Shown in pieces: positions 1-64,000 of a stretch of DNA of 64,000 nt (the first letter of the stretch is position 1; every line of letters starts with the position of its first letter). A program made the position numbers and the translations under genes. The stretch is taken from contig NZ_CP007220.1 in assembly GCF_001632805.1 (NCBI RefSeq), positions 1,364,001-1,428,000 on the forward strand. The letters are read 5' to 3'. The DNA is from Mycobacteroides chelonae CCUG 47445 (lineage in GTDB: Bacteria; Actinomycetota; Actinomycetes; Mycobacteriales; Mycobacteriaceae). Under the pieces are notes generated by a model. That model was not told the origin of the DNA, searched no databases, and saw only the letters and a list, made by a program, of their open reading frames with translations.

Positions 1-805
1 GGTCCAGCCCCATCTTCAATTTGTCCTCAACCGCGTTGATCGCCACCGAGTCCATGAACTCCAGCATTGAAGGCCGGATCTGTGCGGTAATGGCCAGTAC
101 CGCATCGGCCGCCTCGGTTACCGAATTGAACGTCGCCACCACGGTGCACGGCGGCGGTTGTGGGGGCAGTAGCCGCAGCGTGACCTCGGTGATGACCCCC
201 AGGGACCCCTCGCTGCCCACGAAGAGCTTTGTAAGGCTCAGTCCAGCAACATCTTTCAGTCGCGGCCCGCCCAGTCTCAGGATTGTGCCGTCGGCCAGGA
301 CGACGTGCATGCCCAGCACGTAGTCGGTGGTGACGCCGTACTTGACGCAGCACAGCCCACCGGCGTTGGTCGCGATGTTGCCGCCGATGCTGCAGATCTC
401 GAACGACGATGGGTCCGGCGGGTACCAGAGACCGTGTTCGGCGGCGCTGGCCTTTACTTCCGCGTTGAGGGCGCCGGGCTGGGCGATCGCGACACGCGTG
501 GTGGTGTCGATCGTGATGGCGCGCATCCGTTCGGTCGACAGCACGATAGCGCCGTCCTGGGCGGTCGACCCCCCGGATAGTCCAGTGCCCGCACCGCGGG
601 GCACGACGGGGATGTGATGGGTGCTGGCCCATTTCAGGGTCGCGGAGACCTGCTCAGTGCTGCTGGGACGTACCACCGCCAAGGGCGTTCCGGCGTCAGG
701 ATCGAAGGCGCGGTCCTGTCGATAGGAGGCGGTGATATCCGGATCGGTGATGACCGCACCCTCGCCGAGGGTGGTTGCGAGCTCGTCGAGGGCGGTCTGG
801 CTCAT
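1..805 (-). CDS. FAD-linked oxidase, GlcD/D-lactate dehydrogenase type (partial)
   Basis: Flavoenzyme of the vanillyl-alcohol-oxidase fold that oxidises a 2-hydroxy acid or similar substrate; the true substrate is unknown. 268 codons are visible and the C-terminal substrate domain runs off the left edge. Seen: the FAD-binding stretch RGAGTGLSGG near residues 71-80, a CSIGGNIATNAGG segment and a GSEGSLGVITEVTLRLL segment, all typical of the GlcD family. Start ATG at 805 overlaps the stop of the upstream SDR by 4 bases (ATGA), so the two are translationally coupled. Order with the Tap-type pump and HIT protein resembles the Rv1257c neighbourhood of M. tuberculosis. Confidence 0.88.
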   Translation of the reverse strand, partial: MSQTALDELATTLGEGAVITDPDITASYRQDRAFDPDAGTPLAVVRPSSTEQVSATLKWASTHHIPVVPRGAGTGLSGGSTAQDGAIVLSTERMRAITIDTTTRVAIAQPGALNAEVKASAAEHGLWYPPDPSSFEICSIGGNIATNAGGLCCVKYGVTTDYVLGMHVVLADGTILRLGGPRLKDVAGLSLTKLFVGSEGSLGVITEVTLRLLPPQPPPCTVVATFNSVTEAADAVLAITAQIRPSMLEFMDSVAINAVEDKLKMGLD

Positions 806-1635
806 ATCATTCGCGCTGTCGCGCCGGCGTCGATCGGCAGCACCGTCCCGGTGATGTGCGAGCTGGCTTCGTGAGCCAGGAACAACACGGCGCGGGTGAC
901 TTCCTCGGCTTTGAGGAAGGGGGCGTACTGCAGGTGCAGCGATGCGAAGACGGACTCGACGTCCTTGAGGGTCGGCTTCTCAAGATCGGGCCGCATCATG
1001 CCGAAGACGAAATCGTTTTGTGTCATCGGGGTTTCGATGTTGCCCGGTGCGACGGCGTTGACGGTGATGCCGTAGCCGACGAGGTCATGCGCGGCGACCT
1101 TGGTCAGTCCGATGACGCCCCACTTCGACGACACGTACGAGGCCTGCGCCCACGTTGCGCTGTGGCCGAGCATCGAGGAGACCGTGACGATCCGGCCGTA
1201 GTTCCGCTTGATCATGCCGGGTGCCACGGCCGCGATGGTGTTAAAGGTTCCGGTGAGATTGGTGCCGATAACCTCGTCCCATTGGGCCGACTCGACGTCG
1301 GGCAGCAGTGCGATGGTGCTGATACCAGCGTTGGTGATCGCGATATCGATTCCGCCGAGTGACTCCTCGGTCTCGGTGACGAACGCCTCCAGCGCCGCTC
1401 GGTCCTTCACATCAAGTTTGGCTGAGATGCACTGCCGCCCGGTCTTTTCGACCATCGCGACCGTCTCGGCCAGGTCGTCCTCGGTTGCCAGCGGATACCC
1501 CACGACGTCGCTGTTCTCGCAGCGGTCACAGATCGCGATATCAGCGCCCGCCTCGGCCAGCGCCAGTGCGTGCGAACGCCCCATGCCGCGTGCGCCGCCG
1601 GTGATCAGTGCAGTTCTTCTCTCGAAATCAGCCAC
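802..1635 (-). CDS. SDR oxidoreductase, mycofactocin-coupled type
   Basis: Short-chain dehydrogenase of 277 residues. It has the Rossmann motif TGGARGMGR (about 12-20), NAG at 102-104, Ser153/154 and the catalytic pair Tyr167-xxx-Lys171. An extra segment near residues 46-68 (GYPLATEDDLAETVAMVEK) matches the insertion known from mycofactocin-dependent SDRs, which keep NAD(H) bound and pass electrons to mycofactocin. Substrate is probably an alcohol or carbonyl compound, not predictable here. It starts 10 bases after the Tap pump stop and overlaps the FAD oxidase start, so all belong to one minus-strand operon. Confidence 0.9.
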   Translation of the reverse strand: MADFERRTALITGGARGMGRSHALALAEAGADIAICDRCENSDVVGYPLATEDDLAETVAMVEKTGRQCISAKLDVKDRAALEAFVTETEESLGGIDIAITNAGISTIALLPDVESAQWDEVIGTNLTGTFNTIAAVAPGMIKRNYGRIVTVSSMLGHSATWAQASYVSSKWGVIGLTKVAAHDLVGYGITVNAVAPGNIETPMTQNDFVFGMMRPDLEKPTLKDVESVFASLHLQYAPFLKAEEVTRAVLFLAHEASSHITGTVLPIDAGATARMI

Positions 1636-1645
1636 GAAGCCGACC

Positions 1646-2917
1646 CTACCGAGTGGGATCGTTGTGGGGCCGCTGTTCGCCCCGGTCCAACTCCCGCAAG
1701 ACGGGCATTTGCGTGCTGGCGACGGCGATGAGGATCATGGGTATGCCGATGATCGTCAAGGTCGAGGCGACGCCGAACTTGTCGGCGATCGGGCCGGCGA
1801 GCATGAATCCGAGCGGCCCGGCGCAGTACGCGGTGGAGGTCATGACGCCCACCACCCGGCCGCGCAAGTGTTCGGGGGAGCGGGTCTGCATCACGTAGTT
1901 GGCGATCGGCGCCACCGGTCCGTAGATGAAGCCCAGGCATGCGCCCAGTACCAGCAGCACCGCGATGGGCGGCAGGAGCGACATACCCAGCGTGGTGATG
2001 CCGGCGGTGAAGGTGGCGCACAGCATGATGGTGCGGCGTTGGACGTAGCGCACCATGGTGGCGTACCCGAGGGCGCCGAGCAGTCCGCCGACCGAGATGG
2101 CCATGAGTATCCAGCCGAGCTGCTGAGGTGTTCCGGCGTCGCTGAAGTGCTTGGGCAGCAATACACTTTCGATCGGCAGGTACAGCGCCGTGATGGCCAT
2201 GTCGATGAGCGCCAGGGTGCGCAGGATCTTGACATTCCAGACGAACTTCAATCCCTCGACGACACCGCTGACGACACCGGTGGGCTTGGTTTCGGCGGCC
2301 GGTTTCCCGCTGCCGTCGACCTTGAGGAAGGTGATGGCCACTACCGACACGACGAACGTCGCAGCGGTGGCCCACATGGTGTTGACACCGCCGATGGAGG
2401 CGATCAGCAGACCTCCTAGACCTGGTCCCACGATGTAGGCGACGTTGAACACCGCTTCGTACATGCTGTTCATCCGGTCGAGGGACCAGCCGGCAGCCTT
2501 CGCCGCCGCAGGCAGCATTGATTCGCGTGCGGTGATCCCGGCGGGGTCGAAGATGGCGCCGAGTGCGGCGAGGCCCGCGAGCAGCGGCACGCTCAGCCCG
2601 GTCGTCATCGCCAGAATCGGTATGGCAGAGACGGATAACAGCGAGAGAACGTCGGAGATGATCGACATCTTGCGGCGCCCGAAGAAGTCGACCGCGGTCC
2701 CCGAGATCAGGGTGGAGAAGACCAGGGGCAGGGTGCCGGCGGCGGCGACGATCGCGGCATCCGCGGCCGAGCCGGTGCGCTGCAGCACCAGCCAGGGGAT
2801 CGCCACGATCGACACACCGTTGCCGATGGCGGCCACAACGGATGCGAAGAGCAGCAGGAGTACCGGCCGGCGATTCACCTGATCGATTGTCGGCGAATCC
2901 GCCGTCGGAGAGGACAT
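1646..2917 (-). CDS. tap: Tap-type multidrug efflux MFS transporter
   Basis: Membrane exporter of 423 residues with about 12 hydrophobic segments. Recognised from strong remembered identity with M. tuberculosis Tap (Rv1258c): an N-terminal GVSIVAIPWLVLQR segment, FGRRK in the loop after TM2, AGWSLDRMN, and LRGRVVGVMTS before a late TM. Tap pumps are known to expel tetracyclines and aminoglycosides and in several mycobacteria belong to the WhiB7 regulon; no WhiB7 promoter element was confidently found in the 53 bases before this gene. It lies between the HIT gene and the SDR on the same strand, probably cotranscribed. The physiological substrate is not known from sequence. Confidence 0.9.
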   Translation of the reverse strand: MSSPTADSPTIDQVNRRPVLLLLFASVVAAIGNGVSIVAIPWLVLQRTGSAADAAIVAAAGTLPLVFSTLISGTAVDFFGRRKMSIISDVLSLLSVSAIPILAMTTGLSVPLLAGLAALGAIFDPAGITARESMLPAAAKAAGWSLDRMNSMYEAVFNVAYIVGPGLGGLLIASIGGVNTMWATAATFVVSVVAITFLKVDGSGKPAAETKPTGVVSGVVEGLKFVWNVKILRTLALIDMAITALYLPIESVLLPKHFSDAGTPQQLGWILMAISVGGLLGALGYATMVRYVQRRTIMLCATFTAGITTLGMSLLPPIAVLLVLGACLGFIYGPVAPIANYVMQTRSPEHLRGRVVGVMTSTAYCAGPLGFMLAGPIADKFGVASTLTIIGIPMILIAVASTQMPVLRELDRGEQRPHNDPTR

Positions 2918-2970
2918 GTCGCGGAAAAACGTAGCAGCGAGCTGTGCGGGCGGTCGAGCGAATTTCTTGG

Positions 2971-3390
2971 CTAGTTGGCCTGCACCGCTGCGCGGATGAT
3001 CTGGGCGGTCGCTTCCAGGTTGGGATCGCGACGAACCATGAATCCCTTTGCGAAGGCAAGTTTGTCGCCTCCGCGTCGCGGCACCACGTGTAGGTGCGCG
3101 TGCATGACCGTCTGGAATGCGACGCGGCCGTCGTTGAGCACCAGGTTGGTGCCATCGCTCTGCAGCTCCGAATCGCGCATGGCGTTGGCGATGCGCTGGG
3201 CCACCGTCATGATGGCGGCGGCGTCATCGGGCTTCAGATCCGTGAGGTCCTGTGCGTGGGCCTTCGGGATCACCAGGGTGTGTCCGCGGGTGATGGGGCG
3301 GATATCGAGGAAGGCGAGCGTCGTCTCGTCCTCGTACACACGGAATGATGGCGACTCGCCGGCGACAATGGCGCAGAAGACACACGACAT
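2971..3390 (-). CDS. HIT-family nucleotide-binding protein
   Basis: Small hydrolase or transferase of the histidine-triad superfamily, 139 residues. The active-site string HAHLHVVPR carries the HxHxHxx triad, and the start MSCVFCAIVAGE is the usual N-terminus, with Cys residues that can bind zinc. ATG at 3390 is preferred over an in-frame GTG at 3396 because family members begin MSCVFC. Such enzymes act on AMP-linked nucleotides; the substrate here is unknown. It is the first gene of the minus-strand HIT-tap-SDR-oxidase run and corresponds in position and sequence to Rv1262c. Confidence 0.92.
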   Translation of the reverse strand: MSCVFCAIVAGESPSFRVYEDETTLAFLDIRPITRGHTLVIPKAHAQDLTDLKPDDAAAIMTVAQRIANAMRDSELQSDGTNLVLNDGRVAFQTVMHAHLHVVPRRGGDKLAFAKGFMVRRDPNLEATAQIIRAAVQAN

Positions 3391-3483
3391 GAGCACACCG
3401 TAGCGGGTCGGCAGATCAATTCACTTCTGTCACAGCTGTTTCAGGGCATGGCTGGGTGCCGATGGGCGGGATTAGCGTCCGAA

Positions 3484-4016
3484 CATGTATTCGATTGGGG
3501 TGTTGGGGGCTGCGGTTGATGCCTTCTGTGCTGATGCGATCGATGCGTTGAGCGCTTCCGAGGCGTTGGCGGTGTTGGCCCGGTCAGAGTGGTGCAGCGT
3601 CGGCTTTGCGCTGCTGGGCTGGGGTTGGCGCCCGCGGTGATCACCCAAGCCTCGCCGGTTGAACTCGGTGGTACCTCGCATGCCGATGTTTTGTCTGGGC
3701 GGTTGCATGTCAGTAAGGGGGCGGCGCCGGATCGCTGATGCTGATCGGTTGGCAACCCGACGGGCGGTGACCGGTGAGGTGTTGGCGCCCGTGTTGCCCC
3801 GCACCGCTGCGGCCTTTCAGCGGGGTGAGATCGGGGGCGAGCACGTGCGGATCGTGCGGCAGCCCCCGTTGCCCAGGCTGCCGGGACGCCCGCCCCCGAT
3901 CACGAAAGCCACCAACAGGCCCGCGCCGAGTGCGTCGCCGCTCGACGCAAGTAAGCCGCCGCGCTCGCCGACCCGCACGCCATGGGCGAGGCATTGGCCG
4001 CCTGGCTAGCCGTCGT
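3484..4016 (+). pseudogene. DUF222 (13E12-type, HNH endonuclease) relic
   Basis: Remains of a DUF222/REP13E12-family gene read in three frames. Frame one from ATG 3484 gives MYSIGVLGAAVDAFCADAID, with an ALSASEALAVLARSE segment, then stops at 3639-3641. Another frame then reads ELGGTSHADVLSGRLHVSKG, and a third reads RRIADADRLATRRAVTGEVL followed by GEIGGEHVRIVR, all typical of the DUF222 domain. A last frame gives AALADPHAMGEALAAWL after an in-frame TAA. At least two frameshifts plus stops and no C-terminal HNH domain mean it is dead. Such genes occur in many copies in mycobacteria, and some serve as phage attachment sites. Confidence 0.7.
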
Positions 4017-4109
4017 CTGACGCTAGTAGGGGCCATTGGCTCTCCCATCCCTTGTACTGCCGTGGTTCCTCCTGTCACCAGGTGGTGCGATTTGTCGGCG
4101 GGAGTCGGT

Positions 4110-4145
4110 ATTGGGGTGTTGGAGGCGGCCTTGATGCCTTCTGTG
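4110..4145 (+). repeat. Second partial copy of DUF222 5' end
   Basis: About 36 bases closely repeat 3494-3530 within the neighbouring DUF222 relic (shared core ATTGGGGTGTTGG, then TTGATGCCTTCTGTG) with a few substitutions and a one-base gap. The copy cannot be followed into a full gene: translation stops at 4167-4169. It looks like the eroded N-terminal end of a second tandem family member. The rest of 4017-4330 shows no gene I can recognise. Confidence 0.55.
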
Positions 4146-4350
4146 ACCGGGCGCGCATCCGTGGTTTAGCTGTGCGCCACCTCACTCCCGGACGTAATTT
4201 TCCGGTGCTCGGCGCGCTCACAGACGACTTCGGCGCCATAATCCTATTGCGGGAGTGTCCCATTCGGGCGGTGGGCCAAGTCCGCCTGACCGTCGCGCGT
4301 CTGATCGCGCCTGGATAATCAACTTATAGATGACAGACTTCGTCTACCAG

Positions 4351-4379
4351 TTGCGAACCCTATCGCCCAGTCTTATCGT
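4351..4379 (+). promoter_or_regulatory. Possible promoter of the biosynthetic cluster
   Basis: TTGCGA (4351-4356), a 17-base spacer and TATCGT (4374-4379) make a reasonable SigA-like pair, which would give a leader of about 140 bases before the ACP gene. An imperfect repeat, CGAACCCTATCGCC (4354-4367) and CGAATCTATCGCC (4442-4454), has one copy inside this promoter and one in the leader, so it could be an operator pair. This is pattern matching only; no regulator gene lies in the cluster. Confidence 0.3.
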
Positions 4380-4524
4380 TTCTGCTATCAGGTTCACGGC
4401 GAGTGATCGCCAAGTGCCAACGTTGTCACCTGATCGAAGTTCGAATCTATCGCCAACTGGCAGAGCCATTTTCGGCTCGCCTTGAGCGAACCAGACGGCA
4501 AAGATGAAAGGCACTCTGATACCC

Positions 4525-5007
4525 ATGAGCAATCTGCTTAGCTACGACCAGGTTCACACCATTGTGCGTGAGGAATTGGCCGAGGTGCTCGGCATCGAGA
4601 CCGAGGAAGTCACGACGGCGCCGATGGCTGACCAGGGCGTAGAGTCACTCGACATCGTAGAACTCCGGCGCAATCTGGAGTCGAAGTTCCGCGTTACCTT
4701 CCCGCGCAGCAATGTTCTCAGCGCTCTCGCTGATGAGCTTGGAGGCAAGGACCGCGTCTACGACGCAGAAGGTCGGATCACCAAACTGGCTGAAGGCGCG
4801 TTGTATCAATCGGCGTTCGGCTACACGGGCGACGACTTCCAGGCCGGTGCTTGGCCGCACGAGGTTTCGGGGGCGACAACGACCGCCCATTGGGCGTCGA
4901 TTGCGCATCGCCTCCTCAACCCTTCGGCTGGTCCGGTCACCGGCGATGAACTTCTGGTCGCCGATGTGCGGGAAGCACTTACTCAGGCCAATTCGGCTGT
5001 CGCATAG
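4525..5007 (+). CDS. Acyl carrier protein with C-terminal extension
   Basis: Carrier for the growing acyl chain of the cluster. The four-helix ACP domain spans roughly residues 4-75, with the phosphopantetheine serine in GVESLDIVEL (Ser41 from this start; Glu replaces the usual Asp before Ser). A tail of about 80 residues follows, containing YQSAFGYTGDDFQ and TTTAHWASIAHRLLNP. Typical stand-alone ACPs have only 75-90 residues, so 160 is unusual. ATG 4525 (MSNLLSYDQ) looks like the natural N-terminus; an in-frame ATG at 4504 would add 7 residues, and neither has a strong ribosome site. It is the first gene of the plus-strand cluster, 26 bases before the first ketosynthase. Confidence 0.82.
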   Translation: MSNLLSYDQVHTIVREELAEVLGIETEEVTTAPMADQGVESLDIVELRRNLESKFRVTFPRSNVLSALADELGGKDRVYDAEGRITKLAEGALYQSAFGYTGDDFQAGAWPHEVSGATTTAHWASIAHRLLNPSAGPVTGDELLVADVREALTQANSAVA

Positions 5008-5033
5008 CGCCTTTAGCTAAAGCATCTTCGCAG

Positions 5034-6347
5034 ATGGAGCTACAGAAACAGTCACCTGATGACGACGATGTAGTCATCACAGGGATTGGACTTGTCGCGG
5101 GTACGGTTACCGATCCCGAGGAGCTATTTTGGCAGTTGAACGACGGTGCCTCCTTCATCCGGCAGCACCAGGACCATCGCGATGCTGAGTTGCCCGCGTC
5201 GGTTTCCGGGCACGTAGATGAGGAAACCGTGCGCAAGCTGGCGAGTGCCTTGCCGGAGCAGGCGGCTCGGGTTGGTGCAGCTGGTGTAATCGGATGGCAT
5301 GCGGCAGTGGAGGCTTGGAAGCGCAGTGGCCTGCCTAACCTTGCGGGCAGCGACCGGGTCGGTGTGTTTGCCGCGTGCAACAAGCTCGCGTTCGCGCCGG
5401 ACACACTCGCGGATCTGTCTCGGCTCTATGACCGGCAAGCCGGCACGTTCGACCTCGACGCCTACCTGGACCATCGCGAGGCCGTATCGGATCTTCCGGA
5501 TGATCTTCTGCAGTTTCTTCCGGATACGCTGACCGCCTCTCTGGCCGAGTATTTCGGCCTCGGTGGACCACTGGTGACTCATGCGGAGGCGTGTGCTGCG
5601 GGCGGTGTGGCGATCGGCAGCGGCTACCGGCATATTCGCTCCGGCGAATTGGATGTGGCGCTGGTCGGTGGCGCAGAGCGACTGACTACCTACAGCATCG
5701 TCACGGCTTTCGCTGCGCTCGGCGCGCTCGCCCCCACTGGTGACAAACCAAGCGCCGAGATAAGCAGGCCATTCGATAAGGCTCGCAACGGTTTCGTCAT
5801 CGCCGACGGCGCCGCATTCCTTGTGCTGGAACGACGCTCGCACGCCGAAGCGCGTGGTGCACAGGCGCTGGCAAGAGTCGCCGGCTACACGGGCACCGCC
5901 GAAGCAGTACGGATAACCTCAAGCGAGCGGGACGGTGCGACATACGCGGCATGTATGCGTGCCGCGATCGCTGATGCCGGTCTGAGTCCGTCAGACATAC
6001 ATCATGTGAACGCTCACGGGACGGGTACGCAAGCCAACGACGAGTGCGAAGCTGCAGCTCTGCACTTGGTGTTCGGTGCCGACGCAGCCTCAATTCCGTT
6101 GACCAGCACCAAGTCCTCGCTCGGTCATGGATTTGCGGCAAGCGGCGCGATCGAAGCCGTGCTGTCTGCGATGAGCTTGCGTGAACAGGTTATTCCGCCC
6201 ACGCTGAATTTCAGTGAGCCGGACGATGTCACCAAAGGGCTCGACGTAGTCACCAAGGCCCGGCACTGTGAATTCGACACCGTGCTCTCCAACTCCTTCG
6301 GCTTTGGCGGCATGAACTGCACACTAATCCTGGCAAAGGAAGCGTGA
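5034..6347 (+). CDS. Beta-ketoacyl synthase (KS-alpha 1), FabF-like
   Basis: Condensing enzyme of 437 residues expected to extend an ACP-bound chain with malonyl-ACP. The catalytic set is intact: Cys187 in AEACAAGG, His328 in NAHGTGT, and Lys360 and His365 in KSSLGHG, with C-terminal NSFGFGGMNC. N-terminal VVITGIGLV is the usual thiolase-fold start. The next gene encodes a catalytically dead homologue only 6 bases downstream, the arrangement of KS-alpha/chain-length-factor pairs in type II PKSs. Alternative: an ordinary FabF-type enzyme, but the context argues against primary fatty acid synthesis, which mycobacteria carry out with FAS-I and KasA/KasB. Confidence 0.9.
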   Translation: MELQKQSPDDDDVVITGIGLVAGTVTDPEELFWQLNDGASFIRQHQDHRDAELPASVSGHVDEETVRKLASALPEQAARVGAAGVIGWHAAVEAWKRSGLPNLAGSDRVGVFAACNKLAFAPDTLADLSRLYDRQAGTFDLDAYLDHREAVSDLPDDLLQFLPDTLTASLAEYFGLGGPLVTHAEACAAGGVAIGSGYRHIRSGELDVALVGGAERLTTYSIVTAFAALGALAPTGDKPSAEISRPFDKARNGFVIADGAAFLVLERRSHAEARGAQALARVAGYTGTAEAVRITSSERDGATYAACMRAAIADAGLSPSDIHHVNAHGTGTQANDECEAAALHLVFGADAASIPLTSTKSSLGHGFAASGAIEAVLSAMSLREQVIPPTLNFSEPDDVTKGLDVVTKARHCEFDTVLSNSFGFGGMNCTLILAKEA

Positions 6348-6353
6348 CACTCG

Positions 6354-7496
6354 ATGAATCAGCGGTTGGCGGTAGGACTGTGTAATCCAGGCTTGTATTC
6401 CGCAACCGGGCTCGGCGTGGAGGCCGTATGGGAAGCACTGCGAATAGGAAAAAAGAGCACTGTCCCAAACGAATTCATGTTCGGACCGTGGTCCGAGATT
6501 CCTGAAGTCTTCGCCGTTCCCGATCCAGATGCATCCACGCTTGGTATCCACCGAAAAGCACTGCGCACGACGGTGAAACAAACTCGCTTGGCGATGTATG
6601 GGGCCCAACTGTCACTGAAGGGCATCTCGGATGTTGGCCGCCCTGAGTGGGGCGCCTATCTCGGCCTACCTATGGTTCTCAGTCCGCTACTGCCGCAATG
6701 TGATACGCCTGACCTTGGCGAGGTGGCGCAAGACCCCGAGAAGATCGCCGAGCTGTATCTTCGAGATATTCCACCGTTCTTCGCGCTAACAGATTCGAAC
6801 AACACGGTGGCTGGCCATATCGCAATCCTGTTTGGGTTGACCGGCCCCACGTCGGTGTATTCGCCCTTCTCCGACGCAGGCATGCAGGCGCTGATCGAAG
6901 GTGCACTCGCAGTTGCGGAAGGCGACTGTGAGACTGCGTTGGTCGGCGCGGTAAGCCCGTCTATATCCCCTTGGTTGGCATTGCAATACGACGATCTGGA
7001 CTGGAACGGAGCGATCCCCGGCGAAGCGGCGGCATTCTTTAGCGTCGGGCAGTCCAGCGATGTTGTACTTACGGGCTACAGCCGCGGGTTCGCTACCAGT
7101 CAGAATCGCCCCGAGGTGCTTGCGGAGACGCTGCGAAATGCGTTGCGCATGGCCGAATTATCGGTTGAGGACGTGGGCTGGATACTGGCCGACAGCCCAT
7201 GGACAGACGAGGTGGCTCACGCTCAGCATGCCGCGATTAGTGGCGTGTTCAACGATCAGGCGCCGGTGTTCTCCGCGGAGCAGGCTATCGGAGTTACCGG
7301 ACCGGCACAGCCCTTGGTGCACGTGTTGTTGGCCCGGCACGGACTGCTTCGCGGGTTGCGGCTGCTCCCGGCGAACGGAAACGGCGACGATGCCGTGGCC
7401 GAAGAATCACTGTCGAACAATCAGGCGGTTGTGGTGCTCAGTTGCGGTGTCCAAGGACAGGTTTGCGCTGTCGTAGTGGAGAAGGTGGCGCGATGA
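6354..7496 (+). CDS. Ketosynthase-like protein lacking the catalytic triad (KS-beta 1)
   Basis: Thiolase-fold homologue of 380 residues that cannot condense by the normal chemistry. At the active-site Cys position it reads SPFSDAGMQAL, giving Ser173. The NAHGTGT histidine region is replaced by LADSPWTDE, and the Lys-His motif by AIGVTGPAQP. The frame is intact, sits 6 bases after KS-alpha 1 and overlaps the next start (ATGA), so it is a maintained gene. By analogy with chain length factors it probably dimerises with KS-alpha 1 to shape the chain cavity. It is more divergent than usual CLFs and lacks their Gln; a separate structural role is possible. Confidence 0.75.
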   Translation: MNQRLAVGLCNPGLYSATGLGVEAVWEALRIGKKSTVPNEFMFGPWSEIPEVFAVPDPDASTLGIHRKALRTTVKQTRLAMYGAQLSLKGISDVGRPEWGAYLGLPMVLSPLLPQCDTPDLGEVAQDPEKIAELYLRDIPPFFALTDSNNTVAGHIAILFGLTGPTSVYSPFSDAGMQALIEGALAVAEGDCETALVGAVSPSISPWLALQYDDLDWNGAIPGEAAAFFSVGQSSDVVLTGYSRGFATSQNRPEVLAETLRNALRMAELSVEDVGWILADSPWTDEVAHAQHAAISGVFNDQAPVFSAEQAIGVTGPAQPLVHVLLARHGLLRGLRLLPANGNGDDAVAEESLSNNQAVVVLSCGVQGQVCAVVVEKVAR

Positions 7497-8782
7497 GCGA
7501 TGTGAACCGGCCCCGGCACGGCAATCGTGTATTGGTGACGGGCCTTGGCGTGGTCTGTGGCCTTGGCATGAACTGGCAGTCCATGTGGGATGGATTGGTA
7601 AACGGGCGTTCGGCAATACAGGCATGGTCGCCGCCCGATGTTCCGAACTTCCCCGTCGGCTATGCGGCACCGGTAGACGACCAAGCGTTTACCGCGTTGT
7701 TTCCCGATTTCGGTGCGCCGATGGAGAGGCGCACCCGGTTTGGCCTCGCGGCCGCGCAGCAAGCACTGGAGGACGCCGGTGTGACGAACGCTGAGGCACT
7801 GGGCCGCGTCGGTGTTTCGATCGCCTCGGAGATGCCAGAACGTGAATCGGGAGAGTTGTTGAGTGCGTATGTCGATGGCGTCGTGGACTGGAAACGCGTA
7901 CACGAACAACAGATCGGCCTTGACCGGTCGCACGCGCCGTTGGCCACCGGCGATGCCTTGGCGACCGAAATCGCCACGCGCTCTGGCCTAGCTGGTCCCA
8001 CGCTGAACCTCAATACGGCGTGCGCCGGAGCAACACACGCACTCGGGCACGGCTTCCGGATGATCCGGCGCGGGGAAACGGATGCCGTTATCGCCGGGGG
8101 AGCGGTTAGCCCACTGAATCTGCCGATAATGACGAGTCTGTACCTGCTCGGCGCCCCATCAACATCAAAACTCTACGGCGACCGGCTATGTCGGGCGTTT
8201 GACCGCGACCGCAGTGGGATGGTCACCGCCGAGGGGGCAGCAATGGTGCTCTTGGAGAGCGAGTCGTCGGCACTGGCGCGCGGTGCGCACGTGTACGGCG
8301 AGGTGGCGGGGTTCGGCAGCTCGCTGGACGCATATCAGGTCACCGCACCGCACCCGCAAGGAGGCGGGTCGGTTTTGGCGATGCAGCGTGCCCTCGCCGA
8401 TGCTGGAGTCGCCCCGTCCGAGGTGGGTTATGTAAGTGCACACGGTACATCCACTCCGCTGAGCGACGCGGCCGAGACGGCGGCGATCAAGGAAGTGTTC
8501 CGCTCCGGTGAGCATTACCGCTCGCTCATGGTCAGCTCTATCAAGACGATGCTGGGCCACATGCTCGCCGCGGCGGGCGCCCAGCAGCTGATATCGACGG
8601 TGCTGTCGCTGCGCGACGGAATCATCCCGCCGACGCTCAACCTGGAGAACCCCGACCCGGCCTGTGACCTTGATTATGTGCCGGGTCAGGCCCGCAAGGC
8701 CGATGTCGAGGTGGCAATCAACAACTCGCTCGGGTTCGGTGGGCTCAACGCTGCTCTGGTGGTACGCCGTTATGACAACTGA
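7493..8782 (+). CDS. Beta-ketoacyl synthase (KS-alpha 2), FabF-like
   Basis: Second full condensing enzyme, 429 residues. Catalytic residues are present: Cys177 in NTACAGATHA, His317 in SAHGTST, Lys351 and His356 in KTMLGHMLAAAG; the C-terminus has NNSLGFGGLNAAL. Start ATG 7493 is chosen because it overlaps the preceding stop by 4 bases and follows GGAGAAGG at 7478-7485; a longer frame upstream lies inside KS-beta 1. It ends overlapping KS-beta 2 by 11 bases, so it and that protein are probably made in equal amounts and form the second KS/CLF pair. Confidence 0.9.
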   Translation: MSDVNRPRHGNRVLVTGLGVVCGLGMNWQSMWDGLVNGRSAIQAWSPPDVPNFPVGYAAPVDDQAFTALFPDFGAPMERRTRFGLAAAQQALEDAGVTNAEALGRVGVSIASEMPERESGELLSAYVDGVVDWKRVHEQQIGLDRSHAPLATGDALATEIATRSGLAGPTLNLNTACAGATHALGHGFRMIRRGETDAVIAGGAVSPLNLPIMTSLYLLGAPSTSKLYGDRLCRAFDRDRSGMVTAEGAAMVLLESESSALARGAHVYGEVAGFGSSLDAYQVTAPHPQGGGSVLAMQRALADAGVAPSEVGYVSAHGTSTPLSDAAETAAIKEVFRSGEHYRSLMVSSIKTMLGHMLAAAGAQQLISTVLSLRDGIIPPTLNLENPDPACDLDYVPGQARKADVEVAINNSLGFGGLNAALVVRRYDN

Positions 8783-10070
8783 ACATTCAGATCAATCAAT
8801 AGTCGTGACGGGAACCGGCGTGGTACTGCCGACGGGTCGTCACATCACGCCCCTGTGGGATGCCTGGACTGACGGAAAACCGGCTATTTCGCCGTACCTC
8901 GATCCGCTGGTCTCCACGCGCCGGATCACGCATTTCGGCCATGTACCGGCCGAGGTCGTGGAGCAAAGCCGGGAAGCGGTGCCACACAGACAGCGGAAGT
9001 ACGGCACCCCGTACACCTTCAACGCGGTATTGGCAGCTCAAGATGCGATCACCGAGGCTGGACCAGGCTGGGCGACCATCGATGATCATCGACGCGGACT
9101 ATTTGTCGCACAAGACAATTCCACTACACCTAGCATCGGAACCTTCGCGCGAGGACTGACACAACTGGGTGAGGGCCGCGAAATCGATTTCGGCGCAGTG
9201 ACAAACGAGCTACTCATGAACGGAGGGCTTGATCCGTTCACCATCATTCATGCCCTTAACAACAACACGCTCGCGCTGGTAAGCATCGTCCATGAGCTCC
9301 GCGGGGATTGCGCAGCGCTGGTCCAGGGCGAATCTGCGGCAGTCACCGCGCTGCAACGAGCCAAGTTCAGTCTGCGTAACGGGCATTGCGATATCGCGTT
9401 GGTGGTGGGTGCAGGCAGCTACAACGAACCACTCACGCTGGCCGGGCATTACCGCCTGGGCCATCTCAGTAAAGACGCTGGCGGCGACGGCCAGCTGCGG
9501 AGTTTCGATAGTGCGCAAGACGGAACGATCCTGAGTGAGGGCGCGGTAGCGCTGGTGTTGGAACGCTCGCGAGACGCGACCGCGCGCGGTGCCACACCGC
9601 TGGTCGAATTATGTGACACGGTTGTCGTTTCGGGCAGCCGCGGCGCCGGGCCTGCACACGTCGCTGGCCGTTATGAAGGCATGCTGCACCAGAACGGGAT
9701 TGGCACAGAGCAACTCGGTGCGGTGCTGGCCGACGGCAAGGCGGCCCCCGGCTACGACACCACCGAGATCGAACTGCTCACCACCTTGTTCAAGGGCAGT
9801 GGCATACCCGTATCGACCGTTCGGCCGATAACCGGTACACCAGGTGCGGCCGGCCCGCTGGTCGATCTGGCACTCGCTGGGCAAATTTTCACCGAAAATA
9901 CTCTGCCGGCAATCGCCCATCTCGGAGATCCGCTGTCTGATCAGCTCGAGTTCGTACGGGGCGGACCCCGAAAGCAGCGGATCGACTCAGTTCTGGGCAC
10001 CTATACCAACTTCAACGGAATCTCCAGTGCGGTACTGGCCAAACGTCCAGACACAGCGGGCGCGGCGTGA
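8772..10070 (+). CDS. Chain-length-factor-like ketosynthase (KS-beta 2)
   Basis: Non-catalytic partner of a ketosynthase, 432 residues. The Cys position falls in VQGESAAVTAL and is most simply Glu187 (actinorhodin-type CLFs have Gln there). The His motif is replaced by LADGKAAPGYDTTEIELL, which strongly recalls the ADG..PE.D.AE stretch of aromatic PKS chain length factors. The Lys-His motif is replaced by TVRPITGTPGAAGP. N-terminal IVVTGTGVVLPTG keeps the fold signature. ATG 8772 lies inside the end of KS-alpha 2 (11-base overlap). Its likely role is to set chain length in a KS-alpha 2/KS-beta 2 heterodimer. Confidence 0.82.
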   Translation: MTTEHSDQSIVVTGTGVVLPTGRHITPLWDAWTDGKPAISPYLDPLVSTRRITHFGHVPAEVVEQSREAVPHRQRKYGTPYTFNAVLAAQDAITEAGPGWATIDDHRRGLFVAQDNSTTPSIGTFARGLTQLGEGREIDFGAVTNELLMNGGLDPFTIIHALNNNTLALVSIVHELRGDCAALVQGESAAVTALQRAKFSLRNGHCDIALVVGAGSYNEPLTLAGHYRLGHLSKDAGGDGQLRSFDSAQDGTILSEGAVALVLERSRDATARGATPLVELCDTVVVSGSRGAGPAHVAGRYEGMLHQNGIGTEQLGAVLADGKAAPGYDTTEIELLTTLFKGSGIPVSTVRPITGTPGAAGPLVDLALAGQIFTENTLPAIAHLGDPLSDQLEFVRGGPRKQRIDSVLGTYTNFNGISSAVLAKRPDTAGAA

Positions 10071-10108
10071 ACATCAGGACCACTTGAGCATCACAAACAG
10101 GGAGAAAC

Positions 10109-10879
10109 GTGTCTTTGAGCGGCAAAGAGTTTGAAGGTCAGGTTGCACTTGTCACCGGGGCCTCACGCGGAATCGGACGTTCCATCGCATTGGCGCTTGC
10201 CGAACATGGGGCGGATATCGCAGTGCACTACGGAAACTCGAAACCGGCAGCAGAAGAGGTCGCCGAAAAAATATCCGCGTTGGGTAGAAGGGTCCTCCTC
10301 TGCCAGGGCGACATAGCCGATCCGGCAGTACCCGAGCTGCTAGCGGATACCGTGCACGCCGAATTCGGCCGGATCGACGTCCTTGTGAACAACGCGGGCA
10401 CCCACGGAGCCGGACTGCTCCTTGACATCGCCCCGGATTATCTCGAGGAGACGGTGGCGACCAACCTCCTGGGCCCCATCCGGATGACGAAAGCTGTCGT
10501 CGCGCACATGCTGGGCCAGCGATACGGACGAATCATCAATATTTCATCCGTGGCCGCCGGCAAGCCCGATAGCGGCCAATCTAGTTATGCCGCAACCAAA
10601 GGTGGCTTGGAGTCGTTCACCAAAGCCATAGCCGTTGAGTTCGCGTCGCGAAACATCATCTCGAACGCGGTGGCGCCAGGTGTCATCTACACCGACATGG
10701 CGGAGATTACGCGTACTCATGTCCCTGCCACCTTCGAACGCTTGAAGGCCCAGATACTGGCCAAAGACTTTGCAAAGCCGGAAGTAGTTGCCAACGCCGT
10801 CTTGTACCTCGCGAGCCCCCACAACACCTACATCACGGGCGAGGTTCTGCATATCGACGGCGGATACAAGATGAAATAG
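10109..10879 (+). CDS. 3-ketoacyl-ACP reductase, FabG-like SDR
   Basis: NAD(P)H-dependent reductase expected to convert the 3-keto group to 3-hydroxyl after each condensation. 256 residues; TGASRGIG at 16-23, NNAG at 94-97, Ser147, Tyr160-xxx-Lys164 and C-terminal ITGEVLHIDGGYKMK, close to the FabG signature. GTG 10109 follows GGGAG at 10100-10104; a TTG at 10115 would have better ribosome spacing, so the first two residues are uncertain. It is separated from KS-beta 2 by 38 bases and is the only reductive enzyme in the cluster: no dehydratase or enoyl reductase is present. Confidence 0.88.
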   Translation: MSLSGKEFEGQVALVTGASRGIGRSIALALAEHGADIAVHYGNSKPAAEEVAEKISALGRRVLLCQGDIADPAVPELLADTVHAEFGRIDVLVNNAGTHGAGLLLDIAPDYLEETVATNLLGPIRMTKAVVAHMLGQRYGRIINISSVAAGKPDSGQSSYAATKGGLESFTKAIAVEFASRNIISNAVAPGVIYTDMAEITRTHVPATFERLKAQILAKDFAKPEVVANAVLYLASPHNTYITGEVLHIDGGYKMK

Positions 10880-10976
10880 CGATCAAAGCCGAAGAGCGCG
10901 AACGCATCACAATTTCTCACACAGCATCCGCTGGGTTTCATCACAGACGGACGCCTCGACAGACTAAGGAGGACAG

Positions 10977-11726
10977 GTGCGCAGGACCGATGAGTTACTG
11001 CCTGGCAATCCTTGGCTGCGCAGGCTCCGCGACGGGAGCGGTGCGACGCGGGTGATCTGTTTCCCCCATGCAGGCGGTTCCGCCAGTTACTTCAGGCGTT
11101 TGGCGAAGATGCTGCCCGTCGACACCGAAGTGCTCGCCGTGCAATACCCGGGACGGGGAAATAGATTGCGCGAGCGGCCGATAGAGTCAGTGCCCCTGCT
11201 CGCAGAAGGCATCGCATCGGCCCTACCCGCTAGCGATAAGCAAGACGTACTGTTCGGTCACAGCCTCGGTGGCCATATAGCGTTCGAGGTGGCGCAGAGG
11301 CTGCCTGTTCGCAAACTTGTGGTGTCCGGGATAGTGGCACCGTCCAAGGTGGTCGATCTCGGTTATCGCCTACTCAACGAGGCCGAAGGAATCGAAAGAA
11401 TAGCGGCTCTGGGTGGCCTGCCGCCCGAGATCCTCAACGACCCCTCGGCCCTCAGCGCTCTTTTACCGGTGCTGCGAAGCGATTTCACGGCCGGCGAGAC
11501 ATACACCCCACCGCCCGACGCGACCGTCGGTTGCGATATCACCGCGCTCATCGGTGACCACGACGTCTTGGCCCCACAGGAGCGGGTGAGTTCGTGGCGC
11601 GAACACACACGTGGCAATTTCGATCTGCAGGTATTCCGCGGCGGCGGGCATTTCTACTTGGAAGACCACATCGACGAAGTAAGCGCCTGCCTCGTTCGGG
11701 CGTTCAACGTCAGCCCAATCATTTAG
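10977..11726 (+). CDS. Type II thioesterase (GrsT/RifR-like)
   Basis: Alpha/beta hydrolase of 249 residues that removes stalled or wrong acyl groups from the carrier protein, or releases the finished chain. Signature features: CFPHAGGSASYFR near 28-40, QYPGRGNR near 57-63, nucleophile Ser96 in GHSLGGH, Asp196 in IGDHDVL and His225 in GGGHFYL. GTG 10977 has a near-perfect AAGGAGGA ribosome site at 10966-10973. The 97-base gap before it is the largest in the cluster and could hold an internal promoter, though none was evident. Confidence 0.9.
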   Translation: MRRTDELLPGNPWLRRLRDGSGATRVICFPHAGGSASYFRRLAKMLPVDTEVLAVQYPGRGNRLRERPIESVPLLAEGIASALPASDKQDVLFGHSLGGHIAFEVAQRLPVRKLVVSGIVAPSKVVDLGYRLLNEAEGIERIAALGGLPPEILNDPSALSALLPVLRSDFTAGETYTPPPDATVGCDITALIGDHDVLAPQERVSSWREHTRGNFDLQVFRGGGHFYLEDHIDEVSACLVRAFNVSPII

Positions 11727-11732
11727 GCGACG

Positions 11733-12728
11733 ATGCTAAAAGCTACTGCCGGAGAATTTCTGACCCCACTGGGAAAGCGAGGAAATGTGTACAACTACAT
11801 CGTCACGTCCCCCGGGCAAGGTGTGCAGAAGCCGGGCATGCTCGATCCTTGGCTAACCCTGTCCGCTGCGCGCGATCGCATCGCTATCTGGTCTGACGCG
11901 GTCAAGTTCGACTTGGTGACCGCCAGCAGAGATGAGAACTCTTTGCGGGATACCGCCGTCGCTCAGCCTGTCATCATCGCGGCGGCGCTGCTGTCACTGA
12001 GCTTGCTGCGCGAGAAAGTCGATATCTCCGGAGACAGCGCGCTGTTCGCCGGCCACTCGGTGGGCGAGCTCGCTGCTGGGGTGGGCGCGGGCTATCTGAC
12101 TGATGAGGCCGCCCTGACGTTGGCCGGCGTGAGGGGCGGTGCGATGTCATCGGCATGCGCCCTCGCCGCTACCGGTATGGCCGCGGTGATGCCGACGAAA
12201 AGGGGCGGCGCGTCAGATGACGAGATTGTGGCGAAGACGCATGAACATGGCCTCTCAACGGCCAACCGTAATGGCTGCAACCAGTTCGTCGTCGCCGGAC
12301 CCCTCGACGCTGTCGAGCATTTTGCGGATGCGCCACCCGAGGGCATGCGCGTCATGAAACTGGATGTGGCGGGCGCCTTTCACACATCGGCGATGGATTC
12401 CGCGATATCACCGTTTGCGGACGCAGTGAATAGCTGTCCGGTTTCGGCTCCGTCATCTCCCATGATCGGCAATAGCGACGGAGCGATCATCGCAGGTCCA
12501 TCGGACTTCAAGAAGCGGTTGATCGCCCAGATCAACTCGGTGGTCCGTTGGGACCTCTGCGCTGCCGCGATCGCCGCGGCAGGAACCGCCGACACCCTGT
12601 TCATCGAACTAGCACCGAGCGGACCGTTGACCCGTCTGGCGGAACGTTTGGACGCAAAATTTCAGACTGTCGCCATCCGCGAGCCAGGGGACGTGGAGCT
12701 GCTTTCCGGCGAGTTTGCGATTGATTAG
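11733..12728 (+). CDS. Malonyl-CoA:ACP transacylase, FabD-like
   Basis: Acyltransferase of 331 residues that should load malonyl units from CoA onto the cluster's ACP. Seen: SPGQG near 26-30 (the FabD FPGQG motif), nucleophile Ser109 in GHSVGEL, Arg134 in GVRGGAM (binds the malonyl carboxylate), and His217 in VAGAFHT. The first 18 residues have no family counterpart, so translation may begin at GTG 11787; ATG 11733 is given because it lies 6 bases after the thioesterase stop. A dedicated MAT supports a self-contained type II system. Confidence 0.87.
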   Translation: MLKATAGEFLTPLGKRGNVYNYIVTSPGQGVQKPGMLDPWLTLSAARDRIAIWSDAVKFDLVTASRDENSLRDTAVAQPVIIAAALLSLSLLREKVDISGDSALFAGHSVGELAAGVGAGYLTDEAALTLAGVRGGAMSSACALAATGMAAVMPTKRGGASDDEIVAKTHEHGLSTANRNGCNQFVVAGPLDAVEHFADAPPEGMRVMKLDVAGAFHTSAMDSAISPFADAVNSCPVSAPSSPMIGNSDGAIIAGPSDFKKRLIAQINSVVRWDLCAAAIAAAGTADTLFIELAPSGPLTRLAERLDAKFQTVAIREPGDVELLSGEFAID

Positions 12729-12785
12729 CCAAGTTCCGTGCGAACACTATGCGTAACAGGGCGAATAGCCAAGAAAGGAGGCAAC

Positions 12786-14075
12786 GTGACAGACACGCGA
12801 CCGCATCAGGACACGGTGGACGCGCCTGGCGAGCCAATTCGTCCACTTAGCCGCCTGGAGACATACTTCACTTTTGGGTTTGGTCATTTCGGCGGTCAGT
12901 CAATGCTTATCTCGGGGGATTTAAATATCGAGGCGCTGAATGACACTTGTATTGAGATGCAGCTCCGCCACGAATCCCTGCGAAGCATCATCCGTAAGAA
13001 TGATCAAGTCCCCGAGTTTGTGGCGACGCACCAACCGCCCAAATCGATCCGCGTATTCGAGGGAGAAGACCTTGAGACCCGGTCCACTGGGCGTGAGGCC
13101 GTATTCGATCAGACGCAGCAGCTTTTCTATGTCGATCTGCTTCTCGGGGACGGCCAGGCCCGCATAACGTTCTTCGTCCACCACTCAATCGCGGACGGCC
13201 GTCACGGATCTGCGATCCTCATCGAGTTTTGGAGCCTTTACGTTCAGCGCATCGAGGAAGGGCAGTTCCCGCCGATCCTCACCCAAAAATTCCCACAGTC
13301 GGGGGAGTACTTCCTGAACCGCACTCAGTATCCGGGCGCGGATCCGAGCGTGAAGGCGGATGAAGTATTACGTGTGCCGCTGTGGGATGAGGCCGCGCTT
13401 GCCCAGAAACTCCCACCCCCTCGGGAGCCCGCGCTCGCCAAACAGATGACGTTGGAAAAACTCGGCAGAGCAAGCCTCGCCCGCCTCGGCAATATCGAAA
13501 GCATCTCGATCAACGCGCTTGTATCCGCAGCTCTGATTCGTGCGCATGTTCGCGCTGGCGACCCAGTCCCACTGTATTTCTATCCGGTAGATCTTCGCGA
13601 CTGTGTGGCGCCTCCGGTTGCCCCCACCGAAGCGACCAACTTGCTCTCCAACGCATGGTTCGGCGATGTTGAGATCGGGCCGGATCTCGTCACACTCGCC
13701 AGAAAGATACATGTCCAATTCGACAGGGACTTAGCGGACGGCACAATTCACCGAACGCGAGTTAGAAATGAACCAACGAAGCTTCTCGCTGATAAGTCTT
13801 TTGGTGGCGCAATTCATGCCACTCAGCTAGGTCGAATTCGTGTTCCCCGCCTACCGGGGAATCTGGTAGTAGACGACATCACATCCAGTCATGCATCGGC
13901 ATTGGGGTCAGCTATTTATACGTTCTTGTACGGTCGGGAAGTTTCGGTGTACACGATTGACTCGCTGAATCAACGACTGCGGGTGGGTTTCCTAGCCGGA
14001 AGTTACGAAAAGAGCGATGAGCTTCTTGCGTACATCGAAGACGAACTGACCGCGGCGATAGACGCTCGCATCTGA
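12786..14075 (+). CDS. PapA-like acyltransferase (condensation-domain fold)
   Basis: Transferase of 429 residues. FVHHSIADG places the catalytic HHxxxDG motif at His132-His133 and Asp137. Stand-alone proteins of this kind in mycobacteria (PapA family) esterify hydroxyls of trehalose, phthiocerol or glycopeptidolipid with polyketide or fatty acyl groups, often directly from a carrier protein. GTG 12786 follows GAAAGGAGG (12773-12781). Its stop shares one base with the MmpS start (TGATG). Placement between the chain-building genes and the exporter suggests it attaches the finished chain to an alcohol acceptor before export. Donor and acceptor are unknown. Confidence 0.8.
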   Translation: MTDTRPHQDTVDAPGEPIRPLSRLETYFTFGFGHFGGQSMLISGDLNIEALNDTCIEMQLRHESLRSIIRKNDQVPEFVATHQPPKSIRVFEGEDLETRSTGREAVFDQTQQLFYVDLLLGDGQARITFFVHHSIADGRHGSAILIEFWSLYVQRIEEGQFPPILTQKFPQSGEYFLNRTQYPGADPSVKADEVLRVPLWDEAALAQKLPPPREPALAKQMTLEKLGRASLARLGNIESISINALVSAALIRAHVRAGDPVPLYFYPVDLRDCVAPPVAPTEATNLLSNAWFGDVEIGPDLVTLARKIHVQFDRDLADGTIHRTRVRNEPTKLLADKSFGGAIHATQLGRIRVPRLPGNLVVDDITSSHASALGSAIYTFLYGREVSVYTIDSLNQRLRVGFLAGSYEKSDELLAYIEDELTAAIDARI

Positions 14076-14533
14076 TGGCGTTCCCTCGAGGGCTCGGTGC
14101 GTTCGGGCGCAAGGTCATCCGACACGGCTGGTTGGTCGTGGTGATAGCGGTCGTGGTCTCGCTTGCGTCCGTATCCGTGGTGAAGGTGCGCGCGCTATCT
14201 GCCCCGTCGGGGCCGGTGGTGAGTCCGAAGGGTGCACCGAAGCTCCCGTCGTTCGCTCCCAAGCATGTGGTCTACATGGTGTTCGGGGAATCCGCGGGCA
14301 CAGGGACGCTCACTTACCTAGACGTCGACAGCAGACCACACCGTGTCGACTTCACGACGTTGCCTTGGACGCACGAAGAAGTGACGACCCGCACGTCGAT
14401 GTTGGCCAATCTCATGGCGCAGTCGACGGGGGATCAACTCGGTTGCAGGATCATCGTCAACGGCGAGGTTCGCGACGAACAGGTCCAGAGTCGCGAGCAG
14501 GGATCGGTCGCATGCAAGGTGAAGTCGGCATGA
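14075..14533 (+). CDS. MmpS family membrane protein
   Basis: Accessory protein of 152 residues for an MmpL transporter. One N-terminal membrane segment (about 17-40, WLVVVIAVVVSLASVSVVKV) anchors a periplasmic beta-rich domain with VVYMVFGESAGTGTLTYLD and a late conserved Cys pair (LGCRIIVNG, SVACKV). MmpS proteins are known to scaffold synthesis and export of glycopeptidolipids and siderophores with their cognate MmpL. It directly follows the acyltransferase, sharing one base, and precedes mmpL by 24 bases. Confidence 0.9.
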   Translation: MAFPRGLGAFGRKVIRHGWLVVVIAVVVSLASVSVVKVRALSAPSGPVVSPKGAPKLPSFAPKHVVYMVFGESAGTGTLTYLDVDSRPHRVDFTTLPWTHEEVTTRTSMLANLMAQSTGDQLGCRIIVNGEVRDEQVQSREQGSVACKVKSA

Positions 14534-14557
14534 CCACCGCACGAGACGACGTGACAC

Positions 14558-17440
14558 GTGGGTAACAAGCATGTGGGGCCGGACCGCGGCGAAAGGCGCC
14601 CTTTCATCGCGCACGCTGTTCGGGTGCTCGCGATCCCGATCGTCCTCTTCTGGGTCGGCGCTGCCGTTGCGGCTAGCTTGTTAGTCCCCAAGCTCGACGG
14701 CGTGACAAAGCAACACGCAGGGCCGATGGTTCCCCTGGATGCGCCTTCGCAGCGCGCAATGCTGCACATTGGCGAGAAGTTTCAAGAATCGACTTCCACG
14801 AGCCTCGCCTACATCCTGCTGGAGACCGAGGGCCGAATACTGGGGGATGCCGACCACAAGTACTACGACGAGTTGATCCGTTTGCTCGACGCGGACAAGC
14901 AGCATGTTCAGTTCATCATGAACATGTGGGGTAAGCCGATCACGGCCGCGGGCAGTCAGAGCCCCGACAACAAGGCCGCCTACGTGATGCTGCGTTTGGT
15001 CGGCGATATCGGCGAGGCCGCCGCCAACGAGTCCACCATCGCACTACGCAAGACGGTGCAAAATACCCTTGAGCGAACCCCGCCCCCACCCGGACTCAAG
15101 GTGTACGTCTCCGGGGCGGCGCCGCTGTCTGCGGACCTGCTTGACGCCGGCGACAAAAGCATGAAGCGGGTGCTGCTTTTTACGATTGCCGTCATCATCA
15201 TCATGCTTGTCCTGGTTTACCGGTCCATTTCGTGCGTGATATTGATATTACTCACCGTCGCCTTCGAATTCACGGTGTCTAACGGCATTGTTTCCTTTTT
15301 CGTGGTTCACAACGTCATCGGCATTTCGACATTCGCGACCAGCATGGTCGAGTCACTTATCATTGCAGCCGGAACAGATTACGGGATATTTCTGCTCGGC
15401 AGATATCACGAGGCACGTAATGCGGGCGAGGATCGGGACCGCGCGTTTTACACAACGTTTCACGGAGTGTCGCACGTCATTTTGGGGTCGGGGCTCACCA
15501 TTGCGGGGGCGTGCCTCTGCCTTGGTTTTGCGCGGCTTGGCTACTTCAATACGATGGGGCCGGCCTGCGCCATCGCCATGTTGGTCACGGTCGCAGCGGC
15601 GTTGACGCTCGGCCCGGCTCTGCTCGCAATCGCAAGTAAATTTGGCCTTCTCGACCCGAGACCGACCCGACAGTCCCGGGGATGGCGCAGGGTAGGCACG
15701 ATCGTCGTGCGCTGGCCAAAGCCAGTCCTCGTTGCCTCAAGTGCAGCAGTATTGGTGGGGGCCGTCTTTCTACCGTCCTACCGAGTGAGCTATAACGAGC
15801 GGGCCTTCCAGCCGGTGAACACGCCAGCCAACGCCGGATTCATGGCCTCGGACCGACATTTTGCGGGCGGGAAACTGAACTCGGAAATGCTCTTGATCGA
15901 GTCCGACCACGATATGCGAAACCCTGCCGATTTCATCTCACTCGATCATATCGCCAAGACCATCTTCCACACTCCGGGGATTGCCCAAGTTCAAGGCATC
16001 ACCCGGCCGGAGGGCCGTCCGATGGAGCGCGCGTCAATCGCCAACATACTGGCGGGACAAGGTAGTAGCAGTGGTCAACAGCTGCCATTTACCGAGAACC
16101 AAGTAGCAGATTTAGATAACCAAGTGGCCGTCATGGATCACACCATCTCGATCATGCAGACAGTTATTGGGCTCATGGATCAAATGACGCAACTCACCCA
16201 TGACATGGTGGGGACAATGGAGGAGATGAAGGCACTCGCTGACCAGGTGGAAATAAACATCAGCGCCGTCGACGATTTCCTCAGACCTATTAAGAACTAC
16301 TACTACTGGGAACCACACTGCGCGGACATCCCCATTTGCTGGATGGGGCGGTCGATGTTCGAGTCGATGGACAGCATCGACGGGATGACGGCACTGACAG
16401 CGGAGGCGCTGGCCTCCATGCAGGTCATGGACCAGCTGCTGCCCCGCATGCTTACGCAGACACGCATGGCATTAAGTGACATGACCATCATGCGCGGGAT
16501 GATGGTCAAGTCACGCGGCACCCAGGCGCTGAACACCTACACCGCGGCCGACGACGCAAACGACATGATCGATATCGGTCAGGATTTTGACGATTCTCGT
16601 AATGACGACCTCTTCTATGCGCCGAAATATATCTTCAGCAACACCGACTTCCAGGTCGCTCTCCGGTTTCTTGTTTCGCCGGACGGTACGGCGGCGAGGT
16701 TCATCATCAACCATGACGGTGAGGCCCTGAGCCCCGAGGGGGTAGCCCATGTTAATGCCATCGAAAAGGCCGCGTATGAGGGGCTGAAAGGCACATCTCT
16801 CGCCGGGGCGAAGATCTACCTCGGGGGCTCGGCCTCGAATTATCGAGACATCGAACAATTTGTAAAGTCCGATCTGCTGATCGCGGCTATCGCCTCGTTC
16901 ACTTTGATCTTCGTCATAATGCTGATCATCACGAGGAGCGTAATTGCCGCGTGCACCATTATCGGCACCGTAGCCTTCTCCTTCTCGGGAGCTTTTGGAT
17001 TGGGCGTATTGATTTGGCAGCACATAGTTGGCTTGAACCTGCACTGGATGGTCCTGCCTCTTGCCTTTATCCTCTTGGTCGCGGTGGGTTCGGATTATAA
17101 TCTGCTGCTAATCGCACGCATGAAGGAAGAATTGCACGGCGGAATCCAGACTGGGATCATACGGTCGGTCGGGTCAACCGGTGGTGTTGTGACAGCCGCC
17201 GGTTTGGTATTCGCATTCACCATGCTGTCCATGGTGCCGAACGATCTACGCGCCATCTCGCAAGTGGGCTCGATTATCTGTGTAGGCCTTTTGCTTGACA
17301 CCCTGATTGTGCGCTCGTTCATCGTCCCAGCTATCGCCAGGATTTTGGGCCCATGGTTCTGGTGGCCGCGGATCGTGCGTTGGCGCCCGCCGGCGGGTAC
17401 GTCCGGCACCACCCTCGCGAATGCCCGGAATGGAACATGA
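14558..17440 (+). CDS. MmpL family RND lipid transporter
   Basis: Twelve-pass transporter of 960 residues that uses the proton gradient to move lipids across the inner membrane. N-terminal GERRPFIAHAVRVLAIPIVL is typical. GTDYGIFLLGRY in TM4 (Asp274-Tyr275) and GSDYNLLLIARM in TM10 (Asp846-Tyr847) are the proton-relay pairs. A Met-rich helical hairpin (about 526-655) forms the periplasmic coiled coil seen in the MmpL4/MmpL5/GPL-type subgroup. GTG 14558 is used; GTG 14573 is possible. The stop overlaps the MFS start (ATGA). It probably exports the cluster's product. Confidence 0.93.
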   Translation: MGNKHVGPDRGERRPFIAHAVRVLAIPIVLFWVGAAVAASLLVPKLDGVTKQHAGPMVPLDAPSQRAMLHIGEKFQESTSTSLAYILLETEGRILGDADHKYYDELIRLLDADKQHVQFIMNMWGKPITAAGSQSPDNKAAYVMLRLVGDIGEAAANESTIALRKTVQNTLERTPPPPGLKVYVSGAAPLSADLLDAGDKSMKRVLLFTIAVIIIMLVLVYRSISCVILILLTVAFEFTVSNGIVSFFVVHNVIGISTFATSMVESLIIAAGTDYGIFLLGRYHEARNAGEDRDRAFYTTFHGVSHVILGSGLTIAGACLCLGFARLGYFNTMGPACAIAMLVTVAAALTLGPALLAIASKFGLLDPRPTRQSRGWRRVGTIVVRWPKPVLVASSAAVLVGAVFLPSYRVSYNERAFQPVNTPANAGFMASDRHFAGGKLNSEMLLIESDHDMRNPADFISLDHIAKTIFHTPGIAQVQGITRPEGRPMERASIANILAGQGSSSGQQLPFTENQVADLDNQVAVMDHTISIMQTVIGLMDQMTQLTHDMVGTMEEMKALADQVEINISAVDDFLRPIKNYYYWEPHCADIPICWMGRSMFESMDSIDGMTALTAEALASMQVMDQLLPRMLTQTRMALSDMTIMRGMMVKSRGTQALNTYTAADDANDMIDIGQDFDDSRNDDLFYAPKYIFSNTDFQVALRFLVSPDGTAARFIINHDGEALSPEGVAHVNAIEKAAYEGLKGTSLAGAKIYLGGSASNYRDIEQFVKSDLLIAAIASFTLIFVIMLIITRSVIAACTIIGTVAFSFSGAFGLGVLIWQHIVGLNLHWMVLPLAFILLVAVGSDYNLLLIARMKEELHGGIQTGIIRSVGSTGGVVTAAGLVFAFTMLSMVPNDLRAISQVGSIICVGLLLDTLIVRSFIVPAIARILGPWFWWPRIVRWRPPAGTSGTTLANARNGT

Positions 17441-18687
17441 TGGCGATGTCTACCGCTGAATCGCAGCAGGACGGCGCCGCAGGCAGGATCCGTGCCAAGT
17501 CCCGAGAGTTTCGCGTCGCGGCAGTTGGCCTGCTCCTGGCCTCGATGATTGGACCTGCGCAGCTATATTGCATCCAGGGAATTCTGCCGCAGGTCGCGGA
17601 GGGGCTGCAGATCTCTGCGGGCGACAGCCAACTTATTTTCTTGGCGGCATTTGCCGGTTTTGCGCTGGGATTGATCCCCATCAGCCTGTTGTCCGAACGC
17701 TATGGCAGGCGGAGCATACTGCTGGCGTCGTCAACGCTTGGAACGTTGATATACCTGCTTCTGGTGTTCTGCCACAACCTCACTGAAATCGTCTTGTTGA
17801 GAGGGCTTCAGGGAGTCCTGCTGGCCGGTGTTTCTGCCATTGTTATGGCATACATAGGGGAAGAGTTCGAACCCCAGGCCGTTACCCCTGCGATGGGGAT
17901 ATACGCGGCAGGAAACGCCCTCGGGTCACTCTTGGGCCAAATGTTGCCGGCCTGGATTGTTGGGGGCACGGGTTCATGGCGGTTGGCACTCGGCGTGCTG
18001 GCCGTGCTACTGCTTGGAGTAATTGTTGTTTCCGCTATCACACTGCCGCGCTCGAACTTCTTCGTATCCAGCGATATTTCGTACGCCATGGAAGCCAGGC
18101 TCTTCCTCTCGCACCTTTCGAACCCTCGGTTGCTCGTAATATATCTGCTGATATTTTGCTTCATGGGGGCGATTATTTCGATATTCAATGCCTTGCCCTT
18201 CAGGGTCGAATCGCCACCATTCAATATATCGCCGAGTATGTACGGCACATTCTTTCTGGTTATTCTGGTGGGCGTTTTCACCGCGAAGACCTCGGGTACC
18301 GTAGCCGCGCGGATCGGAATCAGGAACACGCTACTTCTGGCTGTTGTCTTGATGCTGGCCGGAGTAGCGCTGCTAGCCGTTCCCGTGGTGTGGATCATTG
18401 TGCTTGGAGCAGCGCTTGTCACCGGGGGAGGGTTTGCGGGGTACACGTGCCTCACGAGCCTGTCGGCGACGATCGCGCATAAAGGTAGGGCGCAGGCGTC
18501 CTCGCTTTTTCTCGCGTCGAGCTTCAGTGGGAGCGCCGTGTTCGGGCTCGTCGGTAGCCGCGTGCTCACGGATGCGGGATGGGCTGGTCTGTTGATATAC
18601 ATCAGCGGATTGATGGGCCTCGGTTTCTTGCTGGCGCTCACTGTCCGCGACGCACCACCCGCCGATGCCGAAGGTAGGAAATCGTGA
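17437..18687 (+). CDS. MFS transporter, YnfM-like
   Basis: Inner-membrane exporter of 416 residues with about 12 membrane segments. ERYGRRSILLASS in the TM2-3 loop and LRGLQGVLLAGVSAIVMAYIGEE in TM4-5 resemble the YnfM drug/metabolite exporter subgroup. ATG 17437 overlaps the mmpL stop by 4 bases; ATG 17440 or 17446 may also serve. A second exporter after MmpL suggests transport of a precursor, a small-molecule by-product or self-protection. Several stretches use A/T-ending codons more than the flanking housekeeping genes do. Confidence 0.85.
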   Translation: MMAMSTAESQQDGAAGRIRAKSREFRVAAVGLLLASMIGPAQLYCIQGILPQVAEGLQISAGDSQLIFLAAFAGFALGLIPISLLSERYGRRSILLASSTLGTLIYLLLVFCHNLTEIVLLRGLQGVLLAGVSAIVMAYIGEEFEPQAVTPAMGIYAAGNALGSLLGQMLPAWIVGGTGSWRLALGVLAVLLLGVIVVSAITLPRSNFFVSSDISYAMEARLFLSHLSNPRLLVIYLLIFCFMGAIISIFNALPFRVESPPFNISPSMYGTFFLVILVGVFTAKTSGTVAARIGIRNTLLLAVVLMLAGVALLAVPVVWIIVLGAALVTGGGFAGYTCLTSLSATIAHKGRAQASSLFLASSFSGSAVFGLVGSRVLTDAGWAGLLIYISGLMGLGFLLALTVRDAPPADAEGRKS

Positions 18688-19634
18688 TCAGGCCCATTGA
18701 TGCTGTCTTGAAGTCTGTCCTCGATGCGAGCCCGGCGGTGCATCTTGATCGGCCGGCGGATTTGTCTCTGGCACGTGAGTCCCGCCGACATGCTGTCCGC
18801 GGTGAGGCGCCGTCGACCGCGGTTGGCCGTGTGAAGGACATCGTGATTCCGGCGACCGACGCACCCCCCATCGCGGCGCGCGTCTACTGGCCGCTGGGCT
18901 TCGAAGACGCCGGAGAGCTCCCACTTGCCGTCTACTACCACGGCGGCGGTTTTGCGCTGGGCAGCATCGATACTCACGACTGGGTGGCACGTTCGATATG
19001 CGCACATATCGAAGCGGTGGTGGTCTCCGTGGATTACCGCCTCGCGCCCGAAAATCCCTACCCTGCCGCTGTCGACGATGCATTCGTCGCACTCACTTGG
19101 GCGGCGGAGCATGCCACGGAATTGGGCGCGGACCCAGCCAGAATCGCGGTAGCCGGCGATTCTGCCGGGGGTAACCTCGCCACCGTAGCCGCCCAGCTGG
19201 CCAAAAGCCGCGGTGGTCCACATCTGAAGTTTCAACTGCTCTGGTACCCGGGCACCACCAGCGATCTCTCCTTGCCGTCGGTCATCGAGAATGCCGCCGG
19301 CCCGGTTCTCTCCCGCGACATGATGAGGATCTTCGGCCAGGCATATCTCGGTGAATTATCCGAAACCGCTGACCCGACAGCACTACCGTTCACCGTTGCG
19401 CCGGTCAACGGGGACCTCGAGGGTCTGCCCCCGGTGTACATCGCCACCGCGCAACACGACCCGCTTCGAGACGACGGCCGGATCTACGCGGCACTTCTCG
19501 CGGACGCGGGGGTAGCGGTCCAGCTCCGCAACGCGGACGCCCTGGTCCATGGCTATCTTGATTTCGCCAGGATTGTCCCGGCAGCGAAAGAGGAGTTCTT
19601 ACTTTCCCTGGACGCCTGCAAGGCCGTGTTGTAG
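18684..19634 (+). CDS. Alpha/beta hydrolase, hormone-sensitive-lipase family
   Basis: Esterase or lipase of 316 residues. HGGGFALG at 86-93 forms the oxyanion hole, GDSAGGN holds nucleophile Ser160, Asp259 lies in AQHDPLRDD and His289 in LVHGYLDF. No signal peptide is visible, so it is cytoplasmic. GTG 18684 overlaps the MFS stop (GTGA), making it the last gene of the cluster. It could hydrolyse or transfer an acyl ester on the product; it could also be an ordinary lipid esterase carried along. The 223 bases after it hold a loose inverted repeat (CTTGCCC at 19642, GGGCAAG at 19687) and no gene. Confidence 0.87.
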   Translation: MIRPIDAVLKSVLDASPAVHLDRPADLSLARESRRHAVRGEAPSTAVGRVKDIVIPATDAPPIAARVYWPLGFEDAGELPLAVYYHGGGFALGSIDTHDWVARSICAHIEAVVVSVDYRLAPENPYPAAVDDAFVALTWAAEHATELGADPARIAVAGDSAGGNLATVAAQLAKSRGGPHLKFQLLWYPGTTSDLSLPSVIENAAGPVLSRDMMRIFGQAYLGELSETADPTALPFTVAPVNGDLEGLPPVYIATAQHDPLRDDGRIYAALLADAGVAVQLRNADALVHGYLDFARIVPAAKEEFLLSLDACKAVL

Positions 19635-19738
19635 GCGTCTGCTTGCCCGGAAGCCCGGCCTTGAGGTCCCCCCACCGACCAGAGTTGGGCAAGGCCATCA
19701 CTGGTGCGTATGAGCGACCGGACGCGCTCTATTCTCCT

Positions 19739-19768
19739 TTGCTGTAAGGCTTTTAGAATGCGTATCTT
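19739..19768 (+). promoter_or_regulatory. Possible promoter of the MscS channel gene
   Basis: TTGCTG (19739-19744), an 18-base spacer and TATCTT (19763-19768) resemble a SigA promoter. It lies after the end of the biosynthetic cluster, which suggests that the channel gene is transcribed separately. Confidence 0.3.
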
Positions 19769-19857
19769 GGTCCGACGTTCAGTTCCCTACGGGGCAAACA
19801 ATTTTCGTGGGTGCGCGGCGGGCGATAGTCCTTTGCCCACTCGTGGAATCGTCCTCG

Positions 19858-20892
19858 ATGGGTACCCTCGGGGTGGTGTCAGACCTAGCAATCCAATTGT
19901 CCGAGTCCGGCCGGGATTGGCTGATCCACAAGCCGGTCGACATCGCGATCTACATCGTTTTGGCGCTGGTGGTGCGATACGTGTTTCACCGCGCAATCGA
20001 TCGGCTGGTCCAGGGGGCGAAACGGACAGATCAGGCGGAGAGCCGCCGGCGGTGGTCGCTTTTCACGCGCCGCGCGTCGGAGGCGGCCGAAAACGAGGCT
20101 CTTGACGAGGCTGAGCGACGGCCCTCGACCGTGCGCACCCTGCGCGGACGTGCTCAGGACCCGGCCCGTGACGCACGAAGGCGTAGACGCCGGGCGCAGC
20201 GCGCGCAGACCTTGGGTTCCGTTCTCAAATCAGCAGTCTCGTTTCTGGTGCTCGTCTGGGTGATCCTGCAGTCGCTCGCGATCCTGGGGGTGAACGTGGC
20301 TCCCTTCATCGCATCCGCGGGGATCGTCGGCGTCGCACTCGGTTTTGGCGCGCAAAACCTGGTGCGAGACTTCATCACCGGAATATTCATGCTGTTCGAG
20401 GACCAGTACGGCGTCGGCGACGTGGTGGACGTCGGTGATGCGGTGGGCACCGTTGAAAGTGTTGGTCTGCGCATCACCACGGTGCGTGACCTGCACGGCA
20501 CCCTCTGGTATGTGCGCAACGGGGCGATCGCCCGCGTAGGAAATTTCAGTCAGGACTATGCGGTGGCCTTCCTGCAGGTGCCCGTGTCCTACAGCGCCGA
20601 TGTCGACCTGGCCTGCAAGGTGGCGCTCGAGGCCGCCGAGCGGGCAGTCGCCGACGATGCGTTGCGGCAGGACGTGCTCGGAGCTCCGGAGATGCAGGGT
20701 GTCGATGGAATCACCACCGACGCGATCAGTCTGCGATTGACGGTGGCCGTCCGGGCTAATGCGCAGTGGTCGGTGGAGCGGGAGTTGCGGCGTCGGATTC
20801 TCGTCGCGTTCGACGAGAACGGTATCCGTCCGCTCTATCTCGATGGATTACTGCGCGCGGATGCCGAGATCCTGGAGAAAGTGGACCGCTGA
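19858..20892 (+). CDS. MscS-family mechanosensitive ion channel
   Basis: Small-conductance channel that opens under membrane tension to release solutes in osmotic down-shock. About 344 residues: an N-terminal membrane segment (about 25-40), a long charged cytoplasmic loop rich in Arg and Glu, then two membrane segments, the last being the Gly/Ala-rich pore helix APFIASAGIVGVALGFGAQNLVRDFITG. A beta domain follows with EDQYGVGDVVDVGD and the VRNG turn. ATG 19858 gives a reasonable N-terminus; GTG 19807 or GTG 19876 cannot be excluded. It lies downstream of the biosynthetic cluster but probably belongs to the core genome. Confidence 0.88.
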   Translation: MGTLGVVSDLAIQLSESGRDWLIHKPVDIAIYIVLALVVRYVFHRAIDRLVQGAKRTDQAESRRRWSLFTRRASEAAENEALDEAERRPSTVRTLRGRAQDPARDARRRRRRAQRAQTLGSVLKSAVSFLVLVWVILQSLAILGVNVAPFIASAGIVGVALGFGAQNLVRDFITGIFMLFEDQYGVGDVVDVGDAVGTVESVGLRITTVRDLHGTLWYVRNGAIARVGNFSQDYAVAFLQVPVSYSADVDLACKVALEAAERAVADDALRQDVLGAPEMQGVDGITTDAISLRLTVAVRANAQWSVERELRRRILVAFDENGIRPLYLDGLLRADAEILEKVDR

Positions 20893-20921
20893 CCGCCGCC
20901 GATGCGCAGTACGCTGGTGAT

Positions 20922-21128
20922 ATGGCTGGTAAGGAAATCGACAAGCAGCGGGCAAACGCCGCGCTGGCGGTGATCCGTCAGCACCCAGGTATGGCGCTGT
21001 TCTTGGCCGCCCCGGTGCTGGCCGTCATCGGCGCCGTGTGGTGGATCGCTGGTCTCGGATGGGCGCTGGTCCTCGCGGTGGTCATCCTGCTCGCAGGTGG
21101 TGCCGCGATCGTCATGCGCCGCGGCTGA
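20922..21128 (+). CDS. Small two-span membrane protein
   Basis: 68 residues, beginning MAGKEIDKQRANAALAVIRQ, followed by two hydrophobic segments (about 24-42 and 46-63) and ending MRRG. Function is not known; I recognise no domain. ATG 20922 is the only sensible start after the MscS stop, 29 bases upstream; longer in-frame versions would lie inside the MscS gene. Confidence 0.65.
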   Translation: MAGKEIDKQRANAALAVIRQHPGMALFLAAPVLAVIGAVWWIAGLGWALVLAVVILLAGGAAIVMRRG

Positions 21129-21202
21129 CGTAGCGTCCGCGTTCGCTCGTTGTTCGCTGTAGGCGAACGCCGCGATGTTTGTAAGCATGTAATTTTGTAA
21201 TC

Positions 21203-21727
21203 ATGAAACGAGATCAACAATCCGACGCCTCCGACGCCGCGGATTGGTTCGCCGGGCGCCTGCCCGACGGCTGGTTCAGTGGCGATCCTGAAGTCGTTGT
21301 CGACCGCGAAGAGATCACCGTCATCGGCCGACTGCCCGCCGAGGAGAGTGCCAAGGAAAGTGAGGCGCGCGCAGCAGGCCGCGCCTCTCGCTTCCGGGAA
21401 GAGACCCGCTCTCACCGAATGCGCATCGCCGACGAGGCGCAGGCCCGGTATGGGCGCAAGGTCTCCTGGGGTGTCGACGTGGGCACCGCCGAGGAGTCCG
21501 AGCGGATCCTGTTCACGCACATCGCGGTCCCGGTGATGACTCGTCTGCGCCAGCCCGAGCGCCAGGTGCTCGACACCCTGGTCGAAGCGGGAGTCGCCCG
21601 CTCCCGCGCCGACGCGCTGGCATGGGCGGTGCGGCTGGTCGGTGAACACGCCGAGGAATGGCTGGACAAGCTACGGGGGGCCATGACAGAGGTTCGGGAT
21701 CTGCGAACGCAAGGCCCGCAGCTCTAG
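21203..21727 (+). CDS. Conserved hypothetical protein, charged
   Basis: 174 residues, soluble, no signal or membrane segment. It contains [11 protein letters not shown] near 16-26, a Glu/Arg-rich central helix and a C-terminal helical part ending [18 protein letters not shown]. The end, with [26 protein letters not shown], could form a ribbon-helix-helix-like or helical bundle fold, but this is a guess. Start ATG 21203 has no strong ribosome site. It converges with the ABC exporter genes, overlapping the last one by 4 bases. Confidence 0.7.
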
Positions 21728-23619
21728 GCCTGCGTCATCGCGAAGTAGGGACCGCGGCGCGCCAACAGCTCGGTATGGGTGCCACTCTCGACCACACTGC
21801 CGCCGTCCATCACGACAATGCGATCCGCATCACGAATGGTGGAAAGCCTATGGGCAATAATGAAACTCGTCCGATCCCGACGTAGCTCGGCCATAGCCCG
21901 CTGAATCAGTAGTTCGGTTCGGGTGTCCACCGAACTCGTCGCCTCATCGAGTATCAGCAGCTGCGGGCGTGCCAGGAAGGCCCGGGCTATGGTGATCAAC
22001 TGCTTCTCGCCGGCGCTGATGTTCTCGCCGTCGTCGGCGATCCTGGTGTCGTATCCGTCGGGGAGTGTCTGCACGAATCGGTCCACGTACGCCGCGCGTG
22101 CCGCCTCGCGAACCTCGTCGTCGGACGCCCCGGGCCGCCCATAGGCAATGTTCTCGGCGATGGTGCCTGCGAAGAGCCAAGTGTCTTGCAGCACCATCCC
22201 CATCAGTGATCGCAGATCGTGGCGACTCACCGTTGAGATATCAATGCCGTCAAGCAGTATCCGCCCGGAGTCGAGGTCGTAGAAGCGCATCAGCAGGTTC
22301 ACCAGGGTGGTCTTTCCTGCCCCGGTCGGCCCGACGATCGCCACCGTCTGCCCAGGTTCGACGCGCAGCGACAGCCCATCGATCACCCGGGTTTCGGGGG
22401 AGTAGCCAAAACTGATGTCCTCGAACTCGACACCCGGCGACCCGGCGGGAATAGCGGCGGGATGTGCCGGGTCCGGAGTCTCCTCGCCAGCGTCGAGCAA
22501 CTCGAAAACCCTTTCGGCGCTGGCGAGTCCGGACTGCAGGGTGTTGTACATCGCGGCCACCTGCGTCAGCGGCTGGTTGAACTGCCGTACGTACTGCGTA
22601 AACGCCTGGATGCTGCCCAGTGTCAGATCGCCCGAGGCCACCTTGAGGCCGCCCACCACCGCCACCGCCACATAGCTCAGGTTCCCTACGAACGCCGTAG
22701 CGGGAGACACCAGGCCCGAGAAGAACTGTGCGCCAAAGGCGCTGCGGTACACCTTGGCATTCCGATCCGCGAAGATCGCCTCTGCGTCCGTGCGGTGTCC
22801 ATATGTTTTGACGATGGTGAAACCGCTGTACGTCTCTTCGATATGCGCGTTCAGTTTCCCGGTGTTAGACCATTGCGCGACGAACAGCCGTTGCGAGCGA
22901 CGGGCGATGGCCCGCGTCACCCACAGCGACAGGGGCACCGTCACGAGGGTGATCACGGCCAGTAGCGGCGAAATGCTGAGCATCATGACAAGCACTGCGA
23001 CTAGGGTGAGCATCGAACTCAGCAGTTGGTTGATGCTCATCTGAAGAGACGTCTGGATGTTGTCGATATCATTGGTCACGCGGCTGAGAATCTCCCCGCG
23101 CTGGCGGGAATCGAAGTACGACAACGGAAGCCGATGTAGTTTGTCTTCCACATCGGCCCGCAATGCCACGACCGTGCGCTGCACGGTGACGTTCAGAAGC
23201 CGGGCCTGAACCCACGCCAACAACCCAGCCGCCAGGTACAGACCCAGTGCCAGTGCCAACGTCATCCCCACGGCATGAAAGTCGACACCCACTCCTGGGG
23301 TGACGTTCATGCCGGAAAGCATCTGTGCGAATTGGCCGTCCCCGCGTGCCCGTGCCGCCTCGATGGCTTGTTCCTTGTTGAGTCCGGCGGGCAACTCTCG
23401 CCCAACCACCCCGTTGAACAACAGGTCGGTGGCGTGGCCCAGGATTCGGGGCCCGATCACCCCGATCGTGATACCGGTCATCGACAGGATGATCACCACC
23501 GCGGTCAGAAGACGTTGCGGAGCAAGACGCCTCACCATCCGCACTCCGGTGCCACGGAAGTCCCGGGAACGCTCTACCAGCCCTTGCTGCACCCCTCGAA
23601 AACCGATCCCCTGAGTCAT
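21724..23619 (-). CDS. ABC exporter half-transporter (catalytic-site Walker B partner)
   Basis: Fused membrane and ATPase protein of 631 residues, one half of a heterodimeric type IV ABC exporter. Six membrane segments lie within about 38-330. Walker A GPTGAGKT is at 430-437, Walker [11 protein letters not shown] has Glu559, and the switch is His590. The signature is ISAGEKQ (534-540) instead of LSGGQ, a change known from heterodimers with one degenerate ATP site. ATG 23619 overlaps the upstream stop by 4 bases. It corresponds in position to Rv1272c; substrates of this pair are drugs or lipids. Confidence 0.92.
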
Positions 23620-25355
23620 ACCAGTGACACCGCCTGCGAATCGCAGATCTCCCGGTACATCCCGCAGCAGTCCACCAGCTCGGCATGGGTGCCCACCGCG
23701 GCCACTCGACCATTGTCGAGCACCACGATCTGGTCGGCATCGATTACCGTCGAGATCCGTTGAGCCACCACGATCACGGTGGACAGTGCGGCGACCGCGC
23801 GCAGCGCCTCCCGTAACCGGGCATCGGTACGTACATCCAGCGCGGAGAACGCGTCATCGAACAGGTAGATGCCCGGACGGCGAATCACCGCGCGCGCAAT
23901 GGCTATGCGCTGACGCTGCCCGCCGGAAAAATTGATGCCGCCCTGTGACACCGGCATGTGCAACCCCGCAGGATGCGCTTGGACGAAATCCGCCGCCTGC
24001 GCTACCTGTAACGCCTCCCACATCTCGTTCTCGGTAGCGTCGGACTTGCCGTAGCGCAGGTTGCTTTCCACCGTTCCGGAGAACAGGTACCCGCGTTGCG
24101 GAACCAACCCCATGAGTGTCCAAAGGTTCTCAGGGTCATATCGCCGGACATCGTTACCGCCCACGCGTACCGAACCCGCGGTCACGTCGTGCAAGCGGGG
24201 GATCAGTGACAACAACGTGCTCTTGCCGCAGCCCGTCGCACCGACCACCGCGGTGACCGTTCCGGGTTGTGCCGTGAATGAAACTCCTTCTAATACCGCA
24301 CGTTCGGCACCTGGATAGCGGAAGCCGGCATCGGTGAACTCAACGGTCGGATCCGATGCGTCCGCGGAAAGCGGATCGGGCGGGGCGGTAATCGATCCCA
24401 CTGTCTCGAATACCTCGGTGATCCGTTCGGCGCACGCCGAGGCTCGCGGCACCATGACGGCCAACATGGTGAGCATCATCATCGACATGAGGATCTGCAA
24501 GAAGTAGGACAAGAAGGCCAGCAGCGAGCCCACCTGCATCTGTCCCTGGTCGATACGCAGCCCGCCGAACCAGATCAGCGCGACGCTGGAGGTGTTGATG
24601 ACCAGTGAAGTGGTGGGCAGCATCAGGGCCTGCCATCGGCCGGCGGCAAGTGCCGCTTCGGACACCTCGGCGACGGCCGCACCAAACCGCTTGCGTTCCA
24701 GAGTTTCCCGGGTAAATGCGCGAATGACACGAATGCCGGACAACTGTTCCCGCATGACCCGGTTGATGCCATCGATGAGCCGTTGCATGCGGCGGAAGAT
24801 CGGCAACATCGACCGCACGATGTACCAATTGACCAGGCCGAGCGCAGGCATGCTCACGATGAGCAGCCAGGACAACCCCGCATCCTGGTGGATCGCCATC
24901 GCGATCCCGCCTATGCACATGATCGGTGCCGTCACCAGCATGGTGCAGGTGATCTGGACCAGTACCTGCAGCTGCTGAACGTCGTTGGTGGTGCGCGTCA
25001 ACAAGGTCGACGCGCCGAATCGAGACGACTCTTCGGCGGAGAACCCGGTGATGTGGTGGAACAGCGCCGACCGCATGTCGCGGCCGAAGCCCATGCCGGT
25101 CCGGGAACCGAAGTAGACCGCGCCGATCGAGCAGGCGATCTGTACCAGCGTCACCGCCAGCATCACCATGCCGAGTCGCATGATCGTGCGCGTATCGCCC
25201 TGCGCGACTCCGTCGTCGATGATCGCCGCGTTGACTGTCGGCAGATATAGCGCGGCCAGGGTGCTGATGATCTGCAGCATGACGACCACCGCGACCAGAC
25301 TGCGGTAGGGACGGACATAACGTCGCAGGAGGGCCCGCAACTGACCCTGAGGCAT
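23616..25355 (-). CDS. ABC exporter half-transporter (degenerate-site partner)
   Basis: 579 residues, six membrane segments then an ATPase domain. Walker A GATGCGKS is at 372-379 and the signature FSGGQ at 476-480 is canonical. After Walker B the catalytic Glu is Asp501 (YLFDDAFS), and the switch His is Gln532 (VVAQRIST). These changes complement the altered signature in the partner, so the pair should have one active and one silent ATP site, as in TM287/288-type exporters. ATG 25355 is preferred over upstream TTG codons. It is divergent from the first lipoprotein and corresponds in position to Rv1273c. Confidence 0.92.
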
Positions 25356-25436
25356 GGGCACCACTGTCGCACACGACTCCCGCAACAAACCCGCAGCTCA
25401 GTGGTTGGCGCGGGTTTGTGCCGCTACAGTGCACAT

Positions 25437-26024
25437 GTGAGGTTGGGCTTGGATTCGCGCAACGTGTGGAGCAAGTGTGCTGTCGCCGTGGTGATGGTGG
25501 CGCTTGTGGTGGCCGGTTGTTCGGGCGGTGATAAGTCTGATCAACCCAATGGCAATGAGCCGAACGCGACAGCACCGGCGCAGACCAAGTCCAAGGGCGT
25601 CGAGGGTCCGATGTTCTCGGAATGCGGCGGTGTCAGCGATCAGGCGATGATGCAGCTGACCAAGGTCGTGGGTTTGGTGGGCACCGCCAAGAATTCGGTC
25701 GGATGTGTCTGGCTGCGCGGGGGAAGCATCGTGGGACCGCACTTCTCCTTCAACTGGTACCGAGGCAGCCCCATCGGTCGTGAACGGGCGACGGAGGAGC
25801 GGACACGCCCCAGCGTCGAGGACATCGAGATCGCCGGATACAAGGGGTTCATCGCCACCAACGGCTACCCGGGCACCGTGACCACACTGTGCGAGATCGG
25901 CATGGACTTCGGAAACGATTTCATCGAATGGTCTATCAACTTCGAGCCCGGATCCGGCGCTCCCGACTCCTGCGACGTGGCCAAGCAGCTGACCGAGACG
26001 TCGATCAAGGCGGCCAAGAAATGA
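25437..26024 (+). CDS. lprB: DUF3558 lipoprotein, LprB-like
   Basis: Secreted lipoprotein of 195 residues. The signal peptide ends in the lipobox LVVAGC, with the lipidated Cys near residue 28. The mature part has ECGGVSD, a central FNWYRGSPIGRERATEERTR segment and four Cys residues likely to form disulfides, consistent with DUF3558. Function of the family is unknown. GTG 25437 gives a compact signal peptide. It opens a three-gene lipoprotein run divergent from the ABC exporter, matching the Rv1273c-Rv1274 arrangement. Confidence 0.85.
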   Translation: MRLGLDSRNVWSKCAVAVVMVALVVAGCSGGDKSDQPNGNEPNATAPAQTKSKGVEGPMFSECGGVSDQAMMQLTKVVGLVGTAKNSVGCVWLRGGSIVGPHFSFNWYRGSPIGRERATEERTRPSVEDIEIAGYKGFIATNGYPGTVTTLCEIGMDFGNDFIEWSINFEPGSGAPDSCDVAKQLTETSIKAAKK

Positions 26025-26578
26025 CCCATCGGAAAACGAAGTCCCTGTTCGCGGCGGCGTGCGTCGCGCTGGTCGCATTCACGTCCGCAGGCTGTGGCGG
26101 CACCGTCGACGGAGAAGCGGTCATGCCCGGCCGCGGCGATCTGGGTGACGGCACGCCCGCCGAGCAGAAGTACCCCAACCTGCTCAAGGAATGCGACGTC
26201 CTCACCACCGACGTTCTGGCCAAGGCCGTCGACGCGGATCCGAGGGACATTCAGAGCACGTTTGTGGGCGCATTGTGCCGGTGGCAGGCGATGAGTAAGA
26301 GCGGTGGCCTCGTCGACATCACCCGCTTCTGGTTCGAGACGGGCAGTCTCGAAGCGGAGAAGGCCACAGCGAACAGTCTGAAATACAACGTCCAGGAACG
26401 GGCGATTCAGGGAATCCCGTCGATCGTGATGAAGCCGCCGGACCAGCCGGGCGCCTGTGGAGTTGCCAGCGACGCGGCAGGTGTTGTTGGATGGTGGGTC
26501 AACCCGCAGGGCCAAGGCGGAGACTCATGCACGCAGGCAATAAAATTGATGGAGATGACGCTGTCAGTGAACATCTGA
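26021..26578 (+). CDS. lprC: DUF3558 lipoprotein, LprC-like
   Basis: 185 residues with start ATG 26021 overlapping the preceding stop (ATGA). The signal segment SLFAAACVALVAFTSAGC ends in the lipobox SAGC, with Cys near 27. The mature domain has LLKECDVLTTDVLAKAVDAD and LCRWQA, typical of DUF3558. Gene order matches lprB-lprC (Rv1274-Rv1275). Role unknown, presumably an envelope partner of the neighbouring ABC exporter or an unrelated surface protein. Confidence 0.83.
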   Translation: MTHRKTKSLFAAACVALVAFTSAGCGGTVDGEAVMPGRGDLGDGTPAEQKYPNLLKECDVLTTDVLAKAVDADPRDIQSTFVGALCRWQAMSKSGGLVDITRFWFETGSLEAEKATANSLKYNVQERAIQGIPSIVMKPPDQPGACGVASDAAGVVGWWVNPQGQGGDSCTQAIKLMEMTLSVNI

Positions 26579-27129
26579 CAGGTCGTGTTCGCTCGTCCCG
26601 TGTGGGCGGGATAGTGCTGTGTGCGGTGCTGGCCATGGGAATGCTGTTGAGTTCGGGATGTTCCGGGCACCACCACGAAGTCAACGGGCATGAGGTGGCT
26701 ACCTCGCATGACGTCCGGGTCGGCCCGGGGTACTCCGAGTGCGGCAGCCTCACCACACCCGATGTGATGGCCGTCGTACGCCGGGCTGACCTCAGGCTGA
26801 TTGCAAAGACGCCCGCCGGATGCACCTGGTCTCCGAATGGATCGTGGAGCGCGCTCCCGAACGTCACCCTGTCCTGGTATCGCGGCAGCCCGATCGGTCG
26901 CGAGCGGGAGGGGGAGGAGCGGACGCGTGACGAGGTCAGGGACTTCTCCGCGGGAGGCAAGAGCGGTTTCATCAGTTCGACGTACGGGATGTGCGTCACC
27001 GCGCTGGAGTACGGGGACGACCAATTCTTCGAACTGGCGGTCACCCTGCTCGGTGCGGGTCACGGCACATCCTCGGACGCATGTCACTGCGCGATGAAGC
27101 TGTCCACCCAGGTGGCTGAGAAGGTCTGA
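26527..27129 (+). CDS. Third DUF3558 lipoprotein, paralogue of the LprB-like gene
   Basis: 200 residues if started at ATG 26527, which overlaps the previous gene by 52 bases; GTG 26599 would give a shorter signal peptide. Lipobox LSSGC follows IVLCAVLAMGMLL. The central LSWYRGSPIGREREGEERTR is nearly the same as in the first lipoprotein of the run, so this is a tandem duplicate with the LprC-like gene between the copies. A His-rich stretch (CSGHHHEVNGHE) directly after the lipidated Cys is distinctive and might bind metal. The convergent SixA-like gene starts 11 bases beyond its stop. Confidence 0.78.
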   Translation: MHAGNKIDGDDAVSEHLTGRVRSSRVGGIVLCAVLAMGMLLSSGCSGHHHEVNGHEVATSHDVRVGPGYSECGSLTTPDVMAVVRRADLRLIAKTPAGCTWSPNGSWSALPNVTLSWYRGSPIGREREGEERTRDEVRDFSAGGKSGFISSTYGMCVTALEYGDDQFFELAVTLLGAGHGTSSDACHCAMKLSTQVAEKV

Positions 27130-27140
27130 GACCCTGCCGA

Positions 27141-27653
27141 CTAGCGCGGCACGTGGAACTTGGTGAGCGATCCGCCGCCTAATTCGAGCCGTGACCACGG
27201 CGACCGAGTGGTGAGCACCGCGATTGCGGAGGTCGGAAACTTGGTGGAGATCCGGTTCGCGGCCTCTGCATTGCTGGTACCGGTGTCGGCGAGCATGAGT
27301 GCCAGCTGCGAAGTGGTGGGTTCATGCCCGACGACGAGCACCGTGCTCGCGGAATCCGGTACCGCGTTGATCTCGCCGAGGGTGATTCCCACCGTTGAGT
27401 CGTAGAGTTTGTCGCTGAATCTGACGAGCTGGCTGTGTACCCCGGTTTGAGTCAACGTCGCGCGGGTCCGGGTAGCGGTTGAACACAGCACCGCGTCGAT
27501 CCGATTGAAATTGTCTTGCAGCCACGTTCCGGCCTGGGTGGCTTGTCGCGTACCACGCAGATTCAGCGGGCGCTGGTGGTCGTCGACTCCTGGCGGATAC
27601 GCCGACTTCGCATGCCGCATCAAGATCAGGGTGCGCTTGGCGTCATCCGGCAT
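27141..27653 (-). CDS. SixA-like phosphohistidine phosphatase
   Basis: Histidine phosphatase superfamily protein of 170 residues. The phosphohistidine motif is LILMRHAKSA (His14) and the second His lies in VVGHEPTTSQ near 110. It belongs to the short SixA branch, which removes phosphate from protein histidines. Convergent with the lipoproteins and divergent from the SbcD-like gene. Order matches Rv1276c. Confidence 0.88.
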   Translation of the reverse strand: MPDDAKRTLILMRHAKSAYPPGVDDHQRPLNLRGTRQATQAGTWLQDNFNRIDAVLCSTATRTRATLTQTGVHSQLVRFSDKLYDSTVGITLGEINAVPDSASTVLVVGHEPTTSQLALMLADTGTSNAEAANRISTKFPTSAIAVLTTRSPWSRLELGGGSLTKFHVPR

Positions 27654-27784
27654 GGTCGTACGGTAGCCGGGGTAGGTGACGAAAGACGGGCAAATGCCCG
27701 ACCTGTGGATAAGTCACCAATCCGGGCCGCGGGGATCAGGCGCGGCACCCGGAGGTTGTCGGTGGACGCCCATAGACTTCCCGT

Positions 27785-28969
27785 GTGAAGTTCCTGCACA
27801 CCGCTGACTGGCAGCTCGGCATGACCCGGCATTTCCTTGCCGGCGAAGCTCAGCCGCAGTATTCAGCCGCGCGTAGGGAGGCTATCGCCTCCCTTGGTGA
27901 GGTTGCTGTGGCACAGGGTTGCGACTTCATGGTGGTGTGTGGAGATGTCTTCGAGTCCAACCAGCTGGCCCCGCGCGTCATCAGTCAGGCGCTGGAGGTG
28001 ATGCGTGGCGTCGGGGTGGATATCTATCTGCTGCCCGGCAACCACGATCCCCTGGACGCCGCCTCGGTGTACACCAGTGAGCTGTTCCTGGCCGAGAAGC
28101 CCGCGAACGTCCACGTCCTCGATACCGCGGGCGTGCATCGGGTGGCTGCCGGTGTCGAGCTGGTCGCGGTGCCGTGGCGTTCCAAGGCGCCCACGCATGA
28201 TCTGGTGGCCGAACAGCTGCAGGCTCTGCCCGTTGACGGCACCCGCCGCATCGTGGTGGCCCACGGTGGTGTGGATGCGCTGGACCCCGACCCGACGAAA
28301 CCGGCGCTCATCGCGCTGAAGGCCGTCGAGGACGCCATCGCCCGCGGCGCGGTCCATTACGTGGCGTTGGGGGACAAGCATTCCCGGACCCAGGTGGGAT
28401 CCACCGGGCGGGTCTGGTACTCGGGGGCGCCCGAGGTCACCAACTACGACGATGTCGAATCCGATCCGGGACATGCTCTTGTGGTGGGCCTGGACGAATC
28501 GGGTGCGGTGCAGGTGGATGCCCATCATGTGGGCAGATGGCGGTTCGTGACGTTGCGGCGGTCGGTGGACAACGCGCGCGATATCGCCGATCTCGGACTG
28601 AACCTCGAACTGCTGCCCGACAAGGAGCGCACGGTGGTGCGTCTGGGGCTCACCGGCACGCTCAGCGTGACCGATAACGCCGTGCTGGAAGAGTGCTTGG
28701 ACAAGTACACGCGGCTTTTCGCCAGCATGCGGATGTGGGAGCGGCATACCGATATTGCGGTGGTGCCCGCCGATGGAGAGTTCAGTGACCTCGGTGTCGG
28801 TGGTTTCGCTGAGTCCGCGATCGCCGAGCTGAAGGAGATGGCGGCCGCGGGCGGGTCGTCGTCGGCGGATGCCCAGGGCGCCCTGTCGCTGTTACTGCGC
28901 CTCACGTCCAGTGCCGGGCGTGGCGGCTCGGCCAAGGGCGGCGCGGTGGCACGAGGGTCAGCGGCGTGA
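27785..28969 (+). CDS. sbcD: SbcD/Mre11-like metallophosphoesterase
   Basis: Calcineurin-like nuclease subunit of 394 residues expected to act on DNA ends with the following ATPase. Metal motifs: HTADWQLG (4-11), GDVFES, GNHDPLDA, AHGGVD and GDKHSR. In motif I the usual D-x-H reads Asp8-Trp-Gln10, replacing the first His; I recall the same Gln in M. tuberculosis Rv1277, so it is a family trait. GTG 27785. Its stop overlaps the SbcC-like start (GTGA). Confidence 0.87.
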   Translation: MKFLHTADWQLGMTRHFLAGEAQPQYSAARREAIASLGEVAVAQGCDFMVVCGDVFESNQLAPRVISQALEVMRGVGVDIYLLPGNHDPLDAASVYTSELFLAEKPANVHVLDTAGVHRVAAGVELVAVPWRSKAPTHDLVAEQLQALPVDGTRRIVVAHGGVDALDPDPTKPALIALKAVEDAIARGAVHYVALGDKHSRTQVGSTGRVWYSGAPEVTNYDDVESDPGHALVVGLDESGAVQVDAHHVGRWRFVTLRRSVDNARDIADLGLNLELLPDKERTVVRLGLTGTLSVTDNAVLEECLDKYTRLFASMRMWERHTDIAVVPADGEFSDLGVGGFAESAIAELKEMAAAGGSSSADAQGALSLLLRLTSSAGRGGSAKGGAVARGSAA

Positions 28970-31590
28970 AGCTGCACCGCCTTTCGGTCACCAACTATCG
29001 CGGAATAGCTCATCGCGACATCACTTTTCCCGATCGCGGTGTTGTGGTGGTCAGCGGAGCGAATGAGATCGGCAAGACGTCCATGATCGAGGCGCTGGAC
29101 CTGCTGATCGAATCCAAGGATCGTTCCACCAAGAAGGACGTCAAGCAGGTCAAGCCCACGTTTGCCGACGTAGGCTCCGAGATTGAAGCCGAGATCAGCT
29201 GTGGCCCCTATCGATTCGTGTATCGGAAGCGTTTTCACAAGCGCGCCGAGACGCATCTGACGGTCATCGAGCCACGCCGCGAACAGCTCTCCGGAGATGA
29301 GGCGCATCAGCGGGTGCTGGACATGCTGGATCAGTCCATCGACATGAACTTGTGGAAGGCGCAGCGGGTTCTGCAGTCGGCGGGTGCAGGTGTACTCGAT
29401 CTGTCGTCGAGCGATGCGCTTACCCGCGCACTGGATCTTGCTGCCGGACAATCGGTTGCGCTGTCCGGTAGCGAGCCCGATTTGGTGGAGCGGATCGACG
29501 CCGAGTACGCGCTGTACTTCACCGCGACCGGGCGTCCCACCGGTGAATGGGCCAAGGCCGGTGTCCGGCTGACCGCCGCCGAGGATGCGCTTGCCGTCGC
29601 CAACGCGGCCGTGGCCGAGGTCGAGCAACAGGTTCGTGAGCACGACGAGCTGACTCGGGAGCTGGCCTCCGTCATTGCCGACCGTGCCGAGGTGAGTCGT
29701 CGGCTGGTTCCGTTGGAGCAGGCCTCTCAAGCCGTTTCGACCTTGATGCAACAACGCGATAACGCAGCCGTAGTCGCTGAGGCGGCGCAGGCCGCGGCGG
29801 TGGCAGCACAGACCAAACGTGACGAGCGGGCCCAACTGGTCGCGGATATCCAGGCCCGTCGCGCCGGAATCGATGGGCTCGCCGAGCAGGTGTCGGCCGC
29901 GAAGGAAGCGCACGCTGAAGCGCAACAGGTAGCAGAGGCGGCCGAGGTTGCCGCGGCCCGGATGGCCCAGGCGGTCGAGGCTACCCGTACTCAATTGCAT
30001 TCGGCCCGCGACACTTTGGACCGCGCACTGGCCCGGGATGAGGTGGATGGACTGGCGGCCCGGGTGTCGCGTATCGACCTCGCTACCCGGCAGTTGACCA
30101 CGGCCGGTGCGGAACTTTCGGCACTGGCCATCACCGCACAGACCCTTGGCGCTATCGAGGCCGCCGCGCGAACCGTGGGCATGGCAGAGGTGGCTCTGGA
30201 CACCGCTTCGGCGCAGGTGGAGGTTCGCGCGCTCGCCGATGTCGACATCACCGTGGATGGCCGCCAGCTGCGGGTTGCGGCCGGGGAGCAATGGGCAAGT
30301 GCGGCCACCGATACCGTCGAGATCACCGCTCCCGGTGTGGCAGTCACCCGAATCATTCCGGGGGCCAACGCCGCGCAGCTGCGTGGAAACCTCGATGCGG
30401 CTCGCGAGGCGCTCACCGGCGCATTGGCGGCTGCTGGTGTAGCCGATGTCGGTGAGGCCCATAAGCAGCATGAGCGGCGGACCGAGCTGAATGCCGAACG
30501 CGACCGGTTGACGGCACTGCTCGATGGGCTGATGGGCTCCGAGAGCCTTGATGCACTGCGCGAGAAGCTGAGCCGCTTGCGCGAGTTGGCACCGGAGGCC
30601 GACGGTCTGTGGGATGCGATCGATCCGGCGCAGGCTCGCGCAGAGGTCGCCCGGTTGGTGGCCGAGGTGGAGCGCCTGCAGACTGAAGAGGTCACCCACC
30701 GCCACGCCACCCAGGTCGCCAATCAGAAACTTGCCGAGAAGTCCACCGAGGCAATGGTATTGCGAGAGAAGCAGGGCGCCCGCGCCGAAGAGTTGGCCGC
30801 CGTGGAGCAGCGCCTGGCCCAGGTTCGGGCATCGGCTTCCGACGATCTGCTCACCGAACGCCATGAGCAGGCGGTCCAAGCGGCAGACCTGACCGCTCGC
30901 CGCATCACCGATCTGATGGGTCAGTTGGCCGCGCTCGAGGCTGATCGGGTACGCGCCGAACTCGGCGAGGTCTCCGCGCGAGCACAGGGGCTGGATCAGC
31001 AGCACGAGTCGTTGCGTCATCGGCTACGCGATATCTCGGTGCGCCTGGAAGTGTTCGGCAGGCAGGGCCGTAAGGACCAGCTGGATGCCGCTGCTTCCGA
31101 GCGTGAATATGCGGCAACGGAATTCGCCCGGATCGGGGCGAAGGCCCGAGCCGTCGACACTCTGCGATCGGTGATGTTGCGGCATCGGGACGGCATGAGA
31201 TTGCGTTATGTCGACCCATTCCGTGCGGAGCTGGAGCGGTTGGGGCGCATGGTCTTCGGCCCCACCTTCGAAGTGGACGTCGACAGCGATCTGAGTATTC
31301 GCAGCCGGACGCTAGAAGGCCGAACGGTGCCCTACGAGTCGCTATCGGGTGGCGCGAAGGAACAACTGGGCATCGTCGCGCGACTGGCGAGTGCCGCGTT
31401 GGTGGCTCCGCAGGATGCGGTGCCGGTCATCATCGATGACGCGCTGGGATTCACCGACAGCGACAGGCTGGAGCGCATGGGAGAGGTGTTCGGCGCGGTG
31501 GGCACGGAGGCGCAGGTGATCGTGCTGACCTGCAGCCCCGACCGTTATCACTCGGTCACCGGGGCGCAGCGAATCAGCCTGTCGGCCTGA
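28966..31590 (+). CDS. SbcC/Rad50-like ATPase without a visible zinc hook
   Basis: 874-residue SMC-type ATPase paired with the SbcD-like subunit. Walker A is GANEIGKTS near 29-37, an unusual GxNExGKT form. A long Ala/Glu/Arg-rich coiled coil runs from about 190 to 720, broken near 400-490 by a beta-rich insert. The C-terminal ABC signature is SGGAKEQLG and Walker B VPVIIDDALGF. No CxxC zinc-hook motif is seen at the coil apex, unlike classical Rad50/SbcC, and the protein is shorter. GTG 28966. Corresponds to Rv1278. Confidence 0.85.
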   Translation: MKLHRLSVTNYRGIAHRDITFPDRGVVVVSGANEIGKTSMIEALDLLIESKDRSTKKDVKQVKPTFADVGSEIEAEISCGPYRFVYRKRFHKRAETHLTVIEPRREQLSGDEAHQRVLDMLDQSIDMNLWKAQRVLQSAGAGVLDLSSSDALTRALDLAAGQSVALSGSEPDLVERIDAEYALYFTATGRPTGEWAKAGVRLTAAEDALAVANAAVAEVEQQVREHDELTRELASVIADRAEVSRRLVPLEQASQAVSTLMQQRDNAAVVAEAAQAAAVAAQTKRDERAQLVADIQARRAGIDGLAEQVSAAKEAHAEAQQVAEAAEVAAARMAQAVEATRTQLHSARDTLDRALARDEVDGLAARVSRIDLATRQLTTAGAELSALAITAQTLGAIEAAARTVGMAEVALDTASAQVEVRALADVDITVDGRQLRVAAGEQWASAATDTVEITAPGVAVTRIIPGANAAQLRGNLDAAREALTGALAAAGVADVGEAHKQHERRTELNAERDRLTALLDGLMGSESLDALREKLSRLRELAPEADGLWDAIDPAQARAEVARLVAEVERLQTEEVTHRHATQVANQKLAEKSTEAMVLREKQGARAEELAAVEQRLAQVRASASDDLLTERHEQAVQAADLTARRITDLMGQLAALEADRVRAELGEVSARAQGLDQQHESLRHRLRDISVRLEVFGRQGRKDQLDAAASEREYAATEFARIGAKARAVDTLRSVMLRHRDGMRLRYVDPFRAELERLGRMVFGPTFEVDVDSDLSIRSRTLEGRTVPYESLSGGAKEQLGIVARLASAALVAPQDAVPVIIDDALGFTDSDRLERMGEVFGAVGTEAQVIVLTCSPDRYHSVTGAQRISLSA

Positions 31591-31630
31591 GTGACTCGGC
31601 TGCCCCGATACCCCTCAAAATCGGTGCCTC

Positions 31631-32848
31631 TCAGAAATACGCGTTCGCCGGAAGCGGCGTGCCGTGCAGCAGGTTCTGGCCGATCACCCGGGCCTTGTAG
31701 TGCACCGGATTATGCAGGCTGATGGTCCGGATGTTCCGCCAGTGCCGGTCCAGATTTCGGCTCCGGCTGGAGGCGCTGGCACCACCCAGGTCCAGCAGCT
31801 TCGTTGCGGCGTCGAGTGCGACGGCATCGATGTGCACCTTGGCCTTGGCGACCGCCAGTTGGGCTTCCTCGGCGAGCTGCGCATCGGGAACTCCATCGCG
31901 CAAGGACGCGGTGGCGGCATCAATGGCATCGGCCGCGGCGAGAACCGTGGCCTCGGCCGCGAACGCGGTTGCGCTGAGTTCGCCCAGGGTGCGTTGCAAC
32001 AACGGATCATCGACCGGACGTTCGGTGAGAGCATGACTGAAGTTGCGCTGCCGGGAACGCAGCAGTGCCGCACCGTCATCTACGACTGACCGCAGCACTC
32101 CGGCGACAATCGCCAGGATGTAGAGCTGCAACGACGCATACTGCGTGGTGGGCACCGGGGCCGCGTCATACGGTGTGTCGGAAAGGATTTCGTTGCCAGC
32201 GACATCGACCTGAGTAAAGATCGTGGTGCCCGTACCAGTGCGTCGCTGGCCGAATCCATCCCAGTCGTCCACCAGCCGCACCCCGTCGCGATCGCCGGGG
32301 ACGATGACCGATGCGATCGAATCGTGGTCGGTGGTTGCGGTGACCGTCAGGTAGTCCGCGAACAAGGTCCCGGTGCTGTAGAACTTCTCGCCATTCAACC
32401 GATATCCATCACCGGCCGGCAGTAGACGGGTGTTGAACACCAGACTTCCGACGGCCAAAGTCCCCTTCTCGCTGAATGCATTGGCGAACAGGTTGCCTTC
32501 GTTCACCTTCGTCAGCCAGGCGGCCGACGTGGGATCGGAAAGCGTGCGCAGCCGTTCCTCGACGAACCAGAAGTGAGTGCGGAAGATGTGCGCGACGATG
32601 GGGTCGGCCTGCGCGATATCGATGATGGTGGAAAAGAGTTGCCGCACAGAAAGTCCTGCGCCGCCCAGTTCTACCGGGATACGCAGCCGACCGATCCCTG
32701 CCTCCTTGAGCAGCCGAACCTGGTCAAAGGGATTCTCGTCGTCAAGGTCACGTTCTCGTGCCCCGTCGGCGACCTGGGTGAGCAGATTCCGGTAGGTCTC
32801 GGTGCCGGGCAGTGCGCGGATTTCGAGGACTGACGGAGCGGAGGTCAT
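31631..32848 (-). CDS. Acyl-CoA dehydrogenase-fold flavin monooxygenase, DszC/SfnB-like
   Basis: 405 residues with the three-domain acyl-CoA dehydrogenase fold: N-terminal helices, middle beta domain (GEKFYSTGTLFADYLTV, then GFGQRRTGTGTT) and C-terminal helical bundle with LDLGGASASSRSRNLDRHWRNIR. The last segment is typical of FMNH2-dependent sulfur-compound oxygenases (DszC, SfnB) rather than true acyl-CoA dehydrogenases. Probable role is sulfur scavenging from organosulfur compounds, but no sulfur genes lie nearby. ATG 32848 is chosen because it begins MTSAPSVLEIR; an earlier frame adds 22 residues of poor character. Confidence 0.82.
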   Translation of the reverse strand: MTSAPSVLEIRALPGTETYRNLLTQVADGARERDLDDENPFDQVRLLKEAGIGRLRIPVELGGAGLSVRQLFSTIIDIAQADPIVAHIFRTHFWFVEERLRTLSDPTSAAWLTKVNEGNLFANAFSEKGTLAVGSLVFNTRLLPAGDGYRLNGEKFYSTGTLFADYLTVTATTDHDSIASVIVPGDRDGVRLVDDWDGFGQRRTGTGTTIFTQVDVAGNEILSDTPYDAAPVPTTQYASLQLYILAIVAGVLRSVVDDGAALLRSRQRNFSHALTERPVDDPLLQRTLGELSATAFAAEATVLAAADAIDAATASLRDGVPDAQLAEEAQLAVAKAKVHIDAVALDAATKLLDLGGASASSRSRNLDRHWRNIRTISLHNPVHYKARVIGQNLLHGTPLPANAYF

Positions 32849-32925
32849 ATCTTCGTTGTACGCAGCATGCCCATTGGCGGCATCGCTTTGAATCACCCAG
32901 AACCGAAGCGGCAATATGGGTCACG

Positions 32926-33303
32926 ATGATTCGCATAGTTCATTCGTGGTTTCCATGCTTTCGCTGGCTCACCCTGGTGTGTGCTTTGACGATCGCGTGC
33001 CTGCTGTTGTTCACACCCGGCAGCGCAGTTCCGTCCGGACCGCCTGGGGCGGACAAGGTGGTGCATTTTCTGATTTTCGGGATGTTGGCGGTGTCCTCGC
33101 GATTCGCAAGGATCGACGAGAAGTTCACACTGGCCTGGGTTCTGACCTTCGCTGCGTGTTCAGAGGTTATTCAGGCACTGTGGGTTCCGCGCCGGGACGG
33201 AAGTCTGCTTGATGTGCTTGCCGATGCGGTCGGCATGCTTACGGGACTCTGGCTGTGGCAGAAGATTCGTCCTGCGCACCGGCGGCAGTCGGCTTCGGAA
33301 TGA
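32926..33303 (+). CDS. VanZ-like membrane protein
   Basis: 125 residues with about three or four membrane segments. The family-type string DKVVHFLIFGMLAV and the downstream SEVIQALWVPRRDGSLLDVLADAVG identify a VanZ-like protein. Family role is loosely linked to teicoplanin resistance or phosphatidyl lipid metabolism; function here is unknown. Start ATG 32926. Its 3' end overlaps the convergent TetR gene by 65 bases. Confidence 0.78.
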   Translation: MIRIVHSWFPCFRWLTLVCALTIACLLLFTPGSAVPSGPPGADKVVHFLIFGMLAVSSRFARIDEKFTLAWVLTFAACSEVIQALWVPRRDGSLLDVLADAVGMLTGLWLWQKIRPAHRRQSASE

Positions 33304-33922
33304 CGGTCGTGACGCTGCCGGTGTGAGCCAGCCCGCTGGTGACCAGGTCTAGCTGGCGCAACGCGCGATTGAGGGCCGCCTGCGCATCGGCATCGGTGGG
33401 GTGATCGGTGTCCACCAGCATGCCGATGGTGTTGAGAATCGAGCCGGCGATGAGTTCGGCAGCGATCTCGAGATCTTCGGTGGTGTGGTGGTTCGTTGCG
33501 GGATTGCGCGCGAGCTCGACCACGACATCGTTGGTGAGCATGCGCATCTCGTTGTTGATGGCACGTCGAACCTGCGGCGAGCCGCCATGACGTTCACGCA
33601 CCAGAAACCGGAAGTTGTTCGCATGCTCGCTCACCCGGTCGACCATGAGTCCGAGAATTTTGGCAGGGTTGTCACTGCCCACCTCGCGCCGGGCCTGACG
33701 GAAGGTGTCACGAAGCGCACGAACGCTCTCTTCGGCCAGGACCGTGCCCAGGTCCTCCATCGATTCGAAATGCCGATAGAACGCCGTGGGAACCAAACCC
33801 GCGGATTTGGCCACCTCGCGCAGGCTCACGGCGGCGAAGCCACGCACCTTGAGCAGATCCAAGGTCCCGTCGAGCAACGCGCGACGGGTATGCAGCTTCT
33901 TTTCAGCACGACTATGTCGCAT
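33239..33922 (-). CDS. TetR-family transcriptional regulator
   Basis: 227 residues. The N-terminal helix-turn-helix is clear: LLDGTLDLLKVRGFAAVSLREVAKSAGLVPTAFYRHF (described by position 17-53), ending in the family's YRHF signature. The C-terminal ligand domain is helical, the last 30 residues probably disordered. It is divergent from the acidic-protein/P450 pair with a 155-base gap that holds a promoter and a palindrome, so it likely represses both. The ligand may be a lipid or the P450 substrate. Confidence 0.9.
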   Translation of the reverse strand: MRHSRAEKKLHTRRALLDGTLDLLKVRGFAAVSLREVAKSAGLVPTAFYRHFESMEDLGTVLAEESVRALRDTFRQARREVGSDNPAKILGLMVDRVSEHANNFRFLVRERHGGSPQVRRAINNEMRMLTNDVVVELARNPATNHHTTEDLEIAAELIAGSILNTIGMLVDTDHPTDADAQAALNRALRQLDLVTSGLAHTGSVTTVIPKPTAAGAQDESSATARVP

Positions 33923-33991
33923 GCCTGTCAGTGTACGGTCGTGCTCTTATCGATTGGCTTCTTTTGTTCGAAACCGTGTTGAGGCCTGGTA

Positions 33992-34030
33992 TTGACAGGT
34001 TCATCTACGTTACGCACACTGATCTCAGTG
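33992..34030 (+). promoter_or_regulatory. Promoter -35 box and palindromic operator candidate
   Basis: A perfect TTGACA at 33992-33997 is followed 17 bases later by CACACT, a weak -10. Overlapping that, CACTGATCTCAGTG at 34017-34030 is a perfect palindrome (6-base arms, 2-base centre), the size of a core TetR operator. Its position over the start of transcription of the acidic protein and P450, facing the divergent TetR gene, fits repression. Confidence 0.5.
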
Positions 34031-34077
34031 CACGATTGTTCACTATTTGGCCACCGAATTCGAAGGGGCAGTGCAGC

Positions 34078-34479
34078 ATGGTGGGACCTGTAGAGCGCAA
34101 CGTCAACGTCGTCCAGGAGGTCGTGGAGTCGGTCGGGTCTCGTGTCGGCCGGATCATCCGCATCATCACGCGGACGGTGGGAGAAGTTGGGCAGGAGCTG
34201 AGCGGCGTTGTGGCCGACGGGTTCGAAATCGCGGAAGCCAACAAGAGGGCCCGAGCTGACCATGAGCGCTGGGGTGCTTCGGCGGATACAGATCTGGACG
34301 ACGCCGCCGACGACGATGCCGAGGAAGGCGAACTCGTCGACCTCGACGATGAGGGCCACGACGATGACACTGCCGATGCGGGGGCCGACGACGAGAACGA
34401 CGCCGTGGTGGAAGAGGTGACTTCCGAATCAGAGGTTGACGAGGCGCGCGACGGCGTCTCCGAGCAGGAAAGGGTCTAA
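34078..34479 (+). CDS. Acidic hypothetical protein preceding P450
   Basis: 133 residues. The first 60 or so are helical with NVNVVQEVVESVGSRVGRIIRIITR, and the remainder is an Asp/Glu-rich tail (more than 30 acidic residues) that should be disordered. No domain is recognised. ATG 34078 follows AAGGGG at 34064-34069. It ends 2 bases before the P450 start, so the two are coupled; it might serve as an interaction partner or membrane-surface tether for the P450, which is speculation. Confidence 0.75.
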   Translation: MVGPVERNVNVVQEVVESVGSRVGRIIRIITRTVGEVGQELSGVVADGFEIAEANKRARADHERWGASADTDLDDAADDDAEEGELVDLDDEGHDDDTADAGADDENDAVVEEVTSESEVDEARDGVSEQERV

Positions 34480-34481
34480 CC

Positions 34482-36041
34482 GTGTCGGCTCCAGCGTTGC
34501 AGCCAGAACCCCTTTCCGCGCCGGTCGCCACGGCGGCCCGTGAATGTCCGGTCAACCACGACCTCTATCCGGGCGGGCCGACCTTCCTCCGGTGGCATAA
34601 CACCAAGGTCGGCTATCTGAAGTCGTGGCGTCTCGCACTCGGGGCGGTCTGGTCCACCTACCGACACACCATCTCCGAGTACCTCGCCAACCTGCCCGGG
34701 CAGGACGACGTCATCGTTGCGCGGGCGCCCATGCGTAAGACGGTGATTGTCCGCAATCCGGAACTGGCCCGTCATGTGCTGGTGGCTAATCAGGACAATT
34801 ACATCAAGAGTGCCGAATACGATCTCCTGGCAGTCGGTTTCGGCCGCGGGCTGGTGACCGATCTCAACGAGGGACTCTGGAACCGAAATCGTCGGCTGGT
34901 GCAGCCGATCTTCGCCAAGCGCCAGGTCGACCTGTTCGCTCCACAGATGGCGGAGGCCAGCGCGCGCACCCTCGCTCGATGGGACGAGCTGTATTCCCAG
35001 GGGAAGGCGGTCGATGTCACCGCCGAGATGAACTACCTGACCATGGATATCGTCGCGCAAACGATGTTCGGTATCGATCTGTCCGGCGACATGGCCGAGA
35101 GGATGCGGATCAACTTCGCACGCCTGCTGAAGCTCTTCGGCGTGGGCTACATCGTGGGGGCGGCCCCACCGCTGCGCTGGTTCGTGGACAAGCTTGCCAC
35201 CCACGGCCCTGACGAGTTGGCTTCACACACCCCGCGGTTGGCCATACGCGCGTTGCGTATCGGCGCGTCGGTGGCCGCTCCGCGGACCATGAAGGGTCTG
35301 CGCTGGGTTGAGCGCACCATCGATCAGCTCATCGCCGATCATCACTCCGGCCGGATCACCAGGCAGGACAACTTGTTGGCGCTGTTGATGGCCGCCGAAG
35401 ATCCCGAAACGGGTGCCAGGTACACGGATCTGGAAATCCGCGATGAACTGATGACCTTCCTCGGTGCGGGCTTTGAGACCACCGCTGCCGCGCTCGCGTG
35501 GACCTGGTATCTGTTGTCCCGCAATCCCGATGCGCGCGCGAAACTCGGCGAAGAGGTCGATCGGGTGCTCGGTGGACGGTTACCCACCGCTGCGGATGTC
35601 GACAATCTGCCATGGACCGCCGCGGTACTGAATGAGGCGATGCGGGTGTACCCGCCGATTTTGGGATTGGCGCGTGCCGCGAAGGCCGATGATGTGCTGG
35701 GTGATTACCCGATTCCGGCCGGTACCACCGTCACCGTGTTGATCGACAGCATCCACCACAACGAGCGAGTGTGGGAGAACGCCAGGACCTTCGATCCCGC
35801 ACGGTTCCTCAAGGAGAACCTGCAGCCCGAACAGCGCAAGGCGCACATGCCGTTTGGAGCGGGCAAGCGCATGTGTATCGCCTCAGGCTTCGCGAACCTG
35901 GAAGCCATCATCGGTATCGCGTCGCTGGCCCAGAAATACGAGCTGGAAATGGTGCCGGGTCAGAAGCCGCGCCGCGAAGTGACCTTCACCGGAGGACCCG
36001 AGGGCGAGATCCTCATGCAGCTGCGTAAACGGCATCCCTGA
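34482..36041 (+). CDS. Cytochrome P450
   Basis: Haem monooxygenase of 519 residues, longer than most bacterial soluble P450s (about 400-450). I-helix AGFETTAAALAW, ExxR at Glu385-Arg388 (NEAMRVYPP), and haem loop FGAGKRMCIASG with Cys465. Substrate is not predictable. GTG 34482. No ferredoxin gene is adjacent, so electrons come from elsewhere. Probably controlled by the divergent TetR protein. It converges with a second P450 30 bases away. Confidence 0.9.
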   Translation: MSAPALQPEPLSAPVATAARECPVNHDLYPGGPTFLRWHNTKVGYLKSWRLALGAVWSTYRHTISEYLANLPGQDDVIVARAPMRKTVIVRNPELARHVLVANQDNYIKSAEYDLLAVGFGRGLVTDLNEGLWNRNRRLVQPIFAKRQVDLFAPQMAEASARTLARWDELYSQGKAVDVTAEMNYLTMDIVAQTMFGIDLSGDMAERMRINFARLLKLFGVGYIVGAAPPLRWFVDKLATHGPDELASHTPRLAIRALRIGASVAAPRTMKGLRWVERTIDQLIADHHSGRITRQDNLLALLMAAEDPETGARYTDLEIRDELMTFLGAGFETTAAALAWTWYLLSRNPDARAKLGEEVDRVLGGRLPTAADVDNLPWTAAVLNEAMRVYPPILGLARAAKADDVLGDYPIPAGTTVTVLIDSIHHNERVWENARTFDPARFLKENLQPEQRKAHMPFGAGKRMCIASGFANLEAIIGIASLAQKYELEMVPGQKPRREVTFTGGPEGEILMQLRKRHP

Positions 36042-36071
36042 GGCGGAGCCGCGCAGACTTGCCCGAGGGCG

Positions 36072-37400
36072 TCAGCGGCGACGCACCGTCATGAGCCCGT
36101 TGTTCTTCGGGCACGAGGCGACCCCGCGTGAGTGCCACTTTTCGTTGGGCTCCGTTGTGGTTTCAATGGTGAAGTGCCGCAACACGGTCCGCAGGACGAT
36201 GTCCATCTCCATGTTGGCGAAGGCCGCGCCGACGCAGCGCCGGGTCCCGCCGCCATAGGGAACCCACGAGTTGCCGGGTTTGGCGTCGGTGAAGCGTTCC
36301 GGGTCGAAACGCTCGGGGTTGGGGAAAGCGGCCGGGTCGTCATGCATCAAATTGATGCTCACCACCAGGGAGTGGCCCTGGGGGATTCGGTAGGGCCCGA
36401 TATCGACGTAGGGCGCCAGCACGTGACGCCCCGCGAAATCGATGACCGGCCGACTGCGTTGTACCTCAAGGATTGTCGCCTGGCGGTATTCGTTGTTCTC
36501 GGTCTGTGCCTCCTCGGCCAGGCGCGACAGCACCTGTGGGTGACGGGTGATCCGTTCGAAGGCCCACGCCAGAGTGGTGGCGGTGGTCTCGTGACCGGCT
36601 GCCAGCAGAGTGAGTAGCTCGTCGGAGACATCGCTGCGCGACATGGTGGTGCCGTCGTCGTAGGTGGACCGCAACAGCAGGGCGAGGATGTCGGTGCGGT
36701 CCTCGAAATCTGGTGCGGCGAGAGCCTTGTCGATGAGAAGTGCGATCACCTCGTCATAACGCGCACGGTAGGCCTTCAATCGGCCCCACGGACTGAACCG
36801 CCCATAGACTCGTTTCGGCTGCGGTACCCGAGTGGTCAGAGACGCCAGTACCACCCACGGTGGAATCAGCTCGCGTAGCACGTTCAGCTCGGCTCCGTCG
36901 GCGCCGAAGACCGCGCGCAAGATGGCGTTGAGGGTTATCCGCATCATCGGTTCCATGGTCTGGAACTGCTGCCCCTCGGGCCATGACGCGCATTCGCGCA
37001 GCGTCTCTTCCTCGATGATCTGCTCGTACTGAATCATGGCCTTGCCGTGGAACTTTGGTGCGAGCAGCTTGCGGCGATGCCGGTGTTCGTTGCGCTCCAA
37101 GGCGAAGACCGACCCGGGTCCGAGCTGCTGGCTCAGATTGGGCTGGATGTTGCCCAGAATCTCGGTGCTGGTGGTGAACACCTGCCGGGTGAGATCCGGG
37201 TCCGCCACCACGACCGTGTATCCGAATTTGGGGATGTTGATCGTGTAGACCTTGCCGTACTTCTTGGCCAGTCTGCTGGTGGTCCATCGCCGGGAGGCTA
37301 CGAAGGCGATGCCCTGGGCCAGCTTGGGAAGTGCAACGAGCGGGGGAGCGGTCGGCTCGGGCGTATCGGCTTCTCGGTCGATGGTTGAGGCTTCGGTCAC
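36072..37400 (-). CDS. Cytochrome P450, CYP138-like
   Basis: 442 residues. I-helix AAGHETTATTLAW, ExxR as EVQR (Glu312-Arg315) and haem loop YGGGTRRCVGAAF with Cys389. Overall look resembles the CYP136/CYP138 group of mycobacteria. GTG 37400 is preferred since GGAGGG lies 4 bases before it; GTG 37412 would add 4 residues. It is divergent from the DUF218 gene. Substrate unknown, probably a lipid or sterol-like molecule. Confidence 0.9.
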   Translation of the reverse strand: MTEASTIDREADTPEPTAPPLVALPKLAQGIAFVASRRWTTSRLAKKYGKVYTINIPKFGYTVVVADPDLTRQVFTTSTEILGNIQPNLSQQLGPGSVFALERNEHRHRRKLLAPKFHGKAMIQYEQIIEEETLRECASWPEGQQFQTMEPMMRITLNAILRAVFGADGAELNVLRELIPPWVVLASLTTRVPQPKRVYGRFSPWGRLKAYRARYDEVIALLIDKALAAPDFEDRTDILALLLRSTYDDGTTMSRSDVSDELLTLLAAGHETTATTLAWAFERITRHPQVLSRLAEEAQTENNEYRQATILEVQRSRPVIDFAGRHVLAPYVDIGPYRIPQGHSLVVSINLMHDDPAAFPNPERFDPERFTDAKPGNSWVPYGGGTRRCVGAAFANMEMDIVLRTVLRHFTIETTTEPNEKWHSRGVASCPKNNGLMTVRRR

Positions 37401-37581
37401 GTCACCCTCCACGGCGTTGTGGTGTTAGTAGACATGTGTCTTATAGCACAGCCTACATCTGTCATATCGGTCACACCAGAGGGAATCGCGGGAGATTTCA
37501 CCGGCGGGTCGACTTGACAGGGGTAACTCTGGCACCATGTATCTCGTCTGTCGCAGGAGTCACTGAGACTTGGAGGGCGCA

Positions 37582-38136
37582 TTGATCACTCGATGGGCGA
37601 CCATCTGGGTCGTCGGTGCCGTTCTCGCGCTGTGCACTCCCGGGGCCGCGAGCGCCGAGCCCATGGCGGCGGGTAAGGACTTCTCGAAGCCCGCGGTCGT
37701 CATCCTTGGGTACGGCCTCAAGCCCGATGGCTCGATGCGGGACAAGCTGTATCAGCGGGTAGCGACGGGCAGGGCGATCGCCAATATGTTCCCGAACTCG
37801 TTCATCATCGTGACCGGAGGTAATCCGCAAAACGGTGTGTCAGAGGCCGAGCAGATGCGCAACATGCTTGTCGGCCTTGGGTATCCATCCGACCGCATCG
37901 TTGTGGAACCCCGGGCCAACAGCACGGTGCAGAATGCGCAGTTCTCGGTGCCGCTGGCCAAGCAGGCCGGCGCCTCGGGAATCATTCTGGTGACCAACTC
38001 GACCCATCAACAGCGCGCAGATCGGAACTTCACCGACGCGGGCGGCAACGTGCTGGCCACCGCGAGCTTCCCCGATGGCGATGCGCCGACCAACATCGGG
38101 CAGTTCATGCGCGACATCATCAGCCCGTTCCGCTGA
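37582..38136 (+). CDS. Secreted DUF218 (YdcF/SanA-like) protein
   Basis: 184 residues with a cleavable signal peptide (MITRWATIWVVGAVLALCTP then GAASAEP). The DUF218 domain shows VVILGYGLKPDGSM, a FIIVTGG core strand, SEAEQMRNML, VEPRANSTVQNA and ILVTNSTHQQRA. The family is linked to envelope or vancomycin sensitivity but has no firm activity. TTG 37582 follows GGAGGG at 37572-37577. An imperfect hairpin follows its stop. Confidence 0.8.
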   Translation: MITRWATIWVVGAVLALCTPGAASAEPMAAGKDFSKPAVVILGYGLKPDGSMRDKLYQRVATGRAIANMFPNSFIIVTGGNPQNGVSEAEQMRNMLVGLGYPSDRIVVEPRANSTVQNAQFSVPLAKQAGASGIILVTNSTHQQRADRNFTDAGGNVLATASFPDGDAPTNIGQFMRDIISPFR

Positions 38137-38147
38137 CGACTGCGGAC

Positions 38148-38168
38148 AACTATGGGACGACCACAGTT
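38148..38168 (+). terminator. Hairpin after DUF218 gene
   Basis: AACTATGG (38148-38155), loop GACGA, CCACAGTT (38161-38168): an 8-base stem with one mismatch and no T-tract. It is a possible terminator of the mycobacterial type without a U-run. Confidence 0.3.
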
Positions 38169-38265
38169 CGCCTGAAGGGAATGAACCCGGCAGAATCGGT
38201 GGTTGACCGATCAGGGCGCTCATCGATGTGCGCATCTAGCCGCATACCGCACAGGAGCCCTATTC

Positions 38266-39489
38266 ATGACTGCCGTTGTCGATTCACGCGTGCAGCCCGA
38301 GTCGCCGGTGTCACCACGCATTCGCCGAGGCGCGATTCTGGCACTTGCCATAGGTGGATTCGGGATCGGGACAACCGAATTCGTGGCGATGGGACTGCTG
38401 CCCAACATCGCGCACGGCTTCCACGTCACCGAGCCTGAGGCCGGGCACGTCATCAGCGCCTATGCGCTGGGTGTGGTCGTGGGTGCACCGATCATCGCGG
38501 CACTCACCGCCCGGGCCTCGCGTCGGACCCTGCTCATCGCGCTCATGATCGCGTTCACGATCGGCAATGCGGCCACCGTCTTCGCGCCGGGGTACGCCGC
38601 GCTGATCGCGTCCAGGTTCGTCGCCGGGCTGCCGCACGGTGCGTACTTCGGCGTCGCGGCGCTGGTGGCGGCACACCTTGCCGGCCCAGGGGAACGCGCC
38701 AAGGCCGTGGGGCAGACCATGCTGGGTTTGTCGGTGGCCAATGTCGTGGGTGTTCCGGTGGCCACCTGGCTCGGCAACACGGTGGGCTGGCGTTCGGCCT
38801 TTGCCGTCGTCGCGGTCATCGGCGTGGTCACGGTCGCGGCGTTGTTGCGGTTCTTGCCAGGGCTGACGGATATGAAGATCACGAATCCGCTGACGGAGCT
38901 CAGCGCGCTGCGTCGCGCTCAGGTGTGGTTCACCCTGCTCATCGGCATCGTGGGCTTCGGCGGCATGTTCGCCTTCTACACCTACATCAGCACCACACTC
39001 ACCAGCGTCTCCGGACTATCGAGGGCCCTCGTCCCGCTGGCATTGGCGCTCTACGGCATCGGCATGGTCACCGGAAACGTGCTGGGTGGCTGGATGGCGG
39101 ACCGCAGTGTGGTCAGGGCCATCGCCATTGGTCTGGTGCTGGTGGCCGTGATGCTGGTGATTTTCGCGGCGGTATCCCGAAATCCTTGGGCCGCACTGGT
39201 GCTGGTGTTCGCCGTGGGAGTCGCCGGAACGTCACTGGTGCCCGCTCTGCAGACCCGATTGATGGATGTGGCAGATGACGCGCAGACGTTGGCCGCCGCG
39301 CTGAATCACTCGGCGCTCAATATCGCCAATGCCGGCGGCGCCTGGCTCGGGGGCCTGGTCATCACCGCTGGGTATGGCTACCGCGCCCCTTCTCTGGTCG
39401 GCGCGGCGCTGGCGGTCGCGGGGCTCCTAGTACTCGCGTTATCGCTGTTGTACGCGCGGCGCCGCCCACTCACGCCGTCAGTGGCCTGA
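38266..39489 (+). CDS. MFS transporter, AraJ/YdhP-like
   Basis: 407 residues and about 12 membrane segments. GTTEFVAMGLLPNIA in TM1 is the hallmark of the AraJ subgroup (sugar or drug efflux); RASRRTLLIALM follows TM2 and LPHGAYFGVAALVAA forms TM4. ATG 38266 has AGGAG 9 bases upstream; a longer frame upstream is not needed. Substrate unknown. Confidence 0.87.
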   Translation: MTAVVDSRVQPESPVSPRIRRGAILALAIGGFGIGTTEFVAMGLLPNIAHGFHVTEPEAGHVISAYALGVVVGAPIIAALTARASRRTLLIALMIAFTIGNAATVFAPGYAALIASRFVAGLPHGAYFGVAALVAAHLAGPGERAKAVGQTMLGLSVANVVGVPVATWLGNTVGWRSAFAVVAVIGVVTVAALLRFLPGLTDMKITNPLTELSALRRAQVWFTLLIGIVGFGGMFAFYTYISTTLTSVSGLSRALVPLALALYGIGMVTGNVLGGWMADRSVVRAIAIGLVLVAVMLVIFAAVSRNPWAALVLVFAVGVAGTSLVPALQTRLMDVADDAQTLAAALNHSALNIANAGGAWLGGLVITAGYGYRAPSLVGAALAVAGLLVLALSLLYARRRPLTPSVA

Positions 39490-39494
39490 GTCGA

Positions 39495-39731
39495 TCAGTG
39501 GGGGATGCCGCCCGGCGCCATCGTCGGGGGCGCGATTGTCGGCGGCGGCATGAAGCACGGCGGGACCCCCGGCGCGTACGGAGGAACGCATGGTTGGGGG
39601 AAACACTGCTGCCCGTTCCATCCTGATGGCTGGTTGAACGGGCAGACCGGAATCGGATCGGCGTTCGCCACCGGCGCCCAGCACAGCGTCAATGCCAGAC
39701 CAATCAGACCGAACACTGCTTTCTGGCGCAC
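39495..39731 (-). CDS. Small secreted Pro/Cys-rich protein
   Basis: 78 residues from GTG 39731: signal peptide MRQKAVFGLIGLALTLCWAP ending near VANA-DP, then a mature part rich in Pro and with four Cys (VCPFNQ, QQCFPQPCVPPYAPGVPPCF). A longer start at ATG 39764 would place non-hydrophobic residues before the signal segment and is less likely. Similar tiny secreted proteins are common in mycobacteria; function unknown. Confidence 0.65.
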   Translation of the reverse strand: MRQKAVFGLIGLALTLCWAPVANADPIPVCPFNQPSGWNGQQCFPQPCVPPYAPGVPPCFMPPPTIAPPTMAPGGIPH

Positions 39732-39762
39732 GAAGTCAATTCTATTGGCATAGCCTTTTCCC

Positions 39763-40341
39763 ATGGCTGGGAGTGGCAAAGCAGGGTCTGCGGGCAAGGA
39801 GTCGGTCTGGGCGAGGTGGCGCGGTCGCGTGATCGCGGTCATTGCGTTGTTGTTGACCTTGGTTGCCGTGTACTTCGCGCTGTCGGCTTTCATCCCGCGG
39901 TGGTGGGCACAACGCATCGCCGATATGTCCGGTCACGGCAGTTTCACCAAGGGGATCGGCAGCGGGCTCACGCTCGGTCTGCTGTGCACCGGAATACCGC
40001 TGTTGCTCGCGCTGTGGGCATTCATGATACGGGGTCGCCGGGGTGGGACGTTCTTCGCCGGGGTGCTGACGCTGCTCGCCGTCATTGTCGCGGTGCCCAA
40101 CCTGATGACCCTGACGATCGTGTTCGGCACCAGTAATTCCGCACATGCCGGTGAGCGTGTGCTGGACGTCGAAGCGCCCGGATTCCGGGGAGCGACGGCC
40201 ATCGGGGCGACCGTGGCGCTGTTGATCTTCCTGCTCGTCACGTTCTTCGTGGTGCGCAACTGGCGCCGCCGGGTGAAGGTGGAGAAGCAGCAGGTTCGTG
40301 AGGCTGCCGCCGCCGCGGCGGAAAGTCCCGCGGCCGAATAA
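39763..40341 (+). CDS. Conserved membrane protein, four spans
   Basis: 192 residues with four hydrophobic segments (about 22-45, 68-90, 97-122 and 146-165) and a charged, Ala/Glu-rich C-terminal tail (VEKQQVREAAAAAAES). No enzyme motif; function unknown. It lies just before tRNA-Arg and argS. Confidence 0.75.
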   Translation: MAGSGKAGSAGKESVWARWRGRVIAVIALLLTLVAVYFALSAFIPRWWAQRIADMSGHGSFTKGIGSGLTLGLLCTGIPLLLALWAFMIRGRRGGTFFAGVLTLLAVIVAVPNLMTLTIVFGTSNSAHAGERVLDVEAPGFRGATAIGATVALLIFLLVTFFVVRNWRRRVKVEKQQVREAAAAAAESPAAE

Positions 40342-40348
40342 TTGTGTG

Positions 40349-40421
40349 TGCCCTCGGCAGGAATCGAACCTGCGGCCTTCTGCTCCGGAGGCAGACGCTC
40401 TATCCCCTGAGCTACGAGGGC
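40349..40421 (-). tRNA. tRNA-Arg (anticodon CCG)
   Basis: On the minus strand the sequence folds as a 73-base tRNA: acceptor GCCCTCG pairs with CGAGGGC, T-arm GGTTCGAATCC is standard, and the anticodon stem TCTGC/GCAGA encloses loop CTCCGGA, giving anticodon CCG, which reads CGG. The 3' CCA is not encoded (ACAC follows). Location next to argS matches M. tuberculosis. Confidence 0.95.
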
Positions 40422-40542
40422 ATCAGGGCTTGGAAAGACTAGCGGGGACAGCCTAGCGCATCCCAACCGGCATCCCGACCACCGTTTCGGTCGCGGGTAA
40501 AGGATTCGGGGCCTGGATACCCGAGCCCATAGGATGATCGCC

Positions 40543-42195
40543 GTGACTCCCGCCGACCTCGCCGACCTGCTACGTTCCACCGCTACCACGGTGCTGGACG
40601 AGCGAGGTCTGGACACGTCGGCGCTACCGGACACCGTGACCGTCGAACGCCCCCGTAACCCCGAGCACGGTGACTACGCCACCAACGTGGCCCTGCAGGT
40701 CGCCAAGAAGGTCGGCGTCGCCCCGCGTGACCTGGCCACCTGGCTCGTCGAAGCCCTCGTCGCCAACGACGCGATCGCTGCCGCGGAGATTGCCGGACCC
40801 GGGTTCGTGAACCTGCGGATCGCCGCCGACGCGCAGGGCACCATCGTCGCGAATATCTTGGACGCGGGCGAGAACTACGGCAATTCCGACGCGCAGGGCA
40901 CGCACACCATCAACTTGGAGTTCGTCTCGGCCAACCCGACGGGGCCGATTCACATCGGAGGCACCCGGTGGGCTGCGGTCGGCGACGCGCTGGGCCGCCT
41001 GCTGGCCCGCCAGGGCGCCAAGGTCACCCGCGAGTACTACTTCAACGACCATGGCGCGCAGATCGACCGGTTTGTCCGCTCGCTCATCGCCTCGGCCGAG
41101 GGCAAGGAAGCTCCCGAGGACGGGTACGCCGGCGATTACATCGCCGATATCGCCAAGCAGGTCCTTACTCGGCGTCCCGATGCGCTCGCGCTGCCGGAGA
41201 CCGAGGCTGCCGAAGTCTTTCGGGAAATCGGCGTGGACCTGATGTTCACGCACATCAAGAAGTCGCTGCACGAATTCGGCACGGACTTCGACGTTTTCAC
41301 CCATGAGGACTCGATGCACACCTCGGGTCGGGTGCAGGAGGCCATCGCGCAGCTGCGTAAGACCGGCAACATCTACGAGAAGGATGGCGCGTCCTGGTTG
41401 CGTTCGAGCAACTTCGGTGATGACAAGGACCGCGTTGTCATCAAGAGTGATGGCAATCCTGCGTACATCGCCGGTGACATCGCCTACTACCTCGACAAGC
41501 GCGAGCGCGGCTTCGACCTGTGCATCTACATGCTCGGTGCCGATCACCACGGGTACATCGCACGCCTGAAAGCCGTTGCGGCGGCGTTGGGTTACGACGC
41601 CGACAGCGTTGAGGTGCTCATCGGTCAGATGGTCAACCTGGTGCGCGACGGTCAGCCGGTGCGGATGTCCAAGCGCGCGGGCACCGTGATCACTCTCGAT
41701 GACCTGGTCGACGCCATCGGAGTCGATGCCGCGCGCTACGCGTTGATCCGGTCCTCGGTGGACACCTCGATCGATATCGATCTGCAGCTGTGGGCCTCCG
41801 CGTCTAGCGAGAACCCGGTCTATTACGTGCAATACGCGCACGCACGGCTCTGTGCACTGGCGCGCAATGCCGCGGATCTGGGCCTGCGGCACTCGACCGA
41901 TCATCTCGAACTGCTCACCCATGAGAAGGAGGGTGCGCTGATCCGGGGGCTCGGCGAGTTCGGCCGCATTCTGCAAAACGCTGCGGTGCTGCGTGAACCG
42001 CACCGCGTCGCACGGTATTTGGAAGACATCGCCGGTGATTACCACCGGTTCTACGACTCGTGCCGGGTGCTCCCGCAAGGTGACGAAACACCGGGGGATC
42101 TGCACGCGGCACGCCTAGCGTTATGCCTTGCCACCCGGCAGGTCATCGCCAACGGCCTGGACATTCTCGGCGTGAGCGCACCGGAGCGGATGTGA
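40543..42195 (+). CDS. argS: Arginyl-tRNA synthetase
   Basis: Class I synthetase of 550 residues that charges tRNA-Arg. HIGH-type motif in [21 protein letters not shown]-type motif VRMSKRAGT, the N-terminal ArgS additional domain ([14 protein letters not shown]) and C-terminal DALR helical anticodon domain. GTG 40543 ([10 protein letters not shown]) is preferred over ATG 40534 because orthologues begin MTPADLA. Its stop overlaps the lysA start. Confidence 0.97.
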
Positions 42196-43604
42196 GCGCA
42201 CACCCGGCAGGCCCCCGCCACGCAGAAGGGGAACAGCACACCGCCATGAGCAGCGCACCTCCGGTCAACCCGACCGAATTGGCACCGAACGTATGGCCCC
42301 GCAATGCGTCTCGCGGCGCCAACGGCGAGGTGACCCTCGCGGGTCTCACCGTCTCCGAGCTCGCCGAGGAGTACGGCACGCCGCTTTTTGTCATCGACGA
42401 GGACGATTTCCGATCGCGCTGCCGCGACATGGCCGCGGCGTTCGGCGGCGCTGCGCGCGTGCACTACGCCTCGAAGGCGTTCCTGTGCACCGAGATCGCG
42501 CGGTGGATCAAGGATGAGGGGCTGGGCCTGGACGTCTGCTCAGCGGGCGAGCTGGCCATCGCGCTGCGCGCCGAGTTCCCTCCGGCGCGAATCGCGTTGC
42601 ACGGTAATAACAAATCCGAGGCGGAGCTCGCCCAGGCGGTGCAGGTGGGCGTCGGACACATCGTCGTCGATTCGATGATCGAGATCGAGAGACTGGACGC
42701 GATCGCGGGCAGCGCCGGTGTGGTGCAAGACGTTCTGGTGCGTGTCACCGTCGGTGTCGAGGCGCACACCCATGAGTTCATCTCCACCGCGCATGAGGAC
42801 CAGAAGTTCGGGTTGTCCCTGGCCGGTGGGCAGGCACTGGAGGCCGTGCGACGTGTCTTCGCCACCGACAACCTGCGACTCGTGGGACTGCACAGCCACA
42901 TCGGTTCGCAGATCTTCGATGTCGACGGGTTTGAGGTCGCCGCGCACCGGGTGATCGGGCTGCTGCGTGAGGTGGTCGCCGAGTTCGGTACCGAGAAGAC
43001 CGCGCAGCTCAACATCATCGACCTCGGCGGCGGCCTCGGCATCAGTTATGTGCCGTCCGACGATCCGCCCCCCATCGAGGATCTGGCGGCCAAGCTCGGC
43101 GTGATCGTGCGCACCGAGTCGGCACTGGCGGGCCTGCCCGAGCCGCGTTTGGTGATCGAGCCCGGCCGGGCCATCGCCGGTCCCGGCACCGTGACGCTGT
43201 ACCGCGTGGGCACCACCAAGGACGTGATCCTGTCCAACGGGCAGCGGCGGTACGTGAGCGTCGACGGCGGGATGAGCGACAACATCCGCACCTCGCTGTA
43301 TCAGGCCGAGTACCACCCGCAGCTGGTTTCCCGCGATAGTGACGTCGCGCCGGTGCTGTCCCGGGTGGTGGGAAAGCACTGCGAAAGCGGCGATATCGTG
43401 GTCAGGGACGCGTGGTTGCCCGAGGACGTGGCTCCCGGCGACCTGGTGGCGGTCGCCGCGACCGGTGCGTACTGCTACTCGATGTCCAGCCGGTACAACC
43501 TGCTGACCCGTCCGGCGGTTATCGCCGTCAAGGACGGCAAGGCGCGACTGATCCTGCGGCGTGAGACCGTCGAGGATTTGGTGAGTTTGGAGGTAAGTGA
43601 ATGA
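42192..43604 (+). CDS. lysA: Diaminopimelate decarboxylase
   Basis: PLP enzyme making L-lysine from meso-diaminopimelate, 470 residues. PLP lysine is Lys95 in [39 protein letters not shown] and KHCESGDIV are conserved active-site segments. GTG 42192 overlaps the argS stop and gives [13 protein letters not shown], an N-terminus seen in other mycobacteria; ATG 42246 is an alternative. First of the coupled lysA-thrA-thrC-thrB genes of the aspartate pathway. Confidence 0.96.
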
Positions 43605-44901
43605 GTGACGCGATAGGCGTAGCGATCCTGGGCCTGGGCAACGTCGGCAGCGAAGTAGCGCGGATCATCGAGAGCAGCGCGAGTGACCTCGCCGCCCGCA
43701 TCGGTGCGCCGCTGGAGATTCGCGGTATCGGTGTGCGCCGTGTGGCCGATGACCGCGGTGTCCCGGTCGAGCTGCTCACCGACGATATCGACGCGCTGGT
43801 TTCGCGAGACGACGTCGACATCGTCGTCGAGCTCATGGGTCCGGTGGAACCCGCACGGCGTGGCATTCTGGGTGCACTCAATGCGGGCAAGTCGGTGGTG
43901 ACCGCCAACAAGGCGCTTCTGGCCCAGTCTGCCGGTGAGCTCGCCGAAGCTGCCGAGAAGGCAAGGGTTGACCTCTATTTCGAGGCGGCCGTGGCCGGCG
44001 CCATTCCCGTCATCCGGCCCTTGACCCAGTCGCTGGCTGGCGATTCGGTGATTCGGGTGTCCGGCATCGTCAACGGCACCACCAACTACATCCTGTCTGC
44101 CATGGACACCACAGGTGCCGGTTATGACACCGCACTTGCCGAGGCAGGGGAGCTCGGATACGCCGAGGCCGATCCGACCGCCGATGTCGAGGGCTACGAC
44201 GCTGCGGCCAAGGCCGCTATTCTCGCGTCGATCGCCTTCCACACCCGGGTCAGTGCCGACGACGTATACCGCGAGGGCATCACGAAGATCAGTGCCGACG
44301 ACTTCGAGTCGGCGCGCGCCCTGCAGTGCACGATCAAGCTGCTGTCTATCTGTGAACGGCTTACGGACGCCGATGGAACCCAACGAGTTTCGGCGCGGGT
44401 GTACCCGGCCCTGGTGCCGTTGACCCATCCGCTCGCGAGCGTCAACGGCGCGTTCAACGCGGTCTTCGTCGAGGCTGAGGCCGCCGGGGAACTCATGTTC
44501 TACGGCCAGGGCGCCGGCGGTGCGCCGACCGCATCTGCCGTGCTCGGCGATTTGGTGATGGCGGCGCGCAACCGAGTGCAGGGCGGACGCGGACCGCGGG
44601 CGTCTCGGTACGCGCAGCTGCCCATTGCGCCGATCGGTCTCATCCCGACCCGGTACTACGTGCGCATGCGCGTAGCCGACAAGCCCGGTGTGCTGGCCAC
44701 CGTTGCCGCCGAGTTCTCCAAGCGCGAAGTCAGTATCGCCACCGTCCGGCAGGAGGGCGAGGTCGACGAGACGGGCGCCCGTCTGGTGGTGCTCACCCAC
44801 AAGGCCACCGATGCTGCGCTCTCGGAAACCGTTGCTGCACTTGCCGACCTCGACGTGGTGTTGGGCGTCGCGAGTGTCATCCGGCTGGAAGGAACACAAG
44901 A

Positions 44902-44905
<4 letters not shown>
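43601..44905 (+). CDS. thrA: Homoserine dehydrogenase
   Basis: Reduces aspartate semialdehyde to homoserine, 434 residues. NAD(P)-binding GLGNVGSEV near 10-18, catalytic domain with [13 protein letters not shown] and [20 protein letters not shown]-terminal ACT domain (about 350-425) for threonine feedback. ATG 43601 overlaps the lysA stop and has GGAGGTAAGTGA upstream. Its stop overlaps thrC (GTGA). Confidence 0.97.
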
Positions 44906-46886
<1,981 letters not shown>

Positions 46887-46931
46887 CCGACGTTATGGCT
46901 GGTGAGCGGGGGACTCGCCGGGGGGTGCTGG

Positions 46932-46960
46932 TTGCTTGATACCCACCAGGGGGTTATCCT
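46932..46960 (+). promoter_or_regulatory. Candidate promoter in the thrB-rho gap
   Basis: TTGCTT (46932-46937), 17-base spacer, TATCCT (46955-46960). A small inverted repeat, TGATACC (46937-46943) and GGTATCA (46962-46968), overlaps it. The remaining leader to 47221 has no gene; its length (about 250 bases) would allow Rho autoregulation by early termination, as known for rho leaders elsewhere. Unproven. Confidence 0.3.
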
Positions 46961-47221
46961 CGGTATCAGTCCCAGCAATTGCAGCTTCTGCGCACCTGCG
47001 CCGAGAACGAGGACGATCACAAATTCTCCTAGTTCTTTCCGATGTCTCCGTCGTCCTAGACAGGCGACGATATTGGGCAAGGTCGATGGTCAGCTGCCAT
47101 TTCTCAGGACCTCGCGTGGCCCTATCTGTGTGGGCCCGCAGCATGAACTTCGCGGCCAGCAACCTGACTGGCCGAAGTGAGACCCTCGCCCCATATTTGG
47201 CGGGGGAAGGAAAGGAAATCC

Positions 47222-49147
47222 GTGACCGATACGGACCTCATCGCGACCGAAGCCGCCCCGGAAGCCCCCGAGGCGCCCGCCACAGCCTCCTCTGATCGCT
47301 CCAACAAGGAGCGTCGGGGTGACGGACTGGGCGCGCTGTCGACGATGGTGTTGCCGGAGTTGCGTGCATTGGCCAGCCAAGTAGGCGTCAAGGGCACCTC
47401 CGGAATGCGTAAGGGCGATCTGATCGCTGCCATTCGCGAGCATCAGGGTGCGCTTGGCGCGTCGAAGAACAACAACCAGGCCAGCCAGGCCCAGCAGCCA
47501 CAGGCCTCCGCGTCGGCTGAGGTGGAGCAGAAGGAACCGGCACAGAAGGAGCCGGCCCGGAACGACCAGAGCGAATCCGCTCGATCCGAGCCCACTCAGA
47601 CCACACTCGATCTGCCCGCCGAGGCGCCGAAGTCCGCTCCGGAAGCCGACTCCGGTGAGGGCAAGGACGCCGAGACCTCCGGCGCGCCTCGTGAGGGCCG
47701 CGGCGAGCGGCGTCGCAACCAGAACCAGAACGCCGAGGGCGAGCGCAAGCAGCAGAACGGTGGCCGGGGGAACTCAGAGAACTCTGAGAACTCGGGGCGT
47801 GAGGGTGGCTCGGGGAGCCAGAACTCGGACAATCAGAACCAGGACAACAACCAGAACCAGGGCAACCGTGGCGATGACGGTGAGGGCCGGGGCCGCCGTG
47901 GTCGCCGTACCCGCGAACGCCGTCGTGGCCGCGATCGCAACACCAACGAGGGTGGTGAGACCGAGCTGCGCGAGGACGATGTCGTCCAGCCCGTGGCCGG
48001 CATTCTGGATGTGCTCGACAACTACGCGTTCGTCCGGACGTCCGGATATCTGGCCGGGCCAAACGATGTGTACGTCTCGATGAACCTCGTCCGCAAGAAC
48101 GGGCTGCGCCGCGGCGATGCCATCACCGGTGCCGTGCGGGTACCCCGCGACCCGGATGCCGGGAATCAGAACCAGCGCCAGAAGTTCAACCCGCTGGTGC
48201 GCCTCGATTCCGTGAACGGTGGCCCGGTTGAGGACGCCAAGAAGCGTCCCGACTTCACCAAGCTGACCCCGCTGTACCCGAATCAGCGGCTGCGGCTGGA
48301 AACCACCACCGAGAAGCTGACGACTCGTGTGATCGACCTGATCATGCCGATCGGCAAGGGGCAGCGCGCGCTGATCGTGTCTCCGCCGAAGGCCGGTAAG
48401 ACCACGATCATGCAGAACATCGCCAACGCGATCTCTGCCAACAACCCCGAGTGCCATCTGATGGTGGTGCTGGTCGACGAACGGCCCGAAGAGGTCACCG
48501 ACATGCAGCGCTCGGTCAAGGGTGAGGTCATCGCCTCCACCTTCGATCGCCCGCCGTCAGACCACACTCAGGCTGCCGAGCTCGCCATCGAGCGTGCCAA
48601 GCGTCTCGTGGAACAGGGCAAGGACGTTGTGGTCTTGCTCGACTCCATCACCCGTCTGGGACGTGCCTACAACAACGCCTCGCCGGCTTCCGGCCGCATC
48701 CTGTCCGGTGGTGTCGACTCGACGGCGCTGTACCCGCCCAAGCGGTTCCTGGGCGCGGCGCGCAACATCGAGCACGGCGGCTCGTTGACCATCATCGCCA
48801 CCGCGATGGTTGAGACCGGATCCACCGGTGACACGGTCATCTTCGAGGAGTTCAAGGGCACCGGTAACGCCGAGCTCAAGCTCGACCGCAAGATCGCCGA
48901 ACGCCGGGTGTTCCCCGCCGTCGACGTCAACCCGTCGGGTACTCGCAAGGACGAGCTGCTGATGAGCGGCGACGAGTTCGCGATCGTGCACAAGCTGCGC
49001 CGCGTGCTCTCCGGCCTGGATTCGCATCAAGCCATCGACCTGCTGATGAGCCAGCTGCGCAAGACCAAGACCAACTACGAATTCCTGGTCCAGGTCTCCA
49101 AGAACACCCCGGGCTCCAACGGCGCTGACGAGCCGCAGTACAGCTAG
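47222..49147 (+). CDS. rho: Transcription termination factor Rho
   Basis: Hexameric RNA helicase of 641 residues (E. coli Rho has 419). N-terminal Rho domain about 30-85 (LPELRALASQVGVKG); then a low-complexity insert about 90-255 rich in Gln, Asn, Glu, Arg and Gly (NSENSENSGREGG, NQNQDNNQNQGN, RRGRRTRERRRGRDRN); RNA-binding cold-shock domain from GILDVLDNYAFVRT; ATPase with Walker A SPPKAGKTT and GSLTIIATAMVET. Such inserts are typical of high-GC actinobacteria and give extra RNA binding and possible condensate behaviour. GTG 47222 follows AAGGAAAGGAAA. Confidence 0.97.
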   Translation: MTDTDLIATEAAPEAPEAPATASSDRSNKERRGDGLGALSTMVLPELRALASQVGVKGTSGMRKGDLIAAIREHQGALGASKNNNQASQAQQPQASASAEVEQKEPAQKEPARNDQSESARSEPTQTTLDLPAEAPKSAPEADSGEGKDAETSGAPREGRGERRRNQNQNAEGERKQQNGGRGNSENSENSGREGGSGSQNSDNQNQDNNQNQGNRGDDGEGRGRRGRRTRERRRGRDRNTNEGGETELREDDVVQPVAGILDVLDNYAFVRTSGYLAGPNDVYVSMNLVRKNGLRRGDAITGAVRVPRDPDAGNQNQRQKFNPLVRLDSVNGGPVEDAKKRPDFTKLTPLYPNQRLRLETTTEKLTTRVIDLIMPIGKGQRALIVSPPKAGKTTIMQNIANAISANNPECHLMVVLVDERPEEVTDMQRSVKGEVIASTFDRPPSDHTQAAELAIERAKRLVEQGKDVVVLLDSITRLGRAYNNASPASGRILSGGVDSTALYPPKRFLGAARNIEHGGSLTIIATAMVETGSTGDTVIFEEFKGTGNAELKLDRKIAERRVFPAVDVNPSGTRKDELLMSGDEFAIVHKLRRVLSGLDSHQAIDLLMSQLRKTKTNYEFLVQVSKNTPGSNGADEPQYS

Positions 49148-49192
49148 AACCTGACGCGGTATCACCGGGTATCGGTGATACCGCGTCAGGTT
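49148..49192 (+). terminator. Perfect 20-base-pair hairpin after rho
   Basis: Directly after the rho stop, 49148-49167 and 49173-49192 are exact inverted repeats of 20 bases around loop GGTAT. There is no T-run (TTCCTATGG follows). A stable stem fits transcription termination or 3' end protection, and could serve either strand since the next gene is convergent and ends at 49222. Confidence 0.8.
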
Positions 49193-49221
49193 CCTATGGC
49201 CGGGACCGCTGTGCCGAACCG

Positions 49222-49713
49222 CTAGCCGATCGACGCGAGCGGGATCCAGATACCGAAAAGCCAGAATCCCCAGGTCCGGAAACCGTCATCCCAGATGGGC
49301 TGTACCCGATATCCCCAGTAGTCGAAGGCCGCAGGGGGCGGGCCCCAACGATCTGGAAGCGGTCCGCGCCATTCCGCGCGAGGTGGTGGGGCCCAGCCCC
49401 ACGGTGGACGCTGGTCGTAATGCCATGGGTTGTCGCGCCATTCCCGACGGTCATCGCGCCATCTGCGATCGTCCCGCCAGTCCTGGTCGCGATCGCGCCA
49501 ATTGTCATTGCCGCGCCAGTTGCCGTTGTTCCGCCAACCGTCGTGGCCGCCCCAGTCATCGTCATCGTCGCCATGTGGGCGGTTGGGATGATCCTGGATG
49601 TAACCGGGTTGTCCTGGGGGCTGCGCGTACGCCGGAACGACGCCCAGTCCAAGCGCTCCCATTGTCAACGTGCCGACGATGACACCTTGGCTCACAACAC
49701 TTTTCAGATTCAC
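49222..49713 (-). CDS. Secreted Trp/Asp/Arg-rich repeat protein
   Basis: 163 residues. Signal peptide MNLKSVVSQGVIVGTLTMGA through VVPAYA-QP, then an acidic DDDDDWGGHDGW stretch, a run of near-repeats built on W-R-D (NWRGNDNWRDRDQDWRDD and onward, about 75-105) and a Pro/Trp-rich C-terminal half ending FGIWIPLASIG. GTG 49713 has AGGAG 6 bases upstream; the longer frame lacks this. Similar proteins are known only as mycobacterial secreted hypotheticals. Confidence 0.78.
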   Translation of the reverse strand: MNLKSVVSQGVIVGTLTMGALGLGVVPAYAQPPGQPGYIQDHPNRPHGDDDDDWGGHDGWRNNGNWRGNDNWRDRDQDWRDDRRWRDDRREWRDNPWHYDQRPPWGWAPPPRAEWRGPLPDRWGPPPAAFDYWGYRVQPIWDDGFRTWGFWLFGIWIPLASIG

Positions 49714-49865
49714 GTGCGACTCCTGTCCGATTATCTCGGCGGTTCGCCCCGACTCAACCGAAGTACCGATTTCCAACAGCTGCTCCGCGTTGGTTATGCC
49801 GCGGCTGCCGTTGTGGATATCGACAGGATGTCAATGCCCGTTACATGCCCGAGGTCGGGCGCGTA

Positions 49866-50081
49866 TCAGGGCTGCGGAATGGACGGAATCTGCGGAATCG
49901 GCGGCGCCTGAGGGACGGGCGGTACACCGGTTCCCTGGGGGATCGGTGGGGCCTGGGGGATGGGCGGCGGTGCCGGAGGCGTGATGGGGTCGGCGTAGGC
50001 CAGCCCCGGTGCGCCGGCGAATGCGGCCAAACCCATCGCTGCCGCGGATGCGCTTGTGACGATCAATCTCTTGATGTTCAT
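49866..50081 (-). CDS. Small secreted proline-rich protein
   Basis: 71 residues: signal peptide MNIKRLIVTSASAAAMGLAA through GLAYA-DP, then a mature tail made almost only of short PPIPQ/PPVPQ-type repeats (PPIPQAPPIPQGTGVPPVPQ). ATG 50081 follows GGGAAGGAAA. Function unknown; the repeat could form a polyproline helix in the envelope. 152 bases separate it from the next minus-strand gene. Confidence 0.75.
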   Translation of the reverse strand: MNIKRLIVTSASAAAMGLAAFAGAPGLAYADPITPPAPPPIPQAPPIPQGTGVPPVPQAPPIPQIPSIPQP

Positions 50082-50268
50082 GCGTTTCCTTCCCGAATCG
50101 GCTTTCCTTCCCCAACGTACGCCGGGTTCAGAAATCGGGAATAGTGCGCAGGTCGGCGCCGTTTAGGTTCTACGTAACTGAGCTGGCATAATGGCCTCTC
50201 AGCCTTTTGAAGGGTTCCGGTTCACGCCCACAAGCGACCCGGCGACCACAACACGCAGAGGAAAAGCA

Positions 50269-50493
50269 ATGAAATCGGGTATCCACCCCACCTACGTCGA
50301 GACCAACGTGGTCTGCGGCTGCGGCAACACCTTCAGCACCCGCAGCACCAAGGACAGCGGCCACATCGTGGTCGAGGTCTGCTCGCAGTGCCACCCCTTC
50401 TACACCGGTAAGCAGAAGATCCTGGACAGCGGCGGTCGCGTCGCCCGGTTCGAGGCCCGGTACGGCAAGCGCAAGGCCGCAGCCGACAAGTAG
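50269..50493 (+). CDS. rpmE: Ribosomal protein bL31 (zinc-binding form)
   Basis: 74 residues starting [20 protein letters not shown]; Cys16, Cys18, Cys36 and Cys39 ([13 protein letters not shown]) form the zinc site, so this is the Zn-containing paralogue. ATG 50269 has AGAGGAAA upstream; longer frames are not supported. Followed by a strong intrinsic terminator. Confidence 0.96.
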
Positions 50494-50501
50494 CTTCCTT
50501 G

Positions 50502-50546
50502 CCGACGCCCGGATTTGCCTTTGTGCAGTCCGGGCGTCGGTTTTTT
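50502..50546 (+). terminator. Intrinsic terminator after rpmE
   Basis: CCGACGCCCGGA (50502-50513) and TCCGGGCGTCGG (50529-50540) form a 12-base perfect stem with a 15-base loop, followed by six T residues (50541-50546). This is a classical Rho-independent terminator, uncommon in mycobacteria. Confidence 0.93.
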
Positions 50547-50586
50547 GTATGACCCACTGCGGGTATGAACATTGGGAGGAGGGCGC

Positions 50587-51657
50587 ATGAGCGAGACGCC
50601 GCTGATCGACGCGATGCTGGCCGAGCACGCTGAACTGGAGAAGCAACTGGCCGACCCGGCGTTGCACGCGGATCCTGGTGCGGCGCGCAAGGCCGGACGC
50701 CGGTTCGCGATGCTCTCGCCGATCGTCGCTACCCACCGCAAGCTGGTCTCCGCCCGGGATGATCTGGCCACCGCCCGTGAGTTGTCGGCGGACGATCCCT
50801 CGTTTGCCGACGAGGTGACCGAGCTGGAATCCTCGATCGCCGAGCTGGAGACGCAGCTCTCGGACATGCTCGCGCCCCGCGACCCCCATGACGGTGACGA
50901 CATCCTCCTCGAAGTGAAATCTGGTGAGGGAGGCGAGGAGTCGGCGCTGTTCGCCGCCGACCTGGCCCGGATGTACATCCGGTACGCCGAGCGGCATGGC
51001 TGGAAGGTCACCGTTCTGGACGAGACCGAATCCGACCTCGGCGGCTACAAAGACGCCACCTTGGCCATCGCCAGCAAGGGAGATACCGCCGACGGCGTCT
51101 GGTCGCGGCTCAAGTTCGAAGGCGGTGTGCACCGCGTCCAGCGTGTGCCTGTCACCGAATCCCAAGGGCGCGTGCACACCTCGGCAGCCGGAGTGCTGGT
51201 CTATCCGGAGCCGGAAGAGGTAGAAGAAATCCAGATCGACGAGTCGGACCTTCGGATCGACGTCTATCGCTCCTCGGGCAAGGGTGGCCAGGGCGTCAAC
51301 ACCACCGACTCGGCGGTCCGCATCACGCACCTGCCGACCGGGATCGTGGTGACCTGCCAAAACGAGCGTTCTCAGCTGCAGAACAAGGCCCGCGCCATGC
51401 AGGTGCTGGCGGCGCGGCTGCAGGCGCTCGCCGAGGAGCAGGCGCAGGCCGACGCCTCCGCCGGTCGGGCCAGCCAGATCCGCACGGTGGATCGCAGCGA
51501 GCGCATCCGCACCTACAACTTCCCGGAGAACCGCATCACCGATCACCGCGTGGGGTTCAAGGCGCACAACCTTGACCAGGTGCTCGACGGTGACCTCGAT
51601 GCACTGTTCGATGCGCTGGCAGTGGCCGATCGGAAGGCACGCCTGCAGGAGGCGTGA
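50587..51657 (+). CDS. prfA: Peptide chain release factor 1
   Basis: 356 residues; recognises UAA and UAG and triggers peptide release. Stop-codon reading motif PVT at 188-190 (in [19 protein letters not shown]) and catalytic GGQ at 233-235 ([12 protein letters not shown]). ATG 50587 follows GGGAGGAGGG. Its stop overlaps prmC, whose product methylates the GGQ glutamine, so the pair is coupled functionally too. Confidence 0.97.
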
Positions 51658-52505
51658 ACCAGATGAGCGCGTTGCGTCAGCTGATCGCCGAGGCGGTCGA
51701 ATCGCTCTCTGGGGCAGGAGTTTCCAGTCCGCAGGTAGACGCCGAAGAGCTCGCAGCCCATCTGCTTGGAGTCTCGCGAACCCGATTGCGCTTCGCTGAG
51801 ATCGCCCCTGGTTTCTCCGAGAGTTACCGCGACCTGGTGGCGGCACGCGTGCAGCGGATTCCCTTGCAACACTTGACCGGAAACGCCGCATTTGGCCCCG
51901 TCGAGGTGTCGGTGGGCCCGGGCGTGTTCATCCCGCGTCCGGAGACGGAATCTCTGTATGCCTGGGCAACAGGGAAATTGATGCCGCACGCCACGGCTGT
52001 CGAGCTGTGTGCCGGGTCTGCGGCGCTGGCGATCGCGCTGTCGCATGACGAGCCCGCCGCACGCATCCTCGCGATCGAACTCGACGATCAGGCACTGGTC
52101 TACACGCGGCGTAACACCGCTGGAACTCCGGTCGAGGTGATCCAGGCCGATGTGACCTCACCCGCGCTGTTGAGGGAGCTCGATGGAACGGTCGATCTGA
52201 TCGTCGCCAACCCGCCCTACATCCCCGAAGACGCCGAATTGGAGCCGGAAGTGGCGCAGCATGATCCGCCGTTGGCGCTTTTTGCGGGGTTCGACGGGCT
52301 TACCGTCATCGCGTCAATCGTGACCGCCGCAGGCCGGCTCCTTGCCCCCGGAGGCCACATCGGTGTTGAGCATGACGACACCAACGGTGAGGGAACACGC
52401 GAGTTGTTCACGGCCAGTGGACTGTTCGATGAGGTTGTGCAGCGGCACGACCTGGCGGGCCGCCCGAGATTTGTCACCGCACGCCGCAAATCTCCGGCGT
52501 CATAG
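51654..52505 (+). CDS. prmC: Release-factor glutamine methyltransferase
   Basis: SAM-dependent enzyme of 283 residues that methylates the GGQ Gln of release factors. N-terminal helical domain, IPRPETE (93-99), motif [15 protein letters not shown] (usual form DLCTGSG), and NPPY at 186-189. GTG 51654 overlaps prfA by 4 bases; ATG 51663 is a close alternative. Confidence 0.94.
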
Positions 52506-52514
52506 ACTGGGGTC

Positions 52515-53186
52515 GTGACCGCCGTCTACGAATGCCAGGACGCTGCGACCCGCCAGGAGGGGGTCGACGCGGCGGTGAGCGCGCTCAAGGCGGGTGAGTT
52601 GGTAGTGATGCCCACCGACACCGTCTACGGATTAGGTTGTGACGCATTCGATTCCAATGCGGTTTCGGCGCTGTTGGCCGCCAAGGGGCGAGGCCGGGAT
52701 ATGCCCGTCGGCGTGCTCGTCGGGTCCTGGCACACCATCGACGGGCTCGTCTTCGCCGTTCCGTCGGCGGCCCGTGAACTCATCGAGGCGTTCTGGCCGG
52801 GGCCGCTGAGCATCATCGTGAAGCATGCGCCGTCGTTGTCCTGGGATCTCGGGGACGCGCAGGGAAGCGTCATGCTGCGGATGCCGCTGCACCCGGTGGC
52901 CATCGATCTCTTGCGCGCTGTCGGTCCGATGGCGGTCTCCAGTGCCAACGTTTCGGGGCAGCCGGCGGCACTCACCGCCGGTGAAGCACGCGATCAACTG
53001 GGGGACAAGGTTGCCGTGTATCTGGACGGCGGCACCGCGGAATTGGGGGCAGCGTCGACCATCGTTGATCTCACCGGGCCGGTACCGCTGGTCGTGCGGG
53101 AGGGGCCGATCACCCGGGAACAGATCGTCGATGTGATTGGTGGCGATGTCGGTCCCGGCGAGTCGGCGGAACCCACAGAATCTTGA
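52515..53186 (+). CDS. Threonylcarbamoyl-AMP synthase (Sua5/YrdC/YciO)
   Basis: 223 residues; makes threonylcarbamoyl-AMP for the t6A tRNA modification. MPTDTVYGLGCDAF near 32-45, KGRGRDMPVGVLV, and SSANVSGQPAA near 141-152 are the YrdC signature. GTG 52515. Nine bases after prmC; downstream wecA starts 15 bases on. Order matches Rv1301. Confidence 0.94.
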   Translation: MTAVYECQDAATRQEGVDAAVSALKAGELVVMPTDTVYGLGCDAFDSNAVSALLAAKGRGRDMPVGVLVGSWHTIDGLVFAVPSAARELIEAFWPGPLSIIVKHAPSLSWDLGDAQGSVMLRMPLHPVAIDLLRAVGPMAVSSANVSGQPAALTAGEARDQLGDKVAVYLDGGTAELGAASTIVDLTGPVPLVVREGPITREQIVDVIGGDVGPGESAEPTES

Positions 53187-53201
53187 AGTACGGTCGGATG
53201 C

Positions 53202-54428
53202 GTGAGTGAGCTGCTGGCCCTTGCCGATCGCGGTGCGGGTGTCCCTCTGCGTGAGCTTGCCCTGGTTGGGCTGACCGCGGCCATCACGACGTTCTTCTGC
53301 ACCGGTGGTGTGCGGATGTTCGCGACCCGGGTGGGCGCGGTGGCTTACCCGCGCGAACGCGACGTGCACCTGCAGCCGACCCCCCGGATGGGCGGTCTCG
53401 GGATGTATCTCGGTGTTTGTGCCGCCATCTTCCTGGCCTCGCAACTGCCCGCCCTGACAAGGGGATTCGTCTACTCCTCGGGAATGCCCGCCGTGGTCGT
53501 CGCGGGAGGCATCATCATGGTCGTCGGTCTCATCGACGACAAGTGGGGCCTGGACGCGCTCACCAAATTCGCGGGCCAAGTGACGGCCGCCAGCGTGCTG
53601 GTCACCATGGGGGTGGCCTGGAGCATGATCTACATCCCGTTCGGTGGGGTGGGAACGATCGTGCTGGACCAGATGTCGTCCATCCTGGTGACGCTCGCCT
53701 TGACGGTATCGATCGTCAACGCCATGAACTTCGTGGACGGCCTCGATGGCCTGGCCGCAGGCTTGGGGCTCATCACCGCGGCGGCCATCTGCATCTTCTC
53801 GATCGGGCTGCTGCGCAGCCACGGCGGCGACGTCCTGTATTACCCGCCCGCCGTCATCTCGGTAGTGCTGGCCGGGGCGTGCCTGGGATTCCTGCCACAC
53901 AACTTCCACCGGGCCCGCATCTTCATGGGGGACTCGGGGTCGATGCTGATCGGCCTCATGCTGGCAGCGGCATCGACCACGGCCGCGGGCCCCATCTCGC
54001 AGAGCTCGTACGGGGCCAAAGACATGTTCGTCTTGCTGTCACCGTTCCTGCTGGTGATCGCGGTGATGCTGGTGCCCGCCCTGGATGCGTTGTTGGCGAT
54101 CATCCGGCGCACCCGCGCGGGCCGCAGCCCCTTCAGCCCGGACAAGATGCATCTGCATCACCGGCTGTTGCAGATTGGGCATTCCCATCGCAAGGCGGTG
54201 CTGATCATCTATCTGTGGGTGGCCATCATCGCGTTCGGCGCCGCCAGCACCATCTTCTTCGAGCCTCGGTATGCCGGTGCGGTGGTGTTGGGCGCGATCG
54301 GTATCGCCATCGTGGCGACGGTCGTCCCCTTGCTGCGCGGCGAAGAACCGGATCGGCTCTCGGGCACCCAATTGGACGGGAGTTCGACGACGGTTCCGGC
54401 CGAACCGGTCATGTACGACGAAAAGTAG
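53202..54428 (+). CDS. wecA: Decaprenyl-phosphate GlcNAc-1-phosphate transferase
   Basis: Membrane enzyme of 408 residues that begins the arabinogalactan linkage unit by moving GlcNAc-1-P to decaprenyl phosphate. About 11 membrane segments; Asp pair LIDDKWGLDAL, NAMNFVDGLDGLAAG, MGDSGSMLIG and the HLHHRLL motif in the cytoplasmic loop. GTG 53202. A hairpin-like sequence (54425-54452) follows; then the ATP synthase operon. Confidence 0.95.
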   Translation: MSELLALADRGAGVPLRELALVGLTAAITTFFCTGGVRMFATRVGAVAYPRERDVHLQPTPRMGGLGMYLGVCAAIFLASQLPALTRGFVYSSGMPAVVVAGGIIMVVGLIDDKWGLDALTKFAGQVTAASVLVTMGVAWSMIYIPFGGVGTIVLDQMSSILVTLALTVSIVNAMNFVDGLDGLAAGLGLITAAAICIFSIGLLRSHGGDVLYYPPAVISVVLAGACLGFLPHNFHRARIFMGDSGSMLIGLMLAAASTTAAGPISQSSYGAKDMFVLLSPFLLVIAVMLVPALDALLAIIRRTRAGRSPFSPDKMHLHHRLLQIGHSHRKAVLIIYLWVAIIAFGAASTIFFEPRYAGAVVLGAIGIAIVATVVPLLRGEEPDRLSGTQLDGSSTTVPAEPVMYDEK

Positions 54429-54596
54429 TAGGGGTGCATTAACCCCCTCTACCATGTGATACGGTTCTGCCATACCCGAAAACTCACGGGTGCCGGCCAC
54501 GCCGGATCGGTGGAATTTTTGGAAAGTCTGTCCAGACAATCCAGGGGTTCGCCGGACCGATCAACTGACCGACAGGGAGCTGCCCTTTGAGGTGAG

Positions 54597-54629
54597 TTCA
54601 GCGAGCCCGCAGACCTCCTATAAGGTCTG
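54597..54629 (+). promoter_or_regulatory. Candidate ATP synthase operon promoter with hairpin
   Basis: TATAAG at 54619-54624 is a good -10 with a poor -35 (TTCAGC, 54597-54602, 16-base spacer). The same place can form a hairpin CAGACCT-CCTATA-AGGTCTG (54610-54629). The gap 54429-54689 has no gene. Which of these matters cannot be judged from sequence. Confidence 0.3.
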
Positions 54630-54689
54630 GAACCGACGAATGCAGTTTTTGTTCCGCCACCCCGACAAAGATGTGAGGTGACACCCCAG

Positions 54690-55115
54690 GTGACAACGCC
54701 CGACGCCCCGCTGGTCCTTCCGGCATTGGCGTTTCGCCCGTTGCGTCTGGCGGTTCTGTGTGGCGTGCTCGGTGCCCTGGCTCTGCTGGCCTCCGCCCTG
54801 CTCGGGCATTGGCAGTTCGGCATTTTCTTCGTTACTGGGCTTGGCCTCGGACTGGTGAACGCTCTCCTCGTTCGCCAGTCTGCGGAAGTCATTACTGCGC
54901 AAGACAATCCAAGCAAGCAAAAGATGGCCATCAATTCCGCAGCGCGGTTGATGATCATCACCGTCCTCGCCCTGGTGATCGCCTTCGTGTTCCGCCCTGC
55001 AGGTCTTGGGGTGTTCTTCGGAGTCGCGTTGTTCCAGGTGCTGCTGGTGTTGACCACCGCTGTGCCGGTGTGGAAAGGGATCCGTTCAGTGAATCAGCCG
55101 CAGGCGGAGGTATAA
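54690..55115 (+). CDS. atpI: ATP synthase protein I-like membrane protein
   Basis: 141 residues, four membrane segments, with the AtpI-type [21 protein letters not shown] segment (seen as [19 protein letters not shown]) and a late Trp-Lys end. AtpI helps insertion or assembly of the c-ring. GTG 54690 has GAGGTGA 8 bases upstream; GTG 54678 would add 4 residues. Order matches Rv1303. Confidence 0.85.
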
Positions 55116-55122
55116 GCCCAGC

Positions 55123-55881
55123 ATGATTACGACATTCCAGGCAGAAGCCGCCATCGAAGTTGGCCATCACAAGCACGCACACTGGGGTTTTCTCGGTGAG
55201 GTCAACGTGGACACCATCGTTGCCACCTCGCTGGCCGCAGTGGTGGTGATCGCGCTGGCACTGTTCCTGCGGGCCAAGGTCACCTCGACCGGTGTGCCGA
55301 ACGGGGTGCAGCTGTTCTTCGAGGCGGTGACCGTTCAGTTCCGCAATCAGGTCGAGTCGGCCATCGGCATGAGGATCGCGCCGTTCGTGCTGCCGCTGGC
55401 GGTCACGATCTTCGTCTTCATCCTCGTGTCCAACTGGATCTCGGTGCTGCCCGTGCAGTACACGGACGAGAACGGTAAGACGGCCGAACTGCTGGCCCCG
55501 CCGGCCTCGGATATCAACTACGTGCTGGCCTTGGCGCTGTTCGTCTTCGTCTGCTACCACATCGCGGGCTTTGCACGCCGCGGCCTCGTCGGCCACCCGA
55601 TCAAGCTGCTCAAGGGCCACACCTGGGTTACGGCGTTCATCAACCCGATCGAGGAACTGGCCAAGCCGATCTCGCTGTCGCTGCGACTCTTCGGCAACAT
55701 GTTCGCCGGCGGCATCATGGTCGCGCTGATCGCGATGTTCCCGGCATGGATCATGTGGGCGCCCAACGCCATCTGGAAATCGTTCGACCTGTTCGTCGGC
55801 CTGATCCAGGCTTTCATCTTCGCGCTGCTGACTGTCCTGTACTTCAGCCAGTCGATGGAACTGGACGACGAGCACCACTAA
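55123..55881 (+). CDS. atpB: ATP synthase F0 subunit a
   Basis: 252 residues; forms the proton half-channels. The essential Arg lies in [43 protein letters not shown] and [18 protein letters not shown] match mycobacterial AtpB. ATG 55123, 7 bases after atpI. Confidence 0.97.
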
Positions 55882-55913
55882 TTACACAGACCACATTGAA
55901 TAGACCCTGGTAG

Positions 55914-56734
<821 letters not shown>

Positions 56735-56740
56735 ACAAAG

Positions 56741-62164
<5,424 letters not shown>

Positions 62165-62197
62165 TTCGTCACTAGCTATCTGAAGGAGGTGCACTGA

Positions 62198-62563
<366 letters not shown>

Positions 62564-62612
62564 CAGTACCCACACGGCCAACATCCCTGATTAAGCACTA
62601 AGGAAGCCGCTT

Positions 62613-63050
62613 TTGAGCGTGACGGCGATGATCGAGATATCGGTCATCGCCGTCCTTGCTTTGGCGGTGGCTGCGTTGAGTTTTCGTCTGCTCAAGTTGC
62701 GGCATGGCGGCACCGCGGCGCTGCTGCGTGATGTGCCGGAGGTGGGGGAGGGCCGCTGGCGACACGGCGTCATGCGCTATCGCGAATCTCAGGCCGAGTT
62801 CTATCGGCTCTCCAGCGTGCGGCTCTGGCCCGATCGCCAGCTCTCGCGGCGTGAACTGGAAATTATCGACCGGCGGATTCCGCGCGGTGACGAGTACGAC
62901 ATCATGACGGCCGAGATCGTGGTGCTGCAGCTGCGCGATGGTGCGCGCGCCTACGAAATGGCACTGGATCGCGGTGCGTTGACCGCATTCATGTCCTGGG
63001 TCGAGTCGCGGCCGTCGCCGCGTGCAGAACGCCGCAGTCGCGAGCGTTAG
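62613..63050 (+). CDS. DUF2550 membrane-anchored protein
   Basis: 145 residues with one N-terminal membrane helix and a conserved domain (RYRESQAEFYRLSSVRLWPD, RRIPRGDEYDIMTAEIVVL). Corresponds to Rv1312, always beside atpC in mycobacteria; function unknown. TTG 62613 has AAGGAAG at good spacing; GTG 62619 is possible. Its end overlaps the convergent adenosyltransferase by 4 bases. Confidence 0.85.
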   Translation: MSVTAMIEISVIAVLALAVAALSFRLLKLRHGGTAALLRDVPEVGEGRWRHGVMRYRESQAEFYRLSSVRLWPDRQLSRRELEIIDRRIPRGDEYDIMTAEIVVLQLRDGARAYEMALDRGALTAFMSWVESRPSPRAERRSRER

Positions 63051-63673
63051 GCGGGCTGCGCCGGCCCACCGGGCTTCCAGAGAGTGTCCTTACCGTCGTT
63101 GGCAACCCGCGACAGGATGAACAACAGATCCGAGAGCCGGTTGAGGTACTTGGCGGTGAGCACATTGGTGCTGTCGGGATAGGCGTCGATGGCCGCCCAG
63201 GCCGAACGTTCTGCCCGACGGGCCACGGTGCGCGCCACGTGCAACAACCCGGATAGTGGGGTACCGCCCGGCAGCACAAACGAATTCAGTTTGGGCAGAT
63301 CGGCGTTGTACTCGTCGCACCAGCGCTCGAGACGGTCGATGTAGGGCTGGGTGATCCGCAGCGGCGGATACTCGGGGTCGGGCACGACGGGAGTGGACAG
63401 GTCCGCGCCGGCGTCAAAGAGATCGTTCTGAATCTGCAGGAGTACCGAACCGACCGATTGACTTGGGTTCCCGAGCACGACCGCGACGCCGATGGCGGCG
63501 TTGGCCTCGTCACAGTCGGCATATGCGGCGAGCCGCGGATCACTCTTCGATACACGCGAGAAGTCGCTCAGGCCCGTGGTTCCGTCATCTCCGGTGCGGG
63601 TATAGATGCGAGTCAGATGCACACCGCTCGATGATCCTCGCTCACGTTGCGGGTCCGGGGCCTCATCGGTCAT
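63047..63673 (-). CDS. Cob(I)alamin adenosyltransferase, PduO type
   Basis: ATP:corrinoid adenosyltransferase of about 208 residues. [14 protein letters not shown] (ATP-binding P-loop-like), [13 protein letters not shown] and [15 protein letters not shown] [27 protein letters not shown]. Makes adenosylcobalamin. ATG 63673 is used; GTG 63622 ([13 protein letters not shown]) would fit the M. tuberculosis start. It is divergent from murA, leaving about 33 bases between starts. Confidence 0.93.
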
Positions 63674-63706
63674 GTCTTGAAACGTTACCCGGCTACGCTG
63701 TCGGGC

Positions 63707-64000
63707 GTGAGCGAGCATTTCTTGGTGACCGGCGGCGCCCGGCTTACCGGCAACGTGGCAGTAACCGGCGCCAAGAACAGCGTGCTCAAGCTGATGGCCG
63801 CCGCTCTTCTTGCCGAGGGAACCAGCACCATCACCAACTGTCCGGACATCCTCGATGTGCCGCTGATGGCGGATGTCCTGCGGGGATTGGGCGCCACGGT
63901 GGAACTAGAGGGCGATGTTGTCAGGATCACGTCCCCGGACGAACCCAAGTACGAGGCCGATTTCGCGGCGGTGCGGCAGTTCCGGGCTTCGGTGTGTGTC
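63707..64000 (+). CDS. murA: UDP-GlcNAc enolpyruvyl transferase (5' part)
   Basis: First 98 residues of MurA, the first committed enzyme of peptidoglycan synthesis. [20 protein letters not shown], then [20 protein letters not shown] (Lys in GAKN contacts substrate), [20 protein letters not shown] and [16 protein letters not shown] 63707. The rest lies beyond the window edge. Confidence 0.96.

What the first reader, a model, noticed from the sequence alone, without database searches (positions are those of the whole stretch)
4525..19634. Type II PKS-like assembly line joined to PapA acyltransferase and MmpS/MmpL export
Thirteen closely spaced or overlapping plus-strand genes encode an ACP, two intact and two catalytically dead ketosynthases, a ketoreductase, thioesterase, malonyl transacylase, HHxxxDG acyltransferase, MmpS, MmpL, an MFS exporter and an esterase. 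Mycobacterial exported polyketide lipids (sulfolipid, PDIM, trehalose polyphleates, glycopeptidolipids) are normally built by large type I PKSs or NRPSs and then handled by Pap and MmpL proteins. Here the chain-building part is discrete enzymes. I infer a new envelope lipid or polyketide; I know of no described mycobacterial pathway of this form.
Basis: partly seen in the sequence, partly recalled or inferred. Interest (0 to 1): 0.88.

Follow-up and report, generated by a model that had tools for sequence, protein, structure and literature searches.

The report
Unusual exported-polyketide cluster in Mycobacterium chelonae
A horizontally shared set of thirteen genes in Mycobacterium chelonae and a few close relatives looks like a small-enzyme assembly line for an unknown polyketide or fatty-chain ester together with its own exporter, a combination we did not find described for mycobacteria.

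Summary
Thirteen plus-strand genes (4504/4525-19634) encode an extended ACP, KS, KS-like, KS, KS-like, SDR ketoreductase, thioesterase, malonyl transacylase, PapA, MmpS, MmpL, MFS and esterase. The two KS-like proteins lack the catalytic Cys and both His but are under purifying selection. The genome length equals that of M. chelonae CCUG 47445. The first dead KS occurs in 4 of 396 same-genus genomes. G050 has an empty site with an intact DUF222/HNH gene; G1151 also lacks the cluster. From ACP to MmpL, dS to two other species is 0.03-0.35 against 0.66-0.95 in flanking genes: recent horizontal sharing. A Photobacterium replicon carries ACP-KS-KS'-KS-KS' in the same order plus an MMPL-family protein; three of four KS sister pairs are well supported, the fourth weakly. 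Best reading: a four-ketosynthase type II PKS builds an acyl chain, PapA esterifies it, MmpS/MmpL exports it. Gene content, distribution and transfer are shown; product, ester and export are inferred. New variant of a known kind.

The parts
3480..3862 (+). 5' remnant of a DUF222/HNH (13E12-type, name recalled) gene, left edge of the island
   Evidence: window 1-3862 aligns at 84% with G050, whose DUF222/HNH gene begins at locus base 9063 and is intact
3959..4021 (+). 3' end of an alpha/beta-hydrolase (DUF6616) gene that is whole in G1177
   Evidence: alignment of the cluster block starts at 3959-3962 in the relatives; same C-terminal residues in L092 ORF 2628-3896
4525..5007 (+). ACP, 160 aa (alternative start 4504), phosphopantetheine site GVESLD plus a C-terminal extension of about 80 aa
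   Evidence: PF00550 8e-9; motif and extension similarity to Photobacterium ACP
5034..6347 (+). KS1, ketosynthase with Cys-His-His
   Evidence: Pfam; motifs
6354..7496 (+). KS2d, ketosynthase-like, Cys to Ser, no catalytic His
   Evidence: Pfam 1e-8; alignment; dN/dS 0.06-0.07
7493..8782 (+). KS3, ketosynthase with Cys-His-His
   Evidence: Pfam; motifs
8772..10070 (+). KS4d, ketosynthase-like, Cys to Glu, no catalytic His
   Evidence: Pfam 2e-22; alignment; second PDB hit is the actinorhodin KS partner 1tqy_B; dN/dS 0.13-0.15
10109..10879 (+). SDR ketoreductase (FabG-like), NNAG and YAATK present
   Evidence: Pfam 4e-58; TIGR01830 228 bits, below its cut-off; motifs
10977..11726 (+). stand-alone thioesterase, GHSLG
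   Evidence: PF00975 1e-41; motif
11733..12728 (+). malonyl transacylase-type acyltransferase, GHSVG and AFH
   Evidence: PF00698 3e-17; fabD and MdcH models below cut-off; motifs
12738..14075 (+). PapA acyltransferase (alternative start 12783), HHSIADG
   Evidence: PapA_C 3e-29; NF006787 547.5 bits, cut-off 396; only PDB hit PapA5 1q9j 2e-33
14075..14533 (+). MmpS
   Evidence: PF05423 7e-35
14558..17440 (+). MmpL RND transporter
   Evidence: PF03176 1e-185; TIGR00833 908.7 bits, cut-off 874.7
17437..18687 (+). MFS transporter
   Evidence: PF07690 4e-38; orthologue at 84% or more only in the four cluster genomes of 35 searched
18684..19634 (+). alpha/beta-hydrolase esterase, HGGG and GDSAG
   Evidence: PF07859 3e-70; LipP1-type lipase model 303 bits, below cut-off 350

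Best explanation
A horizontally acquired type II polyketide synthase operon. Two ketosynthases (KS1, KS3) probably pair with the two catalytically dead partners (KS2d, KS4d) to extend a chain with malonyl units supplied by the AT, on the dedicated extended ACP. The SDR reduces beta-keto groups. No dehydratase or enoyl reductase lies in the operon, so the chain is either hydroxylated or uses FAS-II enzymes encoded elsewhere. The thioesterase probably edits stalled chains. PapA transfers the finished acyl chain to an alcohol acceptor (sugar, glycolipid or fatty alcohol) and MmpS/MmpL export the ester to the envelope; MFS and esterase are accessory. Shown: gene content, motifs, selection, transfer, shared KS order. 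Inferred: pairing, product, esterification, export.
For: Complete set of domains in one tight operon. Intact motifs in the catalytic enzymes, lost ones in KS2d and KS4d. dN/dS 0.04-0.23 against G1177 and G1200 for all 13 genes, including both dead KS. Same ACP-KS-KS'-KS-KS' order in Photobacterium sp. DA100, with KS1 100/100, KS3 100/99, KS4d 100/98 and KS2d 93/72 sister support. ACP extension similar to the Photobacterium one (score 60, shuffles mean 22.6, 0 of 500 reach it). Precedent for a motif-less KS-like partner forming a working heterodimer: AmcF-AmcG (PMC10698177, passages); KS-CLF plus further KS: aryl polyene ApeO-ApeC and ApeR (PMC8358021, abstract and passages). PapA passes its NCBIfam cut-off, MmpL too.
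Against: No product, expression or biochemical data. No dehydratase, enoyl reductase, phosphopantetheinyl transferase, starter-loading enzyme or glycosyltransferase in the operon. The Photobacterium stretch gave no match at E 1e-4 to AT, TE, PapA, MmpS or MmpL; its exporter is only family-level MMPL, so export and acylation do not travel with the KS set as orthologues. MFS and esterase have flank-like dS (0.58-0.71), so they do not share the recent history of the core. Long branches are flagged for the Photobacterium KS rows, and win_KS4d scores higher against n316_KS4d than against ph_KS4d by BLAST. Consensus promoter and terminator scans are at chance level.
Confidence: 0.6

Rival explanations
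1. The product is a diffusible, secreted metabolite (antibiotic-like, signal or biosurfactant) rather than an envelope lipid; MFS and MmpL both act as effluxers and the esterase or PapA adjusts an acyl group.
For: An MFS gene overlaps mmpL and is confined to the cluster genomes among 35 searched; narrow, mobile distribution is typical of secondary metabolism (general knowledge); KS relatives lie in secondary-metabolite-like clusters of G316 and G410 with aminotransferase and radical SAM genes.
Against: PapA plus MmpS plus MmpL is the usual gene set of mycobacterial surface lipids (recalled; PapA and MmpL lipids also in PMC7261415, passages).
Confidence: 0.25
2. A specialised side branch of FAS-II: KS1 and KS3 elongate ordinary fatty or meromycolic chains that feed known lipids.
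For: KS1 and KS3 score best against FabF-type enzymes; no cyclase, aromatase or dehydratase in the operon.
Against: Both are far below the KasA/KasB cut-off (229 and 225 bits against 560) and lie apart from the genome's own KasA/B-like KS in the tree; dedicated ACP, PapA and exporter.
Confidence: 0.1
3. A decayed or silent acquisition without present function.
For: No recognisable sigma-70-type promoter above chance; degenerate sequence at the left edge.
Against: All 13 reading frames intact; purifying selection in every gene against two other species; repeated exchange of the core.
Confidence: 0.04

Closest known systems
Four-KS cluster of Photobacterium sp. DA100 (NZ_CP119424.1, uncharacterised, found here)
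   Same: ACP of 152 aa with similar extension, KS1, KS2d, KS3, KS4d in the same order, an SDR 46.5% identical, an MMPL-family protein
   Different: Class III aminotransferase fused to a further domain, LolA-like and TetR genes; no AT, TE, PapA or MmpS match at E 1e-4; its KS4d is only 295 aa
Aryl polyene synthase (ApeO-ApeC, ApeR; PMC8358021, abstract and passages)
   Same: KS-CLF pair plus a further KS with a KR, as discrete enzymes
   Different: Has DH and two ACPs and one dead partner; here two dead partners, one ACP, no DH
Cispentacin synthase AmcF-AmcG (PMC10698177, passages)
   Same: KS with a motif-less KS-like partner working as a heterodimer
   Different: Single pair, with adenylating starter enzyme, DH and aminotransferase; KS1, KS3 and KS4d are below the AmcF model cut-off (182.8, 229.5 and 59.1 bits against 325)
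Mycobacterial Pap/MmpL lipids: sulfolipid, PDIM, trehalose polyphleates (recalled; some in PMC7261415, passages)
   Same: PapA acyltransferase with MmpL (and MmpS) in one locus
   Different: Chain builder there is a large type I PKS (recalled; type I PKS for several lipids in PMC7261415); here discrete KS, KR, AT, TE and ACP

Membership tests
Type II polyketide synthase (broad sense) | Discrete KS with a dead KS-like partner and a separate ACP | tested here: met
   heterodimer itself not testable here
Aromatic type II PKS | KS in the clade of aromatic KS, with cyclase or aromatase | tested here: not met
   No cyclase or aromatase family in the 13 genes; window KS1 and KS3 fall outside the clade of the annotated Streptomyces type II KS
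Highly reducing type II PKS and aryl polyene synthase | Dehydratase in the cluster | tested here: not met
   No dehydratase family in the 13 genes
Cispentacin-type AmcF/AmcG | KS above the NF058662 cut-off | tested here: not met
   182.8, 229.5 and 59.1 bits against 325; KS2d not listed
FAS-II KasA/KasB | KS above the NF005916 cut-off | tested here: not met
   KS1 229 and KS3 225.4 bits against 560
PapA acyltransferases | PapA model above cut-off and HHxxxDG | tested here: met
   NF006787 547.5 bits against 396; HHSIADG
Pap/MmpL-exported lipid loci | PapA with MmpL in one locus | tested here: met
Pap/MmpL-exported lipid loci | Type I PKS as chain builder | tested here: not met
   None among the 13 genes
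Pap/MmpL-exported lipid loci | Product is an exported envelope lipid | not testable with these tools
   needs lipid analysis

The most novel reading that the evidence does not exclude
A distinct subfamily of type II PKS, defined by an extended ACP and two KS/dead-KS pairs (ACP-KS-KS'-KS-KS'), shared across phyla, has been recruited in the M. chelonae group to make a new class of exported acyl ester, giving mycobacteria a discrete-enzyme route to PapA/MmpL surface lipids that moves between species.
Probability: 0.4. Interest if true: 0.8.

Novelty: new variant of a known kind. Interest (0 to 1): 0.64.

Why it matters
If true, exported lipids of mycobacteria are not limited to type I PKS, NRPS and FAS-derived chains, and a surface or secreted product is being exchanged between opportunistic species of the M. 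chelonae group. It would also define a four-ketosynthase synthase layout, with two dead partners under purifying selection and an extended ACP, that can be tested in vitro.

Tried and rejected
Plasmid search with KS2d gave 49 records, 45 of them Pantoea; the one Pantoea region that I opened is a lone fabF without a cluster. The Vibrio record of that search was not opened. The Streptomyces region is a canonical-looking type II cluster and served as an outgroup. ACP gave no plasmid match. KS3 at strict thresholds: 13 of 401 family genomes at 1e-68, 2 of 394 class genomes (own and G876) and 1 of 298 order genomes (own) at 1e-80. G876 has an isolated KS3-like gene without matches to the dead KS2d. 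Aromatic polyketide, aryl polyene, cispentacin and FAS-II membership were rejected on the tests listed. Repeats showed no clear boundary repeats.

Full report
Identity of the window. The window is bases 1364001-1428000 of a closed 5,029,817-base genome. [quoted passage not shown] The closest named relative of the cluster is in Mycobacteroides franklinii CV002.

The observation. Thirteen genes run on the plus strand from 4504/4525 to 19634, with gaps of at most 97 bases and overlaps at KS2d/KS3, KS3/KS4d, PapA/MmpS, MmpL/MFS and MFS/esterase. Pfam supports every gene. KS1 and KS3 have the Cys-His-His motifs; the ACP, SDR, thioesterase, AT, PapA and esterase carry their expected motifs (motif meanings are general knowledge). 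KS2d and KS4d have Ser and Glu at the Cys column and lack both His.

Selection and transfer. Against G1177 and G1200, dN/dS is 0.040-0.227 over the 13 genes; KS2d is 0.063 and 0.073, KS4d 0.130 and 0.150. Against the near-identical G088 some ratios reach 0.35, but dS there is only 0.004-0.006. dS for the 11 genes ACP to MmpL is 0.026-0.346 (G1177) and 0.055-0.229 (G1200). The three flanking genes with full or nearly full length plus the partial left MFS gene give 0.80-0.95 (G1177) and 0.66-0.82 (G1200; left gene only 106 codons). The MFS and esterase genes give 0.58-0.71, close to the flanks. So the ACP-MmpL core has been exchanged between species more recently than the species separated, while the MFS-esterase end was not. 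Even against G088, dS is raised in ACP (0.108) and PapA to MFS (0.035-0.063) compared with 0.003-0.016 in KS1 to AT.

Distribution and site. KS2d is found in 4 of 396 same-genus genomes at E 1e-20: the own genome, G088, G1177 and G1200. An earlier draw gave full-length matches in 2 of 148 genomes, the other 123 genomes with a match showing only short weak matches, and 1 of 61 relatives, the own genome. G1200 is identical to the M. franklinii locus over 19,242 bases. A pattern scan of the species genome collection with KS4d gave one locus, M. franklinii (close relatives only). In G050 the two flanks are joined by an intact DUF222/HNH gene, whose first part survives in the window at about 3480-3862. 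In G1151 the left and right flanks are 1.6 kb apart; the MscS gene region is also unmatched there, so it is a less clean empty site. Neither genome has the ACP. The MFS orthologue (84% or more) is in the four cluster genomes only, of 35 searched; seven others have paralogues of 35% or less. GC is 0.569-0.626 over 4001-20000 against 0.649-0.653 to the left, but two other windows of the region are also near 0.605. GC3 of 12 of 13 cluster genes is below the lowest of five flanking genes; MmpS is not.

Relatives of the synthase. On the 2.1-Mb replicon of Photobacterium sp. DA100, tblastn found KS1, KS2d, KS3, KS4d and SDR (46.5%) relatives in the same order. An ACP of 152 aa precedes KS1, and a class III aminotransferase fusion, a second SDR, a LolA-like and an MMPL-family protein follow. 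AT, TE, PapA, MmpS and MmpL gave no match there at E 1e-4. In a tree of 37 KS rows the window and Photobacterium proteins are sisters: KS1 100/100, KS3 100/99, KS4d 100/98, KS2d 93/72. The program warns of long branches for these rows. By BLAST, three of four pairs are reciprocal best hits; win_KS4d prefers n316_KS4d (85.9 against 66.2 bits), although ph_KS4d prefers win_KS4d. The Photobacterium KS4d is short (295 aa). Two genomes of another genus of the family (G316, G410) have a related KS3 and an ACP with a similar extension, with aminotransferase, and in G316 a radical SAM and a phosphopantetheinyl transferase gene, but their KS1 groups with aromatic-type KS. The ACP extension scores 60 against Photobacterium (shuffle mean 22.6) and 48 against G316 (mean 26.3); 0 of 500 shuffles reach either.

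Mechanism. I propose two KS/partner pairs acting on the dedicated ACP, with malonyl units from the AT and keto reduction by the SDR. Heterodimers of a KS with a motif-less partner are established for AmcF-AmcG (PMC10698177, passages), and KS-CLF with a further KS for aryl polyenes (PMC8358021, abstract and passages). PapA passes its model cut-off and its only PDB relative is PapA5; the next PapA-like protein of the genome is 33% identical over part of the length. MmpL is a typical member, its nearest paralogue in the genome 56% identical. That the chain is esterified and exported is inference. The lack of a dehydratase predicts hydroxyl groups unless FAS-II supplies one.

Known or new. Membership in aromatic type II PKS, highly reducing or aryl polyene PKS, cispentacin-type and KasA/B families fails on tested features. 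The type II PKS catalogue PMC10132072 has no occurrence of 'mycobact' or 'Photobacterium' in its main text (passages). My searches for a mycobacterial pathway of this form returned no such description in what was listed; two searches listed only 15 of 390 and 15 of 60 papers, and subscription journals are not held. I therefore rate it a new variant of a known kind.

Noticed in passing
L064 11010-25114 (Photobacterium sp. DA100): An uncharacterised cluster with extended ACP, four KS, aminotransferase fusion, two SDRs, LolA-like and MMPL proteins.
   Followed up: partly
L059/L060 and L061/L062 (G316, G410): Clusters with related KS3 and extended ACP, flavin enzymes and class III aminotransferase; in G316 also radical SAM, phosphopantetheinyl transferase and ABC transporter genes.
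   Followed up: partly
window 3480-4021: Remnants of a DUF222/HNH gene and of the end of an alpha/beta-hydrolase gene at the left edge; in G1177 an AraC/DJ-1 regulator and the whole hydrolase gene lie there.
   Followed up: partly
window 4525-5007 and 12783-18687 against G088: Raised synonymous divergence in ACP and in PapA to MFS between two otherwise near-identical genomes, a sign of recombination inside the cluster.
   Followed up: no
window 21724-25388: Pair of ABC transporter genes on the minus strand, also present in cluster-free G1151, so not part of the cluster.
   Followed up: no
window 50211-50247: L31-Actinobacteria ribosomal protein leader (Rfam RF03158).
   Followed up: no
NZ_CP118918.1 123775-124425: A Mycobacteroides chelonae plasmid encodes a protein 30% identical to part of PapA.
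   Followed up: no
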